A DNA stretch of 64,000 nt from the NCBI RefSeq assembly GCF_037038585.1, contig NC_092526.1:42543501-42607500 (forward strand), written 5' to 3'. The stretch is from Patagioenas fasciata (Eukaryota > Chordata > Aves > Columbiformes > Columbidae). The notes under the pieces are model-generated. The model was not told the DNA's origin, did not search any database, and saw only the letters and a list, made by a program, of their open reading frames with translations. Shown in pieces: positions 1 to 64,000 of the stretch (position 1 is its first letter; every line of letters begins with the position of its first letter). The translations under genes and the position numbers were made by a program.

Positions 1-2870
1 GGAGGGGGACCAGGAGTGTCCCAAAGGACCCAGGAGTTCAGTGGTGAACCCAGGAGTTCTGAGGGGAACCCAGGAGTGCCCCAAAGGACCCAAGATATCA
101 GGAGGGCAACCACCCAGGAGTTCAGGAGGGCACCCACCCAGGAGTTCAGGAGGGCACCCACCCAGGAGTTCAGGAGGGGACCGAAGAGTTCAGGAGGGGG
201 ACCAGGAGTGCCCCAAAGGACCCAGGAGTTCAGTAGGGAACCCAGGAGTTCTGAGGGGACCCAAGAGTGCCCCAAAGGACCCAAGAGTTCAGGAGGGGAC
301 CCAAGAGTTCAGGAGGGTACCCAAGAGTTCGGGAGGGGACCCACCCAGGAGTTCAGGAGGAGACCCACCCAGGAGTTCAGGAGGAGACCCACCCAGGAGT
401 TCAGGAGGGGACCCTGCAGTGCCCCAAAGGATCCAGAGTTCAGGAGGGGACCCACCCAGGACTTCATGGCGGGACCCACCCAGGACTTCAGGAGGGGACC
501 CAGGAGTTCTGAGGGGACCCATTCAGGAGTTCAGGAGGAGGACCAGGAGTGCCCCAAAGGACCCAGGAGTTCAGGAGGGGACCCAGGAGTGCCCCAAAGG
601 ATCCAGAGTTCAGGAGGGGACCCAAGAGATCAGGAGGGACCCGCCCAGGAGTTCAGGAGGGACCCGCCCAGGAGTTCAGGAGGGACCCGCCCAGGAGTTC
701 AGGAGGGACCCGCCCAGGAGTTCAGGAGGGGACTGAAGAATTCAGGAGGGGACTGAAGAATTCAGGAGGGGACTGAAGAATTCAGGAGGGGACCTAGGAG
801 TTCAGGGGGTAACCCAAGAGTTCAGGAGAGGACCCAGGAGTACCTCAAAGGACCCAGGAGTTCAGGAGGGGACCCAGGAATGCCCCAAAGGACCCAGGAG
901 TTCAGGGGGGAACACAGGCATTCTGAGGGGACCCAGGAGTGCCCCAAAGTACCCAGGAGTTCGGGAGGGGACCCACCCAGGAGTTCGGGAGGGGACCCAC
1001 CCAGGAGTTCGGGAGGGGACCCACCCAGGAGTTTAGGGGGGGACCCACCCAGGAGTTCAGGGGGGGACCCAGCAGTGCCCCAAAGGACCCAGGAGTTCAG
1101 GAGGGCACCCAGGAGTGCCCCAAAGGATCCAGAGTACAGGAGGGCACCCAGCAGTGCCCCAAAGGACCCAGGAGTTCAGGAGGGGACCCAGCAGTGCCCC
1201 AAAGGACCCAGGAGTTCAGGAGGGCACCCAGGAGTGCCCCAAAGGATCCAGAGTACAGGAGGGCACCCAGGAGTGCCCCAAAGGATCCAGAGTTCAGGAG
1301 GGGACTAAAGAGTTCAGGACGGATCCACCCAGGACTTCATGGCGGGACCCACTCAGGACTTCAGGAGGGGACCCAGGAGTTCAGGAGGGACCCATTCAAT
1401 AGTTGAGGAGGGGGACCAGGAGTGCCCCAAAGGACCCAAGAGTTCAGGGTGGGACCCAAAAGTTCAGGAGGGACCCACCCAGGGGTTCATGGCAGGACCC
1501 ACCCAGGACTTCAGAAGGGGACCCAGGAGTGCACCAGAGGATCCAGAGTTCAGGAGGGGACCCAGGAATGCCGCAAAGGACCCAGGAGTTCAGGAGGGAA
1601 CACAGGCGTTCTGAGGGGACCCAGGAGTGCCCCAAAGTACCCAGGAGTTCGGGAGGCACCCACCTAGGAGTTCGGGAGGGGACCCACCCAGGAGTTCGGG
1701 AGGGGACCCACCCAGGAGTTCGGGAGGGGACCCACCCAGGAGTTCGGGAGGGGACCCAAGAGTACTGAGGAGACCCAGGAGTGCCCCAAAGGACCCAGGA
1801 GTTCAGGGGTGAACCCAGGAGTTCTGAGGGGACCCAAGAGTTCCCCAAAGGACCCAAGAGCTTAGGAGGGGACCCAGGAGTTCAGGGGGGGACCCAAGAT
1901 TTCAGGAGGGGACCCAGGAGTTCAGGAGGGGACCCAGGAGTGCCCCAAAGGACCCAGGAGTTCAGTGGGGGACTGAAGAGTTCAGGAGGGGGACCAGGAG
2001 TGCCCCAAAGGACCCAGGAGTTCAGTGGGGAACCCAGGAGTTCTGAGGGGACCCAAGAGTGCCCCAAAGGACCTAAGAGATCAGGAGGGCACCCAAGAGA
2101 TCAGGAGGGCACCCAGGAGTTCAGGAGGGGACCCACCCAGGAGTTCAGGAGGGGACCCACCCAGGAGTTCAGGAGGGGACCCAGCAGTACCCCAAAGGAC
2201 CCAGGAGTTTAGGGGGGAACCCAGGAGTGCCCCAAAGGATCCAGAGTTCAGGAGGGGACCCAGGAGTGCCACAAAGGACCCAGGAGTTAAGGGGGGAACC
2301 CAGGAGTACTGAGGAGACCCAGGAGTGCCCCAAAGGACCCAGGAGTTCAGGAGGGGACCCAGGATTTCAGGAGGGGACCCAGGAGTTCAGTGGGGGACTG
2401 AAGAGTTCAGGAGGGGGACCAGGAGTGCCCCAAAGGACCCAGGAGTTCAGTGGGGCACCCAAGAGATCAGGAGGGCACCCAAGAGATCAGGAGGGACCCA
2501 CCCAGGAGTTCGGGGGGAACCGAAGAATTCAGGAGGGGACCCAGGAGATCAGCAGGTAACCCAAGAGTTCAGGTGGGACCCAGGAGTTCAGGAGGGTAAC
2601 CAGGTGATCAGGGGGGCCCCCAAGAGCTCAGGGGGGGCCCCAAGAGTTCAGGGGGGGGGACCCAAGAGTTCGGGGGGGGGGGACCCAAGAGTTCGGGGGG
2701 GGGGACCCAAGAGTTCGGGGGGGGGGGACCCACCCAGGCGTTCAGGAGGGGACCCACCCAGGAGTTCAGGAGGGGACCCAGCAGTGCCCCAAAGGACCCA
2801 GGAGTTCAGGGGGGGGACCCACCCAGGAATTCACGGGGGACCCACCCAGGAGTTCAGGAAGGACCCAGGC
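1..2870. repeat. Minisatellite, ~20-bp unit, intronic
   Basis: The stretch is a continuous degenerate tandem array. Two 20-bp unit types alternate: one reads roughly acccaggagttcaggagggg, the other acccaggagtgccccaaagg. Insertions of four bases give a 24-bp variant. Long open frames occur on both strands only because the units lack stop codons; their predicted proteins are cyclic repeats and I do not treat them as genes. The array ends immediately before a splice acceptor at 2891-2893, so it probably lies in an intron of the leucine-rich-repeat gene that follows. Between 2,620 and 2,740 the units are interrupted by runs of 7-10 G. Confidence 0.95.
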
Positions 2871-2893
2871 ATCCGGCTGCCCGTCCTCCGCAG

Positions 2894-2981
2894 GTTCTGG
2901 ACTTGTCACTCAACGAGGTCACAACTCTGCAGGGTTTCCCACCCCTCCACCACCTGGAGGAGCTGGATCTTCATGGAAACC
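2894..2981 (+). CDS. Leucine-rich-repeat gene, penultimate exon (partial gene)
   Basis: A pyrimidine-rich tract and CAG at 2891-2893 precede an open frame whose residues follow the LRR consensus: VLDLSLNEVTTLQGF, then LEELDLHGN. This gives two repeats with LxxLxLxxN spacing. The donor is not clear; there is no good GT directly after the second repeat, and a possible one lies near 3030, so the exon end is approximate. The upstream part of the gene is outside the window or hidden behind the minisatellite. I do not recognise the family member. Confidence 0.55.
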
Positions 2982-3146
2982 ATGAGAACCAAGGGGGCAC
3001 TGGGAGGGACTGGGAGACACTGAGGGGTCAGTGAGGGTCAATGGGGATCAGTGCGACCGGATCAAAGAGAACTGGGGTGAACTGGCGTGAACTGGGGGTG
3101 CTGGGGTCAGGCTCTGATTGGTTCCTCCCTTTGACTCTGACCTTAG

Positions 3147-3295
3147 CGATTGGCGACGCCTCCGCCCTCACCCCATTGGCCGCCTGCCCCCAGCTGCGCC
3201 TCATCCAATTGGCCGACACGCCCTTGGCCGCCGCCCCCGATCGCTGCGCCCACCTGGCCAAGCTCCTCCCGCAGGTGACCATCGCTCTCACCTGA
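3147..3295 (+). CDS. Leucine-rich-repeat gene, terminal exon
   Basis: The acceptor ...ctgaccttag lies at 3137-3146. The open frame continues with IGDASALTPLAACPQL, a further leucine-rich unit, and ends ...LLPQVTIALT at a TGA (3293-3295). Two overlapping AATAAA signals follow 66 bases later, which fits a short 3' UTR and a real gene end. The composition (Ala, Leu and Pro rich, GC-rich codons) resembles microchromosomal bird genes. The function is unknown beyond probable protein binding through the LRRs. Confidence 0.55.
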
Positions 3296-3360
3296 TTCGT
3301 CGGTGCCTCTGAAGACTCCGCCCACTCCCGCACAACCCACCTTAAAACACGGTGGGGGGC

Positions 3361-3370
3361 AATAAATAAA
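3361..3370 (+). terminator. Poly(A) signal of the LRR gene
   Basis: Two overlapping AATAAA hexamers (aataaataaa) lie 66 bases after the stop codon. A GT-rich stretch (gtgatgtt, then tttgtgtgac) follows within 40 bases, as expected for a downstream cleavage element. Confidence 0.7.
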
Positions 3371-4030
3371 GTGATGTTACCACAATGCGAGTCCATTTGT
3401 GTGACCCCAACCTCGTCTGGTTCTGAGCGCGTGTCTGTCAGACGGCTGCTTTACTCTTACAAGTTCACTGCTGTGTGATTGTGATGGCAAAGGGCAATGC
3501 AAGATAGAAGGGTTTGTTCTGCTGGGGGTCACCACCCGCCCCCCGCATCCGAGCGGGCCAATCAGAGGGCGCGGGAGGGCTGGAGGGGCAGAGCGCAGGT
3601 GTCCATGCGGGAATTTGTCACCGTGTGGCGTGCATTCGACTTTGTCCTTGTCTCTGTCTGTGAGCGTGTGGGACTCCGGGCCGCGCGAGTGTTGGACTTT
3701 GCTGTGTCTATGTGTGTGCGTAGGACTCAGTGTCACTGTCCGTGTGCCGGACTTGGCATCCGTGTGGACGCGTTAGACTCGGTGTCTATCGCTGTTGTGT
3801 GCGAGTGTCGGACTTTGTCTGTCTGTGTGTGCCGGTCTTTGTTTCTGTGAGTGTCGGACTCTGTCCGAGTGTGTGTTTGATGGAGTTTGAGCGGACCGGT
3901 GGGTGAGGTTGAATGGGATCGCGTGTGCAGTTCTGGCAGGGTTTCTATTGGACAGCATGTCAGATTATTTAAATTGCCAAACTAAAAATAAAATACAAAC
4001 TAAACTTCCTTGTTGTTATTTTTTCTTCAG
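3371..4030. other. No gene seen; GT-rich degenerate repeats
   Basis: From about 3,600 to 3,880 the sequence cycles irregularly through phrases such as gtgtcggactttgtctgtgtgtg, with a period near 45-60 bases and many changes. No splice-bounded exon or conserved frame could be supported. Confidence 0.5.
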
Positions 4031-4134
4031 GTGCAGCAGTAAGGCTGTGGATGCTCTAGGGGATTTAAAAACAAAAAACATTAAATAAATAATTCCAGTC
4101 CTCCCCTAGAGCATCCACAGCCCTACTGCTGCAC
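4031..4134. repeat. Near-perfect 33-bp inverted repeat (hairpin)
   Basis: Bases 4031-4063 (gtgcagcagtaaggctgtgg...) are the reverse complement of 4102-4134 with a single mismatch (a/g). The arms are separated by a 38-base A-rich loop. A transcript of either strand would fold into a 32/33-bp stem. No terminal target duplication was found that would prove a transposon. Possible origins are a MITE-like foldback element, a microRNA-like precursor, or a local template-switch inversion. Confidence 0.8.
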
Positions 4135-4348
4135 CAGACTTGTAGGTATTTTGTGTGGAAAAAGAAGAAAAAACGAAATTATACATTCCAATCCATTACA
4201 TGACATTACCATACCCCTAGGAAATACTCAAACCATAAATAGCCAAAAACATATGAAACAAATGAAACCCTGATTATGTAAATTAAACCCCAATTATGAA
4301 AACGACCTCATTAAATATGCAAATGAGGTAAACACACCTCCTCCCCTC

Positions 4349-4446
4349 CACTTCACACCTCCTGCCTGGCCACTTCACACCTCCTGCCTGGCCACTTCAC
4401 ACCTCCTGCCTGGCCACTTCACACCTCCTGCCTGGCCACTTCACAC
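4349..4446. repeat. 22-bp tandem repeat, ~4.5 copies
   Basis: The unit cacttcacacctcctgcctgg plus c is repeated almost without change between the AT-rich segment on the left and the telomere-like tract on the right. Confidence 0.9.
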
Positions 4447-4447
4447 T

Positions 4448-4472
4448 GGGTTAGGGTTTAGGGTTAGGGTTA
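4448..4472. repeat. Short interstitial telomeric repeat
   Basis: The bases read gggttagggtttagggttag plus ggtta: about four TTAGGG units with one extra T. They sit exactly between the 22-bp tandem repeat and the truncated end of a retroviral gag fragment. This is the type of sequence left when a broken end is repaired by telomerase or by insertion of a telomeric oligomer. Confidence 0.85.
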
Positions 4473-4477
4473 AGTTT

Positions 4478-4753
4478 TTACATATCATCCCAAAGTTCAA
4501 GTTTAAGTTTTGAGTCACTAATGCTCATAACAGTCTTTCCAGGTTTTAATTGCTTCACTGTAGTAATTACCAGTTTACAGGTGGTTACAAGGCCGAGAAT
4601 ATATTTTTCACTGCGACTAATTGCCTTCCACAACACAGTTCTCACTTTTTCCCAGGTCTCTATTTGAAAAACTCCTAACAGGTCAGCAGGAAACCCACTG
4701 CCTCTGCACCAAATTAACAATGTTTTGAGGTTACTCTCCTCATACTTCACCAC
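4478..4753 (-). pseudogene. Gag matrix fragment of an alpharetrovirus-like ERV
   Basis: A 91-codon open frame on the minus strand begins 266 bases downstream of a primer-binding site, where the gag start is expected. Its residues (WCRGSGFPADLLG, ETWEKVRTVLWKAI) have the small helical character of a retroviral matrix domain. It stops six bases from the interstitial telomeric repeat, so capsid, nucleocapsid, pol, env and the 3' LTR are all missing. The assignment to gag rests mainly on position behind the LTR and PBS, and only weakly on residue similarity. Confidence 0.55.
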
Positions 4754-5018
4754 TCTCTTAGAGAGAATATGCGAGAGGAGCCGCAGTATTTCTTCTTCTT
4801 ATTTAAAAATATTCTGCCCCGTCTCCTCTTGCCCCCAGCTGCTCACCTCTTTGGGCGTCCGTTGCGACGATATCGGATCCTTTATCCCTCCTCTGTCACT
4901 CTGTAGCCATCAATCGGGAGTCACGCAGCCCGCGTCCCGGACCCGGTCCAGCCGAGCTGTTCCAGCTGGGGCTCACTCCCCGCAGCGGTCGCGCGCCTTC
5001 CGTAAATTCTCCTTAGGG

Positions 5019-5036
5019 ATCACGTCAGGGTCACCG
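5019..5036 (-). promoter_or_regulatory. Primer-binding site, tRNA-Trp type
   Basis: Read on the minus strand the 18 bases are cggtgaccctgacgtgat. They match the complement of the tRNA-Trp 3' end at 16 of 18 positions. tRNA-Trp priming is characteristic of the avian leukosis/sarcoma group. The site starts two bases after the LTR's terminal CA. Confidence 0.8.
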
Positions 5037-5038
5037 CT

Positions 5039-5352
5039 TGCGAGGGCGCAAACTCACTGACTCCACGCAACTCAACACGAATTCAAGCGAAGCCATTTAT
5101 TACAGAGACAAGCCTCCTTATATACGCAGTTATTTCCCAATAAGCGTCCACGTTCCAAACACGCGCCGACTGATCGGATATCGTCCAAGTTCGGGTCTTG
5201 TTATTATAGAATTACCTCACTCTCAAAACAGATGTCGTTTTTCAGCCTTTGCGCCAGCCTTGGAGTAGCTTTGTCTTGTTCAGAAATAAATCTCTATCTA
5301 ACAGAAACCCATCTGCACAACTACCTTAAGAAAATCCCTTAAATCTCCCACA
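5039..5352 (-). mobile_element. 5' LTR of alpharetrovirus-like ERV
   Basis: This 314-bp element begins TGTGGGAG and ends CTCGCA on the minus strand (TG...CA). It contains a TATA box (tatataagg, 5116-5124) and, 15 bases further on in the minus direction, AATAAA at 5096-5101. The small size, tRNA-Trp PBS and compact R region fit an alpharetrovirus-like element. It is inserted in the first unit of the 507-bp tandem array. Only this LTR and the start of gag survive. Confidence 0.8.
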
Positions 5353-6640
5353 GGTGCTGTCATTTCTAGTTAGGGTCCAGGTGATTTTATAAGGGTGGTG
5401 GGCGGGGCCTGGGATGATCGACCCCTCCCCTCGGCAGCTTTTGAGCCGTTTAATCTACATGGGCAGACGTCTTTGGAGAAGCGGAGGTGTCTGTTCGAGG
5501 TACGAGCTTCAGGAGCAGCAAAGGTTCAGTAGCAGCTGTAGTAGAAAGGTTGTTTGTCATTATGTTTCATTCATTGATTCGGTTCCAGGTGCTTTGCATT
5601 TTCCCAAAATTCCTGACTACAATGGAGATGGAGTGCTGGCAGTTGTATTTCACTTTCTATCTGCTCCCTAGAAAAACTAAGTTGAAATCCATACTCAATC
5701 TCATTGTAGCTGCAATAGCAGCAATAAAGTGCAGGTGCTGTCATTTCCAGGGAGATTCCAGGTAATTTGATAAGGGTGGTGAGAGGGCCTGGGGTGAATG
5801 ACCCCACCCCTTTCCCAGGGGCTTGTGGGAAGGGGTGGGCGGAGCCCTGGGTATTTGAGCCCCGGTCCCTGGGCAGGGAGCTCATTCTGCTCCAGGGCAG
5901 CTTGGGTGATGGTTCTCTGCTGCTCCTTCAGCAGTCGGCAACTTTTGAGATGTTTAATCCAAATGGGCAGATGTCTTTGGACAAGCAGAGGTGTCTGTTT
6001 GACGTAAGAGCTTCAGGAGCAGCAAAGGTTCAGTAGCAGCTCTAGTAGAAAGATTGTTTGTCATTATTTTTCATTTGTTGATTCAATTCCAGGTGTTTTG
6101 CATTTTCCTGAAATTCCTGACTACAATGAAGATGCTGGAGTGCTGGTGGCTGTATTTCACTTTCTATCTGCTCCCTAGAAAAACTAAGTTGAAATCCATA
6201 CTCAATCTCATTGTAGCTGCAATAGCAGCAATAAAGTGCAGGTGCTGTCATTTTCAGGGAGATTCCAGGTAATTTGATAAGGGTGGTGAGGGGGTCTGGG
6301 GTGAATGACCCCGCCCCTTTCCCAGGGGTTTGTAGGAAGGGGTGGGCGGAGCCCTGGGTATTTGAACCCCGGTCCCCGGGCAGGGAGCTCATTCTGCTCC
6401 AGAGCCTCTTTGGTGGTCGTTCTCTGCTGCTCCTTCAGCAGCCAGCAGCTTTTGAGATGTTTTATCCAAATGGGCAGATGTCTTTGGACAAGCAGAGGTG
6501 CCTGTTTGATGTAAGAGCTTCAGGAACAGCGAAGGTTTAACAACAGCTGTAGTAAAAAAGTTGTTTGTCATTATGTTTCATTTGTTGATTCATTTCCAGG
6601 TGCTTTGCATTTTCCCAAGATTCCTGACTACAATGGAGAG
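5351..6640 (+). repeat. 507-bp tandem repeat with exon-like cassettes, three units
   Basis: The phrase caggtgctgtcattt starts units at 5351, 5732 and 6239. Unit 2 is 507 bp, unit 1 is internally shortened to 381 bp, and unit 3 is truncated near 6640. Each unit holds a GC-rich segment, then ttcag or a similar acceptor, an open stretch ending CLF(D/E) before GTAAG or GTACG, a ~90-base intron-like spacer ending TTCCAG, a second open stretch, and (units 1 and 2) AATAAA. Differences between units include 3-base indels that keep the frame. The protein (for example GQMSLDKQRCLFD) is not one I recognise. An LTR-like or noncoding origin remains possible. Confidence 0.6.
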
Positions 6641-6649
6641 GGAGTGTTG

Positions 6650-7740
6650 TTTTTTGGTTTGTATTGCTGTCTTAATAGTTGTTAATGTAATCTCTTCTCC
6701 TGGAAGAGCGTCTTGTCTCCAGAACCTTTGCAGCGTGCGGCAGCCCCCGGTGGATCATTCAAATGTACCTCCCAGAACTCAGCCAAGGTGAGCAACGAAC
6801 CGTAGGCTACTATGGATAAATATTATTTGGGCGCTTGATAGCGTGCTTGTTCTCGCTTTTCTTACTGTAGGCAACGATGGAGAAAGCGACAACTGCGGGA
6901 AGATCCCCGTTAGCACAGGTGGCATTTTCCTCTGTCGAAGGTGGATTCAGTCCCTCGGCCCTCTGAAAGATAAGTGGAGGCACGAGGGCTGGGAAGGGGC
7001 TGGGAATCGCAGGGTGGGTTTAAAGTTCTCAGACAGAAAAGCGCAGTCTAGGAGCGGTCCCCTTCGGGCAGATAAGGGGTCAGGGAACGTTATGGTGCGA
7101 TGCCAGCATCTGCCGGGCAGGGCAGCTCCAGTCGGCGCCTGTTGTCATGTAGTTCGGGAAGCCCGCCTCGTGCCTGTCAGATGATCCCGGGGTCTCGCTG
7201 TGCTCCGGGGGCCCAACGGGCCTCTCAGGTGCTATCCTGGGATCTGAAATGCCAGTTTTAATTGGCGTAGAGCCAATCGGGTGCTGGATTCTTGTATCAT
7301 CAGCCAAAAGCCTGGACGGTGCTTGCATTTTGGACATTTCTGGTCAGCTGTGACTTAGGGTGTCAATCTGGGCTGCATCAGCAGCTCTGCTCTCTACTCC
7401 TCCAGTCTAAAGGACTGGCACTTCAAGATGCTGGGAAGAAGTTCTTAGGTCGTGCCGCCGTCCCCTCTGCGTGTGTGTGTGGCAGTGCCGCCGTCTCGTA
7501 AGGGTGTGACGTTCGGCTCCTTTTTCTTTTTTCTGGGGCTGCAGAAGAGGCTCCTTGCCTCATCACTGCCTCCCTGCAGGGCATTTGGATTGATGCTGTC
7601 TCTGGTTTTGGGTCACTGTCGTTGCAGAGCGTTTTTGGTGCTGTTGCAGTTGTGTCGTCCATAGCGTTCTGTGGCGCGTTTGTCTGCGCACGTGCACGTT
7701 CGGCTCGGAGCTGCTCTGCCCGGCGGTGTGGAGTCAGGGG
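6650..7740. other. No gene seen
   Basis: Mixed single-copy sequence follows the tandem array. A few GT and AG dinucleotides lie in reasonable context (for example agccaaggtgagc near 6785), but no frame is supported by a recognisable protein. Confidence 0.4.
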
Positions 7741-7749
7741 CGGGTGGAG

Positions 7750-8160
7750 TGAACTCTAGGGGGGGACATGCAGAGGCAGGGGGCACAGCATCTGTGCCCC
7801 CCCAGTCCAGGGTGCCCCCATAGCCATGATCCAGGTGCCGACAGCTGCCTCCAGCCATCGATTTCTTTGTTATTTGCCTCCCTCTCGCTCTCCCGCCCCG
7901 CTGCAGCGATGCTGGTGGGAGGGGGCATTAAGAAACCCCCCACGCAGCACCCACCTCTGTGTTGCTGCTCCTTCTCTCTGGATTTATAATACATTAGATA
8001 TATATTTTTTAAAAAAAGAGGGGAGAAAAGACCATCTAGAGGCTCTCGAGGGCCAGTGCCCTCCCCAGCAGCGTGTGCCCCCTCACCCTAGAAATACTAC
8101 CTAGAAAATTCTTCCAGTGCGATTCTCAGGGGAGCCCCCGCTCCCAAAACCCTGGCCCGG
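7750..8160. repeat. Segmental duplicate of 24,980-25,370
   Basis: This block, beginning gacatgcagaggcaggggg and including the (T)n/(A)n tract with atacattagatatata, recurs at 24,980-25,370 in the same orientation with small indels. In both places it lies downstream (minus strand) of a UBALD2-like exon, so it probably represents the 3' untranslated and flanking part of that gene. Confidence 0.85.
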
Positions 8161-9045
8161 GACCCCCCTGACGCCCCCACCTCCGCCAGCCCAGTCTGAT
8201 CTCTGGCCGTCCATGGTGGCCGTGGCTTTCTGGGGGGGCAGGGGGTGGTGGAGGCCATGGGCGGTGGGTGAGGAGGGGGCAGCCAGGCGGGCTGGGGGTT
8301 GTGGGGCGAGGAAGCCCAGAAGGGGCTTGTCGAGGGTTAGGATTGCGGGGTGACAATCAAATCCTGATAGATGTATCGTTAACCTCCTCTCCCCCCCCAC
8401 TTCCCCCTTTTTGCCCCTCCCTCTCCCCCCTTCCCACTCAGGACAGGCGATTGGGAGGGAAAGAAGGACAGAGAGAAGAGAGTTGGAAAAGTTAAAGATG
8501 TTTTACTAATGCTACTAATAAGAATAGAGAAAATAATACAAAATATACAAAACCAATCTTGTAAGTCTCAGCAACTGCAGAGCCAGCAGCCAAAGTCCTG
8601 GATTAGACTCTGTAGCCAACCGGAGCTGGATTCAGTCTCTCACTAGGCCTTAGTTCGCAGGGACGACCAGCAAGGTCCTCTCCTAATGTCAGCCATGAGG
8701 AAAAAGGGAAAAAAAGGGCAAAGGGACGAGATCCTCGTGATCTCCCACTTTTATATGAAGTATTCACGTGAATGGAATGTTATACACCGTTGGTCAGTCT
8801 CTCGATCATCAGTTTCTCGTTGCCCCTCTCGTGAGATGTCCATCCGTGCTTATCAGTAAGTTTGCATTCCATTGCTAGGTTTAACCAAAACATGTGTTGG
8901 GTTCTCCAGGAAAATGCAGCTAACATGAAGGCTTTAGCTGACAGGCAAATTCACTAAAAGAGAAACTTGTTTTTTAACAAAACCAGGACAGGGCTGAAGC
9001 TCCCGCGGGCACAGGCCATGGAGGCGATGGGGCTGTTGCAGAAGG
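8150..9045 (-). pseudogene. UBALD2: UBALD2-like terminal exon, copy 1, split by a solo LTR
   Basis: On the minus strand, bases 9045-8991 encode [15 protein letters not shown]. After the LTR (8990-8328) the frame resumes with [21 protein letters not shown] second frame downstream gives a UBALD2-like carboxyl end (QKATATMDGQR). UBALD2 is a small cytoplasmic UBA-like-domain protein whose tail carries FSPFWASSP and ends MDGQR. The UBA-like amino half is absent, the coding frame is shifted between the two motifs, and an LTR divides the exon, so this is a dead fragment. Copy 2 (25,312-25,569) shows the exon without the LTR. Confidence 0.75.
8328..8990 (-). mobile_element. Solo LTR of an ERVL family
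   Basis: The 663-bp element starts TGTCGAGG and ends CAGGACA on the plus strand (minus-strand TGTCCTGG...CGACA). It is flanked by the 5-bp target duplication gggct at 8323-8327 and 8991-8995. It matches closely the two LTRs of the ERVL provirus at 30,736-37,600. A TATA-like catataaaag lies on the minus strand near 8,750. The uninterrupted target is present at about 25,430 in the paralogous UBALD2-like fragment. Confidence 0.95.
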
Positions 9046-9069
9046 CAATCGCCAGCCCCACAGACAGCA

Positions 9070-10478
9070 AAGGAGAAGTCTGCAAGATCCCCTAAGGCTG
9101 GAATAGACTGTTGGCATCTGCTCTCCACGGCAAAACCGCAGGAGAGCGTAGAGGGAAAAGAAATGAAAGTCATTGACAGTGAGAAATGTGTGGCGAAACA
9201 CAGGAGGTGGCTGACACAAAAAGACCCTCCCAGGAGCAAGCCATGACTTCTGGACCCAGAATCTCTGGCCCGGGATGAAGGCTTGCCCATTGCAGTGCGG
9301 CCACTTGGGGTGCACAAATGGGGTTTGAGAGGTGCTGTTGCCCCCCTGGAGCTCTGCCTGGAGATCTCTCTGCAGAGGTCCCTGGACAGGACGCCTCTTC
9401 CTCAGTCAGCGCTGGCAAAAACCATCTGGGGATATGCTCCATCCTCTGGAACTCTTCCTCGTGTGACTCGCAGCTCACGTGTGACAGCGCTGCTCGAAAC
9501 TTGGCCGTCTCTAAGAACCGGCTTGCTTTGGGATGTGGGCTTCACTCTCAGGAATCGTGGCAGCCCTGCTTTCTGTGTTGGGGTCTGCAACTTCAGTTCA
9601 CAGAGCAGGAGGATCTTGCAATGGCTGTGTAGATAGCAGCACCGTTTCTGAGGCATCAGAGGAGATGTCAGAGCCATCAGGCTGAGGGACAGGAATCCCA
9701 GCAAAAGATTGCCCGTGTTTCAAAAGGGAGGCAGCCGTGCCCGCTGGAGAACCTCTCTCACAGCTCCATCCCCAGCAAAGAGCTGTCTCTAGAGCAGTTC
9801 GTGCTGCTTACAGGCAAGATCACCTTTGCATTTGAACCGCCTTCTTGTACAGAGGACAGGAAACATACTCTGGTTTATGTCTTTATAGCTGAAAAGGCCA
9901 GGACAGTGTTCATGGGGGAGCAAGCGATGAGCACATTTCCTGGTCAGCAACCGCTGGCTCATGCCAGCAGTCAAGAGAGGCAGAAGAAATCCCTTCAGAA
10001 CAGCTCCCTCTCCAAAGACATCCGTCTGCCTTGATCAACCGCAGGGAAAGGCATCCTAAACCGGGCACTTTGGCCTTGTTTTCAGCCCAGGTTCCCAGGT
10101 GCTGGTGCACTCGTGAGCCAGTCACTGCACATCTGCCACGAAGGGGAATCGCCTCCGAGGCCACTGTGCCGTGGGGAAAGGAACGGATTAAATGTCGGGA
10201 GAGTTTGATTGAGTACACAACATGGATAAGGCCACTCTGTCTGTAATTAAAACTGAGGGTATTTAATTCAGTGAAATGAGATTTCATTCCCCATGACCTG
10301 TCTGATTGTATTTTGCATCTGGGCAGGGTCTGCAGTGACTGCCACAACATTTGAGGTGTCACCAGCTGTGTTGTAGGTGGTAAAGCGGGAAAGGCAGGAG
10401 GGACCCTCAGCATCTCCCATCCCGTGGATGACTTCATCACAATGACCAGGGCGGCGCCCGCTGGCTCCTGGGGCAGCT
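9070..10478. other. No gene seen upstream of the QRICH2-like gene
   Basis: The homology to the UBALD2-like copy stops near 9,045. The rest is single-copy sequence. A 216-codon minus-strand open frame (10,560-9,910) has no recognisable domain and overlaps the X-box, so I regard it as chance. Confidence 0.4.
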
Positions 10479-10491
10479 GTTGCCGGGCAAC
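10479..10491. promoter_or_regulatory. Perfect RFX X-box upstream of the QRICH2-like gene
   Basis: The 13 bases GTTGCCGGGCAAC form two perfect inverted half-sites (GTTGCC and GGCAAC) around one base. This is the symmetric X-box bound by RFX transcription factors, which control genes of cilia and sperm flagella. It lies 352 bases before the predicted start codon, consistent with a promoter element. Confidence 0.75.
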
Positions 10492-10548
10492 CAAGACACT
10501 ATATTGTCCCCTGTCACCTGTGCCCCTCGCCCATTTGGTCACTGGCTG

Positions 10549-10733
10549 TGGTGGGATCACTGTGGTGGTGGACTCATTTTGGCAGTTGGATCGCTTTCGG
10601 TGGTGGGGTCGCTATTGGTGGTTGCATCACTTCTGGTAGTGGGATCGCTATTGGTGGTTGCATCACTTTCGGTGGTTTGATCACTTTCGGCACTTGGATC
10701 TGTTCGGTGACTGGATCACTTTCTGTGGCAAGA
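10549..10733. repeat. Degenerate ~18/36-bp tandem repeat near the start of the gene
   Basis: Phrases such as gggatcgctattggtggttg and catcactttcggtgg recur with a basic period of about 18 bases between the X-box and the first coding exon. It could lie in the 5' UTR or promoter. Confidence 0.8.
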
Positions 10734-10842
10734 AGGAGGAGGACAAAGGCTGCTGGCTGCCATTCCCTCCAACATCACCTCCGGACAGAAAAGCTCCCGT
10801 CTTCCCACAACAGGCTCCGTGTTTTCCAGCGGAGCAGCAGCG

Positions 10843-13800
10843 ATGGCCACACTCGGTCTGTTGGAGCTGCTGAACGCCACCATTGGGACACCCCATATGG
10901 GGGCTGTCGACTTGGTGGCCCTGCACAAGTTGCTCGAGGCCATCATCGGGCAGCTGGGCCAGCAGGAGTCGTCTGTCCTGGAGCCAGGGCAGAGCCCGAC
11001 CCCCAGCCTGGCAAAGGACCAGGACAGCAAGGCCCAGCCTGGCCGGGAGAAGGAGGAGGACGGAGCCCTGGGCACCGGGCAGCAGCTCTGGAAACCAGAG
11101 GAGCAGCTGGATGAGAAGGACACGCTGGAGGGGACCAGGAGCAACTCCGAAGTCTCCTCCATGGCCAAGGAGCTGATGCCAAAAACAACAGAAGAGAAGG
11201 AGAGAGCTGTCTCCAAGGTAGATGCTCTTGCTGGTCCCTGGGTGCTCCCCCACAAGACGCCCCCTCCTCTGGGCTCCGCGCTGCCCTTGTGCCGCCCTCA
11301 GCCCAAGGGCTGGGTTAAGCCCGAGCTCCCGCAGCAGAGCACAGTGGGTTCCAGGTCCCCAGGGTCTCTCCCCTGAGGTCACCCCCCACCCGCTCTCCCA
11401 GGAAAGGGTTTTGCTCCAGGATCTGTGGGAGGAGATCAACAAGTTTAAGGAGGTGCAGTCTGGCCTGGCAGAGGACGTGCGGGAGATGAAGGAGGCGATG
11501 CAGGAAACGCATTCTGGAATGGAACAGGACATGCGGGAGATGAAGGAGGAGATGCAGAAGGCGCATTCTGGCCTGGCAGAGGACATCCAGGAGATGAAGG
11601 AGGCGCATGTTGGCCTGACAGAGGACATGCGGGCCATGCAGGAGGCGCATTCTGGCCTTGCAGAGGACATCCAGGAGATACAGGAGACCCTTGGCCTGGT
11701 GAGTGTCCCCTGGTGCCCCGGGAGAGAGCTGGGCCCTTGTCCCCTCCCCGTTCCTGCTGCCCTGTCACACTGTGCCCGTGCCCCACGGCCATCGGTGTCA
11801 CCAGCGTGAAGGGAAGCAGGAGGGAAGAGTGGGAAGGGTGTCCCAAGAGTTGCTAAGGCACTTCTGAACTAGATAGCCATCCAAACAGAACCATGGGAAG
11901 GGAAGGAGGGGAGATAAAGCTCTGCCTGCGCAATTCAGCCGCGGCCTCCAGGCACAGCCCTGCCCAGCATCCCTCTGCCTCGTGCCCCAGTTCATTTGGG
12001 GATGCTCTTTAAATCCCGCTCCCACATTTGAACGGGTGTCTCTCTCCTCGCCCAGCTCCAGGGGAAGCCCCAGGATGCTGCCGGGCTGCGCAGGGACAGG
12101 AGGCGGCTGCGTCCCCCGCTCCCTCGGGGACACCAGCCCTCCTGCCTCGGGGCACAGCCTGTGGGTTGGGGGTGCTGGGCAGCGATGCTGGGGCTCCCAT
12201 CCCTGGAGGTCCCGTCCCCCCGGCTCTATGGCCGGTCTGAGCCCATGATCCCTTTGCATTTGGGCTCTCATGTTCAACACGAGTTTGGCCCCGCGAGATG
12301 GTGGTTTGGGGATGGGGACTGAGGACACGGCGGGAGGTTCTGGGGTCTGTCCTCACGGCTGCCCAGCTGCTAGTAACCCTGCTGCCCTTTGCCTCTTCTT
12401 CCCAGGAGGGCGCTGGGGGCCAGTCTGCCCCCGCCGAGCCCACCCAGGTAACCATGGATACCCAGGCCAGGAAGCGCTCCGCACTGGGGCCGAAGGGACG
12501 TGGGACACAGCCTGGGATGGAGACCAGCAAGGGGACTGCAGGGTCTGGCTCCCCGGGGATGCAAGCAGGGACACAGGGGGAACCAGTGACCCCTGTGAAG
12601 TTGTCAGGCGCTCCCTCTGCTCACCCAGGATCTTGTGGTGCCGGCGCCACCACCCCGGGGTTGCAGCCAGGATCCCCGGGCACCCAGGCCAGCACCTCGG
12701 GGATGCAGCCACGATCACCTGGGACCCACACCACCACCCCTGGGGTGCAACCTGGGTCCTCCAGCTCCCAAGCCACCATCCCAGGGGATACCCAAGAGCC
12801 GGCCAAGCCCTGGGGCTCCACCAGCACCTCCAGCTACGAGTTGGAGATGCGGGAGGTTCTCTCCCAGGTTGGGCAGCTCGGCCACCTCTGTGCTAGTCTG
12901 AAGGAGCAGGTGGAGCAGCTTAAATCTACCAAAGCAGAACATGCAGATCTTGACAACGTACGCCGGCTCTTCCCGGAGGGAGGTGAGAGCACCGGGGGGC
13001 TGGTGGGGGTTGTTTGGCGTGGGGACACCCTGGGTCAGGGGCTCGTCATGCTCAGAGCCTGGCCCCAAGGCTGAGACCCCCTCACCGACAGCACATCCCC
13101 TTGCACCATGTCCCTCTAGGCCGGCAGAGCATCACCAGCATCCTGGCCGACCTCAAGTGCCAGGTGGCCTTCCTGCAAGATATGGCCAGGGTCCTCCATG
13201 GGCAGGAGGAGAAGGTGAGCCGGCAGCAGTCCCCGAGGGGCTGCGGGGATGCCAGTTTGGGCAGGGAGGGGGCAGCCAAAGGGTCCCTGTGCCAGAATGA
13301 CACAGGGGGCTGTGCCCTCACCGCCCCCACTGCCGTTCACAGATCAGGAAGGTGGAGGATGCTCCCAGAAAGATGAGGGCGGCTGGAGCCGGCAGGAAAG
13401 CAGACGGCAGCGGCCAGATGACCCAACAGCCACGGTAAAAGGATGGGAGAGGGTTTCCTACCCCGCAGGGCTGCGAGGGAGCCTGGGGTCTGGGAGCATC
13501 CCAGTTTGGGGGCCGAGGGACACCCCCACGAAGGCTAAACCTGCCCCTGCCCCCGTCTCGCTGGCCAGGCCCAAGGGACAGAAGGTCAAGGCAGAGCGGA
13601 AGGAGTTGGGGAAGCAGCAGGAGCCAACCCAGGCCGAGCTGGAGCAGTTTGTGGCCGAGTATGTGAATAAGTTGGTGATGGAGACAGCAGAGCAGCTGCA
13701 GGCAGAGGTGAGGCCCAGGGGCAGTGCTCCCAGCCCCCGCTGGCTCGGGGGGAGTCCTGGCAGTGTCCCGGCCACGTTCCCTGGCCGGATGGGGCCGTGG

Positions 13801-16360
13801 AGCCTCCACGGCACCTGGGCTTGTGGGCGGCATCCAACGCGGCTCAGAGCTGATTCCTCCTCCCCTACCAGCAGCTGGAGGAGCCGAGGGCGATGGCGCA
13901 GAGCGGGGGACACGAGCACGCAGGGTGCCCCGGCTGCAACTGGGATACCAGGGCGCTGCTGGGGAAGCTCCTCCAGCACTGCAAGAAGCTCGAGGAGCAG
14001 CTGGAATCCCTGGCCCAGAAGGCGGGCGGCAAGGTGGAGAGTTACCCGAAGTGGAGGAAACAGGTAAGGAGACACGGTGTAGGGGGCTTGAGCTGCCAGG
14101 AACCCCCAGGCATTTCTGCTTTGCTGTAACGTGGGGGAACCTCTCGCTACCCCCCTAATTGGCTTGAGGGAGTCAGCAGCATGGAAGGGAATTAAAGCCT
14201 TGGAGCAAATGTCCTGCTTGCACTGAGAGCCCACAGCCACCAGCCAAAATACCCTGGGTCTGTCCCCGTGGGGCACCCACCCCCTGGCTCAGCACCGCCT
14301 TGTCCTCTTAGTCCCTGCAGCAGGACGAGCAGCTCAAGTGCCTCCAGGCCAGCATCATGCAGCTCCAAAAGGACTATGAGAAGTTCAGCTCGGCCCTTGC
14401 AAACCTCCAGCAGGATGGCCAGCAGGAGCAGAAGGACATCAAGGTGGGTGGCTGTAACCCGCAGGCAGAGCCCAGGCTGGGACCCCAAGGGATCTGTCCC
14501 CCTGCCACCCTGCTCGCAGCCCTGCACAGCTTCCCGATGCCTTTCCTGGAGGTTTCTGATGGGGTGGGGAGGGGAGGCAGGGGGTGCTCGGCTGGCCGGG
14601 GGGCAGCTCCGACCCTGCCGTGGCATCACGGGCTGCTGTCTGCCTTGGGAGGCTCTGTCCCAGGCCCTGGAGAGGCTCAAGAAGCAGAAAGGAGACAAGG
14701 AGCAGCTGTTGGTGCTGGGAATCGATGAGGTAGGGGCTCGAGGGGCCCTGGTGCCAGCCAAGGGTGTCCCGGGCAGGGTGACAAACGCCCCTTGTCCCTT
14801 GGGTGCCGGCTGGCAGAACCAGCCAGGGGGAGGGAGGATTTCCAGCCCGGCTGCGGGTCCCTTGCCAGGTCCCTCTGTGACCCCGAGTGCCTTTGGCTGG
14901 TGGGAGCAACCCCACGGGGGTGATGGGGTGAACAGGGCCACGTAGCCACTTCTCCCTCTCGCATTGTCCCTGGATCCTGTCCCCACCGCTCTCCCGCCTT
15001 TCCCCATTGCTAGAAAGCAGACAAAGCCGCCCTGGCTGACAAAGTCAGTCGCAGCCAGTTTGAGGCGTGTGAGGAGCGGCTGAACAAGGCGGTGGAGGAG
15101 GTGACGAGCCAGGTGACGGGCCAGGAGGAGGGCTGGCACCGGTTCCAGAAAGAGCTGCAGAGACAGATGGACTGCAAGGTGAGGGCTCGTCCCCTCCACG
15201 CAGAACTGGCACCTTGGGGGCCTGGCAGCCTGAGGCAGCATCCTTGCGAGGGTGCCCCCTCCCGGCTGTCCCCCTGGGGACCGCCATGTCCCATCCTGGG
15301 GTAGATGGCTGAGGGTGTCACCCGTCCACAGCTGGACCGCTGGGAGCTGGGGGCGTTCCGGGAGCAGCAGGAGGAGCGGTGGAAGAGCCTCAGCGGGCAG
15401 CTCCAGAAGGCGCTGCAGCCAGAGCGTGACGATGCCGCTGGGATTAGGAAGTGAGTGCGATGGGGACAGCGGTGCCTTTGGCAGTGCTGGCCCTGTTCCT
15501 GCTGGCTGTCCCAGCTCGTGCCGCTGTGGTACCCTGGCGTGGGAGCCGTGTGGGCAGCGCCCCTGGGGATGCTGAGCAAGTGGCTGTGCCTTGTGCTCCT
15601 GCCAGCTGCAGCTTTCCAGTGCTGGAGGGGGCACAATGAGGGGGCGCGTGTGGGAGGAGCCCTCCCGAACCAATCTTGAGGGGTGGGTGCAGAGGCTTTT
15701 TGTGGCAGGGGACGATGTGCAGGTGGGGCTGTGCCCCCCAGGAGCTCCCCAGCCCTTTTCTCCTCTCTCCAGGCAGCTGCTGCCTGGTTTCCATTGCCTG
15801 TCCTGGGACTGGCCCCTCCACATGCTGGCGCCTGGACCGTGAGTAACTGCCCCCTGACCCCTCCCTGGCGTCGAGTGACACATGGGGTGCCACCTGCCAG
15901 GCACTGAGCACCCCGTGTCCTGTCCCACAGGGAGCGGACGGGCGAGTCCAGGTACCCCACTGTTCCGCGGAGCTGCGGGGGCCCACACACCCTCATGCCC
16001 CCGCGCTTCCGGCCCCAACCGCCCAGCACCCCACGGCCGTCCCCATCCGGCGCCCGCAGCCCCAACAAGGTAGGGATGACGGAGGTGGGGAGGGGGATGC
16101 TGAGCCTGCGGGGGGAATCCATCCGTGCCTCAGTTTCCCCAGGGAGAGCTGGCTGGGGGAGGGTTGCTGGGGGATGCGGAGTGGGGTCCCGTGTTTGGGT
16201 CACATGCTCTCCCCTTCCCAGAAGGATGCGATGCAGCTGTCGGGCCAGGACGGCACTGATGGGAACTGGCAGAACGAGCAGCTCTCCATGATGGGGGGCT
16301 CTCAGCTGCCCACGACGCCAAGGGCCACCCCAGACACCACGACCTTGAGGAGCCGGCCAG
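10843..16360 (+). CDS. QRICH2: QRICH2-like coiled-coil (DUF4795) gene, left copy
   Basis: This multi-exon gene probably encodes a sperm-flagellum coiled-coil protein. Exons with AG/GT ends and mutually compatible phases are 10843-11217, 11402-11698, 12406-12982, 13120-13214, 13343-13434, 13569-13707, 13872-14063, 14312-14443, 14664-14729, 15014-15178, 15332-15450, 15773-15838, 15931-16069 and 16222-16360, about 864 codons. The start ATG (10843) opens MATLGLLELLNATIG. Exon 2 encodes tandem 14/18-residue heptad repeats (SGLAEDIQEMKEAH); exon 3 is Ser/Thr/Pro/Gly-rich. The DUF4795 core runs from about 13,872 (HEHAGCPGCNWDTRALLGK) through KADKAALADKVSRSQFEAC (15,014) to a Pro-rich tail. The conserved FHCLSC-type motif reads CLSWDW here. 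The terminal coding exon present in the right copy is deleted. A further exon near 12,055 is possible. Family assignment is firm; QRICH2 over its paralogue C16orf96 rests on the UBALD2 neighbour. Confidence 0.8.
11402..11698 (+). CDS. QRICH2: Exon 2 of left QRICH2-like gene: tandem heptad repeats
   Basis: The acceptor ctctcccag (ending 11401) and donor ctg|gtgagt (11699) bound 99 codons. After ERVLLQDLWEEINKFKEV come two 18-residue and three ~14-residue units of the form SGLAEDxxEMKEAxx. The DNA units are 54 and 42 bp and very similar to each other, so the coiled coil has probably lengthened by unequal exchange. Confidence 0.8.
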
Positions 16361-16592
16361 GTATGGCCCTGTCAGGGCACCGGGGGGCAGAGGACACCCT
16401 GCTGTCTGGGGGGACGGGTCTGTGCCCGCAGCTGGGCAGGGTGGGACAGGGGTCTGGGGTCTGGGCTGGGATGTGGGAGCAGCACGGGCTGCTGGGGCAG
16501 CAGCTCCTCGTGGTGGAGCTGGAGGGACATGGGGGTGGTGCTGGCAGTGTGGGACAACAGCCTGCGTGCTTCAGGGTGGGGGCAGCGGCTGC

Positions 16593-16598
16593 AATAAA
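16593..16598 (+). terminator. Poly(A) signal, left QRICH2-like gene
   Basis: AATAAA in gctgcaataaatggcg corresponds to the signal at 57,318 in the right copy. In the left copy about 235 bp just before it, including the last coding exon, are missing. If the donor at 16,361 is not used, the exon-15 frame stays open through this signal to TGA at 16,630-16,632. Confidence 0.7.
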
Positions 16599-16632
16599 TG
16601 GCGATGGGCAACCAAGTGCCGGTGTGGTCTGA

Positions 16633-18405
16633 GTGGGGGTCCCTGGGGCAGGATGGCAGAAAGCCCCGCTGTGTTTGCTTTTCAGGAGAAAAATAAGTGC
16701 TAAAAAGGCACTTTGGGGGTGCCCAGGTGGATCCGGTGGTACCCAGGGCCCCCCAGAGGGAGCACTGGCAGCAAACCGGTGGGCACCAGGGCAGAGCTAG
16801 CAAAGACCCATCCTGCACCCCGGGTGGGGCTGAGGTGTCCATGGGCTTCAGAAACACCCCCTGGGACTAACTGGGGGGATGGGGTGAGGGGGTAACCAGG
16901 GGGCTGTGCAAGAAGCCGGGCTGACGGTCGGCAGCCGGAGGAGGGGAGTGCTTTGCTCTGGGTCGGGGGACCCAGAACTTGGGGCACGCAGCAGCTCCGC
17001 ACCCCACCCGGGCGTGCCCACAGCCCCATGTCGCAGCACTTTGCAGCCGCAGGAAAGCGCCCGGCACTTCCGGCTGATGGGCGCTCTGGTCACGCCCACA
17101 GCCCTCGGCTGACAGACGGGGCCCTCGTTTAATGAAACGCCTGGGAGCAGAGAAGCTTCTGGAGCGCTGACCGTATACAGGCCCAGCTCGGATTCCCTTG
17201 GGCTTGACAAGGAGGCTGTGGGACCTTCCGGCGGTTTCGGTGTGGGGCTGTGGGTGGAGCGTTGTCCTCAGACTGTGGACCCTGCGGGAGCTCCCCAGGC
17301 AGAGCCCCCCCCGCCCCGCCGGCCGGTGGTTGTGTCTGCTGGGGACCCTGCGGAGCCACCCGCTTTCGTGAGTGGGGATGTGCCTTTGGAATTGTCATTC
17401 AAAGGGTAGATGAGCACAGCTCGGCTTCAGCCAGGACGCCTCTGTGCCTTTAGTTTTTGTTTTTCCCTCACCTTCCCTTTTGTGCGGAGCGGCCCGGGAC
17501 GGGGGAGTGTGGGTGTGTGTGCTAAGGGAACACCTCGTACCCAGCAGCCTGCTCCGTGCTGCTGCTCCTTGTCCCTGCATTTATATACGATACACAAATG
17601 TAAAGAAAACGGGGGGGGGGCGGTGCGTGGGAGCAGGAGCGGCTGGGGGCTCGTGGGCCGGGCCTCACGCTTTCCCGCTCCCCTCGCGCCACCATCTTCG
17701 GCGCGGGCAGTGAAGCCGCTGCACTGAGGCCGTGCCTCGTGCCGCCGGGGAGGAGGGGAGCTGGTCACTCTGGGAGCCGCTCTTGGGAAGCAGGCGGCGC
17801 ACCCCGCCGAGGAGGGGGAGTTAACGTCCTTGAAGTCCTCCTCCTCGGGTACCGGCGCCGTTCGGGCAGTGGCTGATGAGGTGTCTGTCGCGGGGCAGGG
17901 AGAGCGCGGCCGCTGTGCCCTCACTAGAGATGGCGGTGGGACGGTCTCTCGCGCGGACAGGACTGCGGCCGCGGGGAGCGGCGCTCCAGCCCCTGGCGGA
18001 GCTCACGTGGCTGGGTGAGGGGACGGGACCCCCCTCCAGCCTCGCTGTCTGCCAGGGATCCCCCTTCCCCTTTTCCAAACCTCCCGTTCCCCCTCAGCTC
18101 AACCCCTCCTTTCCCAGCCAGAGGGAACCCGTTCTCTGCCCGGCCACCCCCATCTTGGGGTCACTTGTCCCCTGGTTCCTGAGGTTCTGCTGGGTGGGCG
18201 GGGGGCGGGTTTGGGTCGGGCTGAGCCGAGGCCCGGATCCCGGGGGGATGCTCTGCAGCCAACAGCCCCCGCCCTAGGAGCGCTGCTGCTCCGCTTTATT
18301 TTCATATTTCCCGCGCCTAGCACTGCGCCCCAGCAGTGAACCAGCAGACTGCAGGTACCGAAGGGATCTCCTCCTCCTCCCCACCCCTTAAGGGGTGGTG
18401 ATCAC
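16633..18405. repeat. GC-rich segmental duplicate of 57,357-59,125
   Basis: The whole stretch downstream of the left QRICH2-like gene recurs in the same orientation downstream of the right copy, at roughly 95% identity by eye. It is CpG-rich from 17,200 to 18,250. A short open stretch, ATG at 17,930 (MAVGRSLARTG...) followed by ctgg|gtgagg, could be a first exon, but the right copy has lost that ATG and no compatible next exon is clear. I see no firm gene. Confidence 0.75.
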
Positions 18406-18546
18406 TGCAGGAGTAAGAAAAGGATGCTGCAGGAGTAAGAAAAGGATGCTGCAGGAGTAAGAAAAGGATGCTGCAGGAGTAAGAAAAGGATGCTGCAGGA
18501 GTAAGAAAAGGATGCTGCAGGAGTAAGAAAAGGATGCTGCAGGAGC
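18406..18546. repeat. 22-bp VNTR, six copies
   Basis: The unit caggagtaagaaaaggatgc plus tg occurs six times almost without change, followed by a partial copy. The paralogous place at 59,127-59,183 has only two copies. Confidence 0.95.
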
Positions 18547-18597
18547 TGGGGTTGCCTTCTACATCTGTTGTTTCTTGCTTCAGAGCTGCGCCGGGGC

Positions 18598-19189
18598 TGC
18601 AGGACTCTCTGGCCGTGATGGTGAGCGGAAACAACTTTACAATCTGTCAAGTCATAAAACTTCCCAACTCACAAGGTTATAAAGCAGGTATGTTCATTTC
18701 GACGTCGGGCGCAAGGGGGATCGTTCCACCGTTCATGCGCAACTTCTAACAATATGAGGTGTGTTTAAATACAGTGAGGTGTTACGTATTCATAATGACC
18801 CCAGGAACGCCTCTACATATTCATAACCTTTCACGCTTCTTATTAAAATGAGTCCCAGGTGATCATTTCCATAGTCTCCTCCTTGACCCCTCCCTGTTGC
18901 ACCTGCGCAGTGCCATCTGGTGGTCTTGAGGAGGGGTCTTTGGATGAAGGCTTCTTCAGCCTCGTCACAGTGAACTCTTTACCTTTGGCTCATTATGTTG
19001 AATTGACTGGAACCCAAGCTGCCAAGTCGATTGAAATCAGACTGGTTCCGCCCTTTTGCTGTAAATCTTAGTTATCTCGTCTTCTCAAGTTTACATCTAG
19101 GTGCTGTAAAACCTCTTACCTTGGCATTCGACGAGGTTCTGTTTTTTCTTAACATAATGGGTTAGTTAGTTAGTTAGTTCCCTCTATCA
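18598..19189 (-). mobile_element. 3' LTR of old class I-type ERV (left copy)
   Basis: The block recurs at 59,231-59,822 and, more divergently, as the LTR at 61,361-62,412. The minus-strand beginning (TGATAGAGGG, ending at plus 19,189) follows a purine tract (minus aaaaaggggggaac, 19,190-19,203), the expected polypurine tract. The other edge is uncertain by about 20 bases: TG at 18,598 or 18,617. A (ttag)n run lies near the U3 start. Confidence 0.75.
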
Positions 19190-19439
19190 GTTCCCCCCTT
19201 TTTGGGAAGGTTAGTAAATTCTTGTACTAACATGATGATTCCCTATTTAACCTTTTCTCGGACCACAAGTAAGAAGGCTGCTTCGACAGGAGAAGACTTA
19301 TCTTTCTCCCTCAAAGAACAATCAAATTCTCATGTTGAACAAAACATTTGTGTTGCTCTTCTGGGGCAGCTGATGACCGGGTGGCTGGTGCCCCGGCAGC
19401 AATGGCATCTGTTGGGCTGCAGCGGGAGCTCGCGCTCTT

Positions 19440-20870
19440 TGGCGTGGTGACCCTGCCCACTGCAGTTCCTAGCGCTTTCCTTTTGGGTTTCTTCTTCCCA
19501 GTGCGATGGCTAGGTCCAGTTTGGTGTTGTCTTTTAAAATCATTAGTTTATACCCCGTTCCTTTTGCTGCCATTTCAGGATCTATAGGCGTGCCTGAGAT
19601 TTGCATGGCTTGGACTACTGAATGCATTAACCGAACAAAGCACGGGGTCATACGTGGCACAAACAGTAAACCCAGATATGCACATACTATCATGAAGCCT
19701 ATTTTCTTCCACCAGGCTCCCCCAAATAAGTTACCCCACCAATGGCTAGTAAGTATAGAATTCCATTTCTGTACTGGTACATGTGCAACGCGTTTTATCT
19801 CCTCTGCTATTTTCATTATGGCTTCCCCATTGCCATCTCTTTCCAAACAACACTCCGAAGTATTCAGTTTCCCACAGACGCCCCCCTCTCTTCAGCTAAA
19901 AGACAATCTCAAGCTACCTGATTTTGGTACACTGCATCTCTGGTCTGAGACAATTGTCTCGCTATGAGATTCAGTGCCTCAGCCGTCTGGTTACTTATTA
20001 TTTCAACCACTGCTTGCAACCGAATAATTTGGTTTAGCATATATATAGGGGTATGGGATCCCCAGTTTCCATCTTGGGCCCATGTGGCTGGATCATAGTA
20101 TTCAGATATTCTTTGTGCAGGCCATTCACCATCTTTCCAAGTTTGCATTCCTCCTATGGGGCATTTATTAAACTCTTCTCTGTTTCAAGTTTTGTCTTGC
20201 ACTCCCCCTCCATCTGAATAGGCCCTCCTACCAACTTGTGTAAAACAGATCCTCTGTTCTCCCCTAGGGCAGGAGGCAGAGCCTACACCGAGTCCACCTT
20301 TCTCTAGGTTAGTTGCTACCCATAATTTCTGCCCTTGGACTTCACACTTCTCCAATTTTGTTCTATCATAACATCCAGAATTAATACGAGTGTGATAATT
20401 TAGAACATACTGGGTTAGTCTTCCTATTCTCACACGCTCGTAGCACTTGGTACAGGGATTAGCCAGGCTAAGTTGGGAACAATAAGTCACCGCTCCTGGC
20501 AAGAGGATCAGGTCCAGGTTTCCACGCTCTCTGGCCGAGCAGGTTGCAGCCAGCAGCCAAGTTCGTCGTCTTCTCGGCAGCGAGGGCCGTGTCCCTGCCT
20601 TTCCTGTTTTTGTCGTTAGCGTGGCGATTATCGTTTCCCAACTCTTGGCCTTCACTTCCTAGGAACAACAGGAGCAACACGGAATTTGATTTCTCTGTCT
20701 GCACTCTCTTCTTTTCATCACTGGCGGACTCTCTAAATTCCCATTCACCCCTTCAGTAAATACCTCCCACCATTCTTGGCTATTTTTTTTTATTCTTCCA
20801 GTGGCAACTAGAATCCTCAACCGAGCTCTGGTTTCCTGATCTTCTATTCTTAGACATTCATTACACAATC
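19440..20870 (-). pseudogene. Decayed env of the old ERV (left copy)
   Basis: Minus-strand fragments in changing frames give envelope features. Around 20,868-20,185 lies a surface-subunit start with many cysteines. At 20,148-19,909 is a heptad region ([20 protein letters not shown]) typical of a transmembrane subunit. Near 19,880 is a CX7CC motif, followed by VAHVPVQKW. A hydrophobic span (GFMIVCAYLGLLFV) at about 19,700 precedes a cytoplasmic tail. Stops and frameshifts separate the parts, so no full protein can be made. It adjoins the 3' LTR on the left and pol remnants on the right. Confidence 0.75.
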
Positions 20871-21049
20871 CTGTTGGTAAGTTCCCTTTGTGGATATACT
20901 TATACCACAGTCCATTTACAACCCCGAGTCAACTTCAATTTCAGTTCGCCCGGTTCTTGAGATACTTTCAAGGTTCTTTCTTCTGTCAGGGGTCCTTTAG
21001 CTTGAGAGACGTGTGTCCATCTTTTCTCTGCCCTCCAAACAGCTGGTTC

Positions 21050-22432
21050 TGTAGTTAACAAAACAAGAAAAAGAACCCTCCCATCATGGGGTTGAAGTTT
21101 CTTCTTTCCAGGTTTTCATTAGTGTTGCCCCCATATCTACCAAAAATTCTACTTGTTTGTTCTTTTGGGTTTCTTCTTCCCAATGCGGGAAGCACCACCC
21201 AGGCTGGTCCCCCAGAAGGACCAAAAGGTGATTGTGAAAAACAGAGTTTTCCAGGTTGCACCCGGGTTACTCTCCGTGGTGTTTCGCAGGCTTTCTTCAC
21301 TCTAGAATGGCAAATCCAGGCATTCTGTTCTCTAATATTGGTAGCAGTCAGGGGGTCTTGAAATGGACCTTCCTATTATGGTTTCAAAGTTCTCTGCAAA
21401 AGACTTCACATACTCGTCAGTAAAATGTGGCCCTCAATCAGAGGATCTAACAGCTGGGACTCCAAGCCTTGGTATTATTTTGTGTATCAATGTTCTAGTC
21501 ACCTCCTAAGCTTTTGCTGTCCTGGTAGGGAACGCTTCTGGCCAACCTGAAAAAACATCAGTTAATACCAACAAATATCGGTACCCCCCTTTTCCTGGGA
21601 GTTCTGAACAATCAGTTTGCCATTGTGGTCCAGGCCAATTCCCTTTCCCCATTTGACCCATTTCTAGCTTGGGCATATTTTTGGGATTAGTCTGGAGGCA
21701 AAGATCACACCGCTGTCACCTCTTCCACAGTGACAGACAAATCTCTAGCTCCTGTTTCCCTAATCAAATGTTTACGTAGTGGTTCTAGTCCCCAAGGCCC
21801 CTTCTTCTGTTCTTCCCTTCCTAAAGGCCAAACCAGATGAGAGGGGGTGGTAAGTTTTCCCTGGGGCGTTTGAGCCCACCCTTCCTTATGATGTGATTCC
21901 TTTAAATTTACGATGAGTTTCGATTCTCTTCAGTACACTCTGGCTTACCTGTTAAAGAGACCTGCCCACCAAGGACGAGAGCACTTTGTGTTTTTACCTT
22001 GTGCTGAGCCGTTTGGTTTGCCTCTCTGTCCGCCAGCCTTTTCTGATTCCGAGCTCACTTTCTGGTGCGCCTTAATGTGCATGATTGGCGTTTTCTTAGG
22101 AAGTTGAACTGCTTCAGTAGTTCCAATATCTCCTCCGCATGCTTGATCTGTTTGCCTCGAGAGTTCAAAAGTCCCTTTTCTTTCCAAATTGCTCTGTGCA
22201 CATGCACAGCCCTGAAAGCATCCTTGGAGTCAGTATAGATGCTAACAGTTTTACCTTGAGCTAGTTCCAGGGCAGAGTAAGGGCAATTATCTCTGCCTTT
22301 TGTGGGAAAGGATTTTTGGCAAAGGTCCAGATCACCTCAGGGCTGGCTGCTTCTGTCCATAAACCACTTTTGAGCGTTTTCAGTAGGAATGCCATCCACA
22401 TATTGTAGCGTCTGTCCCTCATCAGCCCATCA
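21050..22432 (-). pseudogene. Decayed pol (RNase H, integrase) of the old ERV
   Basis: Minus-strand translations, in several frames, show an RNase H segment near 22,330-22,100 (YTDSKDAFRAVHVHRAIWK) and integrase catalytic-core residues near 21,700-21,520 (GWPEAFPTRT). These resemble gammaretrovirus-type pol. There are many stops. The element ends abruptly at 22,432, where the sequence switches to intron 5 of the inverted CCDC42-like copy, so reverse transcriptase, gag and the 5' LTR are absent here. Confidence 0.75.
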
Positions 22433-24611
22433 GACACACAGCATGGTGATATGTCCCAGCAAAGATGCTGCTTCAGTGCTGGAGAGCCTGGCTTCCACAC
22501 TCCTTTGTTTTGCTAGGAAGAACCTGTCCTCACCCAGGGCTATGCTGGAGCTGGTTCAGCTTGGTGTGGTGGAAGCAGATCCAGGAACTACCACAGCTAC
22601 TCCTTGAGCAGCCCCATCTCTCTGCCAGCTCCTGCACCCCTCTTTCGAGTCGGTCCTCCAGATACCCCGATAGTTGACACCCTGGGGGCAGCGCATCCCA
22701 CCACCACCCGCCCAGACCACACGCTTTCCAGCTTTACCTGGTGGGACTCAACTCATGCAGCCTGGAGTATCCAGGAAGGGAATTTGGCAAGGCCCCCTCA
22801 GAGTGATGCAAAGGGAACAGAGGCCAGCAGAGCTGTGCGCGTTTCTACACATTCATGTGCCTTGGTACAGCCCAGATGACCACCAGTTGGGTCACTTTTG
22901 GACTTGTTTTAAGCCCAGACATAACCTGCTCCAGACCTGGTCTGTCATTTGTCATTCTGCACCCCCTGCTGCAGGGATGAAATGAGGCATCTCCTCCAAT
23001 TACAAAGTCTGCCACTGTGCCTTGCCATGACCATGTGGCTTCACCCAGCCAGGCCTTGGAGATCTTCCACTGCCCATCCCGCAGTTCCTCACCCAGAAGC
23101 GGACATCACTTTGAGCCTGCACAAAACGTCGTTGGAGCTGCTCCAGCTCATTTTGGCATTGCAGGATCTTAGCTGCTTTCTCTGCCTCATACTGATCCAG
23201 GAGCACCTTGGCTTGCTCCATCATTTCCCTGTCCTTCTCTTGGGACTGCTGCAGGTCCTTGCACGTCCTCACCAGCATCTTGTAGCGGGAAATGACGTCC
23301 TGGATGTCCTCAAACTGCAGCACAAGGATCCTGGATTTAGTAATGCCCCTGCCCTCCCCTCATGACTGCAAGTCTCATGCTGTTTGGCACCCTGTCCTGA
23401 CCAGGGACAACACCTCCCCCAGCTGAAAGATTTCCCCTCTTGGCGAGCCTGCTGCCCCAGTTGGTTTGTGAGCGTCGCCACATTTCCTGTTTGATGGCCC
23501 CATTGTGCCGGTCCCAGAGCTGCCACTGCCAGCAGCAAGGGGAGATGTTGTACCACCCCCCAGTGCTCTGATAGGAAAGAAACCACAAGTGCAGCTGCCA
23601 GGGCCAAGTCACCCAGCCATGGGAGTGGGGCAGCCAGGCCGCAGGAGTGCAAGCGATGCAGGGAGGGGCGCCCGCACACCCTTGAGAGAAGGCTCAGCTT
23701 TCCCGACAGCTGCCTGGGCTCCCATTCTCGGGCAGCTTGGCCCTTCTCCCAAACCATCCATGTCACGTGAAACAGTGACACAAAGGGGTCCCCATGCCCC
23801 TCAGCTCTGTGCTGTTCCCCCTTCTAACACTTTTTCTTGGGTTTTCTCAAGCCTTCATCTCCTTTTCTGCTTTTCCTCCCCTCACTCTGGTCCCCTTGGC
23901 TCACCTCGCTAGCAGGGAACCTCCTCCCATCCCACCTGAGGTGTCTGGGTTTGACCAAGTGTCATGATTTCCCTGGACTTGCCTTATCTCCTCCAGGTTT
24001 AACATCCACATACAGCCCTCCCTGAGGCCATGTTCTGTCTCTCATGTCCAAACTCACCTGTGGGGAGATCTTCACCACATCCTCCAGGTAGTTTTTGAAG
24101 ATGGAGTGCTTCTGCACTTGGCTGCTGAGCTTCTGGTGTTCCTTTTTCAGGGCTTCGAGTTTCTTCTTAGCCCTCAAAAGCTCCATCTCCTTTTGTGTTT
24201 TCTCCTCTCTTTCTCTCATGGCTTTCTTCAGAGCTTGGACTCGCAGCTGATCATCTTCCTAGTGATGTTTCCCCCACCAGGCGATCACACTGGTACTGGA
24301 CAAGCTCTCTGCTGCCCAAGCGCTATCAGGGCTTTCCCCATCTGCAGTACAAACCCCCATGCCCTGCCAGTCCTGTTCCTCACCCCGCCAGGTTCAAGGG
24401 AGGCTTGGACAGAAGTGCTGGCCCAAGACTGTCTCCCCAGGGGAGGTGAGAAGGTGGCGCTGTGGCTCAGGGTCACATCAGCGGAGCTGATCAGGAGCAG
24501 GCGTAACTTTAACCTCCTCAAAGATTTCTCCATGTAGGTTTTCAGCTGGTTCTTCTTGGCATGGAGTTTCCTCCACTGGCAGGCTATGTCAGCCATCTTT
24601 TCCTTAAAGGC
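22433..24611 (-). pseudogene. CCDC42: CCDC42-like gene fragment, inverted copy A1
   Basis: The segment mirrors 40,443-43,604 of the intact gene at high identity. Exon 3 is at 24,611-24,507, exon 4 at 24,258-24,058 (EREEKTQKEMELLRAKKK, same 201 bp), and exon 5 at 23,314-23,093 (same 222 bp, YKMLVRTCKDLQQS). Exons 1, 2, 6 and 7 are missing. Exon 3 has lost both splice signals: the acceptor AG is GG and the donor GT is TT. The introns are shorter than in the intact copy by two blocks (~640 and ~350 bp). This is a truncated pseudogene. The remaining exon frames are open, so decay is recent. Confidence 0.85.
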
Positions 24612-24649
24612 CCAGAACCCACCTTCATCGTCCTCCAGCACAGCTCAGC

Positions 24650-24979
24650 GCCTTCCGCGGCCCCTGACCAGGCACGCCCAGGTGCGGAGCAGCTGCCCGG
24701 CCAGGCTACCCAGAGAGCTCAGGGTGCGGCGCCGCCGCCCGCCCGCCGCTGCAAGATTGATTTCAAGACTGAAACCCCCCCAGCTCCCCCCTCCCCTGGG
24801 AAGGACCGTTTGTGGCAGTGGCAGTGACGGGGGGACATCACCTTGTAGAATCCCCCTGGACCCTGGGGGTGTCGAGGAAGGGAGGACGGGATAAGGGGGC
24901 CCCATAGGGGCTGTGCAAGAAGCCGGGCTGATTTTGGGAGCCGGAGGAGGGAAGCGCTTTCGGGGCTTCATCAGGGCTC
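24650..24979. other. GC-rich segment, no gene seen
   Basis: Part of this stretch (ggggctgtgcaagaagccgg and onwards, 24,905-24,960) resembles 16,905-16,960 and 57,625-57,680, so it is another piece of the shared duplicated sequence. No coding frame is supported. Confidence 0.5.
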
Positions 24980-25311
24980 TGGGACATGCAGAGGCAGGGG
25001 GCCCAGCGGCTGTGCCCCCTCAGTCCAGGGTGCCCCCATAGCCATGATCCGGGGGCCGACAGCTGCCTCCAGCCATCAATTTCTTTATTTGCCTCCCCTT
25101 TGCTCTCCAGCCCCGCTGCAGCGATGCTGGTGGGAGGGGGCACTAAGAAACCCCCCCACCCAGCACCCACCTCTGTGCTGCTGCTCCTTCTCTCTGGATT
25201 TATAATACATTAGATATATATTTTTAAAAAATGAGGGGAGGAAAGACCATCTAGAGGGTCTTGAGGGCCAGTGCCCTCCCCAAGAGTGTGTGCCCCCCCA
25301 CCCTAGGAGTA

Positions 25312-25944
<633 letters not shown>

Positions 25945-25973
25945 TCAGCAGAGCTGATCAGGAGCAGGCGTAC

Positions 25974-26078
25974 CTTTAACCTTCTCAAAGATTTCTCCAT
26001 GTAGCTTTTCAGCTGGTCCTTCTTGGCATGGAGTTCCCTCCACCGGCGGGCTATGTCGTTCGTCTTCTCCTTGAAGGC
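25974..26078 (-). pseudogene. CCDC42: Isolated CCDC42-like exon 3, copy A2
   Basis: A 105-bp exon with intact acceptor (minus ctgccag) and donor (aaag|gtacgc) encodes AFKEKTNDIARRWRELHAKK and onwards, matching exon 3 of the intact gene at 40,443-40,547. Neither neighbouring CCDC42 exon is present. Downstream on the minus strand the sequence passes within about 75 bases into the UBALD2-like fragment. Confidence 0.85.
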
Positions 26079-26099
26079 CTGGCAGCACCAGAGCGAGAA

Positions 26100-29000
26100 G
26101 ATTTAGACTGAAGTCGGTGATACAAGTGAGAGAATGAGAGAAAATGGAATGCTGTTATTGTGGAAATGTGGGATATTTACCCCGAGGACGGTAACTGTTA
26201 GAAATGACTAAAGGAAGAAAACTCAATACACTTAGGAAAATCAGAGGGGCTGAAAATATTTGTGGTGTTTCTTTTTTGTGGGGCAACTTGTTTAAATCGC
26301 AAAGGGGCATGTAATTGGTAAAGTAGGAGGTAATGAGGTCTAGTTTTTAGTAAAAACAAAAGCTACCCTATCCCTTCTAAATTCTACCCTAAAAAGATCT
26401 AAAACTGAAGAAAGAGTTGTAATAAATGGGGTAGCAGGGAGGAAGGAGAGACAATTATGAATAAATTCCTATCTGTGATAATAAGAATTAAAAGTGTATG
26501 GGGAAGGAATATATTAGTGGAAGATTCCCCAGCTTATTTATTAGAGAAAAATGTTTTACAGGCTCTGGGTGTGGAAGCACAGTTACTGCCTGGGGGGGTG
26601 ATAAGGAGAAAATTTGAGAGCTATTCTATTACCTGGAAGCTTGTGTTGGTTTTGGCCAGGGTGGAGTTAATGTTCTTTGTGGTACCTGGTATGGGACTAT
26701 GTTTTTTGATTCGTGCTAAAAACAGTGTTGATAATACAGAGATGTTTTTGGTACTGTTGAGCAATGCTTGCACAGGGTGGCCTGTTCTGCCTCCCACACT
26801 GCTCCACCAGCAAGTGGGCTGGGGGGAAGCGACAGCCAGTGGCACACTTATCTAAGCTCTTAGACCCAGGGTCTTGAGTGTATGCAAACTGCAGCAGTCA
26901 CCGCTCTTCTGGTGAAAGAAAGCAGGAAATTAAACCCTGCTACTTTCCTGTGGAGAGATGACAATGGGCTGCACCTCCTCATAGATGGGACTTCAGGGAT
27001 AATTCAGGGGAAAAGACACAATGGGTGTGCCATCGTTGAAGGTGTGAGTGGTGAAATACGAAACGGGCAGGTTACCTAATAACTGGTCAGCTCAAACATG
27101 CCAGGTATACGCTGTCAATCAGGCACTGCAAGTGTTAGATGGAAAAGAAGGTACCATCTGTAATGGTTCTAGATATGCATTTGGAGTAGTGCACACCTTT
27201 GGGAAAATCTGGGAAGAATGGGGTCTAATCAATAGCAAAGGGAAAGAATTGGTTCGGGAAGAACCAGTTGGACAAGTGTTACATAATCTGATGTCACCAA
27301 TAGAAGTGGCTGTAGTACATGATGTCCATTAGGACATCAGAGGGGAAACTCCTTTTGTGTCAGGGGAAATTGGTTATCAGATGAAATGGCCTGAGAAGCA
27401 GCCTTAAAACCTGAAGTAATAACTGTAAGTTATCTCACGCTTGAGGTCCTGGCCTCACAGGAAATTCCAGTTTTTGATGAAAAATAAGAAGTCCTCCAAG
27501 AATTAGGAGCCAGGGAACAGAGTGGGAAATGGGTACTCCCAGATGGTAGAGAAATGTTAAATAAGCAAATCATGAGGGAGGTATTAGCGATTCTACATCA
27601 GGAGAGTTATTGGGGAACACAAGCAATGTGTGACGTAATACGGGAATTTATACTATAGCCAAGCAAATTTGTGAAAGATGGGTGGTTTGTAAGAGAATAA
27701 ATAAAAAGGCACTTAAAAAGCAGCCTGCAGGAGGGCAGGGTCCAAGTTTACAACTCTCTCAAAATATTCAAGGTGATTTGCCTGTAGCTGGTCGAATTAA
27801 ATACATACTAGTGTTGGTTGATCACCTTGCCAGATGGGGAGAAGCTTTCCTCCTGAGCACTGCCGCAGCAGCAGTGGTAGCAAAAGTTTAATAATAGGTG
27901 GACCTCCACAGTTTGAAACTAAGGATTTATTTCTCAAAAACTGTATACTCGGGTTGTCTTGCCTATCTTCTCTCAGGCACAAGGCCTTCTGGCACAAACT
28001 CTGCCTTTAGAGTTTGCAGCTCACAAGTTTCAGCCTGAAAACTGGGTCCTGGTCAAATCCTGGAAAGAAACGGAAGCTTCAGCCAGATTGGGAAGTAGCA
28101 TTTCAAGTTCTGCTGCTCACCGAGACAGTGGTACAACCAGCTGAGAAAGGGTGGACTCATTAGACATGCATTAAAGAGCCAATCGAACCTCCAAAGGACA
28201 ATGACGAGTGGCAAGTATTGACAACTGACGACCCCCTTCGACTAAAGATACAGAGATGAAAATGAAATGAAACTTTTGGGGATTGTTAATCCTGTGTATG
28301 TAGAATTTACAAATGGGTTACTTAACAAACATCACTGAAACTAAAGGTTCCCTAACAATTTGAGTAGATGATTGCCACATCCTTAACTGTAGGGATGTAC
28401 AGAGCTAAAGAGAATTGAGTTATGAAAAGAAACGTGTCCAAGGGGACTGAGTCTAAGGATGATTTAAATAAGTGCACAGTTTTTGTTGCTGTCTCTCATT
28501 GCCCCTCCTGGTACAGTGTTATTTGGACCACAGAATTTAGGGGATGGACAGTGAGCAATGAACGGTTATAGAGTTGAAAAGAAAAATTACCCTATCTAAA
28601 GGACAATCTCTCCCAGGATGTGAGTCTCTGCAGTGCAACCCTTTGCTAATTGCAAGACAGAGAGCAGATGATTCAGTAAGTGGGGTTTATGGATCACAAA
28701 TAGACATTAGTAGAAAAGATGCCCTGGGAAGGTTCAAAATATATGGAGGTACAAATGCCTGGGTAGAATGGATCAAATATATGGTGCAAAGCCTAAACAA
28801 GAGCAATTGCTATGCCTGTGCAGCAGGAAGGCCTGTGGCCCAAGTGGTACCCTTCCCTCTGGGGTGGAGCGAAGATTGACAGGGGATGGAGTGCATCTTA
28901 GCCTTATGCCAAGACTCTACAGCATGGAGAAATAAGTCATGTCATACTCTCTCCCTACTATTTCCAGCTTTGCAGGGAAAAATATAAAAATTCCCCTGGC

Positions 29001-29925
29001 ATTTTCAGGAATAATTGGAAATCATACTGCCCGTCTCTCATGACGGGGCAGGAATGATACCAAGTTCCTAGGAACATGAGTAGATGTGCAGAGACACGGG
29101 AAGTTGGTCCTCATATGTCCTCAAATGCTTCTTGAGTGGATCTTTGGTGGTACTGTGGGAAGATGACACTTCATTCCATTTTATCCCCCACTGGGAAGGT
29201 ACCTGTGACGTCGTACAATTGGAAATTCCTTTTACCCTGGCATTTGAACACTGTGATCCATCAGGGCAACAGAAAAAGGAGTTTAGGGCTTTCCTCTGAT
29301 GACAGGGTTTATTTCAATTAGATTGGGGTCCCCAGAGGAGTCCCCAAGGAACACAAAGCAAGAAGTCAAGTTAGCTGCGGGTTCTGAGTCCGTTTTGTTT
29401 TGGTAGGTAACTACAAATAAGAATGTAGACGGGATAAATAACATTTATTTGTAAGTTATACTAGACAAGCAGCTAAAGGAATCACCAAACAATTAGATGC
29501 TACTAGTAGAATGGCATGGGAAAATAACATGGTCCCAGATACGATGTTGGCAGAAAAAGGTGATACATGTCTAACCACAACTTCAGCAGAAGAATTGGCT
29601 GAGAATTCAGGTGTAGATAGTCCACTCATGGGATTGTTAGAATCTTGGTTTGGAAAATTGAGAGAAATTACTTCTTTAATCGTAGTAACAGAAGCACTGA
29701 TTTCTATAGTGTGCTACATCATTCTGTGTCTGCGAGGACTTGTTCAACACCATACTGAGACAGCTCTACCAAAGCAAGTGCCTTTAGGGCCACTGCCATG
29801 CTCAGATAAAATGATCCTGCTAAAAGAACAAGAAGAAAGAAGGAACAGCAAATGCATAACTCCAGAAGAAAAACGTGAAATCATCTTGTCTAGGCTTGAA
29901 GCCTCCTATAGAACTGTATCATAAG
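26100..29925 (+). pseudogene. Decayed class I ERV: gag/pro/pol/env remnants
   Basis: The plus strand carries, in the right order and with many stops: a possible zinc-knuckle trace near 26,140, protease-like sequence to about 26,640, RNase H-like sequence (LLIDGTSGIIQGKRHNG, then FGVVHTFGKIWEEWG) at 26,960-27,240, an integrase zinc-domain-like stretch near 27,540-27,640, and an envelope transmembrane subunit at 29,511-29,924. The last retains 137 open codons with a hydrophobic anchor (ITSLIVVTEALISIVCYII). No LTR could be recognised at either end. The element is much older than the proviruses at 30,736 and 47,525. Confidence 0.7.
26637..26860 (+). mobile_element. LTR-like fragment inside the decayed ERV
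   Basis: The stretch from ttgtgttggttttggccagg to the GC-rich end (gcacagggtggcctgttctg, then accagcaagtgggctggggg) interrupts the protease-pol remnants. It resembles a common bird ERVL-type LTR family. Its borders are approximate and no target duplication is visible. Confidence 0.4.
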
Positions 29926-29940
29926 AAAGTGCAAAACCTC

Positions 29941-30735
29941 CTCCATTTCAGTCCTGCAGCTCGGAACTACTTTTACCTCTTCCCTCCCTTTGTCCTGCTC
30001 CCTTCGCTTTCTCCCTTTGTTCCATATCCTTCTTTCCGACTTGTCTCTTGGAGACTTTTGGCCACGCTGGACCCAAGTCTGGGGATGTTTTTGCAGCTTT
30101 TCAGAGGCCTCGCTGCTGACAGGGGGGACAGCAGGCAGTGACAGGCCCGGGGCTGACAGGCTCCCCCTCTCCTAGGGGGCACTCGGCTACCACACCCAAC
30201 TGACATAGAACCTTTGTCACAATGCCCGCTACCGTGGTGAGGATGCGGGCACTCTGCGGGTGACAGGGACACAGCAGGACTTGGTGTCAGCTCAGCAATT
30301 TCTCAGTTCCCCAAAGAAGCTGAATTCTGCAAATTGCTGCTGTTGCTGTTGAAATGATGTCATCAGGTGGGTGTTTTGGTGTAATACACTGAAAACCAGA
30401 GCAGAAATGCTGAAATATTCCCATGGTATGCATGGTCTTAGGAGCAAAGCACCGTGACTCAGCCTAAGTAGATCTGCCGCTTATTCTTTTGTACTGCCAG
30501 CAGATTGTGGAAGTAGAGTATAAAAGCCATCCTTATGGAGAGATCTTTGTGTTTTAGCCTTGTCTAAGTGTCTCAAGTAGCCGGGGTTTCTGTTTGGGCC
30601 TAATCCATCACGTCTGATGGCTTTCCTCCTCATCTCAAAATGAATGTGGTACAAAATATGTAACCAAGGAAATGTCCTTTGGCCTCGCCTTGCCTTGCCT
30701 TGCCTTATTTCCTTCTCCTTTTCTCTGTCCCAGCC
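29941..30735. repeat. ~0.89-kb tandem (macrosatellite-like) unit, left part
   Basis: The phrase cctccatttcagtcctgca occurs at about 29,941 and again at about 37,697. Removing the provirus between them leaves a period near 886 bp. The same unit recurs inverted at 63,111-64,000 with a period near 889 bp. It includes a TATA-like tataaaagcc near 30,518 and a (ccttg)n run. No coding frame is supported. Confidence 0.75.
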
Positions 30736-31387
30736 TGTCAAGGGTTAGGATTGTGGGGTGACAATCAAACCCTGGCAGATGTATTGTTAACCTCCTCTCC
30801 CCCCACTTCCCCCTTTTGCCCCTCCCTCTCCCCCCTTCACACTCAGGACAGGCGATTGGGAGGGAAAGAAGGACAGAGAGAAGAGAGTTGGAAAAGTTAA
30901 AGATGTTTTACTAATGCTACTAATAAGAATAGAGAAAATAATACAAAATATACAAAACCAATCTTGTAAGTCTCAGCAACTGCAGAGCCAGCACCCAAAG
31001 TCCTGGATTAGGCTCTGTAGCCAACCGGAGCTGGATTCAGTCTGTCACTAGGCCTCAGTTCACAGGGACGACCAGCAAGGTCCTCTCCTAATGTCAGCCA
31101 TGAGGAAAAAAGGGAAAAAGGAACGAGATCCTCGTGATCTCCCACTTTTATATGAAGTATTCATGTAAATGGAACGTTATACACCGTTGGTCAGTCTCTC
31201 GGTCATCAGTTTTCTCGTTGCCCCTCTCGCGAGATGTCCATCCGTGCTTATCAATAAGTTTGCATTCCATTGCTGGGTTTAACCAAAACATGTGTTGGGT
31301 TCTCCAGGAAAATGCAGCTAACATGAAGGCTTTAGCTGACAGGCAAATTCACTAAACGAGAAACTTGTTTTTAACAAAGCCAGGACA
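30736..31387 (-). mobile_element. 3' LTR of the ERVL provirus
   Basis: The 652-bp LTR has TG...CA ends (minus TGTCCTGGC...TTGACA). A TATA box (minus catataaaag) lies near 31,150. It is preceded on the minus strand by the purine tract aaggggtggaa (31,398-31,388). Confidence 0.93.
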
Positions 31388-31766
31388 TTCCACCCCTTAT
31401 AATATGCCTTTCACTGAATACTTAAACCTTATCAATACAATCTATCAATACAATCTAATTAATCACTACTACTATATATATATATACATATGTACATATA
31501 TACACAGGAGTAATTAATCAGTGGACCATCCTTTGAAAAGTTCATTAAGTTCATTTTGTCACAACAGTCTCCCAGGGCAGGAAAAATGGTCCAAGTGCAT
31601 CTCATGACCACTGTTTGTGGGTGAAGGACACCAACTTCGAAGAAGGTGTCGGGCGCCACTCGAAGAAGCTAGCTCTAGTTTTATCACCATTGTCTTGATC
31701 TGAAAGAGACTTATTAAACATTGTTAGTGCGGCAATTCACATCATACAGTTCAGCATTGCATATTT

Positions 31767-34700
31767 TCACCTAAAATCAAATCCATCCTTAAGCATCACC
31801 CACCAGGTGCTGCCAGGTCCCTGGGCAAAAACAATCCCACGAATAGGTTTGCCTTTGCCTGAGGCAGGACTAACCCAGACTGCCTTTCCTAAGATATTTT
31901 TCATGTGTACTACAGGAACTTTATCTCCTTCTACAGTCCGTAGAATTTCTGATTGGGCAGGCCCGGCTCGATTGGTTGATCCCCTAGTGTTGACCAACCA
32001 AGTGGCTTTTGCTAAATGTGAATCCCAGTTTTTAAAGGTTCCACCACCAAGTGCCTTTAGTGTAGTTTTTAACAAACCATTGTACCTTTCAATTTTTCCA
32101 GAGGCTGGTGCATGATATGGAATATGATATACCCACTCAATACCATGTTCTTTGGTCCAATTGTCTATAATACTGTTTTTGAAATGAGTACCATAGTCTG
32201 ATTCAATTCTTTCTGGCGTACCGTGCCACCAAAGGACTTGCTTCTCAAGGCCCAAGATAGTATTTCGGGCTGTAACATGAGGTAAGGCATATGTTTCCAA
32301 CCATCCAGTGGTTGCTTCCACCATTGTAAGTACATAACGCTTACCTTGACGTGTTTGTGGAAGTGTAGTATAATCAATCTGCCAAGCTTCTCCATACTTA
32401 TACTTTAACCATCGCCCCCCATACCATACAGGTTTTAACCATTTTGCTTGTTTGATTTCGGCGCAAGTTTCACATTCATGAATAACCTGTGAAATAGTGT
32501 CCATAGTTAAATCCACCCCTCGATCACGAGCCCATTTGTATGTTGCATCTCCACCTTGATGCCCTGAAGCATCATGGGCCCACCGAGCTAGGAAAAGTTC
32601 ACCTTTATGTTGCCAGTCCAAGTCCACCTCAGCTACTTGAATCTTAGCAGCTTGATCTGTTTGTTGGTTGTTTAGATGTTCCTCGGTGGTTCGACTTTTA
32701 GGCACATGAGCATCTACATGACGAACTTTCACAGGCAGGCTCTCTAGCCGCGCAGCAATGTCTTGCCACAGTGTGGCAGCCCAAATGGGTTTACCTCTGC
32801 GCTGCCAGTTGCTTTTCTTCCATTGCTGTAGCCACCCCCACAAGGCATTTGCTACCATCCATGAGTCAGTACAGAGATAAAGTATTGGCCACTTCTCTCG
32901 TTCAGTAATGTCCAAAGCCAGCTGGATGGCTTTCACTTCTGCAAACTGACTGGATTCACCTTGTCCTTCAGTGGCTTCTGTAACTTGTCGTGTGGGACTC
33001 CACACAGCAGCTTTCACGTTCAATGTTTTCCTACAAGACGACAGGATGCATCTGTGAACAGTGCATACTGCTTATCAGTCTCTGAAAGCGTATTATATGG
33101 TGGTGCTTCTTCAGCACGTTTTACTTCCTCCTCATCTGGAGACATCCCAAAGTCTTTGCTTTCTGGCCAGTCTGTAATAACTTCTAATATCCCTGGACGG
33201 CTGGGACTTCCAATTCGAGCTCGTTGTGTGATCAGTGCATTCCATTTACTCCATGTAACCTTGGTTGCATGATGTGGAGAGGGAACCGTCCCTTTGAACA
33301 TCCAGCTCAGCACCGGCAGTCGAGGTGCAGGAGGAGCTGTGCTTCAGTGCCCATCACTTCTGAAGCAGCTCGAACTCCTTCATATGCTGCTAGTATCTCC
33401 TTTTCAGTTGGAGTGTAGTTGGCCTCAGATCCTTTGTATCCTCGACTCCAAAAACCTAAGGGTCGACCTCGGGTTTCTCCTGGTGCTTTCTGCCAGAGGC
33501 TCCAGGTAAGTCCATTATCTCCGGCTGCAATGTAGAGCATATTTTTAACATCTAGTCCAGTTTGGACTGGTCCAAGGGCCACCGCATGAGTTATCTCACG
33601 CTTAATTTGTTCAAAGGCTTGTCGTTGTTCAGGGCCCCACTCAAATTTGTTCTTTTTACGAGTCACTCAATAGAGAGGCTCACAGTGTGGCTGTAGTCAG
33701 GAATATGCATTCTCCAAAAACCTACAACGCCCCAGAAAGTCTGTGTCTCCTTTTTATTAGTAGGTGGAGACATTGCTGCAATTTTGTTGATCACATCCAT
33801 TGGGATCTGACGACGGCCATCTTGCCATTTTATTCCTAAAAACTGGATCTCTCATGCAGGTCCCTTGACCTTGCTTCGTTTTATGGCAAAACCAGCATCC
33901 AAAAGAATATGAATTATTCTCTCACCTTTCTCGAAGACTTCTTTCGCTGTGTCGCCCCATACGATGATGTCATCAATATATTGCAAGTGTTCTGGAGCTT
34001 CACCTTGCTCCAGCGTGGTCTGGATCAGTCCATGGCAGATAGTAGGGCTGTGTTTCCACCCCTGGGGCAAGCGATTCCATGTGTACTGGATGCCCCTCCA
34101 GGTGAAAGCAAACTGCGGCCTGCACTCTGCTGCTACAGGAATAGAGAAAAATGCATGAGCAATGTCAATTGTAGCATCGCACTTCACTGCCTTTGACTGC
34201 AGTTCAAATTGCAGTTCTAGCATGTCAGGCACAGCAGCACTCAGTGGTGGTGTAACTTCATTCAGGCCACGATAGCCTACAGTTAGTCTCCACTCGTCAT
34301 TAGACTTACGCACTGGCCAGATTGGGCTGTTAAAAGGTGAGCGAGTCTTACTGATCACACCCTGGCTTTCCAATTGACGGATCGGCTTCTGGATAGGAAT
34401 CACAGAGTCTCGATTGGTGCGATATTGCCGGCGATGCACCGTCGTGGTAGGAATTGGCACCTGCTGATCGTCAACCATCAGCAGTCCTACAACAGAAGGG
34501 TCATCTGAAAGACCAGGCAAAACAGACAGCTGTTCAATTTTCTCAGTGTCCACAGCTGCTATACCAAATGCCCACCTATACCCTTTTGGGTCCTTAAAAT
34601 ACCCTCTCCTGAGGTGGTCTATACCAAGGATGCACGGAGCATCTGGACCAGTCACAATGGGATGCTTTTGCCAGTTTTTTCCAGTTATGCTCATTTCAGC

Positions 34701-34892
34701 CTCTGCAACAGTCAGTTCCTGGGATCCTCCAGTCACTCCAACAATATTGATGGATTGCGTTCCTTTATAATTAGAAGGAATTATTGTGCACTGAGCACCA
34801 GTGTCCACTAAAGCTTTGTACTCCTGGGGTTGTGTTGTACCAGGCCATAGTATTTGTACAGTCCAATAAACTCTGTTATCACTTTCCTCCAC
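31767..34892 (-). pseudogene. ERVL protease-reverse transcriptase-RNase H-integrase, broken
   Basis: The first frame (34,892-33,852) carries the aspartic protease motif ALVDTGAQ at about residue 27 and the reverse transcriptase active site YIDDI near residue 305. A stop at 33,851-33,849 and frame changes near 33,667, 33,310 and 33,020 break the thumb/connection and RNase H parts. From 33,023 to 31,767 a long frame holds the RNase H end (CTDSW), an integrase HHCC-type region, and the catalytic core with QIDYTTLP, ESDYGTHF and a GKIERYNG segment. It opens in the same frame as gag's last part, across an in-frame TAG at 34,916-34,914, as in ERVs that link gag and pol by readthrough. The multiple breaks make it non-functional. 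Confidence 0.88.
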
Positions 34893-34913
34893 CTGGTTGG
34901 AGGCAGGGCACCT

Positions 34914-36781
34914 CTAATTCCTGTTTTGCACAGTCTCTGGGTGTGAATTAGAGGTTCCTTCAAGAGCATCAGAATCTCTTCTGCTCCTTTTGTAAACTGG
35001 AGCAGCCACTTTCCTAGGAGTTTTTCCTTTTATCTCACGTACTCGTTCTTGAAGTTCTGAGGTAGGCCTTCCATGCCACTTATTCATGTTTTCTCCCTGC
35101 TCATGTAGGAAGAACCACAGTGAACCTCTTTTTGTGGGCTGTCTCTGCCCTCTCTCTCGAGATTGGAAACGCCTTCTCCTAACAGCTGAAACATAGGTTT
35201 GTGCAGGTCGTGAACGGTACGAGTCTTCTCTGAGCTCTTTGATTTCTTGTAACAGCTTTTCAAACCGGTCATCAGATTTTTCACACAGATTCTCCACAGT
35301 GGAGACACAAGCCCGTAGAGAACCAGCAAGGCTGTCCTCAAAGTACCGGAGCTGCTCAATCACTTCATTAATTTCTTGTACACCTCTAACTGACCAGACC
35401 ATTCCTGCCGATGTCTTAGCATATGCAGGTGGTGCACTTTGTACAAATCTGCACGACATAGATTTTGTACAATTGATTCTATCTGGGTCTGTCCCCTCTT
35501 GGCTGTTTGGTCCTAGATAGATGATCTCTCGCACAGCTAATTCTCTCAGGAACTGGATACCTCTCTCCATAGTATTCCATTTCCCTAACTTGGATATACA
35601 ATCTTCCTTGTAGGGAAATCTGACTTTCATAGCTGCAGGAGTCGGGTCCAGAGAGTAGAGGTATTAGATTCTCTTGAAATTGCCCTATCAATGGTGGAAT
35701 CTTTTGACAGAGATCCCAGCTGCCTGGCTTCACCACCTTCCAATTCAATTGTTTCTGCCCCATTGTCCCAGCATCGCAGCAGCCAGGTTAAAATATTCTC
35801 GCCTTCACGACAACTGAAGTCTTTTCGCAGGTCTCTCAGCTCACCTGGAGAAAAGGACCGAGTGGTGGTCACTTCATCTCCACCCTGTCCTGATGATGAT
35901 GCCTCTTGGGTTGATGTTGGCCCTGTGCCATCACCTGCTGCACAGGTAGTCTTTCTAGTGACTTTCTTACAACCAGCAACTGATGCTGATATGGGTTCAC
36001 CATCATTTGATTCATTTTCAGAGTCTGAATGACTGTCACAGTGATTGCTGTGGTTACAGTAGCAACAGTGCCCAGTGTGTGAAGACGGAGGGGCTGCCTT
36101 GTTAGCCTTTGAGGTTGGAGAAGTAACGCTATCTGCAGTGACCTTGACAGAGGAGCTCTGCGGAGGAGCTGTAGCTTCAGCCTGTGAAGCCGCGGTTGGG
36201 GGGGCAGTGGCTGCAGCAGCAGCTTTGGCTGTTTTGCCTTTTCTCGAGCGGCCAGGAGTGCTTTTTGCTAAAGCTTCTGAAGACGCACCGCAAATCTCAG
36301 GACTAAAAAGAGACACAAACCTCCTATTGAACCTCATTTCTCTTAACAGTAACACAAACTGACACACATTCAGCAAACCAGATAACACCATCACAGTTCT
36401 ATCAAAGCTCCAAGGATATTCAAAGTTCTCTAAAACATTTGCAAACTGTCCTAGCGAAAACACAAAAGTATTGTTAGTCAGCCTCTCTAAAGATTTGCTT
36501 GACCAATTAGCAAATATAGAGCCATTCTGCTGTTTAATCTCTCCTGGAGGTTTTTCAAGGTAAAGCAGAAGCGAGTAGAAATTCATTAGCGGCTGCAGTA
36601 TAATGAAATAAACCAGTGCCATACCACACAGAATCATCATGACCGCTGTCCAGTTTCTTGTTATATAATGAATACTTCGATTCAGAAAGAAACACCAACA
36701 CAGATATGGGATCAGCGAGCACAATGTAGAAAATAACTGATACAACTCATGCCACAACATCTTTAAGTCAATGTAATTCAC
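34914..36781 (-). pseudogene. ERVL Gag with hydrophobic amino terminus, one frameshift
   Basis: The first frame (36,781-35,627, 384 codons) starts MNYIDLKMLWHELYQLF and has three or four hydrophobic spans within the first ~170 residues (around 10-32, 44-62, 65-75 and 130-147). A long Ala/Pro/Ser/Thr-rich linker with Cys/His clusters follows. The capsid-like part (FSPGELRDLRKDFS...LTWLLRCWDNGA) begins near residue 305. The frame stops at 35,627 but continues in another frame from 35,630 (238 codons, coiled-coil region KLLQEIKELRE, basic tail), so a small indel near 35,640 breaks it. Membrane spans at the amino end of a Gag are unusual. Confidence 0.8.
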
Positions 36782-36926
36782 TTTGCTTTAATAACACTAA
36801 ATAATATCCGAAGCAAACAGACGCGCAAGTATCACAACTCTATGAGTTGGCACGGTGCCAAGAAAATTGAAAGGTACGTCAGAGCAGTAGAAGAGCCAAA
36901 AATCTCCAAATTTACCCCTTTCTCTT

Positions 36927-36944
36927 GCCCCACGTTGGGCGCCA
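36927..36944 (-). promoter_or_regulatory. Primer-binding site, tRNA-Lys type
   Basis: On the minus strand the 18 bases TGGCGCCCAACGTGGGGC match perfectly the complement of the tRNA-Lys (CUU, Lys1,2) 3' end. Six bases separate it from the LTR end. Leucine tRNA is the usual ERVL primer, so lysine priming is a distinguishing feature of this family. Confidence 0.93.
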
Positions 36945-36950
36945 ATTATC

Positions 36951-37600
36951 TGTCGAGGGTTAGGATTGCGGGGTGAAAATCAAACCCTGGCAGATGTATT
37001 GTTAACCTCCTCTCCCCCCCACTTCCCCCTTTTGCCCCTCCCTCTCCCCCCTTCTCACTCAGGACAGGCAATCGGGAGGGAAAGAAGGACAGAGAGAAGA
37101 GAGTTGGAAAAGTTAAAGATGTTTTACTGATGCTACTAATACGAATAGAGAAAATAATACAAAATATACAAAACCAATCTTGTAAGTCTCAGCAACTGCA
37201 GAGCCAGCACCCAAAGTCCTGGATTAGACTCTGTAGCCAACCGGAGCTGGATTCAGTCTGTCACTGGCCTCAGTTCGCAGGGACGACCAGCAAGGTCCTC
37301 TCCTAATGTCAGCCATGAGGAAAAAGGAAAAAAGGAACGAGATCCTCGTGATCTCCCACTTTTATATGAAGTATTCACGTGAATGGAATGTTATACACCG
37401 TTGGTCAGTCTCTCAGTCATCAGTTTTCTCGTTGCCCCTCTCGCGAGATGTCCATCCGTGCTTATCAATAAGTTTGCATTCCATTGCTGGGTTTAACCAA
37501 AACATGTGTTGGGTTCTCCAGGAAAATGCAGCTAACATGAAGGCTTTAGCTGACAGGCAAATTCACTAAAAGAGAAACTTGTTTTAACAAAACCAGGACA
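36951..37600 (-). mobile_element. 5' LTR of the ERVL provirus
   Basis: The 650-bp LTR is bounded by TG and CA and by the target duplication cagcc on its outer side (37,601-37,605). A TATA box (minus catataaaag) lies near 37,365. Confidence 0.93.
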
Positions 37601-37765
37601 CAGCCTCTCTCACTAACCCCTCGTCTGGCTGCATGTCTCTTCTTTCCTCTCTCCTTTTCTCAAACTCTCCTGCTTCCTGGCTCTTGTCTTTCAATTCCTC
37701 CATTTCAGTCCTGCAACCCAGCACTAGTTTTTCCTCTTCCCAACCTTTGTCCTGCTCCCTTAGAC
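37601..37765. repeat. Continuation of the ~0.89-kb tandem unit
   Basis: The right flank of the provirus (cagcctctctcactaacccc and on) is the direct continuation of the sequence left of 30,736. At 63,400-63,570 (inverted) the two halves are joined without a provirus (minus ...tctctgtgccagcctctctc...). Confidence 0.85.
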
Positions 37766-37771
37766 AGATAT

Positions 37772-38040
37772 CCACAAAGAAAACAGGTTAATGAGGAAAG
37801 CATCTTGTGGACTTCAGCAAGTTTTCTGACCTGTGTGTTATCAGGTAACTCTCTCAGCCTGTTGAAGTTTAAACTGTTCACCTGTAGAACTGTCTGAAAT
37901 GATGTAATGATCTCTTGTTGAGATTTATTTTTGTCCTTCTCTTCTGGCCTTAAAACCAACATTAGTTGCAACAAGGTGTTATATTTCGAGATTCTATTCT
38001 CCGAACACTTTTCCCAGTCATTTAACTTATACAGCAGCCA
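37772..38040 (-). other. Open stretch of unknown origin
   Basis: On the minus strand about 90 codons are open: WEKCSENRISKYNTLLQL, VLRPEEKDKNKSQQE, LPDNTQVRKLAEVHKML. It runs into the 0.89-kb unit. It looks protein-like rather than random but I do not recognise it. It may be part of the same ERV as the gag remnants next to it, or a stray exon. Confidence 0.3.
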
Positions 38041-38159
38041 ACACTAATTTCAGTATTTAACGAGATCATATTTTCTCCTATTTCCAAGTGCTTTCCTATG
38101 TTCTAAAACACCTCCCAGTACCGATGACTTAGGAACACGACTGAAAACAGTCATTTCTG

Positions 38160-39000
38160 ACCCCATCTCGTAAGTAAACCCCTTGAGAAGAGGGAGGGGG
38201 GAGGGGAAGCACAGGGCTGCTGGCAGCGCGAGTGGGAAAAGTGGGGAGAAGGTTTTACGGCGCACTTAAAAACAACCAGTAAAACAATTAACTCACATTC
38301 CTGACAAGCTGCTGGATTTGCAGAGAGGAAACACACAGAAGCATATAATATGTACTGTAAAACTCGCAGATAACACGTTGGTAGCAAGCATTAGCATTCT
38401 CTACTGCAAATTTCAACACCAGTGCTTCCTTATCTTCTAAGTTTTCAACCTGCTTATTGATGGCCTCTTGAAGATGGTCAGTCAATTGCATGTAATTCTC
38501 ACTGGGACCCTGATAATAGTTGTAAATAATTTGGCTGCTTTGTTGGTTTCAGATACCTCTACTATAGCTTTATAGGCAAGGTCTGCTGACTGCCTCAGGA
38601 TTTCAGAAGCTCATAGCGCCTGTAATTGTGGTGTGTCAATTAGTGTCTGTTCCAGGAGCTGGGGGATACCTGCCCCTTTCAACGAGTCCTCGTCATTCTG
38701 TCCTAAATGATCTAGAGCTGTTACATTGCACAGGTCTAATTTTGCTTGAGTCTTTCATGGTCTTACCTGATCTCGGGGCAACCCGTACACATACTCTTTT
38801 TCCTGTTAACTTTTGAAGAAAATGCTGCAAACCCCCATCCCCATCCGAGTCATCAGATAACACGGACTTGAACAGTGCTGGAGAATCACTGGTAACAAGG
38901 GGTTCGGAACAGTGCACATTCTCGCCAATACTTTCTAGCATCATAATTATTCGTATAACCTGAGTCCCCAGGTGCACTCCCCTTCCCATCACGGTCAGCG
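38160..39000 (-). pseudogene. Class II (betaretrovirus-like) gag remnant
   Basis: Minus-strand fragments in shifting frames include a capsid carboxyl region with the major homology pattern YYQGPSENYMQLTDHLQEAI followed by FAVENANA at 38,540-38,380. An earlier capsid stretch in other frames includes IDTPQLQAL, then QSADLAYKAIVEVSETNKAA, at 38,640-38,530. A still earlier acidic segment (SDDSDGDGGLQHFLQ) lies near 38,820. No LTR or pol was found beside it. The pattern QGPxExY...ENANxxC is typical of betaretroviral Gag. Confidence 0.7.
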
Positions 39001-39563
39001 GGTATGTTCAGCCAGAGACCGACAGAAGGGAGCATCAGAGGGTGAAATGTCCTGTGGAAGGAGCAGAAAGTTACCATCCTCTGTAGGTTTCTCCCCACCT
39101 GGCCCATGAATACCTCCGCTTTATTTTGGGCAATGGACCTTGTTCAAATGCCTTGTTCTGGGGAAAAAATAAAATGAGTGTTTTTAAAAAGAGCTATTTT
39201 TTTTAGCGAATGACAGACTTCAGTGCCACACAGGGAACCATGGGCAGTGCAGTGATCAAACATCCCTGAGGACGTACCTCAGCTTCAGTGTCTTTGCATT
39301 TGGTGTTTGGGGAGAGAAGGAGCAAACTCAGGCCCTGAGCTCTGAGACCGTGTGACGTGGATGGGGGGGAGTGCAGAAATACCTGCCCAAGACAATAGAG
39401 AGCACAGGGTGCTGGGGCTGGATTTTAGCAGAGGAAAAATGGGGAAAAACGAGAGGAAGGGAAAGAAATCTGCATTTGTTCAGATTTCCTTCAGTGCTGA
39501 AGGGTCCTGGTGCTGGACACAGTGGTCAGTCCCCCTCGCCGGTGAGCGGGCATCACCCGCTTC
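39001..39563. other. No gene seen upstream of the CCDC42-like gene
   Basis: Single-copy sequence. Short open frames have no recognisable domain. The stretch probably includes the distal promoter of the CCDC42-like gene. Confidence 0.4.
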
Positions 39564-39578
39564 GGTTGCCAAGGAACC
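39564..39578. promoter_or_regulatory. Imperfect X-box upstream of the CCDC42-like gene
   Basis: The bases GGTTGCCAAGGAACC contain the half-site GTTGCC and an imperfect second half (AGGAAC for GGCAAC). A separate half-site, cctggcaacc, lies at 39,601-39,610. They are about 210-255 bases before the start codon. RFX factors bind such sites in promoters of ciliary and sperm-tail genes, a class to which CCDC42 belongs. Confidence 0.5.
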
Positions 39579-39819
39579 GCCGGAGCATAATGCAGCTGCT
39601 CCTGGCAACCATTCCACACCAGCTGGGCACCAGCAGCTGGTGGCCACAGGCAGGACCGAGGCGAGGAAGGTCCTGGGAAAGCAGAGGGAAGAGGCACCCA
39701 GGGGCTCATCCCCTGCCCGGCTGTCTCTCCCAGGCTTGCAGAGCAGTTCCTGGGTGACCCGGTAGAGCAGCAGTGCCAGGAGGACCTGGGCTTTCTGGGC
39801 CCTGCTGGTGGCTGAAGCG

Positions 39820-42800
39820 ATGACCGCCAAAGATGAGGAGGACCTGCCGGCCTATTTCCTCAAGCAGTACAGGCAGAACCTCCTGCCCTTGCTCAGGTGA
39901 GGGGACTCCTCCACCCACCTCCATGCCCTCCATCCTCTTCTCCTGTTTCCTCCATCCCTCCTTCCCCCACGATGGCAAACTCCCCGATCTCCACTGCTTC
40001 AGTCTCCTCTCCTCCCTCCCTTGCCCAGCCCTGTTCCTCCCTGTGACCCCCCTTGCTTTGTCAGAGGGTTCCCTGCTGGGGATGCCGTGCTGCCAGACGG
40101 GATCTGAGATGGTGCTGGGTTGCTCTGGCCCGTCATCCCACTCTGGACACAGTCCAGCACCCTGCCCAGGCACCAGACCCAGCGTGTAACCTTGATGGAA
40201 ACTTGTGTGGCAGGAAACACAGGCTGACAGAGGAGGGCTCCCTGTCTCCATTTGTTCACCTCCAGGAGAAGAGGAAAGAAGCCAAACAGGTGCAAAAGGC
40301 TCTGGAGGAGAAGCGAGAGGTGAGAAAGATGGGAGGGTGCTGGGGCATGGTAGGGGTGTTGTGTTTTGTTGGAGGGCAGCAACGGGCAGGTGAGTGGCTC
40401 CGGGTGCGGGCGGCCACGTCACCCTCGCTCTGGTGCTGCCAGGCCTTCAAGGAGAAGATGGCTGACATAGCCCACCGGTGGAGGGAACTCCATGCCAAGA
40501 AGGACCAGCTGAAAACCTACATGGAGAAATCTATGAAGAGGTTAAAGGTATGCCTGCTCCTGATCAGCTCCGCTGAAGTGACCCTGAGCCACAGCGCCAC
40601 CTTCTCACCTCCCCTGGGGAGACAGTCTTGGGCCAGCACTTCTGTCCAAGCCTCCCTTGAGCCTGGCGGGGTGAGGAACAGGACTGGCAGGGCATGGGGG
40701 TTTGTACTGCAGATGGGGAAAGCCCTGAGAGCGCTTGGGCAGCAGGGAGCTTGTCCAGTACCAGTGTGATCTCCTGAGGGCCCCAAACATCCCCCAAGAA
40801 GGATCTCAGCCTGTCCCCACTGTTGACACCCAGGTGACTCCCAAGGGCAGATCCCAGTAGGTCTGAAAAGCAGAGTTCTGTCCCAGGTGCCTGTCTCCAA
40901 GAGCCAAGGGTCAGTGCAAGAGGGGTAGCCATGTGTTGTGGGGGTGAAATTTAGGGTTCTGCTTACTGCAGAACAATGCTTAGATGTCTCAAAGAGAAGT
41001 GCGACGTGGAAGAGTTCGGTGGCAGGTTCACTCTGTTATTCACTGCGTGGGGGAAATATGTCAAGCCGAACGCTGCTGACCTTCTCTCCAGGAGCCTGCA
41101 CCCTGATAACCGTTCACTCCGGAGTCTGTGTCTCGAGCTCCAGAGGTGAACTTTCAGGCGAGGCCATATCCGTCACAGTGCGAACTCTCAGGATTCTTCT
41201 CTCCCTGAGAACAGTTTGCTGCAGAGTCTGTATTTTGGAGCTCTGGAAGCAAACTTCCAGGGCAGGCCTGTACCACACCATGTTGAACAGGGAGGGAAGA
41301 TGTTCCCCAGGGTTCTGCAGCACTGCTCTGTCCCCTGTGAGTGTATCTCCTCCCAGTGCTGCTGGGTGACCCAGCTCCATCTGCCCTTGCCTTCCTTTCC
41401 TTCTGTGTGTGTGTATTGATGGGGGAAACATCACTAGGAAGATGATCACCTGCGAGTCCAAGCTCTGAAGAAAGCCGTGAGAGAAAGAGAGGAGAAAACA
41501 CAAAAGGAGATGGAGCTTTTGAGGGCTAAGAAGAAACTCGAATCCCTGAAAAAGGAACACCAGAAGCTCGGCAGCCAAGTGCAGAAGCACTCCATCTTCA
41601 AAAACTACCTGGAGGATGTGGTGAAGATCTCCCCACAGGTGAGTTTGGACATGAGAGACAGATCATGGCCTCAGGGAGGGCTGTATGTGGATGTTAAACC
41701 TGGAGGAGATAAGGCAAGTCCAGGGAAATCATGACACTTGGTCAAACCCAGACACCTCAGGTGGGATGGGAGGAGGTTCCCTGCAAGCCAGGCGAGCCAA
41801 GGGGACCAGAGTGAGGGGAGGAAAAGCAGAAAAGGAGATGAAGGCTTGAGAAAACCCAAGAAAAAGTGTTAGAAGGGGGAACAGCACAGAGCTGAGGGGC
41901 ATGGGGACCCCTTTGTGTCACTGTTTCACGTGACATGGATGGTTTGGGAGAAGGGCCAAGCTGCCCGAGAATGGGAGCCCAGGCAGCTGTCGGGAAAGCT
42001 GAGCCTTCTCTCAAGGGTGTGCGGGCGCCCCTCCCTGCATCGCTTGCACTCCTGCGGCCTGGCTGCCCCACTCCCATGGCTGGGTGACTTGGCCCTGGCA
42101 GCTGCACTTGTGGTTTCTTTCCTATCAGAGCACTGGGGGGTGGTACAACATCTCCCCTTGCTGCTGGCAGTGGCAGCTCTGGGACCGGCACAATGGGGCC
42201 ATCAAACAGGGAATGTGGCGACGCTCACAAACCAACTGGGGCAGCAGGCTCGCCAAGAGGGGAAATCTTTCAGCTGGGGGAGGTGTTGTCCCTGGTCAGG
42301 ACAGGGTGCCAAACAGCACGAGACTTGCAGTCATGAGGGGAGGGCAGGGGCATTACTAAACCCAGGATCCTTGTGCTGCAGTTTGAGGACATCCAGGACA
42401 TCATTTCCCGCTACAAGCTGCTGGTGAGGACGTGCAAGGACCTGCAGCAGTCCCAAGAGAAGGACAGGGAAATGATGGAGCAAGCCAAGGTGCTCCTGGA
42501 TCAGTATGAGGCAGAGAAAGCAGCTGAGATCCTGCAGTGCCGAAATGAGCTGGAGCAGCTCCAACGACGTTTTGTGCAGGCTCAAAGTGATGTCCGCTTC
42601 TGGGTGAGGAACTGCGGGATGGGCAGTGGAAGATCTCCAAGGCCTGGCTGGGTGAAGCCACAGGGTCATGGCAAGGCACAGTGGCAGACTTTGTAATTGG
42701 AGGAGATGCCTCATTTCATCCCTGCAGCAGGGGGTGCAGAATGACAAATGACAGACCAGGTCTGGAGCAGGTTATGTCAGGGCTTAAAACAAGGCCCTCA

Positions 42801-44334
42801 CAAAACCGCCAGGATCTTTCCCTTCTTGTTTGAACTCACAGTCAAAAGAGATCTGCTACCCAGTCCTTGGGGAGGTTTGCCTCGGCACAGACCCCAAGCT
42901 TGCTCCATCACACGCCTGTTTGGTTTGTCTAGCCTGGTCAGACTCATTTCCATTCACCATTCCTTGCAGTATCATCCCTGTCATGGGGCTTCACTGTGGA
43001 CCATCTCGTGGTCTCCACTGTTCATGGCTCGGGCCTCAGAGTGAAGCTGGTTTTGCTGATTTTTTATTTGTTTTCATCCTTTGCACAGCATCTGCACACC
43101 AGGGCTCACCCCTTCTCCTCCCTCCTTCCCAGTCCAACAATGACCCAACTGGTGGTCATCTGGGCTGTACCAAGGCACATGAATGTGTAGAAACGCGCAC
43201 AGCTCTGCTGGCCTCTGTTCCCTTTGCATCACTCTGAGGGGGTCTTGCCAAATTCCCTTCCTGGATACTCCAGGCTGCAGGAGTTGAGTCCCACCAGGCA
43301 AAGCTGGAAAGCGCGTGGTCTGGGCGGGTGGTGGTGGGATGCGCTGCCCCCAGGGTGTCAACTATCGGGGTATCTGGAGGACCCACTAGAACGAGGGGTG
43401 CAGGAGCTGGCAGAGAGATGGGGCTGCTCAAGGAGCAGCTGTGGTAGTTCCTGGATCTGCTTCCACCACACCAAGCTGAACCAGCTCCAGCATAGCCCTG
43501 GGTAAGGACAGGTTCTTCCTAGCAAAACAAAGGAGTGTGGAAGCCAGGCTCTCCAGCACTGAAGCAGCATCTTTGCTGGGACATATCACCATGCTGTGTG
43601 TCTCTCCTTCTCCTCCCCTCCTCAGACTGCTCGCTGGGCCGACATCCAGAACAGGAATGCCAAGAATGCCCTGATGCTGACGACTATGAATATGGCCGTC
43701 CACAACCTCTTCCAGTGCGTGAACACGCAGCTGAAAGCCAAAGTGCATGTGCCGGAGGATGACAGCCTCAGACAGCTGGACATGGTAGAACCAAGCCAGA
43801 CCCCCTCCCTGCCCAGAAAGAGGAGCAGTAATGACCCTCAGCTGCCCAAAGGGAGGGGAAAGCCCAGAGAAATCAAGGTGCCCAACAGACACTTCCCTTT
43901 CCCCCTGGGCTGTCTCTTGGGCATGGGGAATGGGCGGAGGACACCAGGCAAACCTGTCTCGTCCCAGGAGGCAGAGCAGGGGGTGGATGCCTGTTGGGAG
44001 CTGGGCAGGCTGGGGCAGGGGGTGCAGATCCACCCATGGCTATAGTCTGGCTTCATTCACCCCTCTGAGTCACCTGTAAAACCCCATTGTGGTGGTGCAG
44101 ATCCAGCAGGGCAATTGCCTTCATCCTCCTGCTCACTTTGGTTTGTGAAATTTGCACTCCAAAAGGGCCAATGGGCTCCTCTCTGCCTCCTGTTCCCACC
44201 CCTGCTGTGACCTCTACCATCTCTCTTCCCTACCTTAAATTCAGCAGTCTATCCTGGACCTCAAAGGCATTGTTACGGAGGTGAAACGGAAGGGCATGGA
44301 GAGCCACCGGCGAGCAGCTAAGTGTGAGCATTAA
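39820..44334 (+). CDS. CCDC42: CCDC42-like gene, seven exons, apparently intact
   Basis: Exons are 39820-39896, 40214-40319, 40443-40547, 41438-41638, 42382-42603, 43626-43784 and 44245-44334. All have AG/GT boundaries and compatible phases, giving 960 bp, i.e. 319 residues, close to human CCDC42 (316). The start opens MTAKDEEDLPAYFLKQY, like the EEDLAEYF start of the family. The centre is a long coiled coil (KRKEAKQVQKALEEKRE; FKEKMADIAHRWRELHAKK; EDIQDIISRYKLLVRTCKD; ARWADIQNRNAKNALML). The end is LDM-QSILDLKGIVTEVKRKG...EH with TAA at 44,332-44,334. CCDC42 and its relative CFAP73 are axonemal or sperm-tail attachment proteins. The residues favour CCDC42 over CFAP73. Decayed relatives lie inverted at 22,433-24,611 and 25,974-26,078. 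Confidence 0.88.
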
Positions 44335-45590
44335 GGGCAAGAGGAGGACAGAGAGCCCTAGGGATGTTGTGTTACGTCAGTGAAGTTTCAAAACCTTTCT
44401 AGCTGTTTTGTTCTGCCCAGTTGTTGAGTCCCTTTCATACTATTACAATAACCAAAGATTTTGAAGTGTCTCTCCGTTTCCTGGGAGGGTTGGAAGCATC
44501 AGAGCATCTTCACCCCAGAGGCCGTGGGGTGCCTTTTCTGGCAGGTGGGATTCTGGTTGCAGGAGACGGTGTCCCAGCAAAGCAGGCAAAATAGGGAGAG
44601 CAGGCCGGGACAGCAGGGGAGCTTCAAATAAGGATTAGTACTGGTGTTCACATTGGGACCTTCCAGCCAGACTAAGCTCTGAGATGTTGAAGAGGGACGT
44701 CACAGCAGGGGGGTCCGGTGCTTTGGAAGAGCTTCAGAGATTTTCCATCACCCCACCCAGGACATCTACAGATGTGGGTTTTGCTGCACAGCCATGTGCT
44801 GCGTACTAAAACTCACCTTCCCCCTCAAGATGTTGGGAAGGTGTGGAGAATGGATATAGGTGAAGGATGAACCAGCCAGGGTGGTTGCACCGAGCATTTG
44901 GCTGTTCATGGTGAGGGCTGACATGACGAATGCAAAACAAGAGGCCTAAAAATGGCTCTGGAGTCCCACTGTGGAGTTCAGGCTGGGCTCAGAGTCTGTT
45001 AGGGAGGACATTTGAATGCACCAAAGACCCAATGACATAAGCTTACAGATTTGTGCATCAAAGAGACCATTGATCACATACTTGCTCCCTTCTCTCCAGT
45101 GGTTTTTCCTGTCCTGAGCCCAGAGCAGTGGATTCGGCTAATGCATCCTCCAGGAAAGTCTGAGAACAGAAGGCTGCTATCAGTGAACAAATATATCAAG
45201 ATTTCAGGGCTTCGAGCATTAAAGGAGATTAACCTAGGGAGGCAGTTTCTTGCCTTTCCAAAGATTTCTCAGCCTGGCCCAAAAGAGAAACATTAGGTCA
45301 AGAGCCAGAAATGGAAGGGCTGGATGTCTCGCTGCTCTGTACTCTTGCAATACCAGAGAACTCCAAAGGATCTTGTTTCTGTTCCACTTCAACCATCCTG
45401 CTGTGACACAGCCTGAGACATCTCTCTGCAAAGGTCAGAGGTGCAGAAATCATCCAGGAGCCAAGCTTCCAACGGACATTTGTAGTGGCAGAGCCGCCCC
45501 CCTGCCCCGGGGGATGGGGTTGTCCCCAGCCTGGCTGAGAGGTGAAGCCAGAGGCAAAAGAAACTGAAGGAGCACCATTAGAAGGTAATA
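44335..45590. other. 3' flank of the CCDC42-like gene, no gene seen
   Basis: No clear AATAAA lies in the first 150 bases after the stop. Short open frames on both strands lack recognisable motifs. Confidence 0.4.
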
Positions 45591-45591
45591 A

Positions 45592-45797
45592 TGAGTGAGC
45601 AATCGCTGAACACATGCGTGCAGAGCGCTGGACAGTACATGCAACCTATCATGTTATTGTATAGCACGAGTTACAACCAATCACGTTGTTGTAAGGCGCG
45701 TGGACAGGGCAACTTTGCTATAAAGCCAGCCCAGTCCGACAATAAAGCGAACTCTGTGAACATCCCATTGGTGTGTCAGGTTCCGTGTCTCGCATGG
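45592..45797 (+). mobile_element. Probable solo LTR (class II-like), borders approximate
   Basis: A TATA box (tataaag, 45,720-45,726) is followed 15 bases later by AATAAA (45,742-45,747) and cgaactctgtgaac, the compact TATA-poly(A) spacing of short avian ERV LTRs. TGAGTGAG at 45,592 and ...ctcgca at about 45,797 would give TG...CA ends, but no target duplication was found. It ends directly before the left edge of the right QRICH2 duplicate. Confidence 0.5.
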
Positions 45798-47462
45798 AAA
45801 AAGCAACATTTCTGCTTTGCTGTAACATAGGGGAGCCCCTCGCTGCCCCCCTAATTGGCTTGTGGGAGTCAGCAGCGTGGAAGGGAACTAAAGCCTTGGA
45901 GCAAATGTCCTGCTTGCACTGAGAGCCCGCGGCCACCAGCCAAAATACCCTGGGTCTGTCCCCGCGGGGCACCCACCCCCTGGCTCAGCACCGCCTTGTC
46001 CTCTTAGTCCCTGCAGCAGGACGAGCAGCTCAAGTGCCTCCAGGCCAGCATCATGCAGCTCCAAGAGGACTACGAGAAGTTCAGCTCAGCCCTTGCAAAC
46101 CTCCAGCAGGATGGCCAGCAGGAGCAGAAGGACATCAAGGTGGGTGGCTGTAACCAGCAGGCAGAGCCCAGACTGGGACCCCAAGGGATCTGTCCCCCTG
46201 CCACCCTGCTCGCAGCCCTGCAAAGCTTCCCGATGCCTTTCCTGGAGGTTTCTGATGGGGTGGGGAGGGGAGGCAGGGGGTGCTCGGCTGGCCGGGGGGC
46301 AGCTCCGACCCTGCCGTGGCGTCACGGGCTGCTGTCTGCCTTGGGAGGCTCTGTCCCAGGCCCTGGAGAGGCTCAAGAAGCAGAAAGCAGACAAGGAGCA
46401 GCTGCTGGTGCTTGGAATCGATGAGGTAGGGGCTCGAGGGGCCCTGGTGCCAGCCAAGGGTGTCCCGGGCAGGGTGACAAACGCCCCTTGTCCCTTGGGT
46501 GCCGGCTGGCAGAACCAGCCAGGGGGAGGGAGGATTTCCAGCCCGGCTGCGGGTCCCTTGCCAGGTCCCTCTGTGACCCCGAGTGCCTTTGGCTGGTGGG
46601 AGCAACCCCACGGGGGTGATGGGGTGAACAGGGCCACGTAGCCACTTCTCCCTCTCGCGTTGTCCCTGGATCCTGTCCCCACCGCTCTCCCGCCTTTCCC
46701 CGTTGCTAGAAAGCAGACAAAGCCGCCCTGGCTGACAAAGTCAGTCGCAGCCAGTTTGAGGCATGCGAGGAGCGGCTGAACAAGTCGGTGGAGGAAGTGA
46801 CGAGCCGGGTGACGGGCCAGGAGGAGGGCTGGCACCGGCTCCAGAAAGAGCTGCAGAGACAGATGGACTGCAAGGTGAGGGCTCGTCCCCTCCACGCAGA
46901 ACTGGCACCTTGGGGGCCTGGCAGCCTGAGGCAGCATCCTTGCGAGGGTGCCCCCTCCCGGCTGTCCCCCTGGGGACCGCCATGTCCCATCCTGGGGTAG
47001 ATGGCTGAGGGTGTCACCCGTCCACAGCTGGACCGCTGGGAGGGACCCCGGGAGCAGCAGGAGGAGCGGTGGAAGAGCCTCAGCGGGCAGCTCCAGAAGG
47101 CGCTGCAGCCAGAGCGTGACGATGCCGCTGGGATTAGGAAGTGAGTGCGATGGGGACAGCGGTGCCTTTGGCAGTGCCGGCCCTGTTCCTGCTGGCTGTC
47201 CCAGCTCGTGCCGCTGTGGTACCCTGGCGTGGGAGCCGTGTGGGCAGCGCCCCTGGGGATGCTGAGCAAGTGGCTGTGCCTTGTGCTCCTGCCAGCTGCA
47301 GCTTCCCAGTGATGGAGGAGGCACAATGAGGGGGCACGTGTGGGAGGAGCCCTCCCGAACCAATCTTGGGGGGTGGGTGCAGAGGCTTTTTGTGGCAGGG
47401 GACGGTGTGCAGGTGGGGCTGTGCCCCCCAGGAGCTCCCCAGCCCTTTTCTCCCCTCTCCAG

Positions 47463-47524
47463 GCAGCTGCTGCCTGGTTTCCATTGCCTGTCCTGCGATC
47501 GGCCCCTCCACATGCTGGCGCCTG
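47463..47524 (+). pseudogene. QRICH2: Split exon of right QRICH2-like copy, part before the provirus
   Basis: After the acceptor ctctccag (ending 47,462) the exon reads to cctg at 47,521-47,524. That tetranucleotide is repeated at 56,317-56,320 as the retroviral target duplication; the exon's last bases (gacc) and its donor gtgagt follow. The left copy has the same exon uninterrupted at 15,773-15,838. Confidence 0.92.
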
Positions 47525-48145
47525 TATTAGCAATCAGGACACATAACCACGGGCGTAGTTATATGCGATGCTTTATTTCAGCGCTGGGAAACCAGGGGTT
47601 CGCACCCAAAACTGACTTCCATCGTCAGTTTAGGTTACACAGTATTTATGCAGTCCATTCACATACATATTCATATATTCATTAGGATCATTAGAATATG
47701 TAACAGTTGCTCAACATTTATTGCAACATCGATTGCAACACCTTGGAACTACTTTGATCATGCGCAGTGTCCTCTGGTGGTCTTTCAGGGGGTCTTCAGG
47801 ATGAAGTAAGTAGTCTTCATCGCCTCTGTCCTTTTCACCTTTTGATGCGGCACATGCGCACTACTCTATAATTGCACAACTGCTGACTAGCTTAATTTCC
47901 AGAGGTACTGTATATATTTCTCCTCATTCTAAGCATATTTGGGCTAAGATAAACACTAGGTTGATAAGATAAAGGTATGCTCAATTCCCTTATTAGGTAA
48001 AACACGGTATGCAAAGGTTGAATCAGCCTGGTACCCATCCCAGAAAAGAACATCTTGTAAAATTGATCCTGTTAGTCTCCTATTAAGATTGACTGTATTG
48101 ACTGTATTAGTATAATCCCCTATAAAATTGATTCTATCTCTAACA
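47525..48145 (-). mobile_element. 3' LTR of the class I provirus
   Basis: The 621-bp LTR begins TGTTAGAG and ends CTAATA on the minus strand. The last dinucleotide should be CA; a single change (plus-strand TG to TA at 47,525-47,526) has altered it. The purine tract aaaggggggaca (48,157-48,146) lies just upstream on the minus strand. Confidence 0.93.
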
Positions 48146-48212
48146 TGTCCCCCCTTTGAGAATGCTTTTCTATTCTTAGACAATGCATTCTCACCTTAAT
48201 CAACTATTTTGA

Positions 48213-49886
48213 TTATTCTTCATAAGCTGGAGGGTTTTCGAATACAGGATTATCATAATTCCTTCTCAAGACACTAAAAATGTGATCACTTGTTTGACTA
48301 AGTACACGCCTAATACCTACATACAATAAGCAGAGAAGCACAATCACAATTTCAAGTACCACTACACTTTCTAGTAGTGAATGTACCCATCCTCCCAAAT
48401 TTAAGCCAAATGTCTTCAACAGAGCGCCTATCCAGCTCTGTTCTGCATCCTGCTTTGCTTTTTGCAGCTCCATCTCTGTTTGGGTCAGTTGGGAAATGTC
48501 CTTCTCAACTTCTGAAGTTACGTTTGGAATATGGATGCAGCAATGATCAATTTTGTCTTTCAAATATCCACAGACACCATTTTCTTTCAGTAACATTATG
48601 TCGAGTGCCATTCTATTCTGCAAGGTCATTTTAGTCGTAGCCTGTAATTGTATATTAAGTTCCCGAAAAGCCTTTTTAGTTATTCTAGCCAATCGATCCA
48701 TTTGCCCAATCAATTTATCAATCATTTCTCTATTTCTGTAGGCCGCAATTGGTGCAAACAAAGATTCTAGTGCCCAGCCAAATTTAACACTGCTTGATGG
48801 TTCGTGCCACACATCTTCACCTACCTCTCGTTTGTGCCTAACCTGTAGAAGTTCTTGCCTATTTTTCAAGGGTGACTTTTTCCAAATAGGACATAGGGTC
48901 GGCAGTCCCAGAGTAATTTCCCTTACTGGTCCTCCTATTGGTAGGTGAGTTGTCCAGGTCCCATCACTTAAGGCCCAAACCAGATGTCCCACACTACCTA
49001 TAACGCCTCTACAATCAATTCTATCTCCATCAATGCCTATTTTGGTTGCTTCCTTTGGATCCAATTGTTTCTGACAAATGCAACCTGCAATTGTTGCAAC
49101 TTTAATGATGGACAGAGGTATTTCTTTTACATCTGTCTGGCAGGTTATTACTTGTGAACAATTCCACCATGGTACTGTTGTTCCTCCTGTTACATTGGAC
49201 CACCGTACACACCATGGAAATGCTTCACTATATTGGTATTGTTGTACAATACTCAGTGTCCACATGTTATTCCATGATTCAGTTCTATTTTTGCTATTTT
49301 GATCTTTGCATTCCCAGTAAGTCCGTTCAACCTTTTCATTTACCGTCTCTTTGGTCCAGCTTTCATAGGTGCACTTGGTTTTCCACCCAGCACCTGAACC
49401 AAGTTTTCCTCTGAGTCTCATACAATCTTCTATTGTCATTACTTCTGTCTGGGGTCCGCTTTTTACCCATCGCTCAGTTGGGACTTCTTCTATTCTAGTG
49501 TGAGATTCACATGCTATTTTACTAGTTTTATTTACTTCTGGTAAGGTGGTAGATATTATTCCCCACTGTATTGGATCTTCAGCCGATTTTGGAATTGGAA
49601 GGCAAGCAGTGATGCTACTGGTATTCTGGGTCAATGCAAAATCTCGAATTAGCCCTATCATCAGATTCTCTGCCTGATTCTGTACGCTTTGTACTACCTG
49701 TGGCACCTGGGTACTTTCATTATTGTTTACTGCTCTTCCTGGCCTAATTTGCAATCCCATTTGAATTGTCCCATTTTCCCACCGTTTATCAGAGGCCTTG
49801 TGGAATAGAGTGGCACTTCCCCCTCCAATTTTCAAAAGTACAAACACTCTAACCAAAATCACGATTCGGTAATGAAAACCAGACAT
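48213..49886 (-). CDS. Retroviral envelope, open frame of 557 codons
   Basis: The start at 49,886-49,884 is chosen because it overlaps the pol stop (TAATG) and opens a signal peptide (MSGFHYRIVILVRVFVLL); the frame also has an ATG 17 codons upstream. The surface subunit has several N-glycosylation sequons and ends at a furin-type site (RHKR). The transmembrane subunit has a hydrophobic stretch FGWALESLFAPIAAY set back about 14 residues from the cleavage site (an internal fusion-peptide-like position), a heptad region, CX9CC (CGYLKDKIDHCC), a membrane anchor (VVVLEIVIVLLCLLYVGI) and a tail ending in NPPAYEE. No stop or frameshift is seen. Whether it is expressed is unknown. Confidence 0.85.
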   Translation of the reverse strand: MSGFHYRIVILVRVFVLLKIGGGSATLFHKASDKRWENGTIQMGLQIRPGRAVNNNESTQVPQVVQSVQNQAENLMIGLIRDFALTQNTSSITACLPIPKSAEDPIQWGIISTTLPEVNKTSKIACESHTRIEEVPTERWVKSGPQTEVMTIEDCMRLRGKLGSGAGWKTKCTYESWTKETVNEKVERTYWECKDQNSKNRTESWNNMWTLSIVQQYQYSEAFPWCVRWSNVTGGTTVPWWNCSQVITCQTDVKEIPLSIIKVATIAGCICQKQLDPKEATKIGIDGDRIDCRGVIGSVGHLVWALSDGTWTTHLPIGGPVREITLGLPTLCPIWKKSPLKNRQELLQVRHKREVGEDVWHEPSSSVKFGWALESLFAPIAAYRNREMIDKLIGQMDRLARITKKAFRELNIQLQATTKMTLQNRMALDIMLLKENGVCGYLKDKIDHCCIHIPNVTSEVEKDISQLTQTEMELQKAKQDAEQSWIGALLKTFGLNLGGWVHSLLESVVVLEIVIVLLCLLYVGIRRVLSQTSDHIFSVLRRNYDNPVFENPPAYEE

Positions 49887-52800
49887 TATTGTGATGTAAT
49901 CTTGAGCGTGGTAGGACCCACTATCTGCGATTTCCACAGTCTTGGAACTCTTTTCACTCGGGTATAATGTATCCAGGAGTCTACTCCAGCAACTTTGACT
50001 GCGGTGAATGTAGTCAGGAGTACTTGATAGGGTCCGTCCCAGTGCTCTTTTAAGGGTTCTTCATTCCAGGTTCTTATATACACCGTGTCTCCAGGCTCTA
50101 TATCATGTACCGGATTCTCGAGCGCTAGTGGGCGATTCCGCACTAGTGCGGATCTGAGTCGATTCAATGTCCTGCCAAGAGACAACACAGAATTGTGCAA
50201 GTCCTGATTACCTTTCACATGTACCTCTGGGTTTGGGTCTGGTGCTTCATATGGTTTGCCATACAAAATCTCGTATGAACTTACTGACATCCCACTCCTA
50301 GGTTTAATCCTAATGCGCAGCAATGCTATCGGCAAGGCCTGAGGCCATTGAATTTTTGCTTCCTGACAGATCTTGCTAAGTTGCCTTTTTAGAGTTTGAT
50401 TCATTTTCTCCACTTGCCCACTAGACTGGAGTCTCCATGGGGTATGTAACTCCCATTTAATTCCCAAACGTCTGCTGATTTCTTTTACTAATTCTGCCAC
50501 AAAGTGTGGTCCCCTATCGGAAGATATCCCCAGTGGTACCCCAAATCTAGGGATTATTTCCTTTAGTAACCATTTTACAGTTTCTTTTGCTTGATTGGTG
50601 CGACAAGGGAAAGCTTCTGGCCATCCTGAAAAGGTATCTACCCCAACTAGTATATACCTGAATCCTCGGGTTCTGGGGAGCTCTACATAATCTATTTGCC
50701 AATAATCCCCAGGTTGTACACCTGTCTTAATTTTCCCCATTTCTATTTTTCTTCTTACTAAAGGACTATTTTTCAAGCAAATTTCACACTTAGCTGTAAT
50801 AGACTTTGCCATTGTTAACATCTGGACCGAGATAATTTGTTTTCTTAGGTAAGCTACCAATGCTTCTGCACCCCAGTGACACTTCTGTTGTTCCGTCTGA
50901 AGTATTCCTCTCATAATAGTGGTTGGTACCACAACTTGTCCATTGGTGGTTACATACCACCCAGAATTATTTTTGCTGGCTCTTACTACACTTGCCAATT
51001 TTTCATCTTCTGTAGAATATTTAGGTGGTTCTGAAGGTAATAAATCAATTGCTCTTACCTTCTGGGAGACAAGGCCCACCATTGTTCTTACTTGCCGTGC
51101 TACTGACCGAGCTGTTTGATCAGCAAGCCGATTTCCCTCGATGATTTTTGATGTTCCACCTTGATGAGCTTTACAGTGCATTACAGCAACTTGTGATGGC
51201 TTTTGAATGGTCTTAAGCAGGTTCAGTATCTCCTCCTGGTACTTCATGTTTGTTCCTTGTGAAGAGAACAGTCCCCACTCTTTCCAAAGGGCTCCATGCA
51301 CATGAACAACTCCGAAAGCGTATTTTGAATCAGTCCATATATTAACTTTCTTGTTTTCGCTGAGTTCCAATGCTCTGGTTAAGGCGATTAACTCCGCTTT
51401 TTGTGCTGAGGTGTTTGATGGTAAGGGCTTAGCCTCAATTACTGTCTTGGCAGTAGTGATGGCATATCCTGCATACCGCATTCCGTTCTCCACAAAGCTA
51501 GTGCCATCAGTAAAGAGTTCCCAGTCAGTTTCTGCCAGCGAAGTGTCTTTCAAATCAGGGCGACTTGCGTGGGTATATTCGATGACTTCCACGCAATCAT
51601 GTTCCAGGTCTCCTTCTTCAGTACCTGCACCCAAAAACTCAGCAGGGTTCATTAGGTTAGTAGTTTTTAGAATAACATTATCTTGTTCTGTCAGAATTAC
51701 CTGGTATTTCATCATTCTGCTTGCGGAAAGCCAATGGCCCCCCTTTTGTTCCAGTACTGTTGTCACCATATGGGATACAAACACTTCTATCCTTTTTCCC
51801 ATAGTTAGTTTTCGGACCTCCTGGATCAGTATTACTGTAGCAGCTACCGCCCGTAAGCATGCCGGCCACCCAGCACTTACCGGATCTAGCTGTTTAGAAA
51901 AATAGCTGACAGGTCTTTTCCAAGATCCCAGTCGTTGGGTTAATACCCCCAAGGCAAGTCTTTGTCGCTCATGTACAAACAACTGAAAATCTTTGCTCAA
52001 GTCTGGCAGACCCAAGGCAGGTGCCTGCATCAAAGCTGGTTTCAATTTCTGGAAAGCCTCTCGTTGTGGCTTTCCCCACACTAAGGTCTTATTCTTCTGT
52101 GCCTCATATAAAGGTTTGGCAATAAGTCCATAGTCCATGATCCAGAGCCTGCACCATCCTGTCATTCCTAAAAAGGATCTTAATTCATGTAAGTTTCGTG
52201 GTTCTGAAATAGCACAGATAGCATGCACACGGTTTGTGTTTTCTGCTGTCCTTGAGAAAGCTCGCATCCTAAATAAATCACAGTCTCGGATACAATTTGA
52301 GCTTTATTTTTCGATACTTTGTACCCATTCATTCCCAATTGGTTCAGTATTTCAATTGTTACCTGGATGCAGAGCTCTCGCGTCTCAGTCACGATCAAAA
52401 TGTCGTCTACGTATTGTAGCAACAGGTACCGTTGTCGAGGGATTATGATGTGGCCTTTCGTAGTCCATTCCTCGAGTTCCTTAGCCAACTGATTTCCAAA
52501 AATAGTTGGGCTATTCTTGAATCCTTGCGGAAGACGTGTCCAGGTTAACTGAGTTTTCCTTCCATTGTGTGGATTTTCCCATTCAAAGGCAAACAATTTT
52601 TTGCTTTCCTGGTCGAGGGGTATGCAGAAGAAGGCATCTTTTAAATCAAGTACAGTAAACCATTTATATTTCTCCTTCACAGATGTTAACAAGGTATATG
52701 GGTTTACAAATACCGGATAAATGTCCTTAGTGATCTGGTTTACAGCCCGCAAATCTTGGACTAATTGGTAACTACCATCAGGCTTCTTTACTGGAAAAAT

Positions 52801-53427
52801 TGGAGTATTATATTCTGATTCACATTCCTCTAGAATTCCATACCTCAAAAATTTTTCAATTAGAGGCACTATTCCTAACCTAGCTTCTAGTTTCAGTGGG
52901 TTCTGCCTCAACTGTACTGCCTTGGCATCTTCCTTCAGTTCCACTTTAACGGGCTGGGCCGTTTTCGATTTCCCAGGTATGTCAGTCGCCCATACCATGG
53001 GGATCACTGCCTCCTCCACAGCTTGTGGTACCTCTGCTACTGGGTTTTCTTTTAACAGCAAAACTTGTCCTACCTTAGATTCTGGAATTTTCATTACCAG
53101 GTTTCCATTCTCGAATGTTATTACAGCATCCAATTTGGTCAATAAGTCCCGTCCTAAAAGGGAAACTGGACAATCTGGAACATATAAGAACTCATGGGTT
53201 AACTCCTTTTCTCCAAAACACAGATCTAAGGGTTGTAGGAATGGCTGTACTTCTTCCTTCCCTGTGGCACCAACAATCGTTGTCTTTTTATTACTTACTG
53301 TTCCCTGTAAAGAATTTAGCACAGAATAAGTAGCCCCTGTGTCCACCAAAAATCTCACATCCTGATCCCCCACTTGTATCGTCACCAGGGGTTCCTTACT
53401 CTGGGTATCTGTTTCTGTGCTGCCATA
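49886..53427 (-). pseudogene. Retroviral protease-reverse transcriptase-RNase H-integrase with one frameshift
   Basis: It follows gag in the same frame after a single UGA. Protease motif LVDTGATYS lies near 53,350. Reverse transcriptase shows LDLKDAFF and YVDD (near 52,410). Between about 52,270 and 52,180 the frame changes: one frame runs to 52,180, and the next is open from 52,267 to 49,886. The second part carries the RT connection, RNase H ([18 protein letters not shown]), an integrase zinc region and the catalytic core ([28 protein letters not shown]). It ends in a basic tail ([10 protein letters not shown]). A single small indel is the only break seen, and it prevents a full-length Pol. 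Confidence 0.9.
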
Positions 53428-53433
53428 TAGTCA
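53428..53433 (-). promoter_or_regulatory. Gag stop in UGA-CUA readthrough context
   Basis: The gag stop is TGA (53,433-53,431) followed by CTA (53,430-53,428), and gag and pol share one frame across it. UGA followed by CUA is a known context for efficient translational readthrough, and gammaretroviruses make Gag-Pol by suppressing the gag stop (usually UAG). Confidence 0.7.
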
Positions 53434-55065
53434 GCTGTTGTTATTATACTCCCCCAACACCATATTTTGTATTGCATTCCCTGCTGCGCTTGGTACCCGA
53501 CCCGTAGGGCCCGGACGATTCGGGCATTCATTTTTCCAGTGTCCTCCCTCCTTACAATAAGCACATTGATTTATACCAAGCTTTACAACAGGCCTCAGAG
53601 GAGTTCCCTGAACATTCCGAAAACCGCGCCCTCGGCCGCCTCTAGCTCCCCTGCCGCGGGCTTCCATTCCTATTCCCCTGCCTTGCCCTTGGACCAGAGC
53701 CAACAAGTCTTGCTGAGAACACCTCGACTGCTCCTTTTCTCTATTATTATAAACTTTCCAGGCTGTTTCTAACATAACATCCAGATCTCGCAATTGTGCC
53801 CCCTCCAGTTTCTGTAATTTCTTCCGAATATCATCCTGAGACTCCCCCAAAAAGATCAAAGCCAACTGGACCCTTGCTTGTTCCATTTCAATATCTAAAT
53901 CCATATATCTTTTTGCAGTTTCCTTCAATCTTTCTAAAAAGGCTGAAGGGGATTCATTCTTTTCCTGCCTAACATTATACAATTTTGACCAATTCATTTG
54001 TTTTGGCATAGCAGTCTGAACACCAATTAATAACCAGTCCTGATACCTCCGGAAGCGAAGCTGACCAGCCCCAGTATTATAATCCCACCGGGGTTCCTCT
54101 TTTGGGAAATTCTCATCAACATTACCGCCCACAGCCCCATTCCGAATATCCTCTCTTACTTCATCTCTTGCTACCCGTATAACCATATCTTTTTCTGTAG
54201 AATCCATTAATGTGTCAAGAATCACCTGCAAATCATCCCAATCGGGATTCTGCGTTTTAATTATCATCTTAATTATCCTTGCAACCTTGTCTGGGTTTTC
54301 CCGGTAAGGACCAGCTGATTGTTTCCAAATCATTAGATCTCCTGGTGAAAATGGGACTTTTACATAAACTGGTTCTCCCCCCACTCCTACCGCCTGTCTC
54401 AAGGGTGCTATTACATTTGACGGTTCACCTGCCTGTCTCAAGGGTGCTATTACATTTGACGGTTCACCCCCCTTTTGGGCTTCCTTTTCTCTGTTCCTAG
54501 TTCTGTGGGATATTGGTGTAGTTGTTACTCCTTTTACTCCGGTTGCTGCCCCCTCATCCCCACTGGAATCGATATCACTTTCAGTAAGATGCACAGGTGC
54601 CGAGGGTTTAAGGGGTTTAGGTGCAGAGGGTTCAATTTCTGAAGGCGCAACGTCTAAACACGGCAGATCTGAAGCGTTGCCGCGGCTGCTCTCTACTGCC
54701 AAACACGTTATGCATTTCTTTTCCACCGTACAGCCCGTACATTTATCATTAATACCGTTCCCCTGGACTAACATTAACCCACATTCCTTCATCCAGTCCT
54801 GTTTTTGTTCAAGATAGAAAAAGAGATCCACATACTGTACTTCATCCCATTTACCTTCCCTTTGACAAAACCTCATTAATTCAACAATAGTTCCATCTTC
54901 TAAAGTACCCTCCGGTGGCCAACGTACTTCATTAGGCAAGTCATATTCAGGCCACCAGTGAGTACAATATTCAATTAATTTCTTTTTACTCATAGATTGT
55001 CCAAATCCAGCCTCCTTCCAATGTTTCAACAAACAGTCTAATGGTGACATCTTTGTACCACACAT
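53431..55065 (-). CDS. Retroviral Gag, open frame of 544 codons
   Basis: The frame starts MCGTKMSPLDCLLKHWKEA, without the MG needed for N-myristoylation. Near residues 140-155 are two PSAP motifs (EPSAPKPLKPSAP), which recruit TSG101 for budding. A 14-residue stretch (GEPSNVIAPLRQA) is tandemly duplicated near residue 205. Capsid follows, with a major homology region (RQEKNESPSAFLERLKE) near residue 370. Nucleocapsid has an Arg/Gly-rich stretch and one zinc knuckle, CAYCKEGGHWKNEC, near residue 505. A single CCHC box and readthrough into pol are typical of gamma-type viruses. No break is seen. Confidence 0.88.
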   Translation of the reverse strand: MCGTKMSPLDCLLKHWKEAGFGQSMSKKKLIEYCTHWWPEYDLPNEVRWPPEGTLEDGTIVELMRFCQREGKWDEVQYVDLFFYLEQKQDWMKECGLMLVQGNGINDKCTGCTVEKKCITCLAVESSRGNASDLPCLDVAPSEIEPSAPKPLKPSAPVHLTESDIDSSGDEGAATGVKGVTTTPISHRTRNREKEAQKGGEPSNVIAPLRQAGEPSNVIAPLRQAVGVGGEPVYVKVPFSPGDLMIWKQSAGPYRENPDKVARIIKMIIKTQNPDWDDLQVILDTLMDSTEKDMVIRVARDEVREDIRNGAVGGNVDENFPKEEPRWDYNTGAGQLRFRRYQDWLLIGVQTAMPKQMNWSKLYNVRQEKNESPSAFLERLKETAKRYMDLDIEMEQARVQLALIFLGESQDDIRKKLQKLEGAQLRDLDVMLETAWKVYNNREKEQSRCSQQDLLALVQGQGRGIGMEARGRGARGGRGRGFRNVQGTPLRPVVKLGINQCAYCKEGGHWKNECPNRPGPTGRVPSAAGNAIQNMVLGEYNNNS

Positions 55066-55674
55066 ACCAACACAAAAGAGTAACGCAGAGACGGGTTAAT
55101 ACAGAAAGATAACACACGGATAACTTTGAAATCACCAGTCTCAACAGCGAACACAGGTCAAATTACCAGAACGATGATCTGTATTCACTGTTGAAACCGG
55201 CGACCCCAGACAACCAGATAAATAACCAGACCAAGTGGTGAGCCTGAATAACACAAATAACAGACCAGGTGTGCACAAGTAACCAGACCCTAGGTGCACG
55301 CAGATAACCAGACAGGCAAAACCAGAACCAGATAACCAGATACCAGATGCCGAACCTGCAGAGGTTTCCCTCTGTCTAACGGACGGCTGCCTAGGCAATA
55401 CCTCGGGAGCTCCCTGCCCAACCGAGCGTGGCTTTCGCCGCATCTGACCGGCAGGCTACCGGATGCCTGACCAGCAGGCTACAGGACCAGAACAGAACCA
55501 GACCAGATGGGTACCCAATAATCCAGGTAAAACAACAGATAAAGCACCTTCTTACCAATCAGAGGTCCGTCGTGAGCAGCAGAGAGCCGGTCGCGTCCGA
55601 CGCACTCCTCAAGAATACCTCGGTGCTAGCCAGAGCAGGATTGAGACACGAGCCGTCTCAGCAATGCCCGCGAG

Positions 55675-55692
55675 GTCCCATCTGGGTTGCCA
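55675..55692 (-). promoter_or_regulatory. Primer-binding site, tRNA-Arg type
   Basis: On the minus strand the 18 bases tggcaacccagatgggac match the complement of the tRNA-Arg(CCU) 3' end at 17 of 18 positions, using the tRNA sequence from memory. Three bases separate it from the LTR. Confidence 0.75.
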
Positions 55693-55695
55693 AAA

Positions 55696-56316
55696 TGTTA
55701 GCAATCAGGACACATAACCACGGGCGTAGTTATATGCGGTGCTTTATTTCAGCGCTGGGAAACCAGGGGTTCGCACCCAAAACTGGCTTCCATCGTCAGT
55801 TTAGGTTACACAGTATTTATGCAGTCCATTCACATACATATTCATATATTCATTAGGATCATTAGAATATGTAACAGTTGCTCAACATTTATTGCAACAT
55901 CGATTGCAACACCTTGGAACTACTTTGATCATGCGCAGTGTCCTCTGGTGGTCTTTCAGGGGGTCTTCAGGATGAAGTAAGTAGTCTTCATCGCCTCTGT
56001 CCTTTTCACCTTTTGATGCGGCACATGCGCACTACTCTATAATTGCACAACTGCTGACTAGCTTAATTTCCAGAGGTACTGTATATATTTCTCCTCATTC
56101 TAAGCATATTTGGGCTAAGATAAACGCTAGGTTGATAAGATAAAGGTATCCTCAATTCCCTTATTAGGTAAAACACGGTATGCAAAGGTTGAATCAGCCT
56201 GGTACCCATCCCAGAAAAGAACATCTTGTAAAATTGATCCTGTTAGTCTCCTATTAAGATTGACTGTATTGATTGTACTAGTATAATCCCCTATACAATT
56301 GATTCCATCTCTAACA
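55696..56316 (-). mobile_element. 5' LTR of the class I provirus
   Basis: The 621-bp LTR has intact TG...CA ends and lies next to the target duplication cctg (56,317-56,320). Minus-strand AATAAA lies near the U5 side (plus tttatt at about 55,744). About nine substitutions and no indels separate it from the 3' LTR. Confidence 0.94.
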
Positions 56317-57317
56317 CCTGGACCGTGAGTAACTGCCCCCTGACCCATCCCTGGCGTCGAGTGACACATGGGGTGCCACCTGCCAGGCACTGAGTACCCC
56401 GTGTCCTGTCCCACAGGGAGCGGACGGGCGAGTCCAGGTACCCCACTGTTCCACGGAGCTGCGGGGGCCCACACACCCTCATGCCCCCGCGCTTCCAGCC
56501 CCAACCGCCCAGCACCCCACGGCCGTCCCCATCCGGAGCCCGCAGCCCCAACAAGGTAGGGATGACGGAGGTGGGGAGGGGGATGCTGAGCCTGCGGGGG
56601 GATCTATCCGTGCCTCAGTTTCTCCAGGGAGAGCTGGCTGGGGGAGGGTTGTTGGGGGATGCGGAGTGGGGCCCCGTGTTTGGGTCACACGCTCTCCCCT
56701 TCCCAGAAGGACACGATGCAGCTTTCGGGCCAGGACGGCACTGATGGGAACCGGCAGGACGAGCAGCTCTCCATGATGGGGGGCTCTCAGCTGCCCACAA
56801 CACCAAGGGCCACCCCAGACACCACGACCTTGAGGAGCCGGCCAGTATGGCCCTGTCAGGGCACCGGGGGGCAGAGGACACCCTGCTGTCTGGGGGGACG
56901 GGTCTGTGCCCACAGCTGGGCAGGGCGGGACGGGAGTCTGGGGTCTGGGCTGGGATGTGGGGGCAGCACAGGCTGCTGGGGCAGCAGCTCCTCGTGGTGG
57001 AGCTGGAGGGAGCTGGGGGGACATGGGGGTGGTGCTGGCAGTGTGGGACAACAGCCTGTGTGCTTCAGGGTGGGGGAAGGACCCTGTTTGTGGGTGTCTG
57101 TGGCTGACCCTGCCCCTCGCCCCCAGGCACCCCCTCCTCGCTGCTCTCGGCCGTGCTGCTGCACCAACCAGTCCCGTCTCCCAGGCGCTTCACCCTGGCA
57201 CCGAGTCTGCTGCCGCCCATCCAGCCCCCCCACAGTGAATCACTCCCTGACAGCCGGGCAGGACAGGGGTCCCGGCCCCGGTCCCAATGCCCCGGGCGCT
57301 GAGCAGGCAGCGGCTCC

Positions 57318-57323
57318 AATAAA
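57318..57323 (+). terminator. Poly(A) signal, right QRICH2-like copy
   Basis: AATAAA lies 15 bases after the TGA that ends the terminal exon in its original frame (57,301-57,303). Confidence 0.75.
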
Positions 57324-57356
57324 TGGCGATGGGCAACCAAGCGCTGGTGTGATCTG

Positions 57357-59125
57357 AGTGGGGGTCCCTGGGGCAGGATGGCAGAAAGCCCTGCTGTGTT
57401 TGCTTTTCAGGAGAAAAATAAGCGCTAAAAAGGCACATTGGGGGTGCCCAGGTGGATCCGGTGGTACCCAGGGCGCCCCCAGAGGGAGCACTGGCAGCAA
57501 ACCGGTGGGCACCAGAGCAGAGCCAGCAAAGGCCCATCCTGCACCCCGGGTGGGGCTGACGTGTCCACGGGCTTCAGAAACACCCGCTGGGACTAACTGG
57601 GGGGACGGGGTGAGGGGGTAACCAGGGGGCTGTGCAAGAAGCCGGGCTAACTGTCGGCAGCCGGAGGAGGGGAGTGCTTTGCTCTGGGTCGGGGGACCCA
57701 GAACTGGGGGGACGCAGCAGCTCCGCGCCCCGCCCCGGGGTGCCCACAGCCCCATGTAGCAGCACTTTGCAGCCGCAGGAAAGCGCCCGGCACTTCCGGT
57801 TGATGGGCGCTCTGGTCACGCCCACAGCCCTCGGCTGACAGACGGGGCCCTCGTTTAATGAAACACCTGGGAGCAGAGAAGCTTCTGGAGCACTGACCGT
57901 ATACGGGCCCAGCTCGGATTCCCTTGGGCTTGACAAGGAGGCTGTGGGACCTTCCGGCGGTTTCGGTGCGAGGCTGTGGGCGGAGCGTTGTCCTCAGACT
58001 GCGGACCCTGCGGGAGCTCCCCGGGCAGAGCCCCCCCCGCCCCGCCGGCCGGTGGTTGTGTCTGCCGGGAAACCTTGCGGAGCCACCAGCTTTCGTGAGT
58101 GGGGATGTGCCTTTGGAATTGTCATTCAAAGGGTAGATGAGCACAGCTCGGCTTCAGCCAGGATGCCTCTGTGCCTTTAGTTTTTGTTTTTCCCTCACCT
58201 TCCCTTTCGTGCGGAGCGGCCCGGCCCGGGACGGGGTGTGTGGGTGTGTGTGCTGAGGGAACACCTCATACCCAGCAGCCTGCTCCGTGCCGCTACTCCT
58301 TGTCCCTGCATTATATACGATACACAAATGAAAAGCAAACGGGGGGGGGTGCGTGGGAGCAGGAGCGGCTGGGGGCTCCTGGGTTGGGCCTGACGCCTGC
58401 GGCGCCTCACGCTTTCCCGCTCCCGTCGCACCGCCTTCTTCGGCGCGGGCAGTGAAGCCACTGCACTGAGGCCGTGCCCCGTGCCGCCGGGGAGGAGGGG
58501 AGCTGGTCGCTCTGGGAGCCGCTCTTGGGAAGCGGGCGGCGCACGCCCCCGAGGAGGGGGAGTTAACGTCCTTCAAGTCCTCCTCCTCGGGTACCGGCGC
58601 CGTTCGGGCAGTGGCTGATGAGGTGTCTGTCGCGGTGCGGGGAGAGCGCGGCCGCTGTGCCCTCACGGTCTCTGACGCAGACAGGACGGCGGCCGCGTGG
58701 AGCGGCGCTCCAGCCCCTGGAGGAGCTCGCGTGGCTGGGTGAGGGGACGGGACCCCCCTCCAGCCTCGCTGCCTCGCAGGGAACCCCGTTCCCCTTTTCC
58801 AAACCTCCCGTTCCCCCTCAGCTCAATCCCCCTTTCCGAGCCAGAGGGAACCCGTTCTCTGCCCGGCCACCCCCATCTTGGGGTCACTTGTCCCTGGTTC
58901 CTGAGGTTCCGCCGAGTGGGCGTGGGGTGGGTTTGGGTCGGGCTGAGCCGAGGCCCGGATCCCGGGGGGATGCTCTGCAGGGAACACCCCCCGCCCCAGG
59001 AGCACTGCTGCTCCGGTTTATTTTCGTATTTCCTGCGCCTAGCACTGCGCCCCAGCAGTGAACCAGCAGACTGCAGGTACCGAAGGGATCTCCTCCTCCT
59101 CCCACCCCTTAAGGGGCGGTAATCA
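57357..59125. repeat. GC-rich segmental duplicate of 16,633-18,405
   Basis: It is colinear with the left copy. Differences include small indels and loss of the short ATG-bearing segment that lies at 17,930 on the left. No coding gene is supported. Confidence 0.75.
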
Positions 59126-59126
59126 C

Positions 59127-59183
59127 TGCAGGAGTAAGAAAAGGATACTGCAGGAGTAAGAAAAGGATGCTGCAGGAGCTGGG
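59127..59183. repeat. 22-bp VNTR, two copies
   Basis: The unit caggagtaagaaaaggatgc plus tg is present twice here, against six copies at 18,406-18,546. Confidence 0.9.
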
Positions 59184-59230
59184 GTTGCCTTCTACATCTG
59201 TTGTTTCTCGCTTCAGAGCTGCGCTGGGGC

Positions 59231-59822
59231 TGCAGGACTCTCTGGCTGTGATGGTGAGCGGAAACAACTTTACAACCTGTCAAGTCATAAAACTTCCCAA
59301 CTCACAAGGTTATAAAGCAGGTATGTTCATTTTGACGTCGGGCGCAAGGGGGATCGTTCCACCGTTCATGCGCAACTTCTAACAATATGAGGTGTGTTTA
59401 AATACAGTAAGGTGTTACATATTCATAATGACCCCAGGAACACCTCTACATATTCATAACCTTTCCCGCTTCTTATTAAAATGAGTCCCAGGTGATCATT
59501 TCCATAGTCTCCTCCTTGACCCCTCCCTGTTGCACCTGCACAGTGCCATCTGGTGGTCTTGAGGAGGGGTCTTTGGATGAAGGCTCCTTCAGCCTCGTCA
59601 CAGTGACCTCTTTATCTTTGGCTCATTATGTTGAATTGACTGGAACCCAAGCTGCCAAGTCGATTGAAATCAGACTGGTTCCCCCCTTTTGCTGTAAATC
59701 TTAGTTATCTCGTCTTCTCAAGTTTACATCTAGGTGCTGTAAAACCTCTTACCTTGGCATTCGACGAGGTTCTGTTTTTTCTTAACATAATGAGTTAGTT
59801 AGTTAGTTAGTTCCCTCTATCA
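59231..59822 (-). mobile_element. 3' LTR of old ERV (right copy)
   Basis: It is a near-identical paralogue of 18,598-19,189, with the same purine tract (minus gaaaaggggggaac) beside its right edge. The ERV here continues only to about 60,183 in sequence shared with the left copy. Confidence 0.75.
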
Positions 59823-60205
59823 GTTCCCCCCTTTTCGGGAAGGTTAGTAAATTCTTGTACTAACATGATGATTCCCTATTTAACCTTTTCTCGGACCACA
59901 AGTAAGAAGGCTGCTTCGACAGGAGAAGACTTATCTTTCTCCCTCAAAGAACAATCAAATTCTCATGTTGAACAAAACATTTGTGTTGCTCTTCTGGGGC
60001 AGCTGATGACCGGGTGGCTGGTGCCCCGGCAGCAATGGCATCTGTTGGGCTGCAGCGGGAGCTCGCGCTCTTTGGCGTGGTGACCCCGCCCACTGCAGTT
60101 CCTAGCGCTTTCCTTTTGGGTTTCTTCTTCCCAGTGCGATGGCCAGGTCCAGTTTGGTGTTATCTTTTAAAATCATTTAAAATCATTCTGCAAGTTTTCT
60201 ACGAT

Positions 60206-60948
60206 TCATTTGTTATCAACTAATTCTCTCTCTGCTTGCTGAAGTTTACACCATTGTGCTTGTAAATCTGTGTAAGGTTGTTTAATGACCTCCTGCTCAG
60301 TTTGCTTGTCGTTCGTGGCAGCTATCAATGCTGCTTCCAAAACAGCAGAGATCTCAAATCTGCTTTCTTTTGCCAAGTCCCTTATTTGCTCAGTTACAAT
60401 ATCTGGAGCCGACCAATGTCCAGAAGCCCTCCTAAGACCCTCAGGAGTCCGGCAAGCCTTATAATCTTTCAGTAAACTCAACATCAGGGAGCAGTCCAGG
60501 CCTGGCTTGACCCGGGATGCCATGACCCACTGCCGGAGAACGCGGCACAGAGCAATCAGTCCTCCTTTAGGGCCTCTGGCTCCTATCCCACCCGAACTGC
60601 TTCTCACAGAATATCCCACTTCTGACACCCAATAAACTGTCCCGTCCCAACAGGTGGGATGAGGGATGAGTTAACTCTTGGTTTCTCCTTAGCTCTTTGA
60701 GTTTTTCTAGTTTCTTTCTTATATCTCCCCAGGACTTTGTTACAAACTGGGGGGTCCACTCCAGGAGCCTGTTTATCCTTTGCTTTTTCCTTGGGTGAAC
60801 TTCTCTTCATCCCAGAATTGTAGCATGATCCTCCCCAAGAGACTGTTGGGGGGTCCAAAATTCTCACGTGACCCCCCCACCAAGGGACTGTCAGGGGGTA
60901 CCTCTGGCAGGTCACTCCCCTTCGACCTCTTGTGGGGATCAAACCCAC
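60206..60948 (-). pseudogene. Gag fragment of the old ERV (right copy)
   Basis: Two overlapping minus-strand frames carry a basic matrix-like start (MKRSSPKEKAKDKQ, about 60,810; KVLGRYKKETRKTQRAKEK) and a longer downstream part (CRVLRQWVMASRVKPG, then RFEISAVLEAALIAATNDK) that ends in a frame running to 60,206. They lie between the 5' LTR/PBS on the right and a junction at about 60,183, where the sequence jumps to the env-side 3' region. The capsid carboxyl part, pol and env are missing. Assignment to gag is by position and general character. Confidence 0.55.
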
Positions 60949-61340
60949 AAAACCTGGCTCACAACGTGAGGCTCAAACCCACGACACAGAGTTCTTCACT
61001 CACTTTGTCCCTTCAGTGGCCAAGCCCCTTGCGGGGTGTTGGAAGCGCACTTAGAAGGACTCCACGCTCTCTTCGCAACCAGGTTGCGTCTCAGCCAACA
61101 CCAGTCACACAGTCAAACTGCCCGACCCGGCGGTACTTACAGTCCACTTTTCCTGTTGGGACCGTCGTGCACTCTGGATTACGGGTAAACTGCAGTATTC
61201 AGGGGGAGTGAGCTTCTTTCTTTTGCTTCTGCTTTAATTTTGAATAACGTTGGTAGCTCTCCGCACACCCGAGTGCAAGGGCCACTGCTAATGTGGGGCG
61301 CCTCCCTTGAACATGAGGTAACATAGAGCCATCCAAGGTT

Positions 61341-61358
61341 GTCACGTCGGAGACACCA
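61341..61358 (-). promoter_or_regulatory. Primer-binding site of the old ERV
   Basis: The minus strand reads tggtgtctccgacgtgac, two bases from the LTR edge. It matches the tRNA-Trp primer complement at 15 of 18 positions, so it may be a diverged tRNA-Trp site. Confidence 0.55.
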
Positions 61359-61360
61359 AT

Positions 61361-62412
61361 TGAAATAAATAGCTTACACTTTTTCTATGGATAAACAACG
61401 TTTAATCCAATTCCTTAGTTGTATTCCTTAAATACGTGTTCATTAGAGCATAAGCAAAACAGCGCTGGGTGCGCGGGGGATTCGCTCTGCCCAACACATA
61501 CATCTTTTAACAATGGGAAGTGTGCTTAAATATAGTAAGGTGTTACATACTCATAATGACCCCAGAAACCCCTCTACATATTCATAACCTTTCCCCGCTT
61601 CTTATTAAAATGAGTCTCAGATAACCATTTCCATAGTCTCCTCGTTGACCCTCCCCAGTTACACCTGCGCAGTGCCATGAAGATTGGAGAGCCGCGGGTC
61701 AAAGATGAGTCCTCATGGAGGGATGATTAATGCTCGTTTTATTACAATTCTGATTCTATTCTATAGGGTTAATCCAAGGTTCACGTGGTATATGACACAA
61801 GGTAATTAGTTACAACGTAATGTTCACCCGTTACAGCAATAGCACGTCTTTGTTCTACAAAATAGCACGTCTTTGTTCTACAAGACAGCATACCTTTGTT
61901 CTACATCCTCTTTTCGTGTTTTACTTCTTCATAAGTTTCTTTCTATTGATTACCCAAGGACAAATACTTGCTGTCCGACACGTACGCTGGGTTGTGCAAG
62001 TGGGACTGGAAAAGTACCGAGTGCCCTGTTTCTTCAAGCATATTCTCTACAGTGTCACTTGGTGATTTTGAGGAGGGGTCTTTGGATGAAGGCTCCTTCA
62101 GCTTCGTCACAGTGAACTTTTTACCTGTGGCTCATTATGATGAATTGGCTGGAACCCAAGCTGCCAAGTCGACCGAAATCAGACTGGCGCCCCCTTTTGC
62201 TGTAAATCTCGGCTGTCTTGTCTCCTGAAGGTTACAGCTGGGGCTGTAAAACTTTTTATCTCGGCATTCGATGAGGTTCTGGTTTTTTTTAACACAATTG
62301 GTTACATACAGCTCTAAACTGTAAAATTCATTATGTGGCTTAAAGTGTTAGTTTGTTAGTAGGCCCTTATAATGGGGTTGGATAACCCTTAAAATGTTAG
62401 TCCCCTCTATCA
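61361..62412 (-). mobile_element. 5' LTR of the old ERV, carrying a nested LTR
   Basis: Flanking segments 61,500-61,677 and 62,058-62,412 match the LTRs at 18,740-19,189 and 59,380-59,822. The interruption is the solo LTR below. Minus-strand ends are TGATAGAGGG (at 62,412) and ...TTTCA (61,361). Without the insert the LTR is about 670 bp. Confidence 0.75.
61678..62051 (-). mobile_element. Nested solo LTR, alpharetrovirus-like
   Basis: The 374-bp insert has TG...CA ends (minus TGTAGAGAAT...CAATCTTCA) and 6-bp flanks gtgcca (61,672-61,677) and gtgtca (62,052-62,057), a target duplication with one change. Minus-strand AATAAA is at 61,743-61,738. It contains two and a half copies of a ~23-bp repeat (aatagcacgtctttgttcta). 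Small size and a 6-bp duplication fit alpharetrovirus-type elements. Confidence 0.8.
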
Positions 62413-63100
62413 ATATAACTTCAGAAACAAGTTTCATAACTTGTTACATAGAACTTAACCAGCTTTTCCTTTTTACAGGTTCAGAGCCTGTGCCTCATTT
62501 GGTTATATCTGTAAACACTGAACATCTCCTCAGCAGGAATCACAACTGCATTTCTCACAGATCCAACTTTCTGCTATGCCCAAATTCACCACTTTATCCT
62601 ACCTGGCCTCTCTCAGCTCTCAGTCGTACTCTAAATGCTCGTGAGGAGAGTTTGCAATACGAAGTGATGCAATTAACTCTTTGAGATACTTCCCACTGCT
62701 TTACTGAGAGGATGGAATTCACTTGGGGGGCCTTAAGAACAATCCTGCCAACGCTTTGCTAAGCTGGAGCAGAATGTAGACGCTGCTGCTGTGATACATT
62801 ATCAGGTCTTGTCGGTCTCCCAACTCTCCTGAAATACGAAGCATGACACTAACGGGATGGTATAGTCTTCTTAATCAATCCAGCTGTCAGTCAAGTTCTG
62901 CCCCTTCCATGCCCCCCTTCCTTGATGCCTTCCAAAAAATGAGAGTGCTAGCTGTGATAAAGAAAGGTTTCTAACTGCAGGAAGGAAATAAACTCGTTTT
63001 CAGCCAGAGCAGTACAGCCACTGCAGACAAGGACACACAGGGCTCCACAGCTCTGCTTGTGTGGAAAAGCATCCCACTGCTGCTTCGCAGACAGACTCGG
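62413..63100. other. No gene seen
   Basis: Single-copy sequence between the old ERV and the 0.89-kb unit. No recognised exon, LTR or repeat. Confidence 0.4.
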
Positions 63101-63110
63101 CTGAGCTGAC

Positions 63111-64000
63111 ACCAAGTCCTGCTGTGTCGCTGTCACCCGCAGAGTGCCCGCATCCTCACCACGGTAGCGGGCATTGTGACAAAGGTTCTACGTCAGCTGG
63201 GTGTGGCAGCCAAGTGCCCGCTAGGGGAGAGGGAGCCTGTCAGCCCCGGGCCTGTCACTGCCTGCTGTCCCCCCTGTCAGCAGCGAGGCCTCTGAAAAGT
63301 TTCCAAAACATCCCCAGACTTGGGTCGAGCGCGGCCAAAAGTCTCCAAGAGACAAGTCAGAAAGAAGGATATGGAACAAAGGGAGAAAGCGAAGGGAGCA
63401 AGTCAAAGGGAGGGAAGAGGAAAAAGTAGTGCTGGGCTGCAGGACTGAAATGGAGGAAAGGAAAGACAAAAGCCAGGAAGCAGGAGAGTTTGAGAAAAGG
63501 AGAGAGGAAAGAAGAGACATGCAGCCAGACGAGGGCTTAGTGAGAGAGGCTGGCACAGAGAACAGGATGAGAAGAAAATAAGGCAAGGCAAGGCTAGGCC
63601 TAAGGACGTTTCCTTGCTTTATATTTTCTAGCACATTCATCTGGAGACGAGCAGGAAAGCCATCAGACCTGATGGATTAGGCCCAGTCTAAAACCCCGGC
63701 TACTTGAGACACTTAGACTAAGCCTAAAATGCAAAGATCTCTCCATGAGGATGGTTTTTATACTCTACTTCCACAATCTGCTGGCAGTACAAAAGAAAAA
63801 GCGGCAGGTCTCCTTAGGCTGAGTCATGGTGGTTTGGTGCAGAGACCATGCATATCATGGGAATAGTTCAGCATTTCTGCTCTGGTTTTCAGTGTATTAC
63901 ACCAAAACACCCACCTGATGACATCATTTCAAGAGCAACAGCAGTAATTTGCAGAATACAGCTTCTTTGGGAAACTGAGAACTTGCTGAGCTGACACCAA
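63111..64000. repeat. ~0.89-kb tandem unit, inverted copy, provirus-free
   Basis: The reverse complement matches 29,941-30,735 joined to 37,601-37,765. The motif ttggtgtcagctcagc (on the minus strand) occurs at the window edge and again near 63,111, giving a period of about 889 bp. The place where the ERVL provirus sits in the other copy (minus tctctgtgccagcctctctc, about 63,540-63,560) is uninterrupted. Confidence 0.85.

What the first reader, a model, noticed from the sequence alone, without database searches (positions are those of the whole stretch)
47463..56324. Young provirus inserted inside a coding exon, with its empty site in the same window
The provirus lies antisense in the QRICH2-like exon, eight bases before the donor. 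The tetranucleotide cctg flanks it, and the exon is uninterrupted in the left paralogue at 15,773-15,838. The LTRs differ by only ~1.4%, so the insertion is later than the QRICH2 duplication. It may be polymorphic in the species.
Basis: partly seen in the sequence, partly recalled or inferred. Interest (0 to 1): 0.75.

Follow-up and report, generated by a model that had tools for sequence, protein, structure and literature searches.

The report
One exon provirus, many tandem copies
A virus that once landed inside a sperm-tail-type gene of a pigeon was later copied, together with that piece of gene, to dozens of places in the genome and in some of them repeated head to tail, so it is not a fresh insertion at a single place.

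Summary
Observation confirmed. An antisense gammaretrovirus-like provirus (47,525-56,316; 621-bp LTRs differing at 9 positions; TSD cctg) sits in exon 12 of a QRICH2/DUF4795-type gene whose left paralogue has that exon whole. The interpretation changes once the window's own genome is searched. The same left junction, with the same mutated LTR end, occurs at 16 places and the right junction at 30 (34 loci together), against 90 empty sites. Kilobases of flank are shared too (14 of 15 left flanks, 11 of 15 right flanks fetched). Provirus units also form 13 tandem series with a period near 8,172 bp, the internal region plus one LTR; seven end exactly at the same QRICH2 junction, one of them with nine units. 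One occupied copy lies in a full-length gene, so the virus probably hit an intact gene before the truncated right copy arose. This is one insertion spread by segmental duplication and, by inference, LTR-LTR exchange, as in human K111 and tandem HERV-K 7p22.1, but in a pigeon (probably Patagioenas fasciata). The largest series (up to 14 units) are linked to this insertion by sequence identity only. Polymorphism was not testable.

The parts
47525..56316 (-). gammaretrovirus-like provirus, antisense to the host gene
   Evidence: LTR pair, TSD, Pfam domains
47525..48145 (-). 3'LTR; outer end mutated (CA to TA), a state shared by all 16 occupied left junctions found in the genome
55696..56316 (-). 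5'LTR (TGTTAG...CTAACA)
47521..47524 (.). target-site duplication cctg, left copy
56317..56320 (.). target-site duplication cctg, right copy
53431..55065 (-). gag, open (544 aa), ends in TGA followed by CTA
52180..53430 (-). protease and reverse transcriptase, in frame with gag behind the stop
49886..52303 (-). RNase H and integrase; the reading frame of pol changes within 52,180-52,303, so pol is broken here
48213..49886 (-). env, open from the first ATG (49,886-49,884); RHKR site, LQNR motif, C-X9-CC
55675..55692 (-). presumed primer binding site (TGGCAACCCAGATGGGAC)
   Evidence: tRNA-Arg assignment recalled, not tested
48146..48158 (-). presumed polypurine tract
10843..16632 (+). left QRICH2-like gene, 14-exon model, 958 aa, holding the empty site
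15773..15838 (+). exon 12 uninterrupted (empty site)
45807..57357 (+). right QRICH2-like copy: exons 8-14 only, homology starts in intron 7 at 45,807 (= left 14,111); last exon altered by indels
47463..56324 (+). exon 12 of the right copy, interrupted by the provirus; its frame reads into the LTR and stops at 47,683
63100..64000 (.). satellite (monomer about 885 bp) near the provirus block here and near some other copies

Best explanation
One avian gammaretrovirus-like provirus integrated once, antisense, into exon 12 of a member of the large QRICH2-like gene family of a pigeon. The 3'LTR end mutated early (CA to TA). The locus was then multiplied in two ways. First, the segment carrying truncated QRICH2 exons, the provirus and kilobases of flank was duplicated to many contigs. 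Second, unequal exchange between LTRs turned single proviruses into tandem series of units of about 8,172 bp that share LTRs. Shown: identical site, TSD and mutated end in the occupied copies; shared flanks; period equal to internal region plus one LTR; single LTRs between units; seven series ending at the same exon junction. Inferred: the recombination mechanism, the order (full-length target first, truncation second), that the unanchored large series come from the same insertion, the satellite-rich chromosomal setting, and the species.
For: 16 occupied left junctions; an unmutated end would have been found at one mismatch, and none was. 30 right junctions, all with the TSD; 12 loci have both ends, 4 only the left, 18 only the right. 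14 of 15 fetched left flanks share the window's arrangement across the truncation point at about 98%; 11 of 15 right flanks are shared at 96-97.5%. 90 exact PBS units, 65 of them in 13 series of 2-14 units with periods of 8,135-8,179, mostly 8,172; 7 of 13 series (six pairs and the nine units on C13) abut the exon-12 right junction. Two of two inner series LTRs fetched are single LTRs between an env end and a PBS, and the C13 edge runs LTR-TSD-exon 12. One occupied copy (C14) continues upstream as the full-length gene at 97.6%. Across copies no inner LTR position is fixed between 5' and 3' LTRs (12 and 16 LTRs); the terminal base is: mutated in 16 of 16 3'LTRs, CTAACA next to the PBS in the 5'LTRs of all 12 two-ended loci. 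Control: the other ERV of the window (1,524 first-look candidates) shows no series at its own unit length among the 40 places listed.
Against: Six occupied copies (C6 at 55.1 Mb, C96, C97, C298, C349, C352) are nearly identical and may include duplicate haplotype contigs, so 16 and 34 may overcount distinct loci. Six of 13 series, among them the 14-, 10- and 8-unit ones, do not end at the exon-12 junction where counted; the three checked run on into a further unit, so their origin from this insertion rests on 99% gag identity and LTR likeness. Trees of flanks and LTRs are star-like and mostly unresolved, and occupied copies do not form a clade apart from empty ones. Diagnostic sites are mixed in the C14 full-length copy, so recombination between copies could also have made it. 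Gene conversion could have homogenised LTRs and hidden a greater age. Everything rests on one assembly.
Confidence: 0.87

Rival explanations
1. A young single-copy insertion into the right paralogue after the QRICH2 duplication, possibly polymorphic.
For: TSD intact, LTRs 1.45% apart, left paralogue empty.
Against: The same junctions occur at 34 loci and at the edges of tandem series; flanking homology spans kilobases in most fetched copies.
Confidence: 0.03
2. Integration hot spot: many independent insertions of the same virus at the same base of exon 12 in different paralogues.
For: There are many paralogous targets (90 empty sites), and occupied and empty flanks intermix in the flank tree.
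Against: All 16 left junctions carry the same mutated LTR end; the flanks outside the QRICH2 homology are shared too.
Confidence: 0.02
3. Assembly artefact: uncollapsed haplotypes and misjoined repeats produce the copies and series.
For: Small near-identical contigs C96, C97, C298, C349 and C352.
Against: Nine representative copies outside the near-identical cluster differ by 1.2-2.5% in the left flank and lie on contigs of 17.6-56.1 Mb; a nine-unit series lies inside a 29-Mb contig and ends at exon 12.
Confidence: 0.06
4. The QRICH2-plus-provirus unit was mobilised as RNA (retroviral read-through and transduction).
For: Provirus and host exons travel together.
Against: Introns and kilobases on both sides travel too, at similar identity, and the LTRs are internal to the unit.
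Confidence: 0.02

Closest known systems
Human K111/K222 (HERV-K HML-2) of the pericentromeres (PMC4425911)
   Same: Proviruses spread through the pericentromeres by recombination; K111 copies keep one target-site duplication and flank type (search listing with abstract start, and passages seen).
   Different: K111 lies in CER satellite; here the target is a coding exon of a multicopy gene, the virus is gammaretrovirus-like, the host a bird, and long tandem series also formed.
Tandem HERV-K loci 7p22.1 and 6q14.1 (PMC11807958)
   Same: Three LTRs around two internal regions (listing and passages seen).
   Different: Two units there; here series of 2 to at least 14 units, at many loci.
Avian gammaretrovirus-like ERVs
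   Same: Best-scoring RT relative Geospiza parvula (74% over 96%); highest identity among named hits Columba livia (RT 86% over 61%; env 79% over 69%); C-X9-CC in 30 of 36 env relatives.
   Different: The genomic arrangement of the relatives was not seen.
QRICH2 (sperm flagellum protein, DUF4795)
   Same: DUF4795 over residues 591-789 of the left model; role in sperm from PMC6347614 (passages).
   Different: In pigeons the family has many members; the copy hit in the window lacks exons 1-7.

Membership tests
Gammaretrovirus-like (class I) endogenous retrovirus | Gag_p30 capsid and MLV-type integrase C-terminus | tested here: met
Gammaretrovirus-like (class I) endogenous retrovirus | gag and pol in the same frame, separated by one stop | tested here: met
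   (TGA followed by CTA)
Gammaretrovirus-like (class I) endogenous retrovirus | 4-bp target-site duplication | tested here: met
Gammaretrovirus-like (class I) endogenous retrovirus | env with CX6CC in TM and CXXC in SU (recalled as the type) | tested here: not met
   C-X9-CC and no CXXC; C-X9-CC in 30 of 36 relatives, so a trait of this clade. Hence called gammaretrovirus-like, not a Gammaretrovirus
K111-like provirus spread by duplication | same TSD and flank in the copies | tested here: met
   (14 of 15 left and 11 of 15 right flanks)
K111-like provirus spread by duplication | pericentromeric location shown cytologically | not testable with these tools
   only nearness to an abundant 885-bp satellite in some copies
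Tandem provirus with shared LTRs | period equals internal region plus one LTR | tested here: met
   8,172 in most series against 8,171 in the window
Tandem provirus with shared LTRs | a single LTR between internal regions | tested here: met
   2 of 2 inner LTRs fetched whole; three more pieces show env running into an LTR
QRICH2 gene family | DUF4795 domain | tested here: met

The most novel reading that the evidence does not exclude
A provirus that landed in a protein-coding exon became the founding monomer of a new, large (about 8.2 kb) satellite family that recently expanded in satellite-rich chromosome regions of a pigeon. Its spread is tied to the amplification of a sperm-flagellum gene family, possibly through meiotic or sperm-competition drive.
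Probability: 0.25. Interest if true: 0.85.

Novelty: new variant of a known kind. Interest (0 to 1): 0.66.

Why it matters
One genome holds the stages empty exon, single provirus, duplicated blocks and tandem proviral series side by side. That makes the birth of a satellite-like repeat from a retrovirus directly testable. It also shows that LTR divergence of one copy (3 to 12 of 619 for the same insertion) and a neighbouring empty paralogue can mislead when an insertion is called young or polymorphic. The QRICH2-like family itself (a sperm-tail gene in mammals, at least 106 exon-12 sites in this pigeon) was not found described for pigeons in the paper searches made (0, 1 unrelated, 0, and 4 papers of which 3 were listed, none on birds by title). 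One paper on two Columba genomes mentions nearly identical tandem gene arrays; its main text has no word beginning with glutamine (PMC10849363, passages).

Tried and rejected
Tried without result: viral-contig scans with RT, gag and RNase H-integrase found no relatives. A PDB search with one DUF4795 piece found nothing. Rfam found nothing in the window at gathering scores. None of the 276 database proteins held contains the exon-LTR junction peptide. The flank tree and LTR tree did not resolve the order of copies. In the diagnostic-site table the first part rests on one empty copy only. A search for the number of full-length genes (window 12,400-13,000) did not complete, nor a longer PBS pattern, nor an LTR query (not repeated).

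Considered and rejected: single young insertion, hot spot, RNA-mediated mobilisation (see rivals). Near-identical small contigs were kept in the counts but named as possible duplicates. The LTR tree left out C97, C298, C349 and C352. The protein tree used 28 chosen database proteins of the 120 listed.
Full report
What is in the window. The provirus lies at 47,525-56,316 on the minus strand, with 621-bp LTRs (47,525-48,145 and 55,696-56,316), inverted ends TGTTAG/CTAACA and a 4-bp duplication cctg on both sides. The outer end of the 3'LTR reads CTAATA instead of CTAACA. Domains found are Gag_p30, aspartyl protease, RVT_1, RNase H, integrase core, the MLV-type integrase C-terminus and the TM part of TLV_coat env. 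gag (544 aa) is open and ends in TGA followed by CTA; protease-RT continues in the same frame. pol changes frame within 52,180-52,303, so pol is broken in this copy; env is open. TM has C-X9-CC and SU has no CXXC. 30 of 36 env relatives, all from birds where a species is named, have C-X9-CC, so this is a trait of the clade and not damage. The best-scoring RT relative is from Geospiza parvula (74% over 96%); the highest identity among named hits is Columba livia (RT 86% over 61%; env 79% over 69%).

The host gene. The left copy fits a model of 14 exons (10,843-16,632; 958 aa), with boundaries chosen by eye at AG/GT sites that keep one frame, and a DUF4795 match at E=9.8e-54 over residues 591-789. 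The insertion site is in exon 12. The right copy has exons 8-14 only. Its homology begins at 45,807, which corresponds to 14,111 in intron 7, and tblastn finds no exon 1-7 near it; its last exon differs from the left one by indels of 1, 10 and 231 bases. It is therefore a truncated copy. With the provirus its exon 12 reads on into the LTR and stops at 47,683. The left, uninterrupted exon has WDW where the right copy keeps CDR. In 60 matched database exons the triplet is CDR 56 times and CDQ 4 times (the pattern fixes neighbouring residues, so very divergent exons are not counted).

Which bird, and how many genes. A search with the DUF4795 region gave 132 proteins; of the 120 listed, 115 are from pigeons (Columba guinea, C. 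livia, Patagioenas fasciata, Caloenas) and 5 from ostrich and lizards. In a protein tree with 28 chosen database proteins the two window copies group with each other (99/94) and then with three P. fasciata proteins (100/99). The own genome has 1.454 Gb in 359 contigs. Its contig C22 is 15,748,126 bases long, the length that one search prints for P. fasciata proteins. The species is therefore inferred to be the band-tailed pigeon. Empty exon-12 sites number 90 at up to 3 mismatches, the window's left copy included; 61 of the 90 lie on C22, many about 20-24 kb apart. At least one empty copy fetched from elsewhere (C8) is not in that list, so 90 is a lower bound.

The turning point. A query from the right flank (47,000-47,520) had 142 first-look candidates, 40 of them scored, all at 97-100%. 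The eight loci returned, the window included, all hold the same provirus at the same base. Of the 40 scored places, 12 are at occupied junctions and 28 are not; six empty copies were fetched from this list and, and none has the LTR junction. A 30-base pattern across the left junction finds 16 places, all with the mutated end, and no match for the reversed control. A pattern across the right junction finds 30. Twelve loci have both, four only the left (three on C14, one on C20), eighteen only the right; 34 loci in all. Of 15 fetched left flanks 14 continue across the truncation point as in the window (two lack 1.1 kb, one starts at 42,727). One, L025 on C14 at 5.1 Mb, does not; it continues as the full-length gene, matching the left copy from 15,834 to 9,327 at 97.6%, and its flank is nearer to the window's empty copy (1.7%) than to the other occupied ones (2.0-2.7%). 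Of 15 right flanks 11 match the window over about 6.5-7.4 kb (one in two pieces) and 4 do not. One insertion was copied with its neighbourhood.

Tandem series. A gag piece has 326 first-look candidates; of the 40 places scored, 31 fall in series with spacings of 8,172 bp or multiples. A primer-binding-site pattern has 295 matches at up to 3 mismatches, 90 of them exact. Of the 90, 65 form 13 series: 14 units on C340, 10 on C298, 9 on C13, 8 on C299, 5 on C271, 5 on C6, and seven pairs. Seven of the 13 end at the QRICH2 exon-12 right junction: the nine units on C13 and the pairs on C6, C8, C10, C12, C47 and C160. In the window one LTR plus the internal region is 8,171 bp. Fetched pieces show a single LTR between an env end and a PBS on C340 and C13, and LTR-TSD-exon 12 at the C13 edge. 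Pieces beyond the first counted unit on C298, C299 and C340 still hold env running into an LTR, so those series are longer than counted, and what ends them was not seen. That the unanchored series stem from this insertion is inferred from 99% gag identity and LTR likeness. The unequal-exchange mechanism is inferred from the anatomy. No left and right junction lie one LTR apart, so no solo LTR was seen at this site. As a contrast, the second ERV of the window has 1,524 first-look candidates; among the 40 places listed there is one pair 8.7 kb apart on C11 but no series at that element's own unit length of about 6.2 kb.

Timing. In the 12 copies with both LTRs the pair differs at 3 to 12 of 619 positions (8 in the window; 3, 4, 6, 6 and 10 in C11, C17, C6 at 46.7 Mb, C18 and C16; 12 in each of the six near-identical copies). 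Taking the near-identical group once, the mean of seven is 7.0, or 1.1%. With a bird rate of about 2-3e-9 per site per year (recalled, not tested) that is roughly 2-3 million years. The split of the Patagioenas-Ectopistes lineage from Old World pigeons is given as about 16 million years (PMC5080718, passages). No inner position separates all 5' from all 3'LTRs; one comes close (column 578: C in 13 of 16 3'LTRs, T in 12 of 12 5'LTRs). Only the mutated end is fixed: 16 of 16 3'LTRs have it, and in the 12 two-ended loci the 5'LTR ends in CTAACA before the PBS. So copying began soon after insertion, or gene conversion between LTRs has erased older differences and the insertion is older than it looks. 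Overall paralogue divergence (180/5312) exceeds LTR divergence (p=0.007), but the left flank next to the insertion alone does not do so clearly (44/1718, p=0.12).

Setting. The window's last 0.9 kb belongs to a satellite with a monomer of about 885 bp and 2,938 first-look candidates. The C20 copy has this satellite where the right flank should be, and on C6, C16 and C18 satellite places lie about 33-65 kb from the right junction. This suggests satellite-rich, perhaps pericentromeric, regions, as with K111 in humans (PMC4425911, passages), but no cytology is available.

Limits. One assembly; counts depend on pattern mismatches; six near-identical copies may include duplicate contigs; polymorphism and other species were not testable; the order insertion-before-truncation rests mainly on one copy (L025), whose diagnostic sites are mixed. 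No bird report of such proviral series was seen in the listings of the paper searches made, which covers open-licence papers only.

Noticed in passing
10843-16632 and genome-wide: QRICH2-like (DUF4795) genes are massively multiplied in pigeons: 115 of 120 listed hits, at least 106 exon-12 sites in this genome (16 occupied, 90 empty), 61 of the 90 on contig C22.
   Followed up: partly
15803-15812: The left, uninterrupted exon 12 has WDW for the conserved CDR, while the interrupted right copy keeps CDR.
   Followed up: partly
30735-37600: Second, different ERV on the minus strand with LTRs 96.8% alike, apparent 5-bp duplication cagcc and pol domains in separate open frames; 1,524 first-look candidates in the genome.
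   Followed up: partly
8325-8990: Apparent solo LTR of the second ERV family with a possible 5-bp duplication gggct.
   Followed up: no
63100-64000 and 29939-30739: Satellite of about 885 bp, in opposite orientations at the two places; 2,938 first-look candidates.
   Followed up: partly
22432-24612 and 40442-43603: Inverted duplication in pieces 95-98.6% identical, content not identified.
   Followed up: no
53431-53433: The gag stop is TGA followed by CTA, a context recalled from read-through stops of other viruses.
   Followed up: no
54392-54468: Exact 39-bp tandem duplication inside gag, a multiple of three.
   Followed up: no
18405-18545 and 59125-59178: 22-bp minisatellite with 6.4 copies in the left duplicate and 2.5 in the right.
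   Followed up: no
10-2868: Large minisatellite of 20-24 bp units at the window start.
   Followed up: no
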